Positions 1-64,000 of a stretch of DNA of 64,000 nucleotides are shown here, in pieces. Origin of the DNA: Diphasiastrum complanatum (taxonomy: Eukaryota; Streptophyta; Lycopodiopsida; Lycopodiales; Lycopodiaceae); the NCBI GenBank assembly GCA_029204225.1, contig CM055092.1, positions 69,596,252-69,660,251 on the forward strand. The letters run 5' to 3'. The notes under the pieces were generated by a model. It searched no databases. It was not told where the DNA came from and saw only the letters and a program-made list of their open reading frames with translations. The translations under genes and the position numbers were made by a program. Within the stretch, counting starts at the first letter, position 1. Every line of letters starts with the position of its first letter.

Positions 1-39
<39 letters not shown>

Positions 40-835
40 CAGGACGACCAACCACCCATAGAGAGAGGGGGTCCCTCCATGCCCTTAAAAAAAAATGAAA
101 GGTTCAAATTTGTGTGTGTGTAGATATATAAACAAGGGAGTGCCTTCATTCCATTAAAAGTAAATATATCAATATTTACTCCTCCCCCACGTACGCGCGC
201 ACACACACACACATACACTTTTTCTTAAATGTAAACCTCATTAAAAAAATATAAATGTAAATCCACTTAAAAATGTAAACCCCCACTCTTTATAAAACAA
301 AAAAAAGTGAAAGGGGCTTTTTGGCTCCCCATAAATTAAGTTTTCTTCTTTTAAAAAGGAGACAAAAAAAGTCCCCATCAAGAAAGAAATTCTCTCCCCC
401 CCAAAAAAAAAAAAAAACTAAGGCTTTTAAGGGCAGGAGCATATCTTTTTTTAACACTCCCTTGTCTTTTTTTGTCACATGGCAAAACCCCCCACCCATC
501 TCCCCTGAGCACTTAAACCATCGGCTTCTTGCCCAAACAACTTGCTTTTAACCATTAGGGAGCACACTCGCACTCCGCCCACCCCATATGTTCTCCCTTT
601 ATCCTGTCAATCCACCTAAAAAAACATCATCGATGAGCAGAAAGACACTAAGATTTATTATATGGCTTTCGTATTTATTTTGAATTACCAAAATTTTACC
701 CATAGATCATGAATAGAAAGTTTTACCCAAAGTTCTTTTCTCCGTCTAGCATCCATGCTCTATTGAAGAACATATTTGCTAATCTCATCCTTGCAACGAC
801 TGGGTGAGGGAGGATTTGGAACACACGTGCATGCA

Positions 836-991
836 CACACACACATGTGAGTAAGAGTGTGTGTGTGTGTGTGCGCGCGTGCGCCTATGTGTGTGCGTGT
901 GCGCGTGTTCGTCGTGTGTGTGTGACCCTCGACACAACGAATGCGTGTGTGTGTGTGTGCGCACGTGCACGCGCATGCACACACACACACA
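836..991. repeat. TG/CA microsatellite block
   Basis: Interrupted runs of CA, TG and CG dinucleotides (alternating purine/pyrimidine) fill this stretch. Open frames across it are repeat artefacts. Confidence 0.9.
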
Positions 992-1087
992 CATCTCCAT
1001 ATAAAAAAACCTTTTGTGGATGAGTATATTGTATGAAGTATAGAGTCTAGAGTCCTTTTTTCGCCTTCTCTCTTTCCCATGGGCCCC

Positions 1088-1091
<4 letters not shown>

Positions 1092-1145
<54 letters not shown>
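1092..1145. repeat. (CT)n microsatellite
   Basis: An uninterrupted CT dinucleotide run. It is the second copy of the tract that opens the window at 1-36 and marks the start of each 1.1-kb tandem unit. Confidence 0.95.
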
Positions 1146-1148
<3 letters not shown>

Positions 1149-1911
1149 CAGGACGACCAACCACCCATAGAGAGAGGGGGTCCCTCCATGCCCTTAAAAA
1201 AAAATGAAAGGTTCAAATTTGTGTGTGTGTAGATATATAAACAAGGGAGTGCCTTCATTCCATTGAAAGTAAATATATCAATATTTACTCCTCCCCCACG
1301 TATGCGCACACACACACACACATACACTTTTTCTTAAATGTAAACCTCATTAAAAAAATATAAATGTAAATCCACATTAAAATGTAAACCCCCACTCTTT
1401 ATAAAACAAAAAAAGTGAAGGGGCTTTTCGGCTCCCCATAAATTAAGTTTTCTTCTTTTAAAAAGGAGACAAAAAAAAGTCCCCATCAAGAAAGAAATTC
1501 TCTCCCCCCCCAAAAAAAAAAAAACTAAGGCTTTTAAGGGCAGGAGCATATCTTTTCTTAACACTCCCTTGCCTTTTTTTGTCACATGGCAAAACCCACC
1601 CACCCATCTCCCCCGAGCACTTAAACCATCGGCCTCTTGCCCAAACAACTTGCTTTTAACCATTAGGGAGCACACTCGCACTCCGCCCACCCCATATGTT
1701 CTCCCTTTATCCTGTCAATCCACCTAAAAAAACATCATCGATGAGCAGAAAGACACTAAGATTTATTATATGGCTTTCGTATTTATTTTGAATTACCAAA
1801 ATTTTATCCATAGATCATGAATAGAAAGTTTTACCCAAAGTTCTTTTCTCCGTCTAGCATCCATGCTCTATTGAAGAACATATTTGCTAATCCCATCCTT
1901 GCAACGACTGT

Positions 1912-2594
1912 GGGAAATAGCAGAAGTTGGACATTTTTTTATTTATTCAAAGTGAAATGAAAATTTGACATGAAGTTTTTCTTTGTTCTTACCTCTAGGG
2001 TTCTACCTTTTTCTTTCTTCCAAACTCTATAGTTTTTTATTCTCTTGATGTACAAGTTTGCTTGATCAATATGTCTCATCCTTTCCTCTTGCTCCTGTAG
2101 TACCTTGTCAGGAATGGATGTGACAGTCTATCTCTGAAATCCTAACACATGCAATCTTTTGGTTTTGATCCAACCCCGGTTCTCATTTGAAAGACAAGTT
2201 TTTTGCTTTTGGTAACCTTGGTCGAACTGTTACATCACCTCAAGTATTGTCATCTTTGAGAGCTATAAAATGCATTCATATGATAGGAAGTTCGAATGAA
2301 TGGTGTTCATTTTTTAATTGCACACTATTTTAGGGCTCACCAAGAACTGGACATCTTGAATCATTGAGATTAGTGTCTCCGAGAGACTTCAATCACTTTT
2401 TTCATCATTGGTATCTAACTTTATCCATACTTGCAACAACCTACTTGGTGTGCTGATAAAGTCGGTCGTTTACTTTTCGGCATTTTCAAGAAGTGGTCCA
2501 GTATTGCAACGGGCTCCGTCATGCATGTCGTCTGTTCCATCCAGTGCTGCACGTCGAGATGAGCCCGCATCAACAAATCGGGCTCCAAGCAGTT
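1912..2594. other. Intergenic, nothing recognised
   Basis: AT-rich single-copy-looking DNA with no coding frame that resembles a known protein and no clear repeat structure. Confidence 0.5.
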
Positions 2595-2800
2595 CAATAT
2601 ACACAGAGAAATGCACATGCACACTCATACACACATGCACACACCATCGGCCACATAAATCACACATGCACACACGCACATTTCACACACACACAATTGA
2701 CCACATAAATCACACACACCATCAAGCACAAATCATACACACAAATCCACATACACAGATAACACATGCACTCATGTACATACACACACATACATCGGAC
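2595..2800. repeat. CA-rich microsatellite
   Basis: Interrupted CA/ACAC repeats with recurring CACAT and ATCACACA words. The open frame across it is low-complexity His/Thr and not credible as a gene. Confidence 0.85.
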
Positions 2801-2820
2801 ACCCGTCAAGGACCATCAGC

Positions 2821-2904
2821 GACCATCGACCACCCATCAACGACCGTCAGCCACTCATCAACGACCATCGGCCACCCGCCAACGACCATCAACCATCCAT
2901 TGCT
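2821..2904. repeat. 21-bp minisatellite, four units
   Basis: Units starting GACC(A/G)TC recur at 2821, 2842, 2863 and 2884, an exact 21-base period with a few substitutions. The array abuts the hairpin that follows, whose left arm reuses related CAACGAC words. Confidence 0.8.
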
Positions 2905-2925
2905 CGTCAACGACGAGCACTCTTT

Positions 2926-2995
<70 letters not shown>

Positions 2996-3024
2996 AAAGA
3001 GTGTCCGTCGTTGACGGGCAATGG
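2897..3024. repeat. Inverted repeat with (TA)n core
   Basis: The left arm (2897-2930) and right arm (2991-3024) are reverse complements over about 34 bases with roughly three mismatches. The shared inner word is CACTCTTTTACTA. The spacer is a pure TA tract of about 60 bases, itself self-complementary, so the whole can form one long hairpin or cruciform. Confidence 0.9.
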
Positions 3025-3183
3025 AGGCCGAGCTTCATAGAAATGCATTTTTATTTTAACCTTTCTCGTGAAAAGTCTAATAATTTAAAAAATCCTTAGT
3101 GCACCTTTCAAATTTTTGATAATGAAAGTCTCATTTATTTAACACCTTTCACCATGAAAGTATGTACATGCACTTCAAAACAG

Positions 3184-3838
3184 TGTGAAAGATTCAACTA
3201 GTTTCATCACATTTTGCAATATTTCCATATTTGGCATATTGAGGCCAAAACTTGTTTTAGACTTAGAAGTTGACTTTTCAAAGTTCATTAGTCTAAATTT
3301 CATCTGAATAAACATTTTTGAAATTGTGGGAAAGATAGAATGCGAGTTTGAGTAGATTCAATTTGAATAAGTTGGGTACATTGAATCTAGACCCAAAATT
3401 GGTAGGGTTAGCATTTTGTTGGGAAAGCCAAGTGGTCAAATAGGGTTTGGATTTGCTATAAAAGGATGTAACTCGTGGAGAGAGTCATCTTCTCTCTTCT
3501 CTATCTCATTTCATGCTTATACATGGTTCTCTTGGGTTTACTATCCATTGGTGCACTATCTTGGTGATTGCTTGCAATTCTATGTGTAGAATGATCTATA
3601 TTTGCTATTTTTGGATCCACACGTGTGAAATACAGTAGCTTGCTGGTTTTGTACGGACAACAACAGTACATAATCATTTCATTCAAGTTTGATTAAGTTC
3701 TATTAGTGTTTGCATGTCAAATTGTGTGTAGATGCTAATTTTTTCTACATCGGTGAAATTGGTAGTGTATTTCTCTTTCTCTTTCTAACCAAAGATCATT
3801 CAATTAGATTGGATCTTAAGGATCTGAAATCTTTCACA
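3184..3838 (+). repeat. copia-1 5' LTR (655 bp)
   Basis: Starts TGTGAAAG and ends CTTTCACA, forming short terminal inverted repeats. It matches 7869-8514 almost base for base, with a few substitutions and small gaps. An AT-rich segment and a TATAAAAGG word near 3458 could be the element's promoter. Confidence 0.95.
3458..3466 (+). promoter_or_regulatory. Putative TATA box in copia-1 LTR
   Basis: CTATAAAAGG in the middle of the 5' LTR, conserved in the 3' LTR near 8137. Its placement fits the start of the R region in copia LTRs. Assigned by motif and position only. Confidence 0.5.
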
Positions 3839-3850
3839 TGGTATCAGAGC
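3839..3850 (+). other. copia-1 primer-binding site
   Basis: TGGTATCAGAGC directly abuts the 5' LTR. It is the classical plant copia primer site, complementary to the 3' end of initiator tRNA-Met. Confidence 0.95.
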
Positions 3851-4440
3851 TTGTGTTTCAGGTTATGAAGGAGGAAATCAGATCTATCAATGATTTGGTG
3901 AAGATATCAAGTCTAGAGCATGCTAGAGAGGATTCTACACCAAAATCGGATTTTTTGCTTTTGTAGATTGGATCTTTTGTAGATCAAAACACTAAATAGG
4001 TCAATATACTTGTTCAATTTCGTTTTTTGAATTCACATGCTGGATTTGGCCGATTTTTGGATCATTGGTTCAGCCTAAGTGGTGGCTTATAGATTGCATA
4101 TCAAATTTTCAGCATTTGCATGTAGATTTGGAATAGTCAATTTTTTGTGATTTTGTCAAAACCCTATTTTTGATTGGATCTCTAGATAGTGAGGTTGCTG
4201 GACTTCATTTGAGTGTGTTTCAATCTTAGGAAGTGGCAAAAGTCATTAGATTGAGGATATCGATCATAGGTTGATCAAGATTCCATGATTCTATGTGTTG
4301 ATTTGCTTGGAAAAGTGCTAGAAGAGAATTCGTGAGATAGTTTCAAATCTTGGTGATTTCTTTTGAAAGAATTTGTTGTTGTTCAAAGGAGTGATTTGTG
4401 CATTGAAACAGGTTGAAAGAGAAGATCAGGTCATTGCTAC

Positions 4441-6090
4441 ATGGCAACCTCAATTGGAGTCATGTTGGAAGCCAATGATAGGCTTACCTCAAGTAGCTAT
4501 TCATTATGGAAAGTGAGGATGGAGTCACTTCTTGAGATGAATGATGTTTTGGATATTGTTGTAAGTTTGGAGGAGAGACCAGCAACACAACAAGATCAAT
4601 TGAGGTATGACAAGAGGGCCAAGAAGGCTCTACACATGATAAAGATGAATGTTACCAATGAACTTCTCAAGGAAGTTGGTAAGTGCACATCATCTTTGGA
4701 AGCTTGGAATTCATTGAAGAAGCTTTATGAATCCAAGTCTACTTCTAGAGTGTTGACTCTAAGAAGGCAAATATTTTCTTGTTTGCAAAATAATGAAGAA
4801 AGTCCAAGTACTTTTGTTTTGAGAATGAAAGCATTGAATGATGAGTTAGCTTGCATAGATGAAAGCATTAAGAAAGGAGAGCTTATTCAAGTGATTCTTA
4901 ATGGCTTGTTGGATGCTCATGCTAACATTGTTCAAAGTATTGCTATTCAAAAGACTTTGCCAAGTTTGATGGATCTTCAAGAGATCTTGATCAATGAGGA
5001 ATATAGGCTTCAAGCAAGAGGTGGATCTACATTGACACTTCAAGAGGATGCTATGTTCACAAAGGGCAAATTCAAGGGCAAAACCAAAAGCAAGTGGTCT
5101 AAAGGGCAAGATCAAGTGGATGTTTCTTCAAGTGACAAAAAGAAGGATAGATCAAAGCTCAAGTGCTTCTATTGTGGCATCAAAGGACACTTTGCAAGTG
5201 AGCGCTACAAGAAGAAGAGAGATCAAGGAGACAAGCAAGGTAATCTTACTCTTGATGAGGATGGTTTGGATGTGCAAGATGCAAATGATGATGCTTTTGT
5301 GATGTCTTCATGTATGCTTGCTAATTATGGAGATCTAGATCCTTGGTGGATTGATAGTGGAGCAAGTTCACACATGACCTTTCACAAAGAATACTTCACT
5401 TCTTTGTTGGCATATGGAGATGACAAGAGGGTGATCTACATGGCCAATGATGGTGAGTGTGCAATCAAAGAGATTGGCACAATTCCTATTTCTCTCTCTA
5501 CAAATAGGAATGTTCATTTGGAGGATGTCTTGCTTATTCCATCTATTACCAAGAATTTGCTTAGTGTGAGTCAAATGCTAAGTAAGGGCCTCAAGGTGGA
5601 GTTTGATGGAGATGCTTGTTTGATCAAAAGGAAGGATGTCTTGATTGGAAAAGGTAAAAGGCAAGGGAAGTTATTCAAACTTGATGCTTGTGTTATTGCT
5701 AACCAAGTTGGATGTGTTGCAAGGGAGCAAATTTCTATTCAAGAGGTTTGGCAGAAAAGGATGGGACACCTCAACTTCAAGTCATTGGAGGTAATGGCAA
5801 GGAAGAAGTTTGTGATTGGTCTTCCAAGTTCCTTAAGTAATGACAAGCATGTTTGTGAGTCTTGTGCTTTGTCTAAGTCACATAGACTACCTTATACTAG
5901 ATCTATTTCTAGATCTACAAAGTCTTTTCAACTTGTACATTCGGATATTCATGGATTTACTACAATTAGCAATAGTGGAGCTAAGATGTATGTAACATTC
6001 ATTCATGATTTTAGTAGATTTTGTTGGATCTATCTACTAAAGAACAAGTACCTTCAAGGCTCACATATGATCAAAAGGGTAAGCAAGTAG
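4441..6090 (+). CDS. copia-1 Gag-protease-partial integrase polyprotein
   Basis: Open frame of 549 codons starting ATGGCAACC. Residues ~1-230 are the UBN2/Gag capsid-like region, with typical SSYSLWKVRME near the start. A zinc knuckle at 5161-5210 reads C-x2-C-x4-H, but the final Cys codon has become Arg (TGC to CGC), so the knuckle looks damaged. The aspartic protease active site is WWIDSGASSHM at about 5341-5375. The GAG-pre-integrase zinc motif (H..GH...C..C) follows at 5750-5880. The integrase core begins (LVHSDIHG) and then breaks off near 6040 and shifts frame. The products would form the virus-like particle and process the polyprotein. Confidence 0.92.
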   Translation: MATSIGVMLEANDRLTSSSYSLWKVRMESLLEMNDVLDIVVSLEERPATQQDQLRYDKRAKKALHMIKMNVTNELLKEVGKCTSSLEAWNSLKKLYESKSTSRVLTLRRQIFSCLQNNEESPSTFVLRMKALNDELACIDESIKKGELIQVILNGLLDAHANIVQSIAIQKTLPSLMDLQEILINEEYRLQARGGSTLTLQEDAMFTKGKFKGKTKSKWSKGQDQVDVSSSDKKKDRSKLKCFYCGIKGHFASERYKKKRDQGDKQGNLTLDEDGLDVQDANDDAFVMSSCMLANYGDLDPWWIDSGASSHMTFHKEYFTSLLAYGDDKRVIYMANDGECAIKEIGTIPISLSTNRNVHLEDVLLIPSITKNLLSVSQMLSKGLKVEFDGDACLIKRKDVLIGKGKRQGKLFKLDACVIANQVGCVAREQISIQEVWQKRMGHLNFKSLEVMARKKFVIGLPSSLSNDKHVCESCALSKSHRLPYTRSISRSTKSFQLVHSDIHGFTTISNSGAKMYVTFIHDFSRFCWIYLLKNKYLQGSHMIKRVSK

Positions 6091-7061
6091 TTTCTGGAAA
6101 TTATGTTGCTTTCCTAACCTCTTTGGATGATCCTACAAGTGTAGATCAAGTAAGGAAAGAAGAGGAGTGGATCCAAGCAATGGATCTTGAGTATCAATCT
6201 CTTATGAAGAGTGGAACATCTTTTGGAAGATCTTCTTGTGTACATGGAGCTATGCAAGTGGATGGATGTTGTTTTGCTGTAAAATCAAGTAATGGATCTG
6301 GAAAAAAAAATTTATTCAATGACTTTGATGGCCAAGTTGAAGATCAAGGGGTTGATCTCAAAGCGCTTCAACTAGTCAAAAGGGAAGTTGGCAATTTGGA
6401 GCTAGTCAAGAGCATCAAAGGAGAGGTAATTGGCAAAGGTGTTATGGATCTGTTTTTGCAGCATATTGAAGACTCAAGTAAGTTCAAAGGAGCAGCAAGG
6501 AAGTGTTGTTCAAGTTTACTTTACTTTTTTTATCTCATGTTTGAGCAATTTCATGTGGATGTGTGCAAATTGTCAAGATATGGTAAAACTAGCTACATTG
6601 GTGAGCATTGTTTTGATGTTGGATTTGTACTAGCATTCTTGGCTGATTTTGCTGATGGAAATGAAGCTATTGGAGGTTCATTATGTCACTCATCCATGGC
6701 TAAATTCTCAAGTGTTGAGCTACTTGGTGCCAATACTTGGAGATTGTCAATTTTTGGTGAATTCATGGTCATTTTCTTGTGTCAAGTAGATCTTGAAGAT
6801 GGACTAGTGCAAGTTACTTGGTTTATGGAGTCATGTGGTGCTGGATTTGCATCATTAATGTACTCACCTACTCATGGATTTCCAAGGTTTGATGGTTTCT
6901 TGTGGCAAGATGAAGATGGAGGCTCATTCATGGAGTATCATGGTGGATACAAGGCAACAAAAGACAAAGGAGGAGGAGACATGCAAGCAGAAGTTGATCA
7001 CTCACATTTAGTGTTTGTTTGTTGTATTTTTCCAGAGAGTTCAGAGTTGGAAGCATGGTGA
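6021..7061 (+). CDS. copia-1 insert ORF of unknown function
   Basis: A 346-codon frame overlapping the end of the Gag-protease frame. Residues up to ~70 read as the N-terminal edge of a copia reverse transcriptase (the EEEWIQAMDLEYQSLMKSGT region). From about 6230 on, similarity stops. No YVDD box or other RT motif follows, and I recognise no domain in the remaining ~275 residues. It is rich in Gly, Phe and Cys with several hydrophobic stretches (around 6520-6545 and 6620-6660). An open frame this long in AT-rich DNA is notable, but it could be filler DNA that happens to be open. It sits exactly where integrase core and RT should be. Confidence 0.5.
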   Translation: MLDLSTKEQVPSRLTYDQKGKQVVSGNYVAFLTSLDDPTSVDQVRKEEEWIQAMDLEYQSLMKSGTSFGRSSCVHGAMQVDGCCFAVKSSNGSGKKNLFNDFDGQVEDQGVDLKALQLVKREVGNLELVKSIKGEVIGKGVMDLFLQHIEDSSKFKGAARKCCSSLLYFFYLMFEQFHVDVCKLSRYGKTSYIGEHCFDVGFVLAFLADFADGNEAIGGSLCHSSMAKFSSVELLGANTWRLSIFGEFMVIFLCQVDLEDGLVQVTWFMESCGAGFASLMYSPTHGFPRFDGFLWQDEDGGSFMEYHGGYKATKDKGGGDMQAEVDHSHLVFVCCIFPESSELEAW

Positions 7062-7289
7062 AATCGTTTCATTTACATTTTATTTGATTCTTCATGTTCT
7101 AGTCACATTTTTACATGCAAAATTGATGTAAGAAATAGTGAAGCATCCCAAGTGGACACTATTCTCTATATCAATTATGGTTGTTTCTATTTTGAGCATT
7201 ATATGATCATTGAAAGGAGATCTATTTTTAGGAAGAAGATCATTCTTATGATGGATCAAAGTTCTATTGGCAAAAACTATGCTAGGAGC

Positions 7290-7873
7290 ATTGGAAGCTA
7301 GGAAAGCGAGTTTTGAGGTACATCATTGGAGCTCGAGATTTTGGCATATTGTATGAGGGATTATCACCTAATCTTTTTGGATTTTCAGATTCGGACTATG
7401 CTGGAGATATAATGGATAGGAAATCCATTAGTTCTTATTGTATTTTCATAGGTGATGGAGCTATATCATGGATGTCAGAGAAACAAGCCACTATCTCATT
7501 GTCATCTAGTGAGGCCGAGTACAAAGCTCTTACACATTGCACAAAGGAGATGGTATGGATCAAAAGGATGATCAAGGATCTTCACTTGCTGGATTTTTCA
7601 GAGAGCCCAATCATCTTTTGTGACAATCAATCAGCCCAAAGAATGGCATCCAATCCTATCTTTCATGCTAGGAGCAAGCATATTGAGATACAATATCATT
7701 TTGTGAGGGAGCAAGTCATTGCAAAGGAGGTGGAGCTTCAACATGTGTTTTCAAGGGAATGTGTAGCTGATATCTTCACCAAAGCATTGGGAAAAGACTT
7801 GTTCATGAAGCATAGGACTTCACTTGGAGTATTATCAAAGTCTATGCTAAAACTAGTTGAAGAGGGAGTGTGA
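7290..7873 (+). CDS. copia-1 RNase H-region tail
   Basis: From about 7290 the frame resumes clear copia similarity: the RVLRYI join of RT to RNase H, FSDSDYAGD, the SLSSSEAEY motif, FCDNQSA, and the C-terminal HIEIQYHFVREQV and DIFTKALGK words. An ATG at 7313 opens the 186-codon frame. It ends just before the polypurine tract. With no RT upstream the region cannot work as a normal RT/RNase H protein. It retains sense-strand constraint like that of a related full-length element. Confidence 0.9.
7858..7868 (+). other. copia-1 polypurine tract
   Basis: Purine run GAAGAGGGAG directly before the 3' LTR, the expected plus-strand primer site. Confidence 0.85.
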
Positions 7874-8514
7874 AAGATTCAACTAGTTTCATCACATTTT
7901 GCAATATTTCCATATTTGGCATATTGAGGCCAAAACTTGTTTTAGACTAAGAGGTTGACTTTTCAAAGTTCATTAGATTTCATTTGAATAAACACTTTTT
8001 GAAAGTGTGGGAAAGATAGAATGCGAGTTTGAGTAGATTCAATTTGAATAAGTTGGGTACATTGAATCTAGACCCAAAATTGGTAGGGTTAGCATTTTGG
8101 TGGAAAAGCCAAATGGCCAAATAGGGTTTGGACCTGCTATAAAAGGATGTAACTCGTGGAGAAGGTCATCTTCTCTCTTCCTTATCTCATTTCATGCTTA
8201 TGCATGGTTCTCTTGGGTTCTACTATCCATTGGTGCACTATCTTGGTGATTGCTTGCAATTCTATGTGTAGAATGATCTATATTTGCTATTTTTGGATCC
8301 ACACGTGTGAAATACAGTAGCTTGCTGGTTTTGAACGGACAACAACAGTACATAATCATTTCATTCAAGTTTGATCAAGTTCTATTAGTGTTTGCATCTC
8401 AAATTGTGTGTAGATGCTGATTTTTTCTACATTGGTGAAATTGGTAGTGTATTTCTCTTTCTAACCAAAGATCATTCAAGTAGATTGGATCATAAGGATC
8501 TAAAATCTTTCACA
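7869..8514 (+). repeat. copia-1 3' LTR (646 bp)
   Basis: Matches the 5' LTR with only scattered changes and ends CTTTCACA. It is followed by the AACAG target-site duplication. Confidence 0.95.
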
Positions 8515-8519
8515 AACAG

Positions 8520-8769
8520 TATGTCTGTTGGTAAAGGATAATTTGAATTTGGAGTGGGCCCCTTAGATGCATGCATGGGGAGAAGGGCCATGCATCATTT
8601 TTCCCATACATGCATCCTCTTCCCCAAGTTCTTTAGTTAGAAAAAGCTCATGCATGGTTGAGGGGAGGAGCATGCATGGTGCACCCATACACATGCGCAA
8701 AATTGTACTTAAGTTTAAATATATATATATATATAGATAGATATATATATACATGTATATATATATGAA
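8520..8769. other. Spacer with short TA/GATA tract
   Basis: No gene. A run of mixed TA and GATA repeats lies at about 8719-8766. Several GCATGCATG words occur at 8570-8690. Confidence 0.6.
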
Positions 8770-9160
8770 TAATCTTTTGTGACAATCTATCAGCCCAAAG
8801 GTTGGCAACCAATCTTGTCTTTAATGCTAGGAGCAAGCATATTGAGGTGGCATATGACTTTGTGAGGGAGCAAGTCATGACAAAGGAGGTGGAGCTTCAA
8901 CATGTGTCCTCAAGGGAATGTGTTGTTGATATCTTCACCAAAGCATTGGGAAAGGTCTTGTTCATGAAGCATAGGACTTCACTTGGAGTGTTTTCAAAGT
9001 CCATGCTTAAACTGGTTAAAGAGGGAGTGTGAAAGATTTCAACTAGTTTTGCTATTTTGGTCATATTTGTATATTTGGCAATTGAGGCCAATTTTCACAT
9101 TAGACTTAGAATTTGACTTTTCAAAGTTATATTAGTCTAAAAGCATCATTGAATGCATGC
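8770..9160 (+). pseudogene. copia-1-family 3'-end fragment
   Basis: The frame from about 8772 through 9032 repeats the last ~85 codons of the copia-1 RNase H region (FCDN.SAQR, ARSKHIE, DIFTKALGK, MLKLVKEGV). It is followed by GAGGGAG and an LTR start TGTGAAAG at about 9029. LTR similarity fades by about 9160. The piece is more diverged than the two copia-1 LTRs are from each other. It is an older, truncated copy of the same family lying right beside the full element. Confidence 0.88.
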
Positions 9161-9240
9161 GAAGTAAAAACAAGTTTCAATACAGAAGGTCCTATTAGTG
9201 TTTGGACTTTGCCTAATGGTATCTTTTTGACATCCTTTGA

Positions 9241-9317
9241 GGCCATTCCGCTAGGGAAGGGCCTTTAGCTGAGGACGGTAGCCCGAGGCAGAAGGCCCTT
9301 CCCACGACGGAATGGCC
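9241..9317. repeat. GC-rich hairpin
   Basis: Arms GGCCATTCCG...GGGAAGGGCCTT (9241-9265) and its complement AAGGCCCTTCCC...CGGAATGGCC (9291-9317) pair almost perfectly around a ~25-base loop. The GC content is sharply above the surrounding AT-rich DNA. Confidence 0.85.
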
Positions 9318-9731
9318 GAGGAGCTGACCTTCCGCGACATGAAAACTAATTTTACTTTGTTCTTTTCTTCTATTTTGTGGTAACTTTTTTTTTTTTTTTT
9401 ACATGCACCTTCCGCATCCTGGATGGTGCATGCAACAAATTTTGGTCAAAAAAAGAGAGGAGAGAATTTAGGTTGAGGCACCTCTTTTTTCTTCACAAAA
9501 AAGCAAAAAATGATTTTACGATATGAAATGTTCATAAAAATATTTATCTTAAGTTTAGCTTCATGATTAAGAAACTTCTTTTTGTTATCCCAAATATAAC
9601 CTAACCAATAGCGTACAAGTTCAAACACCAATTGTGTATATGCAATACCAATTCAAGCATCACATAAACATGTAGTAAAATATGGCCAACTAGACATCAT
9701 AAATTAATATTAAAATAGATATGCAATAAAA

Positions 9732-11129
<1,398 letters not shown>

Positions 11130-11700
11130 TTAATTTGTATGTTATGACCCCTGGCTGTATTGAGTCAAGACATTGTCGTAGCTTGACCCGTAAAGGCCTT
11201 GTTACTTGGAATCATATTATGGACCTGATATACTCTTCCAGTCTCTCTCATCTTGGCCTTTCAACCCGAGAAGCCAAGTTTCTCTCCTTTGCCTTTACTC
11301 ATGGTGACCTTGGTCTTTTATCTACTTCTTCCACTTATGATGCAATAATAACTGGCTCTTTGAGGCCCTTGACAAGGCTGGCAAAATTTGTTACTCTGTT
11401 TTCTCTGCGTCCAAAGAACCGAATTTCACCTTCTCCTGGTACAACTCTAAGTGGAATGTTTTTTACCCCTCCCATATTTGGAAATCTAGGTTCCGTCGTA
11501 CTCATATACTCAAAACAAGAAAACTTAGAGTTTTCTCATTGAGGGTACTTCAACTCTCTCTTCCCGTTCGTGCCAATTACAGAGAGGATGTGTCTTATAG
11601 TTGCTCTAAATGCAAAATATTTGATGAGGATGTGATTCACCTGATCTTTCATTGTTACATCCCGCTTTGGAAGATAGTGACTGATTTTTTTATTTAGTCA
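11130..11700 (+). pseudogene. LINE (non-LTR) 3'-end relic with zf-RVT motif
   Basis: The frame at 11135-11542 and the sequence after it (about 11520-11690, different frame) together resemble the C-terminal tail of plant L1-type LINE proteins. The clearest part is a zinc-binding zf-RVT motif at about 11595-11670: CSKC, then H and C spaced as in C-x2-C...H...C, followed by a Trp. A frameshift separates the parts, and no reverse transcriptase domain or poly-A tail was found. It is a decayed fragment and not a host gene. Confidence 0.6.
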
Positions 11701-12499
11701 TGTCAAGTTTAAGAGATTCAGCCACTTAGATGTATTGATGAATGATATTACATTTGATGATGATAAGATCGATTGCTTCTAGCAATGTATCAGAGTCACA
11801 ACTTTGTGGAACATATGGCTAGATAGGAATAGTAGAGAATTTGGGAATCATGATTTTTACATCTCCCCTCTACTCTTCTCTAAAGAGGTTGATAAGCTTA
11901 TGCTTCTTGAAGTTTACTGCTACTTTGTGTTTTTTGTAAAAAGTATCTAATCTATGGTCAATTTTCTTCTAGAGAATTTGTTTTTTTTGTATGTTATGAC
12001 TATATTATTTTGGACTTACATATGCAAAATGTTGATCAAGCTACTTATTCCTACTGAAGCCCAATAAGGTATATATAGTAAGTTCTTCTCCTTATTCAGT
12101 GGAGTGCTCTCATAATTGAGTAACAAGGCTAATCAATTCATATTTCATTTTTCTCTAAATTTAAGAGACCCCTATTATGATTAAATTGGAGCTACTTTTA
12201 TGGATTCTAAAGCCTTAAAATATTCATTATAGATTTGTAAGTGCTATATTTCTAGTATTATCATCCAATGGAACCTGAGGAATATACATGGCATCATCTC
12301 TTACAAAAAAAAACGTGAATCTTTAATGAATATGAGGACTTTTTGGGAATGAATTAGTCAAGAAGCAAGTGTTAAGACCATCAGCTCTCTCCTCCCCCTT
12401 CTACCGAAGGGTTTTCCTTTTAAAACGGCTTTTCTTCTTGATTATTTGATTATTATTTTTTTTGTCAAGGAGGCTATTAGACAAGCTCCCAATAGCCAA
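11700..12499. other. Intergenic, nothing recognised
   Basis: AT-rich DNA, possibly the continuation of the LINE relic's 3' region. No coding or repeat structure could be supported. Confidence 0.4.
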
Positions 12500-12841
12500 T
12501 CATTCACAATAATAGGATATGGTTTTGTTATGTCGTCGATGTAGCATAGGGGTCCGTCGCTGGGAGTGGCAACCTCTCATCGGGCAATCTTGGCATGGAT
12601 GATTAACTCTGCATTGTGAACATGAGGGATCAAATGTTGATGGATCCCCTTGATGTGGACATTTAGCACGACGGTGTTTTCCTCTACATCCATAGCACCT
12701 AACTAAGTGTAGTATACCATCGCCTCTAAGTTGATAGACATACACCGGTAACAGATTTCCCTTTGGATCTTTCACAAAATAGACTGGTAGGCTATTATGG
12801 TCCTCCATTGAGTTCGGTGACATGCAAGATGATATAACCAA
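12500..12841 (-). pseudogene. gypsy-like gag, Cys-rich zinc-knuckle end
   Basis: 113-codon frame. Residues ~48-65 contain C-x2-C-x3-H-x4-C (CYGC...H....C) followed by a second cluster, C-x2-C...H-x-C-x2-C. Such knuckles bind nucleic acid in Gag. The frame ends without a protease downstream. Confidence 0.55.
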
Positions 12842-12890
12842 AACTTCTACCTTGCCACTGTTTGTTGAAGAAACTTGCGATTTAGATGGA

Positions 12891-13100
12891 TCAATCTGAC
12901 ATCCATCCTTTGGGTGAGCTCCTTGTTGTCTCGATTATGCTTCTGACCATTGAACCGCTGGATCTTGTTGTCGACGAATTTGTTGCCCTGTATTTTGTCT
13001 TTTGATAAGCACGGATTCTTGATTGGACACTTGGTACTTGGATGATCTCCAAAGCAGAAGGTACATTTGTCCTTTTCAAGAAACTTAATAGAGTGAGCAT
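12891..13100 (-). pseudogene. gypsy-like gag, first zinc knuckle
   Basis: A C-x2-C-x3-H-x4-C motif (KCTFCFGDH....KC) lies at about 13030-13075 in a frame other than the longest ATG-initiated one. That indicates a frameshift between this and the next piece. Gln/Arg/Asn-rich linkers surround it. Confidence 0.5.
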
Positions 13101-13122
13101 AAGCTTGTTGACAACTTGAAGT

Positions 13123-13515
13123 TCAAGGTTCTTGGTCTTCCACTACACTTGATCTGCTTGACCTTGCTGCACTTTGTTGCCTTGCATGGGGTTCCATTCT
13201 TGTTGGATCATCGCTCGTTGTCGACCTTTGTTCCTCTAATTCCCCATCTGGATAGGGAAAATACTTCTTCTCGAGTGAGACTTCCAGCAAGGCAGTATCC
13301 TTACAACGTTGTGCAATCGTCACATAGGATGCTAACTCTTTCATACCGGATCTGATCCTTTTGGGCAATCTGGCATAGTATTTTGCCATGATGATTTGTT
13401 GGAAAATCGGAGGATCACAATCCTTCACTAGATGATAGATCCGATAGGTGTAGTCTCGGATTGTTTCATCATGGAACTTTTTTAATTTCGATAATCCTAC
13501 AAGGGCGGTCTCCAT
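13123..13515 (-). pseudogene. gypsy-like gag capsid fragment
   Basis: 130-codon frame. Residues ~8-80 follow the retrotransposon gag pattern (LSKLKKFHDETIRDYTYRIYHLV, then MAKYYARLPKRIR), a helix-rich capsid-like domain. The C-terminal third is a Ser/Arg-rich linker. The true start lies upstream, across the interruption at 13516-14342. Confidence 0.6.
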
Positions 13516-14342
13516 AGTTTAGCACGCAAAGTAGCTGGTTGGTGACTTAAATGACGTTGGTGTTCCAATCCTCTTTTTTTTTTTTTTTTGAAAGATGGAG
13601 AAGAAGAAGAAGAAGAAGAAGAAGAAGAGAATCCATCCATCACTCTTCGGTCCCATCTCTATTCCATCTCCTATCTCCATCTCTGTTAGATAAATCCATT
13701 TCTGTCTCTATTCTCATCCATTGGCTGATGTAGAGGGAACTGGTCGACTTGATCTGAGGTTCATTCACTTGATTCAGTCCAGGGTGTTGGATCTTAATAG
13801 ATGTTTTGACTGCAACCTAGATCTGACAAGATCTGATCAGTTTCAGTTGGCTAACACTGTGATTTTAGCCCTTTTTCTTAGTTCTTTGTGGTTTTTATTT
13901 TATTTTATTTTTATTTCTTCAAATCTGAGTGTATCTAACCTTCAACCTTCCTACAATAGCTGTATCTAGACCATTTCTAGATAATTGAGTTCTGAAAGAG
14001 TTCTTGATGGATAGATCTGTCAGGATCTTGAAAAAACTCAGTTTTTAAGCACTTTTCAGCACTTTTTCTTAGATATTTCTAAATCTAACCATTGGATCTT
14101 CACAAAACTTTCACAGTAGCCAGATCCAGTTAGATCTATCTATCAAAACTCTTTGCAAAGGCTACCGGTAGTTGGTCTTCAACTTATTCCAAAACTAAGG
14201 TAATATTAGAATGAAAAAATATGGGAGCTAAGAACTCATTCCATTTTGTCTCAAATCCCATCAACTATTCTAAGTCCCGAGCAAATGTGGTGGCCGCACA
14301 GACTGTGGGGTAAGGACAATTGATATACTTTTAGAAAACTAG
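13516..14342. other. Interruption inside gypsy gag, with (GAA)n
   Basis: Gag coding similarity stops at both edges of this stretch. It contains a T-run at 13567-13588 and a (GAA)n tract at about 13596-13630. No LTRs, terminal repeats or coding domains were identified, so the nature of the insert is unresolved. Confidence 0.4.
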
Positions 14343-14655
14343 GTGAGAGCCCTCTTGGCATCTACATCCGTTTTCCACCCATACTCTGAGGTTATTTTTG
14401 GCCAGTTCATATTGCTGATCGTGATCTGGTCCAGAGAAGTGCCACACTCTGCCCATTTAGATTGTCATGTGCAGGGGAAGAATTGTGGGTTCACCCTTAA
14501 TTGTCGTGGACTCATGACATATGCCTTGATGGCCACAGGGTCTCACTCGAATAGTTGTTGGCGCCACTCCAGTTGTCGTTGTAGTGTGGGAAGGCACTTC
14601 AGCTTGTTGCCCTTCATTGTTTGGGCTAAAACTGACACTTGCTAGATGGATCGAG

Positions 14656-15324
14656 TGTTAAAATTTCACAATTCTAGCTTGACCAATTTTGGTCATATTG
14701 CTTGTAAATTGTATTATGGTCATGTTGTGACTTGTCACACGTGCCAAATAGCATAAGATACTCTTTGTATAGGAGTGGCACCTTTGGAATGAGTCCAAAT
14801 AGTGCTTTGATAGGCTAGAGAGATTCTAGGAGCTAAAAATACCATGTTTTTCATTGTTTTGGGATCTCGAGATCTTGACCCCTAATTAGGGTGGATCAAG
14901 TGGATATTTAGGTTAGATGTTAGGGTTAGGTTATGATGAATGCATAGAAGCCCTAATATGCTCAAATCTGAACTCTACATGTATAAATATGTGATGGGAT
15001 TTCCATCCAATTATGAGCAAAATCAAGATTTTCCTTCTTGACTAGTTTGAATCTATGATTTGATTGATGAACGCTATTGGCATATGATTTTTTTGTGATG
15101 ATTGAATGAGTTTGGAGTTGCAGGTATAGTACACAGGCAGCAACAGGCTGTAATTTCACACATGTGAAGAGTTTTGGAGATAATTCATGGAGTTTAAGCC
15201 AAGATAAGCTAGGAATCAATGCATTGATTAGTTACCTAGCTTCTAGATCTTGTTTGGATCTTAAGTAGGTGCTTTCTCCATCATTTCTAGGATCAAATGG
15301 GACTATTTTGCTGTATTTTTATCA
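14656..15324 (+). repeat. copia-2 5' LTR (669 bp)
   Basis: Matches the 3' LTR except that it holds about 270 bases (roughly 14830-15080) missing there and lacks a short segment present there near 19170. Confidence 0.92.
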
Positions 15325-15337
15325 TGGTATCAAATCC
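15325..15337 (+). other. copia-2 primer-binding site (variant)
   Basis: TGGTATCAAATCC abuts the 5' LTR. It is a variant of the initiator tRNA-Met primer site TGGTATCAGAGC. Confidence 0.8.
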
Positions 15338-16097
15338 ATTCCAAGAAATGAGCTTCACTTCATGCTAGAATCATAGATTTTGATGCAATTCAAGCATTGA
15401 TTGCTATCTAGACATAATCTATGAGTAGTACCTTCAATTATTGATCAATTTGAGTGAAGAGGGATCTAATGGTTTTTGATTTACAGGCTTTCTAGCTTCA
15501 AAATCTGAGTTGTGGTCATCTCTTATCAATTGGATCAAAATAGCAAGTATTTTGTGCTTTCATCATATTGATGCTACTCAATTTGTGGAGTCTATTACAA
15601 GGAATAGTTTTCAATCAATCAAAAGGAAGGTAGATCCTTATCTTTGGTACTGTAATAGGTCGCTCTTAGAATTATTGAGATCTTAGAAATTCAATTTTGG
15701 GGTCAGCCCAAAGACTTTGAAAAGTGCTCATCAAGGAATGCAATTCTAGTCAAGATTGTATTCAGTTTTTGCTTGATTTGTGATATAGTTTGGATTGATT
15801 ATTGCATGATGATTCAACTTGATATTGTAGGAATGATTTGAAGAGGCATTTATGTGCATATGATTCCTTTGGTTCATGTTAGGTGAATCTTATATCCTTG
15901 TGAAGTCGAGATCAAGGAGGAGACAATTCTAGATCCATTTTTTTATGCAAATTCAAGCTAGTTTCCATTCTTGTTGACATTCATAGATTTGATTTGGAGT
16001 TTTGAGCTTTCTAAATCCCTAGGTAGTGGGATAGCTAGTCTTTCAATCATTTCTATTTTGCATCTATTCTTGTGATCAAGATATTGTTTAAAGATAG
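15338..16097 (+). other. copia-2 untranslated leader
   Basis: About 0.76 kb between primer site and gag start with no open frame of note, comparable to the 0.6-kb leader of copia-1. Confidence 0.7.
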
Positions 16098-16911
16098 ATG
16101 GCTTCAATGAATGCATATCTTTTGGATTCACATGATAGATTGAATGCTTCTAGTTATTCAATTTGGAAGCTAAGAATGGAATCAATTCTTATTTTACAAG
16201 ATCTAATGGATATAGTGAGTGGTGAAGATGATGAGCCCATTCACCCTCAAGAAGCTACAAATACAAAAGGAGGTGCAAGGTTGCTCTCCATTGTATAAAA
16301 ATGAATGTAGCTAATGACCTTCTTAAGGAGGTAGGTGCTTGCACCTCGGCTCAAGAAGAATGGGAAACTCTTCAAAAGATATATGAATCCAAGAATACTT
16401 CAAGGTTGCTATCCTTGAAGAATCAAATCCTTCAATGTTTTCAAGCTAAAGGAGAGAGTGGACATTCATATGTGTTGAGAGTTAAGGACTTAAACAAGGA
16501 GCTTGCTTACATAGGAGATTCCATTAAGGAAAGTCAACTTGTTTAACTAATCTTGAATGGTTTGAGTGTGGATTTTTCTAACCTAGTGCAAGGCTATGCA
16601 ATTATGGGCAAGTTGCCCTCACTTGAAGATCTCCAAGGAGTCGTCATGGCCGATGAAAGTTGGAGAACACACATCGAGTCAAGGATGGAAATGCTCTCTC
16701 TCTCAATGATGGAGATGGCAAGGCTTTTTTCATCAAATTCAAAGGCAAAGGTGCTGCATTCAAGAGAAACCAAGTCAAGGGTGAAGATCAAGAAGGACCT
16801 TCAAGTCCAAGCTCGAGCAAGCCAATGACGGATAAGTCAAAGGTCAAGTGCTACTTTTGTAGCAAGATGGGTCATTATGCCTTCGAGTGCTTCCAGAGGA
16901 AGAAAGCTTAA
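16098..16911 (+). pseudogene. copia-2 gag (broken)
   Basis: Starts ATGGCTTCAATG. Three overlapping frames (16098-16298, 16301-16546, 16553-16911 in two phases) together follow the copia-1 Gag order. They include the SSYSIWKLRMES motif near the start and an intact zinc knuckle C-x2-C-x4-H-x4-C (CYFC...GHYAFEC) near 16851-16895. Breaks include a frameshift near 16280 and a TAA at about 16544 where a CAA codon is expected. The knuckle is intact here, unlike in copia-1. Confidence 0.88.
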
Positions 16912-16963
16912 GGTCAAGCAAACCTAGGCCAAAAGGCAGAGGAGAGTTCATAAAGACTCTCTC

Positions 16964-17473
16964 ATGATGTCAAGTTGTTCATCTTCAAGCTTGAGAGGAG
17001 AAAACCCTTGGTGGATAGATAGTGGGGCTAGCTCCCACATGACAAGTAAGAGGGAGTATTTTGCAACCTTATCCACCTATGATGGACCTATCAAGCCAAT
17101 TTTTACAGCAAATGATTATGCTTGTAGGGTAGAAGGTATAGGATCCATACCTTTATGCTTGGGATCTTCAAAGAAGATCAAGATAGATGGTGTACTTTAC
17201 ATTCCTAGCATCACTAAGAGCTTACTTAGTGTAGGAAAATTGCTTGAAAATGGTTTCTTTGTGGAGTTATCTACTAATGTATGCAACATCAAGAAGAATG
17301 AGAAGATCATAGAAAGAGGAAGAAGTTTTGGGAGGTTGTTTAAGCTTGATGCTTTTGTTGATCCTAACCAATTTGTGATAGTAGCCAAGGAGGACAAGAT
17401 GACCACAAATGCTTTGTGGCACAAGAGGGTTGGTCACATCAACACCAAGTCTATGGAAGCCATATGCAAGTAG
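16964..17473 (+). pseudogene. copia-2 protease and pre-integrase region
   Basis: 169-codon frame. The aspartic protease site PWWIDSGASSHMT is intact at about 17005-17045. The GAG-pre-integrase motif (LWHKRVGHINTKSM) follows near 17415-17455. The frame stops at 17471 (TAG), and the C-x2-C half of the zinc motif (CEECALAKAHRLPF) continues in the next frame at 17520-17565. Confidence 0.88.
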
Positions 17474-17500
17474 GATCTTGATCTAGGCCTTCCAAGATCC

Positions 17501-18379
17501 ATGGCAAAGGAGAAAAAAGTTTGTGAAGAATGTGCTTTGGCTAAAGCACATAGGTTGCCTTTCTCTAACACTATCACTAAGACTACTCATCCTCTTAAGT
17601 TGATTCATTTGGATGTACATTTTGCTAGCACAAAGAGCAATTGTAGAGCCACAATGTTTGTAATCTTGAATGATGAATCCTCTAAGAATCTTATTGGCAA
17701 AGATATGGTTGAGATCAAGGAGGAGCTTGGTCAAGAGGAGGAGCAAAATTCGAGAGCTTCAACTATTCCAAGGAGAGCCACAAGAGCAAAGATGGAGCTA
17801 TCAATGCTCATTTTTGTGGACAAGGAAAGGCAAGTTGGAAAGTGGGTTACACTTTGTACTTCATTTGCTGAGTTTTGTAATGAAGTCCCTTTTAATTTTA
17901 AAGTATGGAATGAAAGGTGGTTGTCATATCTACTTACTCTTGAGTGTGCTAGAAGTAAGCATGACATTTTCATTTATAAGTTGAAAGATTTTGACTTAAT
18001 TTTCAAAGAGGCATATTGTGAACCTTGTATGAGAGTAAGTGAATCATCCTTGAATGACACTTATATCCATACAAGAGTATTTGGCCTCATTAGTTTCAAG
18101 TTCAACAAGTATGTATTGCAAATTGCTAGTGGTAAGCAATTGTGGACTAGTCAATTCCGAACTAGTAAATCTGGTATAAAAAATCTTGGTGATTGTTTTG
18201 TTGACTTGAAAGATCATATTGAGAAGGAGAACATTCAGGTTTGGAGACTTGAGAATAAATTCCTTGAGAGTCTTGAAGAAGATCATGGTTTGGATCCATG
18301 TTTGCATCATCAACACCAAGAGGGAGTGAACATGATGAAGAAAAAAGACATCAAGGAGGAACCCAAGAAGGAGCACTAG
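17501..18379 (+). CDS. copia-2 insert ORF 1 of unknown function
   Basis: 292-codon frame. The first ~55 residues finish the pre-integrase zinc motif and start the integrase (LKLIHLDVH). After that, no D-D-E integrase core and no RT motif appears. The rest is a Lys/Glu-rich sequence with an acidic stretch at about 17705-17750 and a very charged C-terminus (KKKDIKEEPKKEH). I do not recognise a domain. It occupies the same position as the unknown frame of copia-1, but I see no obvious sequence similarity between the two by eye. Confidence 0.5.
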   Translation: MAKEKKVCEECALAKAHRLPFSNTITKTTHPLKLIHLDVHFASTKSNCRATMFVILNDESSKNLIGKDMVEIKEELGQEEEQNSRASTIPRRATRAKMELSMLIFVDKERQVGKWVTLCTSFAEFCNEVPFNFKVWNERWLSYLLTLECARSKHDIFIYKLKDFDLIFKEAYCEPCMRVSESSLNDTYIHTRVFGLISFKFNKYVLQIASGKQLWTSQFRTSKSGIKNLGDCFVDLKDHIEKENIQVWRLENKFLESLEEDHGLDPCLHHQHQEGVNMMKKKDIKEEPKKEH

Positions 18380-18421
18380 TCTCAAGGAAAAAGAGACCTA
18401 AATCTACATCAGTATGAAGGT

Positions 18422-18757
18422 TTGGGTAAAGAGAAAGGATTAGCAAGGAAGTTTATCCATATCTCCCTTTACTCATCTTATTTTGTGTTTGATGTCATGT
18501 ATTTGACAAAGTCCTTTGATGATGTTAGTATGAACATTGTTTTTCATCCTATATCGTATGATGATGAAAAAGTTATCATTACTACTTTGATTGGAGTTTC
18601 AAAGATGTATTCAAAGGCCTCATCTTGTGATCCATTCGCTCTTGAATTTCCAAGGAATGAAGACTTTCATTGGAAGGATGCCAAGTTGGAGTTCATTATT
18701 GTCATGGATGAAGTCAAGATGGTGATGTTTCAGGCTTTGGTTGAATGTGCTTCATAA
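18422..18757 (+). CDS. copia-2 insert ORF 2 of unknown function
   Basis: Short frame following the first insert frame in the same strand sense, with alternating hydrophobic segments. No motif recognised. It may be an out-of-frame continuation of the first insert frame and not a separate gene. Confidence 0.3.
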   Translation: MGKEKGLARKFIHISLYSSYFVFDVMYLTKSFDDVSMNIVFHPISYDDEKVIITTLIGVSKMYSKASSCDPFALEFPRNEDFHWKDAKLEFIIVMDEVKMVMFQALVECAS

Positions 18758-19041
18758 AGAAGTTGGATCTTATGAAAAACTGCTATTTTTCATGTTTATT
18801 TTAAGGAGGAGACTCACATTTTGCAGCCCAAGGTGTTCATTCAACAATCTACCAAAGACAAAGCTTGGATCTTGAAGACAATCCTTATTGAGCTCTCACT
18901 ACATTTGAGAACTTGGAGCTCAAATCATATTCTTATCATGATGAGTGATCATACTCACTCAACAAAGCAAGAACTTTAAATTATGTTGTTTTTATCCATG
19001 TATTAATTATTGATCCAGGATAGTCTCATCAAGCTAAATTG

Positions 19042-19051
19042 TGATGAGGAG
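19042..19051 (+). other. copia-2 polypurine tract
   Basis: GATGAGGAG directly before the 3' LTR. Confidence 0.75.
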
Positions 19052-19472
19052 TGTTAAAATTTCACAATTCTAGCTTGACCAATTTTGGTCATATTGCTTG
19101 TAAATTGTATTATGGTCATGTTGTGGCTTGTCACACGTGCCAAATAGCATAGGATACTCTTTGTAAGTCTCATTACTAACCTAGAATAGGAGTGGCACTT
19201 TTGGAATGAGTCCAAATAGTGCTTTGATAGGCTAGAAAGATTTTAGGAGCTGGCATATGATTTTATGTGATGATTGAATGAGTTTGGAGTTGCAGGCCGT
19301 ACTTTCACACGTGTGAAGAGTTTTGGAGCTAATTCATGGAGTTCAAGCCAAGATAAGCTAGGAATCAATGCATTGATTAGTATCTAGCTTCTAGATCTTG
19401 TTTGGATCCTAAGTAGGTGCTTTCTCCATCATTTCTAGGATCAAATGGGACTATTTTGCTGCATTTTTATCA
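19052..19472 (+). repeat. copia-2 3' LTR (421 bp, internally deleted)
   Basis: Same termini as the 5' LTR but lacks ~270 internal bases. The deletion joins AGGAGCT to GGCATATGA near 19250. The size difference arose after insertion or by copying from a deleted template. Confidence 0.9.
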
Positions 19473-19477
19473 TCGAG

Positions 19478-20352
19478 AGCTTTGAGATGATGAAGTTGGG
19501 TGCTCCTCTTGGATTTGGCTCTGATCAATTGCTTGGCTGAAATCTAGGCCCTGGTCTTGTCCATTGGCCTCTGCTTGATCCTGCTCCTCCAGCCCCACTG
19601 CTTGTTTGCCTTTATCTTGGTTACAACTTGCCAATGCAGCATCGAGTGTGGGTGGCATTGGAATTACCATGAGGGCATTCTTTGCCTGTGCCAACTAGTG
19701 GTTGGACTCTATCGATATTTGTTGAACTCTGTTTGGTAGTTGTCAAAGGTTTGACGGTAGACGTTCACCTACTACGTAAGTAGATCCATCTCGGATTGGC
19801 TGACTATTGACAAGTGTTGGTTGGGCTAACTAGGTGGATTTTTCTGCTTGTAGGGCCGTCACCTCCACTCCCAAGCGTTGATTTTCAATTTCAAATACTG
19901 TCAGTTGGGCCTAGAGCGGGGCTAGGCTTTGACTTGCTTGGTGTTGGATCTCCTGGACTTTTAATTGAGCGTCCGTTGTGGATTTGGAGAGGTCCTTGAT
20001 GTGCCTTTGAAGACCATCTTCATGCTTTTTCAATTTCAGCACCTTGTTCTTCTCTGCTAGCTCGTGCTATTGAGCTATTTACATGTCCTGCCGAAGCTGG
20101 GTGACCTCTGCTACAACTTCGTGTTGCTGGTTCCAATCCACGGTTGTCCAGTATACTTTTGGCTGCTACCGCATCCTGGACAAAAGTTACCAAGAATTGG
20201 TAGGCCGATGTGATGTCCGTGGGCCCGGCCGGTACAATGCTACTTGTTGGGGCTAGGTGAGATGTCACTCGGATGACTTGCACATTGTCATCATCATCTT
20301 CTACAAGACTCTCTGGTGTCGCCATGTCATCTGGTGCGGTGGGGTCACACAC
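19478..20352 (-). pseudogene. gypsy-like gag N-terminal fragments
   Basis: Two minus-strand frames. The one at 20352-20020 starts near the primer site and has an acidic LVEDDDDNVQV stretch. The one at 19694-19478 is Gln/Asp-rich. The latter runs straight into 14655-14343 once the copia-2 insertion is set aside, which fixes the insertion as falling within a coding frame. The Gln/Glu-rich, poorly conserved N-terminus is usual for Tat/Athila-type Gag. Confidence 0.5.
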
Positions 20353-20399
20353 TAAAAAAGCAAAAACAACTAAAAGAACAACTATAGCTAGTTAGCCTA

Positions 20400-20417
20400 T
20401 CCTCGACAATGGTGCCA
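20400..20417 (-). other. gypsy primer-binding site, tRNA-Asp type
   Basis: The minus strand reads TGGCACCATTGTCGAGGA, differing by a few transitions from the tRNA-Asp primer site (TGGCGCC.TTG.CGGGGA) of Tat/Athila gypsy elements. It implies a 5' LTR at coordinates above 20418. Confidence 0.65.
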
Positions 20418-21479
20418 CTGTAGGGAGTGTATAACGAGTGGTGAGCAGCCCTCTACCTGTCAAAAAGGGTTAGAACACTTGGATATGTCTCTAACTATGC
20501 TTAGTTGCTAGTTTAGATGCTTATCTAACTCTATTTTAACACTACCCCAACTTAACTCTACCTTCAATAACTCTAAACACATAAATTCATCATGATTGAG
20601 AGTGAAAAGAGGGAGATAAGAGAGTTAGAGGGAGGTTAGCTCATGTGCTCATCCTAGCATGATAATGGAGAAAGTTTAACTATTGCAAAGCAAGAACTAG
20701 CAAATGGAAAACAAGAAGCAAAAGACAATGAAAAGCATAAGCAAGCAAAGATAGCACATAAGGATGCTTGAGCTCTCAAAATAGTAGAGTCTCCTCCTCT
20801 CAAATAAGCATGAAATAAGGTTACAAATGTTGCCTTTTTATCTTTGGGGTGGGTAGGTCCTCAATTGTTTGTTATGTTCTCAATAGTCATCTTTCCATAC
20901 TTTTCCAAAATGGATCTATGTTGTGGCATAAGGTTCCGAAACGCTGGCATTCAAAGGAACACATTCCATTGCATCTATGGTTTATATATATATTGGTGAT
21001 TGCAAACCTAAATGACTCATTATCATCTTTAAAACTAACTAAGTGTTACCTTACAAATTCATTCATTGGTATCTCACAAATTAGCATAGAAAATTGCAAT
21101 CGTCAATGACTCATTACTATCTTACAAAATGATATACATAATTGAAAATCCAAACCGTATGTACTTAGCACATCGTTCGATAAACTTTTGAAGTGATTTG
21201 TAAAGTCTTGATCTAGTGAACAACTTCAAGCTTAAAAAGCATTCTTACTTGAATTTGTGCATTGTTGATTTTGATTTTCAAAAAATAAAATTGCAATCTA
21301 AAATCAAAACAACTCTAAAACTCAATTTTTGATTAATCATACAACAATATTTGATAGCTTCTTCGATGACTTGCACAAAATTTTGTCAACCTTCTTGTCG
21401 CTATTTTTGTGTTGATAATTCTAGCTAGCATATTTAGCTAAATGTGAAGATTTTATATCCTTAAGATTCTTTTGCAAAA
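20418..21479 (-). other. Probable gypsy 5' LTR region, boundaries unresolved
   Basis: By position next to the primer site this should be LTR, but no second copy was found in the window, so neither the outer end nor a target-site duplication can be set. No gene is seen. Confidence 0.35.
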
Positions 21480-23830
21480 GCTAAAAGGAGTGTTGAGGAG
21501 CCAAGAAACCCAACCAAGTAGAGCCACAATGATTGAATAAGGAGAGGAGAGATTTATGGCAACTAGATACCAAAATCTAGAAGTGGATTAGGGCAAGTTT
21601 CTATATGTATATATAAACCCCTAGAGCCTAGAAATAGTCCTTTCAAAATCCTAATCTTGTACTAAACTCATATTCAATTGCTATTGATAGTCCTCTGCAT
21701 GCATAGAGTCATCAATCACCATGCACTACTCCACATGTCCTAATTAGAGTGCATCGGCCTTCACAAGGTTATTGATTACATTTCTAGCCTAGTTCGAAAT
21801 ATGAGACATAACTAATAAACTTGTATGCTGAAGTGCTGAATTTATATCGACATTTAGAAGTACTCTAAGAGATAAATTTTCCTATTGGGCCTAATTCTCT
21901 ACAATCTAGTAACATCACCTTCATGTATCCTCAATTTACATGAATCTCCGGGTGAAATGTCACCATTTATTGGTAATCAATGTTCAAAAGTTAAAGATCC
22001 AAACAATTATAGTCCAAGACTATCCACAATTTCTTGTAGACCTATCATAAATGCTTCTTGGTACAAATACACTTAGAGTTTTTCCAGAAACTAAGGTATA
22101 AAAACTCATCCCACCATATCTCTTAGGAGATCCATCAAGATAAAAATGACTTTAACTCAGTCCTGAGTACCCCAGATACTCTCTTGAGTTAAGTGCTCTT
22201 CTTCCTAGCAACATATGCAAGAAATTAGCAACCTTCAATCTTGATAGACTTGTTTGTCTCCTAATTAACCGGAGATTTAGGCTGAATACAGTACACAAGC
22301 ATCTTTTGACTACAATCTGTAGTAAAATTTCATCCACTTTGCAAAGTCCTCATAAGTAAACAAATTACTTAATGAACATGCCCTGTGAGATCCACACAAT
22401 CTCAAGTATGTACAAAAGTAAAGAAATTTAGAGTTCAAATAACAGATTTAAATCCTTAACTTTTCCAATTGATCAAGAATTACTCACTATCTTAGAATCA
22501 TCATATTTCCATACAATCTTCTAATGACCTTTAAGTATCAATTTATGATCCATTAATCATAAACACTTAGAATCTTATGATTCTCAATCATAATTTACAG
22601 GATTCCAAAATCATACTTAATCATTAAAAGATACTGGAGTAGACGCGCAACATACACCCAGAAAATATAAGAAACATTCTGAAATCTTTTCCACAAAGAA
22701 AATTACTGGATTCCAAGAATATTCTTCCACCCGATTCTTAACCAGATTATGAGTTCCAAATTCTACAAATCAAGTAATTAAAGACTATTATAGCAACCGT
22801 CTTTAACAACATATACTTTATACAATCACCTAGAACAACATCTAGATATTATAAAGTTTTGCTAAATTTCAACTGAATTCAGTGGTTATCCTTGATATTT
22901 TGTCATCCAATACGAGCTCACTAGAATACAATCAATAACTTAGGATATTTCTCCTTTAAGAAATATTCTATACCAAGAATCTTCTATATTCTATGCACAC
23001 AATTATCAAATAAGAATCCAGATGACTCACAAATCATGTGTCTTATAAGCAATATAGATCCAAATAAATAGTTCCCGGTGAATTCTCTTCACACTACTTA
23101 TTCTACCAATTAACTTCAAATCAGGAGTAATCAATCAATCAAGTCAATTGTAAATGATTCAGAAATCTTAAATGTCTAAGTGCAGAAATAATAGAGAAAT
23201 AGATTTAAGAGTTCCAGATTTTGTAATTAATGAGATACCATTTAGGGATTGATCTATATCTGATAATTTTCGAAAATACCCAAAGAAAAAGCCAATGGAC
23301 TTTGTTAGCATTACCATTACAACAATCACTAACCATCGATCTACAGATCATTCTACCCAAGAAATCCCCTTTGGAATCACTGATGTCCCATACCACCATT
23401 TTTTTCTCCAAGAATCCTCTGCATCTAGATCTGTTTTGTTCCAAAAGTCAAAAAGACTATTTGGCTATCCTATACCCATATATAGGATCGATTTTACAAC
23501 CAATACTAGGAGATACTTCAAACCATTGAAATCCATCATGCCCCTTAAGCGATACTCAAAGAATACCACTTTGCATTGTTCCCCGGCATGGACGAGACGC
23601 AATGTATCGTTCAAGTATAGTTTAAATGTCGCAAGTGTATTCACTAACCCAAAAGGAACATGAATTTCAACAAAACCGAATATCATGTTGTCCTAGATAT
23701 CCAATATCTATTTCAGAATCGGTAAAAAGAACTTTTTTTACAAGTTAGAATTTCTCTTGGTTGTTACAGTCATTATAAAAAAATACTCTATAACATGAAA
23801 GAATCCAAATTACTAGATTCCTGTATGGAA
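21480..23830 (-). mobile_element. Old degenerate gypsy element (same family as next)
   Basis: Minus-strand relic. An LTR-like stretch at about 21480-21880 resembles the LTR at 28421-28908 (shared CACCATGCA and TCCTAATTA-type words). A decayed integrase C-terminal part lies at 22152-22337 (QPKSPVN region). A reverse-transcriptase piece lies at 23465-23686 (VPFGLVNTLATF-like). Stops are frequent and the spacing is compressed. It is clearly older than the adjoining copy. Confidence 0.7.
23465..23686 (-). pseudogene. gypsy RT fragment
   Basis: 73-codon frame whose first ~30 residues follow the RT segment that precedes the catalytic xxDD box (PFGLVN..ATFKLYLND). The xxDD box itself is not recovered. 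Confidence 0.65.
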
Positions 23831-24059
23831 CATCTTCCATTTGCTTTACTTTGAAAGATCCAAATCTAATTGCAAAACAGAGATGGTTCCATCAATGGAT
23901 TATCAGTCTTGTCACTCACATTTCCCTTAGATTCATCGATTTCACAAAATCTAATTAACACTAGGTCAAGCTTGTTGCATGCGGGATGTTTCGAAATGAT
24001 CTCGATTTGTGACAGTGCTTGTGAATTTGATAGATCGATCTTCTTAATCGATCTTCTTA

Positions 24060-24468
24060 ATCGATCTTCTGAAGAGGCCAGTCAATACCCTAACCCTTCA
24101 CCCCCAAGCCACAATGAATGAATATAAGAGAGGAGAGAAAACTTGGCTCAAGAATCTGAAATTCCAATAGGGAGATGGGCGAGTTTCCATGGTATGTATT
24201 TTCTCCAAGAGGAGAGAATACTCCCCTTAGGATTCCCATGCAATCTATATTAAGCTATTGACCTCCTATTCTTGCATTAAAGCAGTCATTCACCATGCAA
24301 GTGCTCCTATGTCCAATTATAGGTCTGGGCCCTCATATGATTATTAATTACTTGTAACGACCACGTCCGGAATGATGTAGCATAACTAATAACCACATAC
24401 AACTAGAGTGACCGGCTATTCACGTCAGGAATTATTCCGATTTCCTTATACAAGACATGGACATAACA
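24060..24468 (-). repeat. gypsy 3' LTR (aligned part)
   Basis: Aligns with 28500-28908. The distal ~90 bases of the other LTR are replaced by a short tandem ATCGATCTTCTTA repeat at about 24038-24072. Weak similarity to the missing part may lie near 23850-23880. Confidence 0.8.
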
Positions 24469-24766
24469 TTCTTCTCCCCTTGAACCACTTTCATCTCTAG
24501 AAGTGAAAACCAAGGAAGTTCTTCTTTATGCTTTCGACCCACTCCTTGAATCATCATCGTCAGTCTGTCCCTTCTACCCAATTAAGCACTCAGAGATAGA
24601 ACGATTTTTCAATTGTTTATCTCTAGTTCTGAGTACCTTTTTAGGTCTCAAAGGAACACTAAGTGATAAGTCCTCCAAATGGGTAAGATCTTCCTTTGAG
24701 CCAACTATGTCACCTTCATGTAAACTTAATTTTAAATGGCTTACATGAAACACATGGTGACTTGTT

Positions 24767-25207
24767 CTAAAGATCTAATTCATAAGCTAAAGAACCAATT
24801 TTTTTTATAATCCGAAACTGTCCACAATATTTGATAGACAATTTATAATGCTTCCCCATACGCATAGTCTTAGAATCCCTAGGTATTCTAAGATATACCC
24901 AATCATCAACTTTAAAATTTTTGGGAGTTCTCTTAAGATCGGCATAGTGCTTAGCTCTATCTTGAGCACTCCGGATACAATCACGGGCCACTTGCAACTC
25001 ATACAAGAAATCCGCAACTTTCTAGATCTTAACAGACTTTGTCTCTACATTTACTGGAGATCTAGGTTGAAAACCGTACATCAGCATAAACGGACTATAA
25101 TCAGTAGCAGAATGTTTCCTACTGTTATAAGCAAACTCAATCAAAGGAATGTAATCTTCCGACTGAGATTGCCTGTGAGACACATATGTCTTCAACATAT
25201 CCTCCAT
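24767..25207 (-). pseudogene. gypsy integrase C-terminal part
   Basis: Two frames (25207-25022 and 25006-24767) carry the end of the integrase core (IPLIEFAYNSRKHSAT, P.MLMYGFQP) and a GPY/F-like module (KYCGQFRIIKKIGSLAYEL). A frame break near 25010 separates them. No chromodomain was recognised. Confidence 0.85.
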
Positions 25208-25300
25208 AGTCTGATTAGTTCTCTCAGTCTGGCCATCTGATTCAGGATAGTCAGAAGAACTAAAACTAAGCGATATTTCTAGCTTATGGAATACAGCAAA

Positions 25301-25790
25301 TCAAACGTGACCTATAAATTTAGGATCTCTATCACTAATTATATCACTTGGCCGTCCATAAAGCCTAAATAATCTTTTCACAAACTGGGCTAAATTTGAA
25401 GCCTTAGCAGTTGACTTGACTGGTATAAAAGTAGCTAAATTTGTCAAGTCCACCACAACCCAAATAGAATCCTTTTTGCATTGGGTCTTTGGCAGTCCAA
25501 CCACAAAATCCATAGATATACTTTCCCATCGTTTCTGAGGGATATCTAGAGGATGTAACAACCCTCCAGTCTTCAAGCATTCAGCTTTGGCTAACTGACA
25601 AGGTCTTCATTTAATCACATAAGACTCAACAAATGGCTTGAGTTTTGGCCAATAAAACTCTCTTCTGTCCAAGTCCAAAGTCCTGTGTATACCCGGATGA
25701 CCTACACAGAGAACATCATGACACTCATAAAAAATCCTCTTCTTTAACTTGTCATCCGCGGGTACACAAATTTTTCCATTCCGAAATAGT
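25301..25790 (-). pseudogene. gypsy integrase zinc domain and core
   Basis: The zinc-binding half (H...GHPGI then Cys pair) reads at about 25590-25790. The core frame at 25576-25301 shows SMDFVVGLP and IISDRDPKF, the first two catalytic Asp positions. A stop separates the two parts. Confidence 0.85.
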
Positions 25791-25798
25791 AAACCACC

Positions 25799-26224
25799 TC
25801 AGATAGAAAATTGTTCTGCCATCTTCTTATCTTTCCTAGGAACCTGAGACCCTTGTGAGTAAATCTCTATTCCACTCTCATTTCTTCTTGTCTCCACCAT
25901 CTTCCTGGGACCAAAATGAGAATCTGATTCACACCTCCCTCTCAGTGAAAGATATAGATCAATGGAAATATGGGTGAATGAAAGTTCATTTAGTTCACCA
26001 ATCCGACTAAGCGCATCCACAACTTGGTTAGACCTTCCCTTGACATGTCGGATCTCATGATCAAATTCTTGCATAAGCTCAGCCCAGCGAGCTTTACAGC
26101 CCCTCAGATCGTTCTGATTACAAAAGTACTTTAGAGGCTGGTGATCTGTATACACCATAAGCTGACTACCATAAAGTGAATGTATCACAACAAATAACTT
26201 CTTCTCTTGAGTTGTGTAACACAA
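25799..26224 (-). pseudogene. gypsy RNase H
   Basis: 141-codon frame with YTDHQPLKYF, the W.ELMQEFD segment and DALSR, standard for Ty3/gypsy RNase H, which degrades the RNA of the RNA/DNA hybrid. Confidence 0.88.
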
Positions 26225-26543
26225 CTGAGGCCCCGTGATTTCTTGCTTTCAAACGCTATCAGCCTATCCTCTTGTAGAAGAACTGCCCCTATTGCCGAAT
26301 CATTCGCGTCAGTTTGCACGACGTAAGGTATATCAAGATTCATGATCTATAAAATAGGAGCTGAAGCAACTATTTGCTTGAGTTTCTCAAAGCATTGGTT
26401 CATTCCACTCAATAGACTCACTAGGTTGACCTCTCTTTTTCTTTTTATTAACTCTACCTTTAGTCAAATTATTTAAAGGTGCTGCCACTTTTTCATAATC
26501 TTCAATTGCCTTACGAAAGAAAATTGTAAAATTGAGAAAAGAT

Positions 26544-27339
26544 TTAACTTCTAACCGTCTTCGGTATCGGCCACTCAAGCACTGTCTTGACCATACTCTT
26601 GTCAATCTCCAACCCACTACGGGTGACCTTATGACCGAGGCACAATAACTCATGGTTAAAAAACTCACACTTAAATTCCTTAGCATAAAGTTTCTCTTGT
26701 CTGAGAATACCTAAGACAGTCTTAAGATGACTCAAATGTCCTATTGTATATGAGAATGTCATCTAAGAATACAACCACACACTTCCATAGATATGGATGA
26801 AAAAGATTGTTCATCATCTGTTGGAAAATAGCTGGTTTATTCGTCAACCCAAAAGAAAGCACGAGATATTCATAATGACCGAATCTCGTCCAAAAACCTG
26901 TCTTTTGCACTTCATTCAGATGAATTCTAATTTGATGATATTCGGTTCTAAGATCTATCTTTGTGAAGTATTTAGCTCCACCTAATCAATCTACCAGATC
27001 ATCCATATGAGGCAGATGATATTTATCTTTAATAGTTACCTTATTCAACCCCTTGTAGTCCACACACAACTTGAAGCCTCCATCTATCTTCAATTTAAGA
27101 AGAACATGAGCACCCCAAGGTGACTTACTCGGAATATGACCCATCTTTAAGTAATTTTCAATTTGCTTAGTAATCTCTATCTCTTCTTTCTGAGAGAACC
27201 TGTAAGGTTGTCTAGAGATAGGGTGACTACTTGGAATTAACTCTATCTTATGGTCTAACGATCTGGACGACGATATTCCATGAAGGTAATTCTTCTGGAA
27301 ATACATTTTTAAATTCAGACAATATCTTATTCTTCTCAA
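26544..27339 (-). pseudogene. gypsy reverse transcriptase (broken)
   Basis: Spread over frames at 27339-26986 ([11 protein letters not shown]), 26910-26722 (FGLTNKPAIFQ and the catalytic box VFLDDIL) and 26762-26544 (thumb/connection side). Several frameshifts. The catalytic Asp pair is retained. Confidence 0.88.
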
Positions 27340-27601
27340 TTTGCTCCTGATCTAGGTCTACAGAGTTAAGAATCTTTGATAATTCACAACTACTTAGATG
27401 CATTTCAGATAAATCCAAAATTGGCTTAGCAAATAAAGAATAAGCTTCATACTGAAAACCAAAAATCTCTAGTACATTAGCAAACGAACTCATCCCTGAT
27501 GGATGTACATATTTGTCTCCAAATAACGTAACTATTTCTTTACCAACTTGAAAAGAGAGAACATGCTTCTCAAAATCTATCTCAAGATGCTTATTAAATA
27601 A

Positions 27602-27952
27602 TCACTCGTATCCTAGAATTATGTCCGTACGTGCTAAATCTAAAACATTAAAATATATCAACTCTCTATAATCTTGGATACAATTTAGAAGTCTTGGAGC
27701 TTTAACATCCCATGTCTCCAACTCCGCACTTGAATCTAGATATACTCGATATCTATGGTTACTAGCTTTAGTTTTTAGGCCGAGTTTCTGCACAAGACCA
27801 GACTTAATGAAATTATGAGTATATCCAATGTCCTCTAAAATACTAACTTTATGTCCATTAACAGTGCCTTTCAAATGAAATAAATCATTGGGAAAGAATG
27901 AAGCAGTACTAAAAGAACAATCACGCTCACAATTAACCTTATTAATTTCCAA
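27602..27952 (-). pseudogene. gypsy aspartic protease, altered active site
   Basis: 116-codon frame. The active-site triad reads D-I-G in place of D-S/T-G (LEDIGYTHNFI), so the protease is probably dead. The flanking TDIILGYE hydrophobic motif is in place. Confidence 0.8.
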
Positions 27953-27999
27953 CTTCAGATTGCTTACTTAAAATCTCAATCACTTGAGCTGTGCCTTTC

Positions 28000-28330
28000 A
28001 TTCATTCTGGGCAGAATTTCATAACATGTCTAGGCTTGTTACAATGCATATACACATTGGTCCTTCTAGTCTTTTTCGGGACAAATGTTTCTTTTATCTA
28101 AACTCAGATGCAGCTTGATCCAGTTCATTGAAATACTTGAATTTTTTATTCCCATGAGCTCTTTTTTTTTTTTTTTTCTTCTGGCAAGGTTCGGATGATC
28201 CAGATGGATTAGCTTGTAATTGCTTCCTAGATGTCACCACTATGGAATCATATGCTTTCGCGACTCGTATGATGTCATCGAAAGTTTGAAGCAGATTACG
28301 CTTGCACTCATTCTGATAATCTACAAGCAA
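28000..28330 (-). pseudogene. gypsy gag end with damaged zinc knuckle
   Basis: The 78-codon frame at 28330-28094 has a Lys-rich run after the capsid part. A C-x2-C-x4-H-x4-C knuckle lies downstream at about 28005-28050, where the first Cys has become Tyr (TGT to TAT). Confidence 0.7.
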
Positions 28331-28407
28331 ACCAAGGATAAACTACCATAGTGCCAGTTTTGCATCGAATGAGAGAACTTTATTCCATAAATTCATAAAA
28401 TCTTGCA

Positions 28408-28419
28408 ACTCTGATACCA
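28408..28419 (-). other. gypsy primer-binding site
   Basis: The minus strand reads TGGTATCAGAGT, one base after the LTR end. It is the initiator tRNA-Met type. Confidence 0.88.
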
Positions 28420-28420
28420 C

Positions 28421-28908
28421 TGTAAGAATCGCCTTATGAAGATCGGACTAGATCCTGTTGCAAAACAACCAAAAGGACACTTGTGGAACAAAACCACCCA
28501 ACCAACAAAAAATGGCTAGTCAAGACCCTAACCACTTCACCCCCATGCCATGGTGAATGAATGCAAAAGAGGAGAGGAAACCTGGCTCAAGCAACTAAAT
28601 TTCCAATAAGGAGATGGGCGAGTTTCCATGGTAAGTATTCTCTCCAAGAGGAGAGAATATTCTCCTTAGGATCCCCATGCATCCTATAATAAGCTATTGA
28701 CCTCCTATTCTTGCATTATAACAATCAGACACCATGCAAGTGCTCCTATGCCCAATTATAGGTCTGGGCCCTCATATGATTATTAATTATCTTTATAGAC
28801 CAAGCATGGAATGAGGAGGCATAACCAATAACCATATACACTGGAGTGATCGGCTATCCATGTTAGGAATTACTTCGAATCCCACACATACTGGACATGG
28901 ACATAACA
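28421..28908 (-). repeat. gypsy 5' LTR (488 bp)
   Basis: On the minus strand it runs from TGTTATGTCC to TTCTTACA, followed by one base and the primer site. Confidence 0.88.
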
Positions 28909-28913
28909 AAAAC

Positions 28914-29376
28914 AGTGAGTACAATGCTTGAAGTGATAACTTCAACTTATAGTCGTTGACCGTGATAACATTGGCTATAGAAAAAACTGAATAATCAGAA
29001 GAAGTTTTTCGATGAAGCTTCTAGGATTGATATCCTACAAAATATCTACAACTACCTTTTGTTGCAGTTATTACAACCGCCTCATTACAATTAATGCATG
29101 TACAAAGTGGGCGGACTATCAACGCAAAGTCGTTGGGTCGGATTTTAGACCACGACACTATTGAAATTTACAAGTATCGAAAAATGTACAATGACTCAAA
29201 AATATATACTGACTCGAAAAATATAAAATTTTTCGAGTCGATCTGGTATTGAAGAATTCTAAAAAAATTTGATCCTAAATTTTTCAATCCTCTATTTAGA
29301 ATTTGAATCTTCTATTTCTGGTTTTTCAGGATGCTCATTATTGAATGGATTTGAGGCTGAGCATCGAATTTCAACA
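28914..29376 (-). repeat. copia-3 3' LTR (outer end unresolved)
   Basis: The minus-strand LTR starts at 29376 (TGTTGAAATTCG) right after a purine tract (29377-29386). It holds repeated CGAGTC/GACTCG words at about 29150-29240. It runs to about 28914, where the gypsy LTR begins. The other LTR is not in the window. Confidence 0.7.
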
Positions 29377-29567
29377 CTCCCCCTTAATGTGGATCCTAAA
29401 ATTTTTTGATTTTCGGATTCAACATGTCGTTAAATTTGAGGTGGTGCTCTTTTGACAGAGCTTTTGTGAAGTAATCTGTTGCCATTGATTCAGTCCTACA
29501 ATAGACTAAATATACCTCCTTAGTTTGCACTTTTTCTCTCAAATAGTCCGATTTCAATAAGCTTGCT

Positions 29568-30038
29568 TCAAATATGAAATCTTGGATTGAGAGAGAGAAC
29601 TATGGTGCTTTGGTTGTCACAAAAGATGGTCGTTGGATGTGACTGTGCAAGGTCAATTTCTGCTAGCAAGTGCCTCAGCCAAATTGACTCCTTGGAAGCA
29701 TTCGTGGTAGTAATGTATTCTAATTCAGTTGATGACAATACTACTGAGGTCTGCTTTTGGTCGTTCCAAGAAATTGGACCTTGATTGTATAAAAATACAA
29801 ATCCAAAAGTCGATCTTCTGGTATCGATATTCCCTGTCCAATTTGCATCTGTGTATCCTTCAAGTATGTTGGTAGGTTGGCTGTCTCCATAATAGATGCT
29901 AAGATTCTTGGTTGCTTGGACGTACTTCATGACCTTTGTGAGTGCTTTCCAATGGGTGAGGCCTGGATTCGATAGAAACTGGCTGAGTGAACTGATCGAG
30001 TATGCAAGGTCAGGTTGAGTGTAGATCATTGCATACAT
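29568..30038 (-). pseudogene. copia-3 RNase H
   Basis: 156-codon frame with the YTDANWTGN, SWNDQKQTSVVLSSTELEY and FCDNQSTI motifs of copia RNase H. The frame stops before the usual C-terminal DIFTK segment. Confidence 0.9.
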
Positions 30039-30156
30039 CAGTGAGCCGATGATGGTGAAATGGATATTGCTTCATCTCCTCTTTTTCTGCCTCAGTTTGA
30101 GAGAATTGTTCCTTTAATAGCTTCAGTCCAGGGTTGAGTGGAAAGAGACTCGGTTT

Positions 30157-30630
30157 CTAGTTGGACATTCCATATTTTTTCAGCACATTTGTGAGATATC
30201 TCTGCTGGCTGATGAAAATCAGTCTGCTGCTGGATCGAATTCGAAAAATTTCGATTTTGAGACAATAGTGGGCTAGACCCATAATAGTCATTTTGTACTC
30301 CTTGGCCAGCATGCATTTTGTTTCCTTCATCAAATTCAAATCGTTACTGAATAATAGTGTATCTTCTACATAGAGAGTGATGATGATGAAAAAATTCGAT
30401 ACAAACTTGATGTAGACATTCGAGTCTGCTGAGTTTGGAATGAAGCCATTCTCAATGAGAAATGCATTGATTTTCTGGAACCAAGCCCTTGGTGACTGTT
30501 TCAACCCATATAGTGCCTTGTGAGTTTTGCACACAAGGTGTTGCTTACCCCTCAACTCGTATCCTTCTGGTTGTGACATAAAAATTTCCTCTTCAATGGT
30601 CTCATTGAGAAAAGCAGTCTGGACATCCAT
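30157..30630 (-). pseudogene. copia-3 reverse transcriptase (partial)
   Basis: 157-codon frame starting MDVQTAFLN, with the YGLKQSPRAW motif. The catalytic box is YVEDTLLF, so the second position of the Asp pair reads as Glu-Asp and not Asp-Asp. This probably inactivates it. Upstream RT palm/fingers residues are in other frames. Confidence 0.9.
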
Positions 30631-31464
30631 TTGATGGACTTCAAGATCTACTGCAGCTACAAAGGAAAGTAATAGTCGGATCGAAGCATGTTTGACGACT
30701 AGGCTGAAGGTCTCAAAATAATCCAGATATGGAATTTGGGAATAGCCTTTGGTGATCAGTCTGTCTTTTATTGATTCAGCCTTCCTACAACATCATACTT
30801 CGCCTTGAATATTCACTTGCATGGAATCGGATTCCTTCCCCTTTGGCAGCTCAGTGATTGTCCACGTTTGATTCTCTATGAAGTTTGTGTCCATCGCTAC
30901 TTTCCATTGATCAACATCAGGTGTAGACATTGCCTCCGAGACTATATTTGGTTTCTACATGAAGTAGCAGGCTGCATCGTCCATAAATTTGGATGGAGGT
31001 TGTCTTGGTCGATTTGATCTTCTTGGTTGAGTCTAGATCCTTTTGCTGTTCATGCTCATTTTTCAAGTTTGTATTGATTTCTTGATTTTCGATCCTGGAG
31101 TCTTTTTCGATACACAGATCAAAAATTTCTTCGATACCTATATCAGAAATTGCTTGAGCTTTTTACTTGTGGTTGATAAATCGATCTTCCACAAAAATGA
31201 CATCTTTTCTCATGAATGCTTTTTTTTGTTTCCAGATTGTAGAGCTTGTATGCCTTGTGATCTGGGGAGTATCAATTTTGTGCTTTTGTCATCGAACTTC
31301 TTCTTGAGATTTTTAGGGATCTGAGCATAAGCAATGCAACCAAACACTCTAATATTCTTCAGTGTTGTTTTTGGTCCTATCCATACCTCATAAGGTGTCT
31401 TGCCATTTAGGGCTTTGGTGATGGATAGATTTTGTAGATAGGCGGCTATAGCAATAGCTTCTGT

Positions 31465-32406
31465 CTAAAATTTCTTCGGAAGAGAGACATGGGCTAACAT
31501 GCTCTTGGCACTTTTGATGAGTGTCCGATTCTTTCGTTCAGCTACACCATTGGACTGAGGTGAGTAGCTTGTTGTGAATTGTTGATGTATTTCGTTGGCC
31601 TTGTAGAACTCCTTAAATTCGGTTGAGATAAATTCTCTCCCTCCATCTGTGCGTAAAGCTTTGATCTTCCTTTGGATCTGATTTTTTGCAGACACCTTGA
31701 ACTGCATGAAGAACTTAAATGCCTCTGATTTGTTCTTCAGAAAATAGGTTGCAGTCCTTCGAGAGAAGTCATCAATGAAGGTTAGGAGGTATAGAGCTCC
31801 TCCTTTGGAAGCAGTTTGCATCGGGCCACATATGTTGTTATGTACAAGATCTACCAGACCTTTGGAAGTATGAACTGAGTCAAAAGTGAAAGGACTTCTA
31901 GCATGCTTGTTGATTATACAACTTTCACGTGGAGAAGTTGGCTTGCTAACAGAAGGCAGATCTTGTACTAGTTTCCGAGTCAACATTTGTTGAATACTAT
32001 TGAAGTTCAAATGGCCTAATCTGGAATGCCAAAGCATATCAAATGATTCAAAAGTTGAGATGTGAAGAGCTTGACTGTTGGAAGAATAACAGTGGCTGAG
32101 TTTGTAGAAATTGTCACTTCTTCTCCCAAAAGCTAAAACTTTCCAAGTTTTGTCAAGGATGGTGCAGCCGGTTGTATCAAATTCGACCCTTTGACCTGAA
32201 TTGGTGATTCTGCTTATTGAGAGTAGATTCTTGGTCAAATTTGGAACGTGAAGAACGTTGGACAACAACTTGACTTCACCTTTCTGAAATTCAATTTTGA
32301 CTATTCCTTTACCTTGAATCAAATGTGATGAGTTGTCTCCAAGTTGCGCACCTCGAGAGTGGGTGGAAGATTTATAATCTTTGAACCAATCTTGATGGTG
32401 AGTCAT
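31465..32406 (-). pseudogene. copia-3 protease end and integrase
   Basis: 313-codon frame. The protease active-site codons just upstream read Asp-Ser-stop (GGA to TGA at 32419-32421) where DSG is expected. Then come the pre-integrase H-x-GH motif (LWHSRLGHLNF) and the integrase core: VHNNICGP (the first catalytic Asp has become Asn), LRTDGGREF, and SPQSNGVAERKNR with the catalytic Glu. Confidence 0.92.
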
Positions 32407-32544
32407 GTGTTGAGTTGCTCAAGAATCGAGATGCTAGAAATCGATATCCTATTGTTCTCCGACCTTGGCCATAAAGGCTGCTTCATCTTCCTCTTGCTGC
32501 TGTATCGAAAAACTAGTTGAGGCAGGATTCGCTTGTTGTTGAAA

Positions 32545-32733
32545 CTACTTCTTCTTCTCATTGTTGAATTTCAAAGTTATGTAGTTCTTGATCTCATGTG
32601 CAGTTCTCTTGCAGTATTTGTAGAATAGTTTCTGCTTTGGTTGGGAGGATGGAGAGTTCGAATTTGACCCTGCACTAGAATTCGAGCCAGAGCCAAAATT
32701 CGAGCTAGAGTTAAAATTCGATCCTAACTGCAT
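32545..32733 (-). pseudogene. copia-3 gag zinc-knuckle end
   Basis: Ser/Asn-rich linker followed by a degenerate knuckle: Y-K-Y-C...H....Y, where the first and last Cys have both become Tyr. Confidence 0.7.
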
Positions 32734-32813
32734 ATTGCTCTTCTTTTTGGATTTGAACTTTTAATTTTTGGAATATAAAACTTGAGGATGTTAGAAATCA
32801 ATGATAAACTTCA

Positions 32814-33734
32814 TTGTTACTGTTTACGAGGTACATTAATGTTGACAGCTATGTTGGAGTGGTACCAGTGAAATTAGCCAGCGGGAAGATAAAGCAGATA
32901 AGCAATGTGCAATATGTACCTGGCTTAGCTAACAATCTACTATCTATTGGGACGATGGCTGATCAACAACTCAAGGTTGAGTTTGACAGTGACAAATGTC
33001 TTGTCAAAGATATCAAGAATCACTACAAAGTGATTGCTATAGGAGCTAGAGTCAACGAGAATCGACTCTACAAATTGAATGCAAGATCTTTTACTCAAGC
33101 TATGGTAAGCATTGTTGATAGTCGAAGTGATCTTTGGCATCAAAGGTTTGGTCATATCAGTGCTCAAAGCTTGCAAATTCTTAAAAGAGGTATTCTAGTT
33201 GTTGGATTGCCTGATATCTCTTTTGAAGGAAAAATTTGTGAGGGTTGCATTTTGGAAAAACAACATAGAGAGAGATTTCCCAAAGATGGAGCAAAAAGAG
33301 CCAATGGCATTCTTGATCTTGTTCATAGTGATATGTGTGGACCAATACAAACTAGGTCCATTAGTGGTTGTTACTATTTCATCACATTCATTGATGACTA
33401 TAGTAGACATATCTGGATTTATTTCATAAGCAAGAAATCTGATGCTTTTGCCAAGTTTAGAGAGTTCAAGGCTCTAGTTAGAAAACAAACTGGTTGTTAT
33501 ATTAAGACCCTCAGATCAGATGGTGGCAGTGAGTATTTTTCAACAGAGTTTATAAACTTTGCAAGGATCAGGGGATCAAGAGACAAACCACTACACCCTA
33601 TTCACCACAACAGAACGGAGTTGCAGAACGGAAAAACAGATCCATTGTGGAGATGGCTAGGGCAATGCTTAAGAGCAAGGGTTTGCCAAATACTTTTTGG
33701 ACAGAAGCATGCAACACAGCTACTCATATCTTGA
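32814..33734 (+). pseudogene. copia-4 protease end and integrase N-half
   Basis: 306-codon frame: the post-active-site protease region (NVQYVPGLANNLLSIG), the pre-integrase motif (LWHQRFGHISAQS...CEGCILEKQHRERF), and the integrase core with LVHSDMCGP and LRSDGGSEY. A frameshift near 33575 throws the SPQQNG.AER region into another frame. The DSG active site is lost with the deleted part. Confidence 0.92.
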
Positions 33735-34147
33735 ATCGGTGTCCTACGAAGTCCGTGGAGGGTAAGCCACCTTACAAAGCTTTTAATGGAAAGAAACCTA
33801 ATGTTTCTCATTTACGAGTATTTGGTTGTGATGCTTACGCTCATGTACCTGATGAAAAACGAAAGAAGCGGGATGCAAAACCTGGTAAGTGTATTTTCCT
33901 TGGATATGATGAAAGAGCCAAGGCATGTAGGATGTATGACACAGATGCACAAAAGATCGTGATTTTCAGAGATGCTACTTTTGATGAGATGGGTCAAAAT
34001 GACCAAATAAAATTGACAATTGATCCCTTTGATGATAAAGCTAAAGTGCAAGTGAAGGAAGAAGTTGGTGTCAATATGGAAGAGCCAATGGAAAAAGACA
34101 AGGTCAATAATGAGATTCCTAGGAGAGTGCCTAAGTGGTATGAGTGA
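33647..34147 (+). pseudogene. copia-4 integrase C-half
   Basis: 166-codon frame continuing the integrase (MEMARAMLKSKGLPNTFWTEA, KP.VSHLRVFGCDAYAHVP, KCIFLGY). It then ends abruptly at about 34147, joined to the end of RT. Confidence 0.9.
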
Positions 34148-35027
34148 TCTAGGATTGATGCACTATTGTCTTGGCATTGAAGTATGGCAAAAGGAAGACA
34201 TGGTCTTTCTTACACAAAGCAAATATACACGAGATTTGCTTTATAAGTTTAATATGCAGGATTGTAAGCCTTTGAGTACACCTATGGATGTCAACATGAG
34301 CCTTACTGCATATGACGAATATGAAAAACTGGATGCTTATTTGTATAGATAGCTGGTGGGTAGTTTGATTTATTTGACACACACACGACCTGAGATTTCT
34401 TATGCTGTTGGTGTTGTTAGTCAATTTATGCAAGATTCTAGTCAAGCACATTGGAAGTATGCTAAACGTATTCTCAGATACATTTGAGGGACATTGAAGT
34501 TTGGTTTGAAGTATGACCAGCCTGAAGCGCCAATGTTGGTAGGTTATACAGATGCCGATTAGGCAGGTATTATTGATGACAAAAGATCTACCAGTGGTCA
34601 TACATTCAGTTATGGTACAGCTGCAATTTCATGGAGCAGCAGAAAGCAACCTGCAGTAGTCTTATCATCGACGAAAGCTGAATATCGAACACTCAACAAT
34701 GCTACACAAGAAGCGGTATGGTTACGAAGATTGCTTGTGGATTTAGGTCAACCACAGGTGGATGCGACTACTATATCTTGCGATAATCAAAGTTGCATTC
34801 ACCTTGTCAAAAATCCAGTTCTACATGTTCGAACCAAGCATATCAAAATACACTACCATTTTGTTCGAGATAAAATTCTTGATGGAGCCATTGATCTTGC
34901 TTTTTGTAAATTTGAAGATCAAATGGCAGATATTTTTACTAAGTCATTAGGTAGATGTAAATTTGAGAGGTTTCGTACTCTATTAGGAATAGAAGAATGT
35001 AATTTTATCATTGAGGGAGAGTGTTAG
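34141..35027 (+). pseudogene. copia-4 RT end and RNase H
   Basis: Begins SDLGLMHYCLGIEVWQ, the far end of RT, so the YVDD-containing part is deleted. RNase H motifs follow (YTDAD, SWSSRKQPAVVLSSTKAEY, CDNQSC, HIKIHYHFVRD, DIFTKSLG). In-frame stops lie near 34352, 34486 and 34561. Confidence 0.9.
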
Positions 35028-35553
35028 AAATCAATGATCAATGATAAACTTCTTTGTTACTGTTTACGATGAACATTAATGTTGACAGCTGTGACCAGCT
35101 GTCAATAGCCGTAAGCTAGTCTCTTAGTCTACTCGTAGGTTTTCTCTCTCTATTAGGGTTTAGGGTTTATTTGTACATTTTACATTAATGTTTACGAGGT
35201 ACATTAATGTTGACAACTGTGACCAGCTATCATTAGCCGTAGGCTAGTTTATTAGTCTACTCGTAGGTTTTCTCTCTCTATCAGGGGTTCAGGGTATATT
35301 TGTACATTTTACATTCTGTATGAGTTAGTGTGATAGAGTGATGGTGCGTGTTCTTCTTCCGCCTTCTTGTATGATTGCTTATGGTGAATGCTTGATGTTG
35401 CATATCTAATTCTTGACAGAGGATCCAACCCTGTCCATGAGGAGGTTGCAGATCTTCTAGTCTCCTCTTGTTGAAGTAATGAAATCACTCTTGAAAGGGT
35501 GATCTTCTCCAGGGTCATAGGTTTCAAGAAGACTCGATAATAGAGTCATAACA
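35022..35553 (+). repeat. copia-4 3' LTR (532 bp, internal tandem duplication)
   Basis: Runs from TGTTA to TAACA. A 128-base segment is tandemly duplicated (starts at 35073 and 35201), including ACATTAATGTTGACA and TCTACTCGTAGGTTTTCTC. Confidence 0.8.
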
Positions 35554-35627
35554 GCATCGGTAAAACAGATTCATGTAATTATATAGATACCTGAACATTC
35601 ACTTAAACCGGGGTAGTCATGCATTGG
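35554..35627. other. Short spacer
   Basis: Nothing recognised between copia-4 and the CACTA relic. Confidence 0.4.
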
Positions 35628-36059
35628 CTACATTAGAGTTCCACAAACAATAAAGTTCCTTTGTTGTATAGGTCTCAAGAAATCGTAAGCGTGAATACCA
35701 TTCCAAAGAATGCACAATTCACTGACCAAAGGAGTAAGATACACATCCATGTTCTTGGCATTGTACTTTCCTAGAATCAATAGAACTAATAACAAGTGTC
35801 CCGTTTTTATACTCAACCATGGAGGTATATTAAAACTAATGAGCACAACTGGCCATGTGGACTAAGTTGGCGCTTGAATGCTAAAAGGATTTACGCCATC
35901 CATAGCAAGGCCAAATCTTAAATTACAAGGTTCATTCTTGAACTCGGGCCATTGGTCTTCAATATTTTTCCATGCAGGTGAGTCACTTGGTACTCACATC
36001 ACATCATTTGCAGATTGAATTTTGATGTGCCAATCCATTAGTTGTGCCAAAGATTTGCT

Positions 36060-36248
36060 TCAAAATAAACGTTGCAATTGTGGGATAATTGAAAAATGTC
36101 GTAACACTTTTCGTGGCACTTTATCCCCTTGTACGTCATCTCGATAACGTGAAGCGTTACACATTGGACACTGAAGCTTTTCTGAATGCTCACCTCTATA
36201 TAAAACATGTTCTCGTATATGCATGTATTGTGTCGTAATCCATCCCAA
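36060..36248 (-). pseudogene. Tnp2 fragment: zinc motif and LQR region
   Basis: 62-codon frame with C-x2-C (CPMCNASRY) and the very typical KVLRHF.IIP.LQRLF block of Tnp2 transposases. Confidence 0.88.
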
Positions 36249-36395
36249 GCACGTTCATCATCTTTCGTGCTTCGCTTCGTGTTTTAAGTATCATGTTTTC
36301 TTTCGGAAGTATTCTATCCAACAACCTAAAAAAAAATAGCAATGTGAGTTGTTAGAAAAGAAAACAAAAAATCAACATGTAAATACGCTATAAGA

Positions 36396-36695
36396 TCAAC
36401 TTGTAAGTACAAAAGTTGTGTTACGTGTTAAGTACCTGAATAATGATGTGACACTATGGTCACTCCATTTGTATGTTGCTTGAAGGTTTAGAATAAGAAT
36501 TGACGTAGTTAGTCTCGAAATGGATGCTCCTAGATACAAAGGAGTGTCTGCCTCCTTGCGCAATAGAATCTTGTTTTCATCCATTTCAAATGGTTTGTGA
36601 TCTTCATTTTCATTAGAAGATGCGTGCGTAGCATAATTCATGTTTGTTTCAAAGTAAGATTCAAACATGTTGTGCATTGCTTCATCGTGTTGCAC
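36396..36695 (-). pseudogene. Tnp2 fragment: N-terminal region
   Basis: 99-codon frame with an acidic start and the PLYLGASISRLTTSI...YKWSDHSV pattern found upstream of the Tnp2 zinc motif. Confidence 0.75.
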
Positions 36696-37079
36696 CTCAT
36701 CATCATCATCATTAGAATCAAGTGCATTACTATTTTCTCCAATTGAATTTGCCTTTTGAATTATATCAAAACTTGACGTTGATTGTAACTAAACATTGGC
36801 ATTCGATTTATTGGCTACACACATAAACAAATTTAATAAGTGACACACATAGATTGATGAACATTATAATAAAAAACAATCATATAAAGTTAACAAACCT
36901 CAACATCTTCCAAATTCGATGGTTGACCCTCATCTTTTCGTCCAAACTTTCACAAATGATTTTCAACAATGCATCTTTCACGCATCTCTTTCTCATCACA
37001 CTTGACGCATGTGCACCATATTTTATCTTGAAAATAGTTTTTCTGCAAGAAACAAAAAACAAGTACATGTCACTTTAGC

Positions 37080-38935
37080 ATAATATTCGAAGTCATGTTT
37101 AACTTATAGTAACAAATTTTTTATGAACAAGAAAACATGCATGTTTATTATTTACCCTATTGATTTGAGTAGTGTCTTCATTGCTAGATTGATCTGAATG
37201 TAATTCATCTCCTTGTGGTAAACTGCATATATGCACAAGTACAAAACACAAATAACATAAAATTAGTCAATTTGAAAATACGTTGATTCTTATCATTCGA
37301 TATTTAGATAATATAATTCTTATATGATTCTCCTGTTTTGATTTTTAGATAGTACGATTGTTATACATAGATTCTTATATGATTCTCATGTGTTTATTTT
37401 TAGATAGTACGATTCTTATATGTAGATTTGTATATGATTCTTTTGCATCTTGTTGCAGGTTATCTTGTTGCACGTTTATCCTTTTTTTTGTCATCACAGG
37501 TATGAAAGTCTAACTCTAATATGCATTAAAGTTTTGTAATTGATTTCTTTTCTACTTCATTTCAATATATTAGAATTCATTGTAATGTATTGTATGTTTA
37601 TGAATGTAGTAATCGGTAGTGGTGAGAGCTTGAGAACTTATGTTTTAAATTTTTATGCAACACTAACTCCAAGCAAAAAGAAGAATTACAAAATTTGATG
37701 GTTAGCCAAGGCGAGGGTGGTGGTCTCTGACAAGTGGCCGCGGCTCCCTCACCCGCCCCTTTCGAAGTGTCATCCACAAATCCCTACTACGACATAGATC
37801 CGAAAGGGAATAATCGCCAATCATAAGGGGAGGGTGGTTATGGAATGACCGTATTCTTTATGCCAATGCCATTTTGGCGATAAATTATTTTTGAAATGGT
37901 CTGATCAATCTTCAGATCTTAAATCGTAGGTTGTTGGTAGCCTTCGTGGCAAATTTTCACAAGATGTGAAATTCGACACAAAAGAGATACATAAACATAT
38001 GAGCCTGTGGATAAGACATCATCGTGATACATTGTGACGAGCTTATAGGGAAGGGTTATCCAAACCCCACTGGTGTTCAAAGATAGATTGGACCATAGTA
38101 AAAAATGACGAAAAAACACCAAATAAATATAAGATTCAAAAAGATGCCGTGGCAGCTAGGATACATGGAGTAAGCAACGGGAAGGCGGGCTTGCAAGCAA
38201 ACATGGTAAGTGATCTAAAATCTTATAGTTTGTCTTTGATTTCATATGATTTTTTTTTTATTATGCATTATGACTAGCTGCTCCAACCTAGCCCTATTGA
38301 TCACAATATTGTTATTGATTTTCATATGTCCAATGGGGGTTTGGCATTTTCGAGTGAATCATCTACGAGTTTTGTGAGTTTAGTGTTTTTAGATTACGTC
38401 AAATTGATAGCACATGGCATGCTACATTGTTTTTTGGTTTTTAAAATTTATTCTACTTCGCTTTTGGGGGTGAAATCTATTTGTATACTTCATTATCATG
38501 TTGTTTATTTTCTTACTAGCTAAAAAATATGTCTGCAAATTATGTTGTCTACAACTTGTACATAGTATGCTATATCATTGAGAATGCAGAAAACTTAATC
38601 ACTTTAATTTTATATTTATCAAGCTAAAACATTTTTGTCCATTAAAAGACATGATCGTATGTGGCCAAGTCTATGATAGGTATCATAAGATCAACGTTAG
38701 TAGAAAAAAAAAATATTGTATGTTCTAGATGGAGGCTATAACTTAATTATTAAGCTTATGTTGAGATGATGAAATAATAAAATATTTTTATTTTTTTAAT
38801 TAAATTAGATTAAATGAATGTATTATACATGAAAAATGGAGCATTTTTGCTTTTTGGATCATCTCAATCCGAGCAACATTAAAAAAGTTATCACCTTTCA
38901 AATTTTTTTAGGCTAATTTTTCTTCTTCAAGGGGT
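37080..38935. other. Intergenic, one possible relic
   Basis: AT-rich. At about 37860-38220 a broken + strand reading (SLRGKFSQDVKFDTKEIHKHMSLW..H.RD) looks like a decayed plant-transposase-type sequence, but the match is too weak to name. Near-identical GATAGTACGATT segments repeat at 37345 and 37405. Nothing else seen. Confidence 0.35.
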
Positions 38936-39048
38936 AGCACGCCGCTATTCACTAAATCCTTGCCTGAGGATTCATTTGTTAAGCTAAGATCTTCAATTGG
39001 AGTAATTGATAAAGGTATCATAATTTCCAAAGCTAGATTTGAGGAGTG
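38936..39048 (+). pseudogene. copia 3'-terminal coding stub
   Basis: About 35 codons (LFTKSLPEDSFVKLRSSIGV) matching the extreme C-terminus of copia polyproteins (the DIFTK...LR..LGV block), followed by a GAGGAG purine tract and an LTR start. All of the element upstream is missing. Confidence 0.75.
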
Positions 39049-39738
39049 TGTGAAAAATTGCCTATGTTGGCAAATCTAGCTATGTCAAATATTGTAAATT
39101 ATGTACATAGTGGGTCCCACACATGTGAGGCCATGGAGCCACATGGGAAACCTACCCTAGTGTAGGTTAGATCAAGTCTAACGAGTAGGTTAAGTCAATT
39201 TGGTAGTGATTCCTACTTTAGAGGATCTAATTCCTAGATTTGTGGTGGAGATTGACCAACTAGCCACCTACTTGGCGTGACTCTTGCTAGATTGGAAAAT
39301 CAGGGCAAGAAAGACAAGTTAACTTCCTTATTACATGCTGGAAATTCACCTAACTTTACAAAGGAAGATGCTTTTCTATGTAGGAGAGTCTCCATAGTGA
39401 ACACTTAAATTTTTTTTTTGAGGTCTCATTGGCAATCTCGAGCTACTCCACATTGTGTATTGAGGTTTTATGATCCAGATGCAATCTAAGTGATTTGTAC
39501 TTCATTCTCTGTTTGCAGGCCGCACTACAGCCTGTGGTTCACATGAGTGAACTCGGATTTCATCATTTGATCAATGCTTTATGATTGTTCTTGATTGTTA
39601 AGTGTCAAATTGCTATTCTAGATCAATTTGTGTCTAGTTTTTGCAATAGATTGATTAGCAAACACCCAATCACTCTTGTGTATCTTGTGTAGATCCATTT
39701 AGAGTCCTAAAGTACTGTACTTTCACTGTACTTTCACA
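39049..39738 (+). repeat. copia LTR (690 bp), 3' LTR of a truncated element
   Basis: Begins TGTGAAAAATTG and ends CTTTCACA, the same terminal words as copia-1, with a short coding stub and purine tract in front. No target-site duplication is expected, since the 5' part is missing. Sequence between the ends differs from copia-1. Confidence 0.7.
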
Positions 39739-40540
39739 GTAAATAAGTGTGGCCCATAATTGATATTTAACATTCCTTTAATAAGAGGCTTGTTGCTGAA
39801 ACCTTGTTTTCTTTGTAAGGAATGCATTCACACACACAAAGCAGACACAAGAAAAGAACTCAACATGTAGAAGGGGGTTGCCCTCACAATCTTGTAAAAC
39901 GTGTGTGTTCATTGTTTTTAGTGAAGTGTATTTTGGAGGCTTTGGAGACAATTATGCAACATAAAAATCTTCCATTACAAGCTCAAGAAAAAGTTTAGCT
40001 GTCGATTTCATGAAGCATGTGGTCTGGCTTTGTCGTGCCCAAGATTCTCAAACTGTGGAAAATCCTTGGGTCGAGGTTTTCCACTATACTTATCTTCAAG
40101 TGACCGTACCACATGTAGAATCCTTATTCATTTGATGGGCCTAAGAACATGAGGGTAAATTCAAGATCACTTTATATGAGAAAAGATTACTCTCGATAGA
40201 TAGATAGCTTGTCCACATACATGCACTCTTTGCATGCTTGTTTCCTAGATAAGGTTTGGGATGTGCAATTTTTGTGGACACTGAGAGCCCTTTGTGAATG
40301 ATAGTTTTATGATGTGCAGATTGTAGGATGAGGTTTAGCCTACTAGTACTTGTGCTATTTGAATTAGTGTAGGGTATAGCTCATGTGCTCAAATATTCTT
40401 GTTCACATCTAAAACCTTTGCAAAACTACCCTATCATTTAATGGAAAACCACCCTCTCATCCACCTCACATCTTTCATCTAGGGATGATGTTTGTGTATG
40501 TGCAGCTAGAGAATCCATTTATGAGTAGGAGTAGGTGTAG
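39739..40540. other. Intergenic, nothing recognised
   Basis: No coding frame or repeat structure supported. Confidence 0.4.
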
Positions 40541-40699
40541 TGAAAGTAAATGCTTCTTGGTTTCCAAGGGGAGGCTCGAACCTGGGACCAAAGAAACTTT
40601 TCAAAGAAAGTAAATGCTTCTTGGTTTCCAAGGGGAGGTTCGAACCTGGGACCAAAGAAACTTTGGATGCCAAGCTAACCAGTTGAGCCAACCCCGTTG
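40541..40699 (-). mobile_element. tRNA-derived SINE with duplicated B box
   Basis: The minus strand carries an A-box-like TGGCTCAACTGGTTAGC (about 40674-40690) and, ~40 bases on, a B-box-like GGTTCGAACCTCC (about 40636-40648). This is the internal RNA polymerase III promoter of tRNA-derived SINEs. A ~70-base stretch including the B box is repeated at 40548-40620. The anticodon and acceptor stems do not fold as a normal tRNA, so this is not a tRNA gene. It sits ~300 bases upstream of the PRK start codon. Confidence 0.7.
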
Positions 40700-40739
40700 G
40701 GTCAAAGAAAGTAAATGAAGTAATTAGTATATTACTCAT

Positions 40740-41006
40740 TTCAGAAGTTCAAAAATATGGTCCACATAAAAATGGTAAACATGAACATTGCCTATCCATA
40801 AGTGCCAGCGTGGGGGCATGCCGAGGCGTCCATTCTCTACCACCCAATATCCTCCTAGTTCATATTCAAGTTCGTGTGAACGGAGAAAGTGAGACAGAAA
40901 ATGTAGTGGTCTAGAGCGAGAGCGAGAAAAAAGACAGGAAAAAGATCGCAAATAATACAAGCTTGGCTTCTTCTGATTTGATCGAGGCAGCTCGGAAATT
41001 GCTTCA
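40740..41006 (+). promoter_or_regulatory. PRK promoter-proximal and 5' UTR region
   Basis: About 270 bases between the SINE and the PRK start. A CCAAT word lies at 40844-40848. No convincing TATA box was found, and the transcription start cannot be placed. The sequence just before the ATG (GCTTCAATGGCC) is a reasonable plant start context. Confidence 0.4.
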
Positions 41007-41674
41007 ATGGCCTGTGCTGCTGCTGCATCTGCGGCAACTCTCGCAGGAGGAGCGTCGCCAACGCTCACATGCTGCAGAGCAGAGGCTAATCTTTGTACTG
41101 CTTCCAGCCTCACTCGTGTTGCTCTCAGCTCTCGCAGCAATGTCATGCCATTTGTGTCACAGTTCCGAGGGCATGCCGTTTGCAGCTCCCTGACTGCTGC
41201 ATCCACTGATATTTTGCCCGTGCAATCGTTTATTGGAAATGGCAGGCAAAGAAGCGTCAGCAATTTGGTTGTGATTTGTAAGGCGGGGTCAGATCAAACG
41301 ATCGTTATCGGCCTCGCGGCTGATTCTGGCTGTGGTAAAAGTACTTTCATGAGGCGTCTGACGAGTGTCTTCGGAGGTGCTGCTGTGCCTCCACAAGGAG
41401 GCAATCCGGATTCCAATACGTTAATAAGCGATACCACAACTGTGATATGTTTGGACGATTATCATTCTCTGGATCGTACAGGCAGGAAAGAGAAGGGAGT
41501 GACGGCTCTAGACCCCCGTGCAAACAATTTTGATCTTATGTACGAGCAAGTGAAGGCGTTGAAGCAAGGGAAGTCTGTACAGAAGCCAATCTATAACCAT
41601 GTCACTGGCCTGCTTGACCCGCCAGAGCTTATTGCGCCTCCCAAGATTCTCGTTATCGAGGGCCTTCATCCAAT
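41007..41674 (+). CDS. PRK: Phosphoribulokinase, chloroplast, exon 1
   Basis: PRK phosphorylates ribulose-5-phosphate with ATP to give ribulose-1,5-bisphosphate, the CO2 acceptor of the Calvin cycle, in the chloroplast stroma. Exon 1 gives 222 codons plus two bases. Residues 1-~92 are Ser/Ala/Arg-rich with few acids, a transit peptide longer than the ~50 residues usual in seed plants. The ATP-binding P-loop is GLAADSGCGKST (102-113). The redox-active cysteine pair is Cys109 in the P-loop and Cys148 in VICLDDYHSLD, which also holds the presumed catalytic Asp. These are the thioredoxin-regulated pair known in plant PRK. IYNHVTGLLDPPE and ILVIEGLHPM follow. The donor is AT|GTAAGT. The frame is clean and looks functional. 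Confidence 0.97.
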
Positions 41675-44600
41675 GTAAGTCGTCTCCTTTGATACTATGA
41701 ACGAATACTTGTTAACGCATGGCACCGAAAGAATCCTTGTTTACAAGAAACAGCTTTCAATTTATGTTTACTTTGGCTGAATTGATTGTTGCTTTCCACC
41801 GATTGAACTGCATGCGAGTTTTTACAATCACGAAACATAGGAATGATTATTTTGGTTGTTTTAGTCGACCATCACAAGTCATTTTGCGAATTGTGGACAA
41901 ATGATGTCGTCCGACACATACATTGCTCAACAGCAACGACGATGAATTTCGTGGAGGAGACAAATAAACCTTCATCATAGATAGTAGCATCAGTTATGTG
42001 GATGAATTATAAGATGCCTGAGTAAGGTCGTATGCATGGCGCCTTCCCTGACTGATGTGTACATGTTGTGTACGATAATTGAGTTCCATCTTTGTCACGA
42101 AGAAAGGTTTACGGTGTTGATGGTAAGTCGAATGAAAAGATATATTACCTAGACAATCATTCCCAAGTTCATTCTTCGCCATTCATATCTTTTGAATCGT
42201 AATTCTCCTTTTGTGTGTCCATCGTTCATTCACGCTTTCTCAGTGTCGAATATTTTGTGCTGGTTTTCTTGCTCCGCAAATGACAAGAGATTGTTAATCC
42301 AGTTCTACTGTATTTTCAAAGAGTCTTGTTACTTGTTTGGCTACATAAATTTGTTTTTACAGACTTACACCTTTTGATCTTTGTGTCCTGATTTTCGGAG
42401 CATGTTATATGTTCATCGTTGGAGAAATTGGAGTGATGCAGAATTGAGAACAGTCAATCGCTTTTCCCTTGTAAAGTATATAGTTTCTACATTCTCCCTA
42501 CTTTTTTTTTCATTCATTCAAGGAGGTAGACGCCCTCGAAATCCTTATCATAGTGGTTACGTATAGTGCGTGGCATCAGCCTTGGTGAGCTGGTCCCACC
42601 CGGAACTCCCTAGGTGGTTCTGCCCAGGAACCCCCTAGTTTTGAGCAGGTTTCAGATGGAACCAGCCTTAGTAGCATACTAGCAATTTCATTTTTTTGGA
42701 AACTTTCAGCAAGGAGCTGATTACGGACGTAAGTGATTCGTGATGACATATTGGCAAGCCAATCATCTTTGTAACCATTATGGTGGTGAGGTGTCTACCG
42801 TTCATCGGATAGCTATAAGGCATGCGGAGGAAGTTTAAATGGTATCCCGTTTCCATTTATACAAAGAAAAAAGGAAAAATTTGAAATTATTTTACTAGGT
42901 TCAGCATGAACAATTTGGAAAATGGCTTAGCAGTAGCCACTGCCATTTTATTAATGTTTACTTTGCGTTATAGTGAATCCCAAGGTCACAATTAAAGATG
43001 TATTAAAGGGTCGATTACATACTCTCGGAAGGCCCTAAACATCAGCAATCCATTTTTGTTCTTGGACGAGTCATGAGGAAAGCATTGCAACAAAACAAAG
43101 ATAGAGAATACTAGATCGATCTAATGTAGAGCAATACCTACGTGACAATCTCCATGAATAAATTGATTGAGTTAAATCATATCTAGGCTGAATCTGTGCT
43201 AAATATACCTTAAGCTACTCCTTAATCTAAGAACTAATCTCCAAACAACAATCAGCCAATCGGAACAAGGTCCTTGAGCTCTGTTTATAATGTGTGAGGG
43301 CCCACACCCCACACCAAGGTTAGGTGTTCACGTACGTACCTTTAGGACCAGATAATAGCTAGTAGCCCAAAGGCCCAAATCGTGTGGTCTAATGTCTAAT
43401 GCCATATATTAAGACGGGGCCCAAGGTCCAAGAAGTAATGAATGATATGTGTTAGGGCCCAATCGTGGGTCAAAATTAACTATGGAAGGCTCAATCAACT
43501 GTCAAGTATGGATTGAATTGCTACCTAGGATAGCATCAGCCTAACATAGATTAGATGTCTTGCTAGACCCTAGTGAGCACGCAGGACAAAAGGCTCAGGC
43601 ATTTTATTTTGTTGAGTTAGAAATTCAATTATTTCGAGCACTTTTTTAGGCATACCTACTTTAATGTTCCGGCTGGCCTGAAATCATAATTAAGCTTGAA
43701 AAGACTCTTTGTTGTAGAAACATTCTTTTTAATATTATAAAAAAATTCCAAGCAAATAAATGCTCCTACTAAAAGCAACGAAAACCCATATCAAGGTCCA
43801 AAAACATCTATGATTTTGAGATCAAAAGCAAGACATTTAGAATCTACATGCTAGAATTGGGGATACTAGTAACTAGAATGATCTACATGTCACATGAAAT
43901 TTGAAATGATAGACATGTCATGTGAAATTTGAAATGATTCATGTCACGTGAAATTTGAAATGATGAAACCTGAACTCCCTTGATGTGCAATTTTGATTAG
44001 CATATGCCTTAGCCTAGATCATGGCTTGTTTTACATTTTTTTTGCCAACTCAAGCAATTTCTTTAGTTGAGTTAGAAATTAAATAATATTGAGCACTTTT
44101 TGAGGCTTAAAACCAAAACTAATCTTAAAAAGTCTCTTTTTATTTTTGGACACCGCCCATGTGTGGACATGGTTTGAACTTGGGTGGTTAATCTCACACA
44201 AGAACCCTATACCACCATATGAAAAGACTTGTATTTGTAGAATTAGGCTTGGGAGGACTTTTTATAGTATGAACGTGCTTTTTACTAATATGAGAATTTT
44301 TATGGCAAATACTGCTTCTACTAAAAGCAACGAAAACTCATATGAAGGTTATGGGATGCCCATGATTTCAAGATCAAAAGCAACATAACGAAACATGAAC
44401 TCCCTTTATGTGCAATTTTGATTAGTATATGCCTTAGCCCAAGCTTGTTTCACTTTTTTGTTTGGCCAACTCAAGCATTTTCAAATAATATTGAGCACTT
44501 TTGAGTGATACCTACTTTAGTTGTAGTAGCTAGCCTAAGAATCAAATTGATCCCATTTGATTCTTTAAAGGATCATAATTCGTCAGCCAACAAATCACGA

Positions 44601-45526
44601 CTAATGGAAATTTTGCACCATAGAGAAATTTGGAGGAAAATGAAAACTCGGGTTTACTCCCAAGTCCAAGAATCTGGAGAGAAAAGCACTACTGTAGAAG
44701 AATGATGAACTTTATGAAACATGTAAATGCCAACAACGACTTTCTCCTTTCTATGGAAGGTGATGTGCTAAAGTTCTAAGCAAGCATCACACAATAGAAC
44801 AAAGATAGAGAGGATACTACATACATATAGGTTATCTAGCTCAACGACAATCTCCATGAGTAATTTGATTGAGATGATTTGAATGTAAGCTGAAACTATG
44901 CTAAACAGACCTCAAGCTACTCTTTGATGTAAGAGTGAGTCTCCAAATAATCAACCAAGGGGAATGTGTGTGGATTTGGAGGCCCACAGAAAATTTGGTG
45001 CCCGCACCTGTGCGTGCTCAAAAGTCTGAAACTGCCAAAAAATTTGTTGCCTGCCGTGCTCGCATGCCTGCATCTGCACGTAGAGCCTTCTCAAAACGAG
45101 CAGCAGAAATTTTTTGGTGCCCGTGCCCGTGCGTAGTGCGTGCTCGTCTGCTGAAAACTGAAAAAAATAAAAAACTCTAAAAAATTTGTCGGCCATTTGT
45201 TGCCCTGCCCTTGCCACTTGGTGCGTTGGCAGCGCGCTGGGCCAAACACCCAGGCAGTGCCTTCAAGGGCCCAGGTGTGGAAACCTCAATTTTCACTTGA
45301 GAAAAAAACTGAAAGGTATCATAATTCTCTAGAACGCTACTCAACTGAAGGATACTTTCAATGTGAAAATTAGATTTTAAATCTTCTTTGCAAAGGATTT
45401 GGCTATATAGTCAATTTTGATATCCCTTTGGTTTTACATGTTTAACCTGTGATATAAGAATAGAAAATAACTTTTCTGGTTTGAAAGCCTCTTTCTTCTC
45501 CTCCTACTCATTCTTCTACTAAGCAG
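41675..45526 (+). other. PRK: PRK intron 1 (3852 bp)
   Basis: Starts GTAAGT and ends AAGCAG. It splits a Met codon (AT|G) and restores the frame exactly. It contains diverged direct repeats (43080-43260 with 44770-44960, and 43600-44020 with 44040-44470) and a GC-richer patch at 44990-45280 with GTGCCCGC(A/G)CC-type repeats. No coding frame of note inside. Confidence 0.93.
43080..44960. repeat. Diverged direct repeats in PRK intron 1
   Basis: GACAATCTCCATGA and nearby words of 43080-43260 recur at 44770-44960. GTGCAATTTTGATTAG(C/T)ATATGCC and GAGTTAGAAATT blocks recur with ~430-base spacing between 43600 and 44470. Copies are clearly diverged, so the duplication is old. Confidence 0.7.
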
Positions 45527-45611
45527 GTATGATGCAAGAGTGAGGGAGCTTCTGGACTTCAGCATCTACTTGGACATTAGTGATGCAGTAAAATTTGCTT
45601 GGAAAATTCAA
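45527..45611 (+). CDS. PRK: Phosphoribulokinase, exon 2
   Basis: 85 bases: the G that completes the split Met codon, then 28 codons reading YDARVRELLDF...KFAWKIQ, a block nearly invariant among plant PRKs. It is preceded by a pyrimidine-rich CTACTAAGCAG acceptor and followed by the donor GTATGT in phase 0. The next PRK residues (starting Arg-Asp in relatives) are not found in the remaining 18.4 kb, so the third exon lies beyond the window. Confidence 0.96.
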
Positions 45612-45621
45612 GTATGTGAAA

Positions 45622-45623
<2 letters not shown>

Positions 45624-45692
<69 letters not shown>
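45624..45692. repeat. (CT)n microsatellite
   Basis: An uninterrupted CT run of ~70 bases beginning about a dozen bases after the exon 2 donor. Confidence 0.97.
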
Positions 45693-45694
<2 letters not shown>

Positions 45695-45755
45695 CCATAT
45701 TGCCCACTAAATTTAATATATTTTTTAAATTCTTTAAAAAAAAAAATATTAAAAA

Positions 45756-45964
45756 TGGTACCGCCCTGGTACCTCGGATTTTTGGGCGGCACCATAACCG
45801 CGGTACCACCATTATGGTACCGACGGTACCATAATGGCGGTACAACAGAGAACTATGATATATATATATATATATATCATAGGTCCCGCGGTACTGGGTA
45901 CCGCGGATCCCGGTACCGCGGGACCATACTGGTACCGCGGTACCATGATGGTACCGCGGTACCA
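45756..45964. repeat. Palindromic end module M1 (GGTACC-rich)
   Basis: About 11 GGTACC hexamers in ~210 bases. An outer half (45756-45857, ending CTATGATAT), a short TA core and an inner half (from about 45875, starting CATAGGTCCCGCGG) together form an imperfect palindrome. The outer half is the reverse complement of the outer half of the module at 52007-52241, which makes the pair the terminal inverted repeats (~110 bases) of element A. The inner half is the reverse complement of 62335-62424. Confidence 0.9.
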
Positions 45965-46248
45965 CAATATAATAATATATTTATTATTTAATATTTTTTT
46001 TAATTTTTTTTTACCTAAACCTACCCGCCCCCCTCGCATTTCCTCTGAAATTTTTTTGAGCCCTCTCCGCCCTGCCATCGCTGTTGGTTTTTCTTGCCTG
46101 CCTTTGATTCCTTGCGTCGCCCATCGCCCACGCAACGCCCTGCCTTGCATCTGATTTCCTTTGCCCTGCACTCGCCCATTTTCAGCGTCTCTCCAACAGT
46201 GAACCCTGCTGTTTTTTTTCCAGCAATCCATCCCTCATTTCATCTGCA

Positions 46249-49200
46249 ATGGTGCAATCCGACCTTTCCGGTCTGTGGGACGAGGTAGACATTGTCAGGC
46301 GGGTTGCCGACAAGGCCAACAAGACCGGTCAGAAGATCGTGCGCTGCCGATACTGTCTCGTCGAGTTTGCTGCATCCCTCACTCGCCTTAAAGGCCATCT
46401 GCTCGGTGCACGCGCCAAAAATGGTGCCACCTTGAATGCTGCCCCTTGTGGCAGCATGACCGTCCCCGACAGGCAGCGACTACTGGACACCTACGGGCCG
46501 CGGCTCGTGGCAGGGGAGAACACCATTTCGGAGGGCATTCTCCGATTTTGCACCGCTCCTTATGTGACTAACCCAGAGTTGCTGCCTGCTTGGCTGGCAC
46601 GCACGAGGAGAGGGAGTGCATCCTCCTCTGGTCCCTTTGCCCCTCAGACAGCTCTGCCTCATGCACCCCCATCTGCTCAGATTCCGGTGGATCCCGTCCC
46701 ATCGCGTCCGACAGTTGCCACTGCGGTTCCACCACCACCCACTGTTGCTCGCACTCCACCAGTCTACGACTTTCTCATGGACTCTCCGCCACCCGAGCAG
46801 GCCCAGGATGGTACTGGGCGGGCCTTCGAGGATGTGGAAGAGATCCCTTCTTCCTTCCCTTCCCATCCGGATGACCTCCTCAGCCAGCAGTTTTCGTACC
46901 CCATGCCAGATGTTGCCCCTCCACCAGTGCACCCCACCTATGCTGCTGCACCCATCCCTGCCAGTGCATCCCACTCTCCCCATTCCACGTCTACAGCCGA
47001 TGCATCCACCAGCGCCCAGCCTGTCGCGTCATCGTCCATTCCCGTCACGGTTGGTGCACCGTGCTGGAGGTCCACCACCCGTCGTCCACCAGGGAGAGCC
47101 CTCGTGCAGCAGACCATTCGCGGCGCGCATCAGCCGCACATGGACAGAGAGGCCACACAGGCCGTGGCCAGTCTGGTTTACGAGCTGAACCTGCCCTTTG
47201 CCATCACCGACTCTGAGCCCTTCAGAAGGGCCTTCCGCCTTGCACAGTCTGTCAGCCCTAGCTGGAGAGTCCCTAGTTCAGAGGTTGTCCGCACACACAT
47301 GCTGAGGGATAGGGTCGAGTCCTTGTCTAGAGAGATGGAGCCTCTGCGTCGGCACTGGGCCACTTACGGTTGCAGCATCATGTCCGATGGCTGGACTGAT
47401 GTCAGGAGGAGGCCGATCCTCAACATACTCGTCTCCAGCTGCATGGGCACACAGTTTTTGAGGGCAGTGGATTGCAGCAGGGGGGGGAGAGTCATATCTG
47501 CAGAGTTCATGTTTGATGTCATCAGGTCTTCCATCCTAGCCATAGGCCCACAGCATGTCGTCACGGTGGTGACGGACAATGCCACGAACTGCATTCAGAT
47601 GGGTGTACTGCTAGAGGCCGAGTTCCCTCATATTGTTCATACCCCCTGTGCAGCCCACGACATAGACCTTTTGATGGGGGACATTGGAGCACTTCCCTGG
47701 GTTAGAGCCATCTTCCGGGAGGCCCTCTTCCTGGTGACTTTTGTCACCAGAAAGAGGCGTGTTCTTGCCATGTTTCGGGTGTTTAGCCATCTGGACCTCC
47801 GTAAGCCAGCCCCCACGCGCTTTGCATTCGACTTGGTGGTCATCGACCGTTTGATCAGGTGCAGGGCCCAGCTTCTACAGATGGTTGCCAGTGATCTTTG
47901 GGGTGCCAGTACATTTCCGCACACTGAGGATGGGGAGCACTTTTCTTCCACGGTGAGGGGAGACCAGTTCTGGAGGGATGCACAGACATTGTCAGGACTG
48001 CTTCGACCACTCTACATTGTGCTCCGCATGGCTGACAGCGAGGGGTCGACACTTGGACTGGTGTATGAGCTCATGGACCGGATTGGACAGTTCCTGCAGC
48101 TGCCCATCTTGCAGCCAGAGAGGTAAGCGGTACAGTGTTGCAATTGACCTTTATCTTTTCAGTACTTGCTAGTTTGTTTTTCTGTCAATGTTAAGCTTTT
48201 TCGTAATGCCCTAAACCACATGCCCCTCACCTGCAGGATGACAGAGCTGAAGTTCATATGGGAGACGCGATGGAACTACTTCCACAGGAGTATCCACAGC
48301 GTTGCACACATGCTGCATCACCTCTTCCTCTCTCCGACACAGATCGCAGACAGGGAGGTCGAGGCCGATTGGCTTCAGTACATTCACAGGGTGGGTCCAC
48401 ACATAGGTTTGGATCCTATCAGGCTCATGGAGGAGCTCGCTGCATTTCGTTTCGGCATGGGCACATTCGGCCACCCGGCTGCCCAGGATCCAGAGAGGAG
48501 GCAGCTACCCATTACCTGGTGGACCATGTTCGGTAGCACATACCCATCTATACAGCGTCTTGCACTGCGTGTCCTTTCTCAGGTATGCATCTCATTTTAT
48601 CCTCCATTTTTTGTGTTTCGTTGAAGTTTCACCTTTGCCACAATGTGCTGAAGTATTTCAATGCACGCACCACAGAACTGTGCTGCCTCTGTGTGTGAGC
48701 GTAATTGGAGCACATGGGCACTGATTCACACGAGGAGAAGAAACCGGTTGTCAGTGAGTCAGTTGGAGCGGTTGGTGTTCTGTAGCACCAACGCACGTCT
48801 CGCCAGGAGGCTTCCGACCATTACGAGCGCATTGCAGGTGATAAGCTAATCTTTCATAGCATGTTGGTTGACTCCTGGTATGTTGATTTCATTTCTTGAA
48901 AAAGTTGTCTCTCTGACATGCAAATTTTAAACCTTGCAGACGAAGATATCTGATTTGGAGCGCCAGGTTGACTTGCCTACGGACAGCACCCATCCCATGC
49001 CTGCAGATGACCTGGGCACACAGTTGATGGCAGAGAGAGAGAGGGAGCTTGCCGAGATGAGAGAGAGAGAGCTTGGGCTTGAGCACAGAGAGCCCCCATT
49101 GTATGAGGCAGATGAGCCAGTGTCAGAGGATGAGCATGATGAGGATGAGCCCATTCGGGTTGTGTTTGCCAGACCAGAGAGGGATGAGGCAGATTATACA

Positions 49201-50568
49201 GGTGCAGGGCACACGCCACGGGCAGGGGTCACAGGTGCATCACGTGGCAGAGGTGGGACACATGGCACAGGTTATACCGGCAGACAGGCAGGGCACACAG
49301 GGGGGGGCAGTGGCATACCTACCTATGTCGACATGATGGAGGAGGCTCTTGATAGAGGGCAGAGTGGTTTAGATGCTGGTCCCGCAGATGTTTGGATGCG
49401 TGCAGCACAGAGTCATGGCCGTTATTACGACAGCACACCAGAGGAGGCACCTGATGACTTTCATTGCACAGATTGGGAGGCCATGCAGGGTCTACAGGGT
49501 GCACATGATGAGGCACGGGATGAGGCTTGGGTTGATTCAGGGGTTGGTGCACAGGATGATTCAGAGGTCGGTGCACAGGATGATTTAGAGGCTGGTGCAC
49601 AGGATGAGTCCCAGAGCCCAGAGCATTTGTATTCGGATGCCCAGCTGGCCGACTTGGTTGCCACATTGGATTCAGAGGCCTTGCAGATGCCGAGTGTCAG
49701 GGCGCCCCCATCATCTCTTGCCAGCATGCCACACACAGAGTCCCAGCCAGAGCAGCCGCATGAGGTGCCTACAGTTCCTCCAGCTCCTCAGAGGGTGTAT
49801 GTGCGTCGCACAGCTCCTCCAGTGCCACCGATGCCATTTAGGCCTGCATCCCCTCCATCGCCGTCCACTTCTGCAGCACCAGGTCTCCATGGCAGGCCAC
49901 CATCTGTGCCCAGGTTTTCTCTTGCAGCGCCCACATCCACAGTGTCTCCTCCAGTGGCAGCATCCACGTCACATCCTCCTCCTTTGGCAGCACCCAGGAT
50001 GTACCAGTACCGGCCACCACAGCGCCCCTTTCAGTACATATCGCCACTGTACTCGCCTCCTGCACAGCCAGTTCCTCCACCTGCAGCAGCCCCACGGGCA
50101 CACACTCCACGAGCTCATCCTCCTCGCTCAGTTGCACAGGGAGTTCCCTCTTTTGCTTCCCTATCCCAGCCGGCCTCAGCTTGGGCCCAGCCTAGCCAGC
50201 CAGGTGATTTGCATGGGGGTGACGAGGCATTGACAGCTCCTCTTGTCCGCAAGAGACCAGGCAGGCCCAAGGGTGCACCGAACAAGAAAGGCAAGGCACA
50301 GAAACTGCCAGGGAGGAGAGGACGACCACGCAGGGCTCCAGGTACAGGTAGAGGTGCAGTATCACAGCCAGTTGGAGCAGGTGTTGTTGGTTTGGCCTGC
50401 TTGGGGGCTGATGCGGAGGCTGATTGGGAGGATGAGGATGACGAGTCTTCCCCCTCGGATACACAGCCCATGCCAGTTCCAGACAGGCAGAGATATCGGC
50501 TGCGAGAGTCAGCTCGGGGCCCTGAGTTGTCTCCAGAGCATTCGTCTGAGTCAGAGCCAGAGCATTGA
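46249..50568 (+). CDS. Element A hAT-like transposase (BED, DUF659, AT-hooks)
   Basis: Inferred exons 46249-48122, 48237-48582, 48676-48837 and 48940-50568, all with GT-AG borders and preserved phase; ~1336 residues. A BED-type zinc finger has Cys33, Cys36 and His50. A Pro-rich linker (~120-290) follows. The DUF659/RNase-H-like core includes SDGWTD (Asp380), VTDNATNC (Asp443), HTPCAAHDIDL (~464-474) and KPAPTRFA. Exon 3 holds the hAT dimerisation motif CERNWS..ALIHTR (Glu748). This much predicts DNA binding and a cut-and-paste transposase. Exon 4 adds ~540 residues unusual for hAT: Arg-Glu repeats, acidic and Gly-rich parts, a long Pro-rich tail, and two AT-hooks (RPGRPKG, RRGRPRR; ~1230-1260). 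The splice model is inferred. Domesticated function is possible but unproven. Confidence 0.85.
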
Positions 50569-51091
50569 TTGTGGCTCTATTGTTTTAGTTTCAGTAGTTT
50601 GTCTCTAGCAGTCGGTCTACCATTGTACTCAGATGATTTTTCACATTATATACAGTGTTTGGCCTACATTATTTGCTGCACATTGTGCGTATGTCGCTCT
50701 GTACATGTGATGCTTTATTTTATGTTGAAGAATTCTATGTGCGTGTGTGAATCCTATTTTCATTTAATTTCGTTTGAAGTGAATGCTAGCTTCACATAGA
50801 TGCACCTACATCATGAGCACAGCAATCACCCCTACACCCCAAACGACATTGAATAAACACATGTAATACATCTGCATTTAAAAAAATTACAAACATTGCA
50901 TCTTACATGACCAGGCTCGCGTTGCACAAAAAACAACTATGTATATATTCAACCGTTGTATCAGGATAACATCACATATACTGTCATTTTTTTAAGCAGC
51001 CATCTAGTTATTTGCTGCACCATAAACTGCCGAAAACTACATAGCAACAGTCCGCCACATACGGGTGGACCTCATCTATTCTAAACATCCC
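50569..51091. other. Element A convergent 3' region
   Basis: 523 bases between the stop codons of the two convergent genes. The same spacing (523 bases) separates them in copy C. It would hold both 3' UTRs and terminators. No coding. Confidence 0.6.
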
Positions 51092-51457
51092 TCACTGATC
51101 CTCCACCGACTCCTCGCCCTCGTCTGGTGCATTGTTTTGTCGCTCTTGCTCTGCCTCCCGGTTAGCCCGAGCTGCCTCCTGGTTAGCCCGACGTCTGGCC
51201 GCCCTTTCCCTGACCATGATGAGCTGCCGTCGTGTGAAATTCATTCCGATCTGCTCATCCAGATCCAGCTCGACAGCGGGGACAGGATCCACAGCGGGGG
51301 CGGGTGGCTCCGGTTCCGGATTTCTCTGTCGAGTCTGTCGCAGCATCTCTCGGATATCTGCCTCTTGCTTCCGATGCCTCTCGTTGTGCCTTCGGATATC
51401 TTCCTCAAGCTTTCTCCTGGCTTCGCCCTCGGGCTTCGGTGGTATTCGCTCAGCCAT
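51092..51457 (-). CDS. Element A ORF2, charged coiled-coil-like protein
   Basis: 121 residues from the ATG at 51457, which is the start shared by all three copies (an upstream in-frame ATG at 51499 exists only in A). Residues ~8-50 are an amphipathic Arg/Glu/Lys-rich helix (GEARRKLEEDIRRHNERHRK...), then a Pro/Ala linker, then VELDLDEQIGMNFTRRQLIMVRERAARRRANQEAARANREAEQERQN, another long charged helix with an acidic tail. No known domain recognised. It is not SANT/Myb-like. The position opposite the transposase gene and conservation in A, B and C suggest a real second protein of the element, perhaps a DNA-binding or transposase partner (inference). Confidence 0.65.
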   Translation of the reverse strand: MAERIPPKPEGEARRKLEEDIRRHNERHRKQEADIREMLRQTRQRNPEPEPPAPAVDPVPAVELDLDEQIGMNFTRRQLIMVRERAARRRANQEAARANREAEQERQNNAPDEGEESVEDQ

Positions 51458-51659
51458 CTCGATCGACCTTCTCCTCACAGCACCCTGATCCTTGAACACC
51501 CTCTCACAGCACCCTGGCTCTCAAACAGCCTCTCACAGCCTGTCACCGGCTCTCGCTTGCTCTCTCACTGTCTATCACTAGCCCTCTCACAGCCTCTGAA
51601 AATGCCGACCACAATGGCATTGTGAGTGCCTATTTATCCCCACAGCCTGATCGGCCATG

Positions 51660-51880
51660 TGGATCCCCATCATCCCTCCATGTGCCTCCGTACCCGCCCC
51701 CATGTGATGCTCCCCCCTGTGTTGGTCTCCCATTGGGCCCATGGTCTGCTCACCCACAATGCCCATGTGCCTCTGTACTTGCCCCCATGTGATGCTACCC
51801 CCCTGTGTTGGTCTCCCATTGGCCCCTCGGTCTGCTCACTCGCAGTGCCCATGTGCCATTGCAACGGTCCCCTGCATCAT
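51660..51880. repeat. Element A subterminal tandem array, ~85-bp units
   Basis: CCATGTGCC(T/A)-containing units start at about 51678, 51763 and 51849, a period of 85-86 bases. Each holds GCCCCCATGTGATGCT, GTTGGTCTCCCATTGG and GGTCTGCTCAC words. It is the inverted counterpart of the array at 52342-52760. Confidence 0.85.
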
Positions 51881-52006
51881 GTACTGTACCCTCTTTTTTT
51901 ACACCCAGAACCCCCTCTTTTTACTTTTTTTTGTCCTTTTTTGGTAGTTAATATGCAAAAAAAAATTACTAAAAATATATTAAAAAATAAAAAAAAATAT
52001 TAAAAA

Positions 52007-52108
52007 TGGTACCGCCCTGGTACCGCGGATCCCAGGGCGGTACCGTACCGGCGGTACCACTGATATGGTACCGGCGGTACCATACCAGCGGTACCAGAGG
52101 CCACTATG

Positions 52109-52140
<32 letters not shown>

Positions 52141-52241
52141 CATAGTGGCACGTGGTACCGCCATTATGGTACTGCGGTACCATAATGGTGGTACCGCGGT
52201 TATGGTGCCGCCCTCAAACCAGCGGTACCAGGGCGGCACCA
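52007..52241. repeat. Palindromic module M2 shared by elements A and B
   Basis: 235-base imperfect palindrome with ~11 GGTACC hexamers and a TA core at about 52109-52140. The left half begins TGGTACCGCCCTGG; the right half ends in the near-complement. The tail of element A lies on one side and the tail of element B on the other, so one module serves as the end of both. Confidence 0.9.
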
Positions 52242-52341
52242 CAAAAATAATATTTTTTATTATTTTGAAAAAAAAAAAAACCCTTTTAACAGGCTAAAAC
52301 TAGGTAAAAACTAAGATGTTACTGTACAGGGGGACTGTACT

Positions 52342-52765
52342 GGGGGCACTGTGGGAGAGCAGACCCAATCGGAGTGCGGCATGTGGGGGAGCAATACATG
52401 GGGCAGGTACAGTAGCACATGGGCACTGTGGAGGAGCAGACCATGGACCCAATCGGAGTGCAGCATGTGGGGGAGCAATACATCCGGACAGGTACACCGT
52501 CACATGGGCACTGTGGAGGAGCAGACCATGGACCCAATCGCAGTGCAGCATGTGGGGGATCAGCACATGGGGCAGGTACAATAGCACATGGGCACTGTGG
52601 AGGAGCAGACCATGGACCCAATCGGAGTGCAGCATGTGGGGGAGCAATACATCCGGACAGGTACACCGTAACATGGGCACTGTGGAGGAGCAGACCATGG
52701 ACCCAATCGCAGTGCAGCATGTGGGGGATCAGCACAAGGGGCAGGTACAGTAGCACATGGGATCA
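52342..52765. repeat. Element B subterminal tandem array, ~85-bp units
   Basis: GGGCACTGTGG-type starts at about 52342, 52421, 52506, 52590 and 52675, with a partial copy at 52759. Units alternate between an AATACATCCGGACAGG variant and a CACATGGGGCAGG variant, giving a ~170-base higher-order period. Confidence 0.9.
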
Positions 52766-52799
52766 TCAACAAAAGCAAATTGGGAAACAGGCTGTGGGG

Positions 52800-53029
52800 T
52801 TAAATAGGCACTCACGAGACAGTGAGAGAGCCAGTGAGAGGGGGTGAGAGGCATTGTGAGAAGCTGTGAGGGAGAGCCAGTGGGAGGCTGTGAGAGAGAG
52901 GCATTGTGAGAGGTTGTGTGACAGACCGAGTGAGAGGCTGTGAGAGGGGGGCTGTGAGAGAGCCAGTGAGAGCCATTGAGAGGCTGTGAGAGGCTGTGAG
53001 GGTCATTTCGAGCAACAGGGTGTCGTGAG
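52800..53029. repeat. GTGAGAG-rich leader of ORF2, element B
   Basis: Irregular repeats of GCCAGTGAGAG and GGCTGTGAGAG precede ORF2. The same kind of sequence precedes ORF2 in A (51500-51620, complement) and in C (55536-55635). This would be its promoter/5' UTR. Confidence 0.65.
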
Positions 53030-53374
53030 ATGGCGGAGGGCGAAGCCAGGAGGAAGCTCGAGGAAGATGTCCGAAGGCACAATGAAAGGCATCGGAAGCA
53101 AGAGGCAGACATTGCAGAGATGCTGCGAGAGACTCGGTAGAGACACCCAGAGCTGCAGATCCCCGCCCCCGCTGTGGCCCCCGCCCTCGTTGTCGAGCTG
53201 GATTTGGATGAGCAGATCGGAATGAACTTCACACGACGGTAGCTCATCATGGTCAGGGAAAGGGCTGCCCGCCGTCGGGCTGACCAGGAGGCAGCTCGGG
53301 CTAACCGGGAGGCAGAGCGAGAGCGACATAACAATGCTCCTGATGAGGGCGAGGAGTCAGTGGAGGATCCATAG
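53030..53374 (+). pseudogene. Element B ORF2 (two or more internal stops)
   Basis: Aligns throughout with ORF2 of A (start MAEGEARRKLEED). In-frame TAG codons at 53138-53140 and 53240-53242 replace CAG. Lacks six residues near the N-terminus relative to A. Nonfunctional as it stands. Confidence 0.85.
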
Positions 53375-53873
53375 GAATGTTTAGCATAGATGGGGTCTAG
53401 CCATATGTGGCTGACTGTTGTTATGTAATGTTCATCAGTAGATGAGGCAGTATTTAGTGTCTAGCATGGTGTAAAGAACAGCCCCAGCCGTATGCGGCGG
53501 GAATACGTGTTGTAATTTTGATACATCTGATGAATTAATGTACGGTGTGTTTTTTGTGCAATGTGTGCCTTGTGTATTGCAATCTGATGTATGTGATTAT
53601 GAAATGCTATCAGGGGGGTTGTATTTCTGTGTTCTGCATATGCTCTCAAACTCTGTAGTGAAAACTAATTGAAAACACGCACACACCATTTGAAGTAAAA
53701 CTGCAAGTAGAACATCACAATTACAAATTAACAAATACACATTGTGCAGTGAATAGAATACGTCCAAAACTAAATATAATATGAAAAATGGTCTGAATAC
53801 AGTGTTCGACCATCTGGCCGCCAAACATGGAACATGATATCAAACTGCTAAAAATAAAATGACGGAGCTACAA
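53375..53873. other. Element B convergent 3' region
   Basis: 499 bases between ORF2 and the transposase exon, diverged from its counterparts. No coding. Confidence 0.5.
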
Positions 53874-55496
53874 TCAATGCTCTGCCTCAAACTCAGATGA
53901 ATGCTCCGGAGACAACTCAGGGCCCCGAGCTGACTCTCGCAACTGATATCTATGTCTGTCTGGTACTGGCATGGGCTGTGTATCCGAGGGGGAAGACTTG
54001 TCATCCTCATCCTCCCAATCTGCCTCCGCATCAGCCCCCAAGCAGGCTAAACCAACAACACCTGCTGCAGCTGGCTGTAATACTGCACATCTACCAGCAA
54101 CTGGAGCCCTGCGAGGTCGTCCTCTCTTCCCTGGCAGTTTCTGTGCCCTGCCTTTCTTGTTCGGTGCACCCTTGGGCCTTCCTGGCCTCTTGCGGACGAG
54201 GGGAGCCGTCAATGCCTCATCACCCCCATGCAGATCACCTGGCTGACTAGGCTGGGCCCAAGCTGCGGCCGGCTGGGATAGAGTAGCTAAAGATGGGTGT
54301 CCCTGTGCAGCTGATAGTGGAGGATAGGTCCGAGGAGTGTGTGCCCGTGGGCCTGCTGCTGGTGGAGGAACTAGATGTGGAGGGGCCGTCCCTGCAGGAG
54401 GCAAGTACAGCGGCGATAAGTACTGAAGGGGGCGTTGTGGTGGACGGTACTGGTACATCCTGGGTGCTGCCAAAGGAGGAGGATGTGCTGTGGGTGCTGC
54501 CAAAGGAGGAGCCGGTGCCGTGGGTGCTGCCAATGGAGGAGGATGTGCTGTGGGTGATGCCACATGAGGAGCGTCTGTAGATGTGGGTGCTGTAAGAGAA
54601 GATCTGGGCACAGATGGTGGCCTGCCATGGAGACCTGCTGCTGCAAAAGTGGATGGCGATGAAGGGGCTACAGGTCTCAACGGTATCGGTGGCACTGGAG
54701 GTGCTGTGCGGCGCACATACACCCTCTGAGGAACTGGAGGAACTGCAGGCACCTCGTGTAGCTGCTCTGGCTGAGACTCTGTGTAGGGCATGCTGGCTAG
54801 AGAGGATGGGGGCGCCCTGACGCTTGGCATCTGCTGGGCCTCTGAATCCAAGTCTGCAATCAAGTCGTCCACCTGGGCATCCGAATACAAATGCTCTGGG
54901 CTCTGGGACTCATCATGAGCACCATCCTCTGGAACATCCCGTGCCTCATCCTGTGCACCATGTGGACCCTACATGGCCTCCCAATCGGTACAATCAAAGT
55001 CATTGGGTGACTCCTCTGGTGTGCTGTCATAGAAATGCCGATGGCTCTGTGATGCATGCATCCAAGCAGCTGCGGAAGGTAAACCCAAATCACTCTGCCC
55101 CCTATCAAGAGCCTCCTCCATCGTATCAACATAAGAAGGTATGCCACTGGCCCGGTATAATCTGTGGCATGTGTCCCACCTCTACCACGTGATGCACCTG
55201 TGACCCCTGCTCTAGGCGTGTGCCCAACACCTGTATCATATGCCTCATCCCGCTCTGATCTGGCGAACACAACCCGAATGGGCTCATCCTCATCCTGATC
55301 ATCCTCTGACACTGGATCATCTGCGTCGTACAATGGAGGCTCTCTGTGCTCAAGCCCAAGCTCTCTCTCTCTCTCTCATCTCGGCAAGCTCCCTCTCTCT
55401 CTCTGCCATCAACTGTGTGCCCAGGTCATCTGCAGGCATGGGATGGGTGCTGTCCGTAGGCAAGTCAACCTGGCGCTCCAAATTAGATATCTTCGT
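53874..55496 (-). pseudogene. Element B transposase exon 4 relic
   Basis: Starts at the same intron 3/exon 4 acceptor as in A (55496) and ends at the same stop. The frame at 55333-54860 shifts, and the true frame resumes at 54890-53874, with the Pro-rich tail expanded by extra PPLAAPTA repeats and both AT-hook motifs kept. Exons 1-3 are absent. Confidence 0.85.
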
Positions 55497-55529
55497 CTGC
55501 AAGGTTTAAATTGGCATGTCAGGGAAACA

Positions 55530-55537
55530 ACTCTAAG
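55530..55537. other. B/C fusion junction
   Basis: On the left, B matches A's intron 3 up to about 55532 (complement of GTTGT...CTGACATGC). On the right, C matches A's ORF2 leader from about 55535 (AGCGAGAGCC). Nothing lies between, so this is a clean deletion joint. Confidence 0.8.
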
Positions 55538-55635
55538 CGAGAGCCAGTGACAGGCTGTGAGAGGCTGTTTGAGAGCCAGGGTGTTGTGAGAGGGTGTTCA
55601 AGGACCAGGGTGCTGTGAGGAGAAGGTCGATCGAG

Positions 55636-56001
55636 ATGGCAGAGCGCATACAACCGAAGCCCGAGGGCGAAGCCAGGAGGAAGCTTGAGGAAGATATCCG
55701 AAGGCACAATGAGAGGCATCGGAAGCAAGAGGCCGATATCCGAGAGATGCTGTGACAAACTCGACAGAGAAATCCGGAACCGGAGCCACCCGCCCTCGCT
55801 GTGGGTCCTGTCCCCGCTGTCGAGTTGGATCTGGATGAGCAGATCGGAATGAATTTCACACGACGACAACTCATCATGGTTAGGGAAAGGGCGGCCAGAC
55901 GTCGGGCTAACCAGGAGGCAGCTCGGGCTAACCGGGAGGCAGAGCAAGAGCGACAAAACAATGCACCAGACGAGGGCGAGGAGTCGGTGGACGATCAGTG
56001 A
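55636..56001 (+). pseudogene. Element C ORF2 (one internal stop)
   Basis: 122 codons including the stop, collinear with A's ORF2. One in-frame TGA at 55753-55755 replaces CGA. The rest is open and very similar to A, with SVDDQ at the end. Confidence 0.9.
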
Positions 56002-56524
56002 GGGATGTTTAGAATAGATAAGGTCCAGCCGTATGTGGCGGACTGTTACTATGTAGTTTTCGGCAGTTTATGGTGCAGCAAATAACTAGATGGCTGCTTA
56101 AAAAAATGACAGTATACGTGATGTTATCCTGATACAACGGTTGAATATATACATAGTTGTTTTTTGTGCAACGCGAGCCTGGTCATGTAAGATGCAATGT
56201 CTGTAATTTTTTTAAATGCAGATGTATTACATGTGTTTATGAAATGTCGTTTGGGGTGTAGGGGTGATTGCTGTGCTCATGATGTAGGTGCATATATGTG
56301 AAGCTAGCATTCACTTCAAACGAAATTAAATGAAAACAGGATTCAGACACGCACATAGAATTCTTTGACATAAAATAAAGCATCACATGTACAAAGCGAC
56401 ATACGCACAATGTGCAGCAAATAATGTAGGCCAAACATTGTATATAATGTGAAAAATCATCTGAGTACAATGGTAGACCGTCTGCTAGAGACAAACTACT
56501 GAAACTAAAACAACAGAGCCACAA

Positions 56525-58124
56525 TCAATGCTCTGGCTCTGACTCAGACGAATGCTCTGGAGACAACTCAGGGCCCCGAGCTGACTCTCGCAGCCGATAT
56601 CTCTGCCTGTCTGGAACTGGCATGGGCTGTGTATCCGAGGGGGAAGACTCGTCATCCTCATCCTCCCAATTAGCCTCCGCATCAGCCCCCAAGCAGGCCA
56701 AACGAACAACACCTGCTCCAACTGGCTGTGATACTGCACCTCTACCTGTACCTGGAGCCCTGCGTGGTCGTCCTCTCCTCCCTGGCAGTTTCTGTGCCTT
56801 GCCTTTCTTGTTCGGTGCACCCTTGGGCCTACCTGGTCTTTTGCGGACAAGAGGAGCTGTCAATGCCTCGTCACCCCCATGCAAATCACCTGGCTGGCTA
56901 GGCTGGGCCCAAGCTGAGGCCGGCTGGGATAGGAAAGCAAAAGAGGGAATCCCATGTGCAGCTGAGCTAGGATGATGAGCTCATGGAGTGTGTGCCCGTG
57001 GGGCTGCTGCTAGTGGAGGGACTGGTTGTGAAGGAGGCAACTACAGCGGCGATATGTACTGAAAGGGGCGCTACGGTGGCCGGTACTGGTACATCCTGGG
57101 TGCTGCCAAAGGGGGAGCCAGTGGAGTGGGTGCTGCCAAAGGAGGAGGACATGGAGTGGGTGCTGCCACTGGAGGAGGAGCTGGAGGAGCCACTGTGGAT
57201 GTGGGCACTGCGAGAGAAAACCTGGGCACAGATGGTGGCCTGCCATGGAGACCTGGTGCTGAATGGCATCGGTGGCACTGGAGGGGCTGTGCGGCGCACA
57301 TATACCCTCTGAGGAGCTGGAGGAACTGTGGGCACCTCGTGCGGCTGCTCTGGCTGTGACTCTGTGCATGGCATGCTGGCAAGAGATGAAGGGGGTGCCC
57401 TGACACTCGGCATCTGCTGGGCCTTTGAATCAAATGTGGCAATCAGGTCGTCCAGCTGGGCATCTGAATACACATGCTCTGGGCTCTGGGCCTCATACTG
57501 TGCACCATCCACTGAATCATCCTGTGCACCAACCTCTGAATCATCCCGTGCCTCATCATGTGCACCCTGTAGACCCTGCATGGCCTCCCAATCTATGCAA
57601 TCAAAGTCATCTGGTGCCTCCTCTGGTGTGCCGTCGTAGTAACGGCCATGACTCTGTGCTGCACGCATCCAAACATCTGCGGGACCGGCATCTAAACCAC
57701 TCTGCCCTCTATCAAGAGCCTCCTCCATCATGTCGACATAGGTAGGTATGCCACTGCCGCCCCCTGTGTGCCCTGCCGGTCTGCCGGTATAACCTGTGCC
57801 ATGTGTCCCACCTCTGCCACGTGATGCACCTGTGACCCCTGCCCGTGGCGTGTGCCCTGCACCTGTATGGTCTACCTCATCTCTCTCTGAACTGGCAAAC
57901 ACAACCCGAATGGGCTCATCCTCATCATGCTCATCCTCTGACACTGGCTCGTCTGCCTCATACAATGGGGGCTCTCTGTGCTGAAGCCCAAGCTCTCTCT
58001 CTCTCATCTCGGCAAGCTCCCTCTCTCTCTCTGCCATCAACTGTGTGCCCAGGTCATTTGCAGGCATGGGATGGGTGCTGTCCGTAGGCAAGTCAACCTG
58101 GCGCTCCAAATCGGATATCTTCGT
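56525..58124 (-). pseudogene. Element C transposase exon 4
   Basis: Begins at the conserved acceptor at 58124. A ~40-base deletion in the Pro-rich part near 57265 (after PPMPF) shifts the frame; the original frame continues through PP.AAPRMYQYRPP and, from about 56884, the AT-hooks to the same stop. An N-terminal in-frame gap relative to A lies near 57565. Confidence 0.85.
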
Positions 58125-58300
58125 CTGCAAGGTTTAAAATTTGCATGTCAGAGAGACAACTTTATCAAGAAATGAAACCAACATACCAGGAGTCAACCAA
58201 CATGCTATAAAAGATTAGCTTATCACCTGCAATGCGCTCGTAATGGTCGGAAGCCTCCTGGCGAGACGTGCGTTGGTGCTACAGAACACCAACCGCTCCA

Positions 58301-59530
58301 ACTGACTGTAGCGCAGGCATCCCAAAGGGAGCCGGGAACCACGACTTAGCTTCCCAGCCTTCAACTCTTGCCATCCAAACCCACTTGACATACAAGCAGC
58401 CAACTCGCCAACAACGATCAGACTTAACCAACTTGAAGTTCCGAAAACCAACATTGAGATCCAACCTGGCGCCATGCCAGATCGGGGATCCCGATGTGGG
58501 TGACTTCCCTCCAAGCAAGCCGCCCGACATACATCAAACTTAACCAATTCGAAGCTTCGTTACAAACGAGTAACATCCATTCCAAGCAAGCAGTCTGACT
58601 TACATTAGACTTAACCAACTGAAAGCTTCGTCACGAGCGCTGGAAGCCAACCTGGCGCCACGCCAGACTGGACAGCCATAAACAGGTAACATCCACCCAA
58701 GCAAGCCATCCAACTCAGCCGACAGGTTAGAGCCCGTTCCCCAAGAGCTTAACCCATTCACGTTCATGCAAGGAACACTCAGAACCACAAGCCGCGACAG
58801 ATATGGAAACAACCAGTTCCTGGACCAAATGGTCCCGACAGCATACCGCCGGCTCCACGGACCGAATGGTCCCGACGGCATACCGCTGGCGTCCCGGGAT
58901 ATGACCCTCAGCTATGTGCCAAGTTAAAAATTTTGAAAGCGGCCTTACAACTGGCGCTTTTACCGAACAATGAAACCCAGAAGGTAATCAGAGTCAGTTT
59001 GAGGAAAATTCCACTTTATTGATAAATCTGAGAAGGTTACATTTCAAGTGTGTGACCGACCCTAGTCTCCGGGGCGCTAGCATGCCAAGGCGAGAGCCAT
59101 GACAACATTCCAGCAAGGGAGGCTGAGACTTGGTTGGAGCTCGCCCTGAGTCGCAACCCGCACTCCCCTATAGTATTGGTGTGATTCGGCACCCCCCCTC
59201 ATACCAAGCACTCTACCCAAGCTGGTAAGGCACGTTTTTCTCTCTCTAGGATTTTTTCTTTCTAGAAAGTCATTTTCTCTCTCTAGATTTTATTGATCCC
59301 CAGGCTTCCTTTAATCATGCCTAGATCGTGTGAGGTGATTGCACATCGATCTGAGCTCTCTGGACTCCGCTAGAACCGATCAAAGATTTTCCGCCATAGG
59401 AACTTGGCGCCGGCTGGATTCTGGTCACAGTGGCGCCGGGAGCAGCAGGGGCGCTGCTGGCGCCGGGGACATAGCTGGCGCCGATGGCGCCGGAAGTAAA
59501 GCTTGTAAAGGTAGCTTTACAACACTGACT
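58301..59530. mobile_element. Unclassified 1.2-kb insertion with 7-bp duplication
   Basis: Bases 58308-59523 are absent from the matching site in copy A. ACTGACT occurs once in A and flanks the insert here on both sides (58301-58307 and 59524-59530), a clear target-site duplication. The insert has no long terminal repeats or inverted termini visible and no recognised protein. It contains three diverged ~60-180-base repeats (58390-58660, CCAAGCAAGC and GACTTAACCAA words) and a GGCGCC-rich stretch near its right end. A TTGGCGCCGGCTGG word near 59404 resembles a retroelement primer site, so a TRIM/solo-type retroelement is possible. Confidence 0.85.
59404..59495. repeat. GGCGCC palindrome array inside the insertion
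   Basis: Five GGCGCC hexamers plus one near-copy in ~90 bases, spaced 10-25 bases apart. Confidence 0.75.
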
Positions 59531-59703
59531 CACTGACAACCGGTTTCTTCCCCTCGTGTGAATCAGTGCCCATGTGCTCCAATTACGCTCACACACGGAG
59601 GCAGCACAGTCCTGTGGTGCGTGCATTGAAATACTTCAGCACATTGTGGCAGAGGTGAAACTTCAACGAAACACAAAAATGGAGGATAAAATGAGATGCA
59701 TAC

Positions 59704-60049
59704 CTGAGAAAGGACACGCAGTGCAAGACGCTGTATAGATGGGTATGTGCTACCGAACATGGTCCACAAGGTAATGGGTAGCTGCCTCCTCTCTGGATCC
59801 TGGGCAGCTGGGTGGCCGAATGTGCCCATGCCGAAACGAAATGCAGCGAGCTCCTCCATGAGCCTAATAGGATCCAAACCTATATGTGGACCCACCCTGT
59901 GAATGTACTGAAGCCAATCGGCCTCGACCTCCCTGTCTGCGATCTGTGTCGGAGAGAGGAAGAGGGGATGCAGCATGTGTGCAACGCTGTGGATACTCCT
60001 GTGGAAGTAGTTCCACCGCGTCTCCCATATGAACTTCAGCTCTGTCATC
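59704..60049 (-). pseudogene. Element C transposase exon 2
   Basis: 346 bases with the same splice borders as in A, open, and differing by a few substitutions (for example Trp to Leu in the ITLWTMFG segment). Confidence 0.9.
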
Positions 60050-60163
60050 CTGCAGGTGAGGGGCATGTGGTTTAGGGCATTACGAAAAAGCTTAACATTG
60101 ACAGAAAAACAAACTAGCAAGTACTGAAAAGATAAAGGTCAATTGCAACACTGTACCGCTTAC

Positions 60164-62037
60164 CTCTCTGGCTGCAAGATGGGCAGCTGCAGGAACTGTC
60201 CAATCCGGTCCATGAGCTCATACACCAGTCCAAGTGTCAACCCCTCGCTGTCAGCCATGCGGAGCACAATGTAGAGTGGTCGAAGCAGTCCTGACAATGT
60301 CTGTGCATCCCTCCAGAACTGGTCTCCCCTCACCGTGGAAGAAAAGTGCTCCCCATCCTCAGTGTGCGGAAATGTACTGGCACCCCAAAGATCACTGGCA
60401 ACCATCTGTAGAAGCTGGGCCCTGCACCTGATCAAACGGTCGTTGACCACCAAGTCGAATGCAAAGCGCGTGGGGGCTGGCTTACGGAGGTCCAGATGGC
60501 TGAACACCCGGAACATGGCAAGAACACGCCTCTTTCTGGTGACAAAAATCACCAGGAAGAGGGCCTCCCGGACGATGGCTCTAACCCAGGGAAGTGCTCC
60601 AATGTCCCCCATCAGAAGGTCTATGCCGTGGGCTGCACAGGGGGTATGAACAATATGAGGGAACTCGGCCTCTAGCAGTACACCCATCTGAATGCAGTTC
60701 GTGGCATTGTCCGTCACCACCGTGACGACATGCTGTGGGCCTATGGCTAGGATGGAAGACCTGATGACATCAAACATGAACTCTGCAGATATGACTCTCC
60801 CCCCCCTGCTGCAATCCACTGCCCTCAAAAACTGTGTGCCCATGCAGCTGGAGACGAGTATGTTGAGGATCGGCCTCCTCCTGACATCAGTCCAGCCATC
60901 GGACATGATGCTGCAACCGTAAGTGGCCCAGTGCCGACGCAGAGGCTCCATCTCTCTAGACAAGGACTCAACCCTATCCCTCAGCATGTGTGTGCGAACA
61001 ACCTCTGAACTAGGGACTCTCTAGCTAGGGCTGACAGACTGTGCAAGGCGGAAGGCCCTTCTGAAGGGCTCAGAGTCGGTGATGGCAAAGGGCAGCTTCA
61101 GCTCGTAAATCAGACTGGCCATGGCCTGTGTGGCCTCTCTGTCCATGTGCAGCTGATGCGCGCCGCGAATGGTCTGCTACACGAGGGCTCTCCCTGGTGG
61201 GCAACGGGTGGTGGACCTCCAGCACGGTGCACCAACCGTGACGGGAATGGACGATGACGCGACAGGCTGGGCACTGGTGGATGCATCAGCTGTAGACGTG
61301 GAATGGGGAGAGTGGGATGCACTGGCAGGGATGGGTGCAGCTGCATAGGTGGGGTGCACTGGTGGAGGGGCAACATCTGGCATGGGGTACGAAAACTGCT
61401 GGCTGAGGAGGTCATCCGGATGGGAAGGGAAGGAAGAAGGGATCTCTTCCACATCCTCGAAGGCCCGCCCAGTACCATCCTGGGCCTGCTCGGGTGGCGG
61501 AGAGTCCATGAGAAAGTCGTAGACTGGTGGAGTGCGAGCAACAGTGGGTGGTGGTGGAACCGCAGTGGCAACTGTCGGACGCGATGGGACGGGATCCACC
61601 GGAATCTGAGCAGATGGGGGTGCATGAGGCAGAGCTGTCTGAGGGGCAAAGGGACCAGAGGAGGATGCACTCCCTCTCCTCGTGCGTGCCAGCCAAGCAG
61701 GCAGCAACTCTGGGTTAGTCACATAAGGAGCGGTGCAAAATCGGAGAATGCCCTCCGAAATGGTGTTCTCCCCTGCCACGAGCCGCGGCCCGTAGGTGTC
61801 CAGTAGTCGCTGCCTGTCGGGGACGGTCATGCTGCCACAAGGGGCAGCATTCAAGGTGGCACCATTTTTGGCGCGTGCACCGAGCAGATGGCCTTTAAGG
61901 CGAGTGAGGGATGCAGCAAACTCGACGAGACAGTATCGGCAGCGCACGATCTTCTGACCGGTCTTGTTGGCCTTGTCGGCAACCCGCCTGACAATGTCTA
62001 CCTCGTCCCATAGACCGGAAAGGTCGGATTGCACCAT
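60164..62037 (-). pseudogene. Element C transposase exon 1, two nonsense changes
   Basis: 1874 bases, the same length as in A, starting at the ATG ending at 62037. The BED finger, Pro-rich linker, SDGWTD, TDNATNC and HTPCAAHGIDL are all present. In-frame TAG codons at 61177-61179 (CAG in A) and 61021-61023 (TGG in A) kill it. Confidence 0.92.
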
Positions 62038-62334
62038 TGCGATGGAGAAAACTAAGGACAAAACGCTGGAAAAAAAACAGCAGGGTACACTGTGTGAGAG
62101 ACGCTGAAAATGGGCAAAGGCAGGTTCTTGCAAATCAGATGCAAGGCAGGGCGGTCTGTGGGCGAAGGGCGACGCAAATCAGATGCAAGGCAAGGAAGGC
62201 AGGGCAGCAAAATCAGTAGCGAAGGCAGGGCAACGATGGCTGGAAAAAATTGGGAGAGAAGAAGCGAGGGGGGCGGGTAGATTAGGTTTCAAAAAATTTC
62301 AAAAAATATTAAATATTAATTATATTAATATATT

Positions 62335-62420
62335 ATGGTACCGCGGTACCATCATGGTACCACGGTACCAGTACGGTCCCGCGGTACCGGGATCCGCGGT
62401 ACCCAGTACCGCGGGACCTA

Positions 62421-62424
<4 letters not shown>
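62335..62424. repeat. Palindromic module M3 (inner half only)
   Basis: Six GGTACC hexamers. The reverse complement matches the inner half of M1 (45875-45964) closely. The outer half expected beyond the TA core is missing. Confidence 0.88.
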
Positions 62425-62501
<77 letters not shown>

Positions 62502-62510
62502 ATATATATA
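62421..62510. repeat. (TA)n tract at the end of element C
   Basis: About 90 bases of TA with a few phase slips, in the position of the short TA core of M1 and M2. CACCAC directly after it (62511-62516) may be the last bases of the lost outer half. Confidence 0.9.
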
Positions 62511-64000
62511 CACCACATTCTAGAATGTGAATGGAATGATTGTTTCAGATGGTTCTGGATTTTTGAAGAGCTTTGGATCAAAATGTTATGAAAGAAAACT
62601 GATATTTTGTTTCATAATCTAAGGGTGGGGCTTGCAAAATAGCTACATGGAGTTTTTTTAATTGGTGCATATAGTTTAAAGTCAATCTACCTTCGCAACC
62701 AAAAGTAGCTATAGAGTCTAGACTTTAGGGCCTTATCAATTTATATAGTGTGATGTTCATTGTTTTTTTCAAGTTTTCTGAAATTAAGATTATTGAGTCA
62801 CAAATTTATTGTGTGATGCTTTATGTCTTGAATGTGGTACGTGCAGCTTCCCATACCCATATATAATTACGATAGAGACAAAAGGAGAACAATCCTTGCA
62901 TAATGCACATTGTGGACTTCAATATTTGCTTCACTGTAAACCATTATCTAGTTACTGAATCACATATCTTTGCCAATACAGACCACCTCCTAGGTCAACT
63001 ACTCCCTTTTTGAGTTTCAAAGGTCTTGAAAGGTGTGAAAGTGTTTGCTTGTCCGATGACTTCTTGTACAAGTGTTGTTGCACATACAACTATTTTCCTA
63101 AATGTTCAAGGACAATTAAATAAGCCGGCTCTTCCACACCCTAGAGATGAAGTTTGATCTCATGCCACTTAAGTATGGCAAAAGTCTTGACCCACAACCA
63201 TAACAATCTCAAAATCCTTTATGCTTGTAAAAAGATCATACTAGTGTCTTTTGCAATTAGAGAACTGGTCATACAACTATTGTTCGAGAATCTATGGCCT
63301 TAAGGTGAGCATTTAACATAAAAATGTGTAAAAGTGAAAGTTCTTGACCATAAGCTAACAACCTGTCCTAGAAGGAGTATGTTGTACCTTGACTGCCAAT
63401 AATCAGATTACAAATAGTAAAGTATAATAGGAGCAACTTATTGTAAAAAACACATTGATAAGAAAGAACTTCAAGAATGGCCAAATAGTCCCAAAAAAGA
63501 TGAAGTGCAGAAAGTCAATGAAGAAACTTGAAAATGCAATATCTTGGGGTAAGAATGTTTGATCAGTGAGTTGTTAGGTGCTATGAACTTGTAAAGCAAA
63601 AAAGAATGGAAAGGTCCACACAATACCTTAACGAAATATTTTGGACAAAAACGAAATATTAAAAATAGGATATTACCAAACTTTGACTTGCAAGATCTTG
63701 TGATTGTAAACTCATATTGACAAAGCTTGAAAGTGTTATGAACTTTTCTAATTGCAAAACATGTGATTTTCCATTAAATTTCTATACATAATCTTGTAGA
63801 ACAATAAAAAAATAACCTCGCTTCTAATGGGCCAAAATGGATCTTACCAATTAGAATACTCTAGAACAAGTAGGTGGAAAAAAAGTGCTGCACATAATGT
63901 TAAATTACAACTCTTTGCTCTAAAATTACAACTCTTTTGACCGAATTGTCAATTTTGAAAAAGCTTTTTAAAGAGAACTATGAGCAATGTGTCATCTATT
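62511..64000 (+). other. PRK intron 2 continuation, no gene seen
   Basis: AT-rich DNA without coding similarity, LTRs or clear repeats. No PRK exon 3. Confidence 0.6.

Follow-up and report, generated by a model that had tools for sequence, protein, structure and literature searches.

Organization of the locus

The window, a stretch of 64,000 nucleotides from Diphasiastrum complanatum, contains a complete hAT element of 6,231 bp with CATAG...CTATG ends (element A) and a decayed relative next to it (Table 1). The original prediction had extended the element over 45756..52241, but the ends that A shares with other copies lie further inside, and the sequence at 45738-45877 and 52109-52241 is that of adjacent relatives and of a (TA)n tract. 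The cluster adjoins phosphoribulokinase exons and probably lies inside an intron.

Table 1. Features of element A and its relatives, with positions in the window
Feature	Position	Strand	Remarks
Complete element A	45878..52108	+	Ends common to other copies with differing flanks; L069 full-length at 99.74%; TSDs in other copies
Left subterminal block	45878..45997	+	6 GGTACC palindromes; candidate transposase binding sites
Transposase exon 1	46249..48122	+	DUF659 at aa 342-492
Transposase exon 2	48237..48582	+	First half of hAT dimerisation domain
Transposase exon 3	48676..48837	+	Second half of dimerisation domain
Transposase exon 4	48940..50568	+	542-aa tail, two AT-hook-like motifs (RPGRPK, RGRPRR)
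ORF2	51092..51457	-	121 aa, single exon; charged (24 K+R, 28 D+E)
TATA-like block (ATAAATAGGC)	51628..51637	-	Begins 178 bp upstream of the ORF2 Met; putative promoter
Tandem array	51678..51857	+	86-bp unit, 2.1 copies, upstream of ORF2
Right subterminal block	51878..52108	+	7 GGTACC palindromes
C/B fused decayed relative	52141..62422	-	10,282 bp; left end and transposase of C (A-type), C exon 4 and ORF2, then B-type exon 4, ORF2 and right end
TG...CA insertion in C exon 3	58307..59524	.	1,218 bp; 5-bp duplication CTGAC; solo-LTR-like by its structure as read from the sequence; also seen as a gap in the alignment

The four exons of the transposase gene encode 1,336 amino acid residues with DUF659 and the hAT dimerisation domain, and splicing of exons 2 and 3 raises the score of the latter from 18.6 to 35.2 bits. 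In residues 1-916 of the spliced protein, DUF659 scored 137.3 bits (Pfam cut-off 34.7) and Dimer_Tnp_hAT 35.2 bits (cut-off 21.4); a third Pfam match, PF04508 (E 0.099), was below the cut-off. The sequences MSDGW and VTDNA are candidate motifs for the DDE catalytic triad of an RNase H-like fold. The two motifs in exon 4, which we take to be AT-hook-like, had no AT-hook match in Pfam; sequences this short may also occur by chance.

ORF2 is convergent to the transposase gene, with a 523-bp gap between them, and starts with the Met at 51457, the automatic ORF list having begun it at an upstream GTG. B and the ORF2 neighbours of the copies L035 and L047 have a similar TATA-like block (four lineages counting A), and the same pattern did not find it in the neighbour of L069. 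All GGTACC palindromes of A are in the two subterminal blocks, with none in the 5,529-bp interior.

Genomic copies and assignment to the hAT superfamily

Copies were searched for in the host's own genome (1.74 Gb). The family is not a product of chance, because exact 25-base left ends were found 705 times genome-wide against 0 control matches, and because the offset from transposase to ORF2 was constant (4845-4847 bp) in 41 of the 45 paired copies. Two copies fetched whole, L069 and L070, matched A over 1-6231 with identities of 99.74% and 98.5%, respectively. Among the matches listed genome-wide, the transposase exons were without stops in 69 of the 70 scored copies and ORF2 in all 150. The family is young and abundant, with recent spread. 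We read A as a two-gene hAT element of the DUF659 type that was mobile until recently and is probably autonomous.

Since A is flanked by (TA)n, its own target site duplication (TSD) is uninformative, and an 8-bp TSD was examined in ten elements. It was exact, with the letters seen at both ends, in four (GTCTAGGT, CTTGGCCA, ATATGTAT and GATATATA); in three more, only a degenerate pattern match placed the left end where it was expected. The remaining three did not conform: the sequences differed in L026/L063 and L020/L047, which lie in microsatellite DNA, and the right end of L017 was not found. The terminal inverted repeats consist of a perfect 5 bp (CATAG) followed by imperfect similarity, as judged by eye. 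By its dimerisation domain, the 8-bp TSD of other copies and its short terminal inverted repeats, A belongs to the hAT superfamily. A Mutator assignment of the MuTAnT type was rejected (no MULE transposase match in Pfam; TSD of 8 bp, not 9-10 bp), as was PIF/Harbinger (no Myb/SANT match of ORF2 in Pfam at E up to 1; TSD of 8 bp, not 3 bp).

Association of ORF2 with the transposase and its evolutionary constraint

The original prediction had proposed that transposase and ORF2 occur together, and had taken absence of ORF2 from most copies as evidence against this. In the genome-wide search, 45 of the 70 scored transposase copies paired by coordinates with an ORF2 among the matches listed, and of the 25 unpaired copies nine were checked and eight have ORF2 (L070 and seven of the eight others). 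Thus, ORF2 lies downstream of the transposase in 53 of the 54 copies checked, out of 70 scored, and the proposed co-occurrence is borne out for transposase-bearing copies. In L091 and L092, transposase exon 1 is open and ORF2 is broken. When left ends were taken instead, at most 22 of the first 100 listed paired with an ORF2 among the ORF2 matches listed; the other 78 or more may lack ORF2 or may carry one that is outside the matches listed.

Evolution of ORF2 without coding constraint, which the original prediction had also named as evidence against it, was not borne out. Coding constraint was evident from the comparison of A with 10 diverged copies, between subfamilies, in which dN/dS (omega) of ORF2 was 0.14-0.24 at dS of 0.29-0.45. 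For two pairs, 2,000 neutral simulations each were run, and not one gave an omega as low (simulated means, 0.72-0.73); in all five pairs, most of the changes were at third codon positions. The insertions and deletions between subfamilies are whole codons, and the place, strand and stop of ORF2 are the same across several subfamilies at dS of about 0.3-0.45. One antisense frame also had a low omega (0.21-0.36), its wobble positions coinciding with those of ORF2; it has stops at 1-3 positions in every one of the five pairs, whereas the ORF2 frame contains none except the stop in C, and omega in the other four frames was 0.74 or more. Among close B-type copies omega of ORF2 reached 0.6, as expected of post-insertion decay, and ORF2 was broken in 8 of the 16 B-type copies fetched. 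Because of this protein-level constraint between subfamilies, ORF2 is a real second gene.

As had been supposed, ORF2 contains no recognised domain: no credible match was found in Pfam (E up to 1), NCBIfam or the PDB sequences. A similarity to a Rev chain in PDB (E 0.08) and an NCBIfam match below the cut-off (E 0.023) were taken as composition-driven chance, and a bZIP-like stretch noticed by eye was dropped, Pfam being empty at E up to 1.

The neighbouring relatives C and B

C and B are decayed relatives that a local rearrangement has fused head to tail at 55535. Among 40 scored places, only the window matched both sides of this junction, and a mobile composite was therefore rejected. The layout proposed as common to A and C is confirmed in A. 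In C, exon 3 is interrupted by the 1.2-kb insertion and ORF2 carries an in-frame stop. The exon lengths proposed as identical in the two, compared in exons 1 and 4, agree for exon 1 (1,874 bp each) and differ for exon 4 (1,629 bp in A and 1,600 bp in C), in which the alignment shows indels. B, which had been regarded as an exon 4/ORF2 remnant, instead represents a diverged subfamily, 74-80% identical in DNA sequence to A or C and found at 40 scored places including the window's own (the other 39 at 96-98%). Among the matches listed, 11 of the 40 B-type ORF2 places (window included) paired with one of 39 exon-4 starts, with a spacing of 2.3-2.5 kb in all but one of these pairs, which suggests the same transposase/ORF2 layout in B-type elements.

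Possible functions of ORF2

We favour, with slightly better than even confidence, the reading that A is a recently mobile two-gene hAT element of the DUF659 type in which ORF2 encodes an accessory transposition protein. The 1,336-aa product of the first gene would be a cut-and-paste transposase acting on the CATAG termini and on the subterminal blocks rich in GGTACC, and the long exon-4 tail may direct it to (TA)n DNA through its two AT-hook-like motifs. The second gene would be transcribed convergently from the right end, and its small, highly charged and presumably helical product would assist transposition, most likely by binding the element ends or the transposase. The accessory role is proposed by analogy, because no credible match was obtained in the databases searched.

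The main rival, which we consider rather unlikely, is that ORF2 encodes a VANC-like anti-silencing or host-interaction protein that keeps the element expressed and is dispensable for cutting and joining. The young, high-copy family is in line with this, and the tandem and GGTACC arrays in the non-coding parts near ORF2 recall the VANC targets, which are often tandem repeats according to the cited part of PMC5735166. However, no sequence relation of ORF2 to any family was found in Pfam, NCBIfam or the PDB sequences. In addition, VANC is much larger than ORF2. Still less probable is that ORF2 forms one functional unit with the transposase but represses transposition or regulates copy number. Deletion derivatives that retain ORF2 would be expected of elements still supplying a regulator, and five of 30 right-end loci (L039, L045, L051, L060 and L064) are internal-deletion derivatives that kept ORF2 after losing transposase sequence; however, the right end is no more than about 1 kb from ORF2, which may simply have been kept along with it, and the 30 loci were found by the ORF2 search and could not lack it.

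Gene capture by plant DNA transposons is known, and ORF2 might be a host gene fragment carried as a passenger (transduplication); this is very improbable in view of its constant place, strand and stop in several subfamilies, its low omega, the whole-codon indels and its own TATA-like block. The nearness of ORF2 to GC-rich repeats and the low omega of the antisense frame speak for ORF2 as a spurious frame in an end that is non-coding but constrained. However, the antisense frame holds stops, the other four frames have an omega of 0.74 or more, and all scored ORF2 copies among the matches listed are open; dN/dS, neutral simulations and the frame comparison leave this reading refuted in the main and scarcely credible.

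Comparison with known systems and association with (TA)n

hAT elements serve as standard models and tools and are usually described as one-protein systems; in our opinion, the transposons of the clubmoss host have been little studied. That a transposase is all that typical hAT elements carry, the premise of the original prediction, has also been stated in print (PMC4423477, in the part cited). The family of A resembles the DUF659/Dimer_Tnp_hAT-type elements in both domains, the 8-bp TSD and the CA start given in the hAT row of a table in the same source (PMC4423477), and differs in the second conserved gene, the 542-aa exon-4 tail, the GGTACC arrays and the (TA)n preference. A two-ORF precedent is Shanks (hATv) of the haptophyte alga Tisochrysis lutea, which is likewise classified as hAT and of similar length (about 6.8 kb), neither of its ORFs having a recognised domain in the cited account (PMC10138859). 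Compared by description only, Shanks differs in its haptophyte host, its ORFs of 793 and 580 aa, of which ORF2 is nearly five times larger than that of A, and its 7-bp TSD.

A transposase plus a second ORF is also described for PIF/Harbinger (PHIS) and CACTA (PMC4423477), the second ORF of Harbinger being a Myb/SANT DNA-binding protein (PMC4482050); extra genes are mudrB in MuDR (PMC4486113) and VANC in VANDAL MULEs (PMC5735166), all according to the sections cited. PIF/Harbinger and CACTA differ from A in transposase superfamily and TSD, and the ORF2 of A lacks a Myb/SANT match; MuDR and VANDAL have a Mutator transposase and a longer TSD, and no sequence relation was found. The gene layout of MuDR is convergent, like that of A. 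In the open-licence literature (subscription papers and Repbase being outside this scope), we found neither a plant hAT element with a conserved second gene nor a (TA)n-targeting hAT element.

The family of A is associated with (TA)n DNA, many copies lying in long TATATA repeats, and 429 of the 705 exact left ends genome-wide abut (AT)6. In this insertion into TA microsatellites and in clustering, it resembles MuTAnT, SaTar/AgS-MULE, Ac-mMITE and Micron, which are mostly in TA microsatellites and form clusters by adjacent insertion according to the cited parts of the reports (PMC4486113, PMC5907723, PMC8449440, PMC8227079). MuTAnT, SaTar/AgS-MULE and Ac-mMITE are, as described there, Mutator elements, in contrast to the hAT family of A with its 8-bp TSD. 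It is conceivable, though we regard it as doubtful, that targeting of (TA)n microsatellites as safe havens arose independently in a hAT lineage, the tether being the ORF2 protein, the AT-hooks of the extended transposase, or the two together.

Because the family is young and both genes are open in many copies, with one of the two under selection, the purpose of a second gene becomes directly testable within hAT. A (TA)n-associated case outside Mutator would also allow the two superfamilies to be compared for how targeting arose. If the (TA)n targeting is true, ORF2 would be, as far as we searched, the first targeting or accessory subunit reported for a plant hAT element.

The ends of element A and its target sites

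In a search of 1.74 Gb of genome, loci cut around the transposase start changed from differing flanks to CATAGGTCCCGCGGTACTGG at a single point in 28 of 30 cases (A, the hAT element copy under study, included), and loci taken around ORF2 changed from ...GGTACTATG to differing flanks in 28 of 30 cases as well. The exceptions were rearranged (L010), lacked the first bases (L027), stopped short (L041) or fell in an assembly gap (L065). A's own right end is CCACTATG. The originally predicted span, 45756-52241, was too wide and includes pieces of neighbouring relatives; the corrected ends are given in the table. On either side of A, at 45738-45877 and 52109-52261, lie GGTACC-rich terminal pieces of related yet distinct elements, and several families seem to have CATAG ends and GGTACC arrays in common. 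Two other loci, L069 and L070, are 99.74% and 98.5% identical to A across its positions 1-6231.

Features of element A (window positions)
Feature	Position	Strand	Remark
Element A	45878-52108	+	ends common to other loci with differing flanks
Transposase exon 1	46249-48122	+	GT-AG junctions
Transposase exon 2	48237-48582	+	GT-AG junctions
Transposase exon 3	48676-48837	+	GT-AG junctions
Transposase exon 4	48940-50568	+	GT-AG junctions
ORF2	51092-51457	-	121 aa frame

Target-site duplications were sought in a sample of ten elements. L037 and L022 are each bounded by two identical 8-bp sequences (GTCTAGGT and CTTGGCCA, respectively) with the right end at the predicted place, and the paired ends L031/L048 and L025/L058 also share 8 bp (ATATGTAT and GATATATA). 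For L050, L051 and L059, a left end that fits a degenerate 8-bp pattern lay where predicted, which is weaker evidence than a match of exact letters (21 pattern matches in total). The right end of L017 was not found in this test, and the 8 bp were unlike at the two ends of L026/L063 and L020/L047, both sites being microsatellite DNA.

A has six GGTACC sites in its left 120 bp, seven in its right 231 bp and none in the 5,529 bp of the interior (A positions 372-5900). The Ac transposase binds subterminal repeats and, by analogy with other hATs, these arrays are likely candidates for transposase binding sites.

The family is strongly associated with TA repeats. Of 28 ends on each side, 22 on the left and 15 on the right directly adjoin a pure TA repeat of at least 12 bp; such runs make up 0.56% of the window's first 45.6 kb. 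The 28 are not fully independent, because L018 and L030 share a flank and apparently represent two haplotypes of a single insertion. Genome-wide, (AT)6 precedes 429 of the 705 exact left ends. The TA tract lies outside the element, since insertions into non-TA DNA have normal target-site duplications; lengthening of a short TA target once the element had inserted may be a part cause of the association. At several loci neighbouring relatives are separated by TA repeats alone, an arrangement that suggests insertions accumulating next to one another. (TA)n targeting has been reported for MULEs and for MITEs linked to MULEs (PMC4486113, PMC5907723, PMC8449440, PMC8227079), and no (TA)n-targeting hAT was recognised among the open-licence PMC papers listed by a search.

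The transposase gene and ORF2

The four-exon transposase model keeps a single frame of 1,336 aa; 14 combinations were open, and this one ranked top by a simple in-house splice score. It is supported by the Dimer_Tnp_hAT score, which rises from 18.6 bits for exon 2 alone (below the cut-off) to 35.2 bits when spliced (above it), and the DUF659 match reaches 137-138 bits. By the three features tested, A is a hAT member. Exon 4 is unusual, with 542 aa and two motifs that we take to be AT-hook-like; these are kept in A, in its decayed relative C and in B, a relative of a diverged subfamily (B-type), while indels lie in other parts of the exon.

No stops were found in 69 of the best 70 of 19,864 transposase candidates, or in any of the best 150 of 3,816 first-look ORF2 candidates, sets that describe the youngest copies. 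Some open transposase copies lie head to head, with left ends about 40 bp (L036 and C3:12729058) or 0.6 kb (C14:1012552 and C14:1015785) apart.

The predicted co-occurrence of the two genes held for 53 of the 54 transposase copies checked. A convergent listed ORF2 lies downstream of 45 of the 70 scored transposase copies, at an offset of 4845-4847 bp in 41 pairs and of 3333, 4049, 4834 and 4850 bp once each. Nine of the 25 unpaired copies were inspected; ORF2 was present in eight of the nine, namely L070 and seven of eight examined at the expected place, with a stop in L091 and a stop plus a frameshift in L092. At L087 the expected place holds another element's left end. Among 30 listed ORF2 copies (contigs C1 and C2 and the first 60.6 Mb of C3), an exact left end was found at full-length spacing for 17, at other spacing for five and not at all for eight, so that no more than 22 of the 100 left ends listed first pair with a listed ORF2.

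The ORF2 product has 28 acidic and 24 basic residues (pI 5.4). A TATA-like block, GATAAATAGGC, lies upstream of A's ORF2 and in all 30 right-end loci, and occurs as GTTAAATAGGC upstream of ORF2 in B, as it does in the ORF2 neighbours of L035 and L047; a pattern search did not find it at the ORF2 neighbour of L069. From the positions of AATAAA at 50852 (plus) and 50714 (minus), a six-base signal and thus weak evidence, the 3' ends of the two genes may overlap.

Selection on ORF2

Comparison of A with ten diverged copies of other subfamilies gave an omega of 0.14-0.24 for ORF2 (dS 0.29-0.45), with indels between subfamilies of whole codons; B-type copies share the same end position. None of 2,000 neutral simulations for each of two pairs was as low (means 0.72-0.73), and omega was at least 0.74 in four of five wrong frames. 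The remaining, antisense frame gave 0.21-0.36, because wobble positions coincide, yet has one to three stop positions per pair. These comparisons rule out an ORF2 without coding constraint and bear out the selection expected from the original prediction. Some observations point the other way: ORF2 is broken in eight of 16 fetched B-type copies, C and B within the window have a broken ORF2 too, and omega reaches 0.6 between close B-type copies; this is the usual decay after insertion.

Relatives of A and the host gene

At least 40 places were scored for B-type ORF2; one is the window itself, and the remaining 39 match at 96-98%. An exon-4 start, among 39 listed, stands in the same layout at 11 of the 40 (window included), 2.3-2.5 kb from ORF2 in ten and 1.1 kb in one; one of the 40 junction-query matches was dropped from the exon-4 list, since it lies on the C side of that query. 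Among 30 right-end loci, at least five (L039, L045, L051, L060, L064) have internal deletions, by which either parts of the transposase or the left end are joined to exon 4 or to ORF2. C reads from an A-type left end at 62422 to 55535, where it is joined to a B-type exon 4; this continues as far as 52141, a right end of B type. Both sides of this junction matched only at the window among 40 scored places, so the fusion is most likely a local rearrangement. Exon 3 of C holds a 1,218-bp TG...CA insertion (58307-59524; 5-bp duplication CTGAC), solo-LTR-like in appearance.

GC is 0.51-0.58 across the transposon cluster (46-62 kb) versus 0.32-0.44 before 46 kb. Positions 41007-41678 are part of a phosphoribulokinase coding sequence (E 1.1e-73 to PDB 6kew), and a further coding stretch, DARVRELLDFSIYLDISDAVKFAWKIQ, at about 45528-45611, ends 266 bp before A and is presumably the next exon. 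A search to 64000 by eye and text pattern recognised no further exon; the cluster is therefore probably intronic, within this photosynthesis gene. By eye, Copia-type-looking frames were seen at 4441-7873, 16964-18379 and 29568-34147, and 25799-27952 looks Gypsy-like.

A two-gene hAT family

The A family is, as originally predicted, a two-gene hAT with a transposase and an ORF2 that is under selection, and it has spread recently. A second ORF has also been described for the hATv Shanks (PMC10138859) and is usual in Harbinger and CACTA (PMC4423477, PMC4482050). In the proposed mechanism both genes of A would be expressed, ORF2 would assist transposition, and the AT-hook-like motifs of the transposase would guide targeting.
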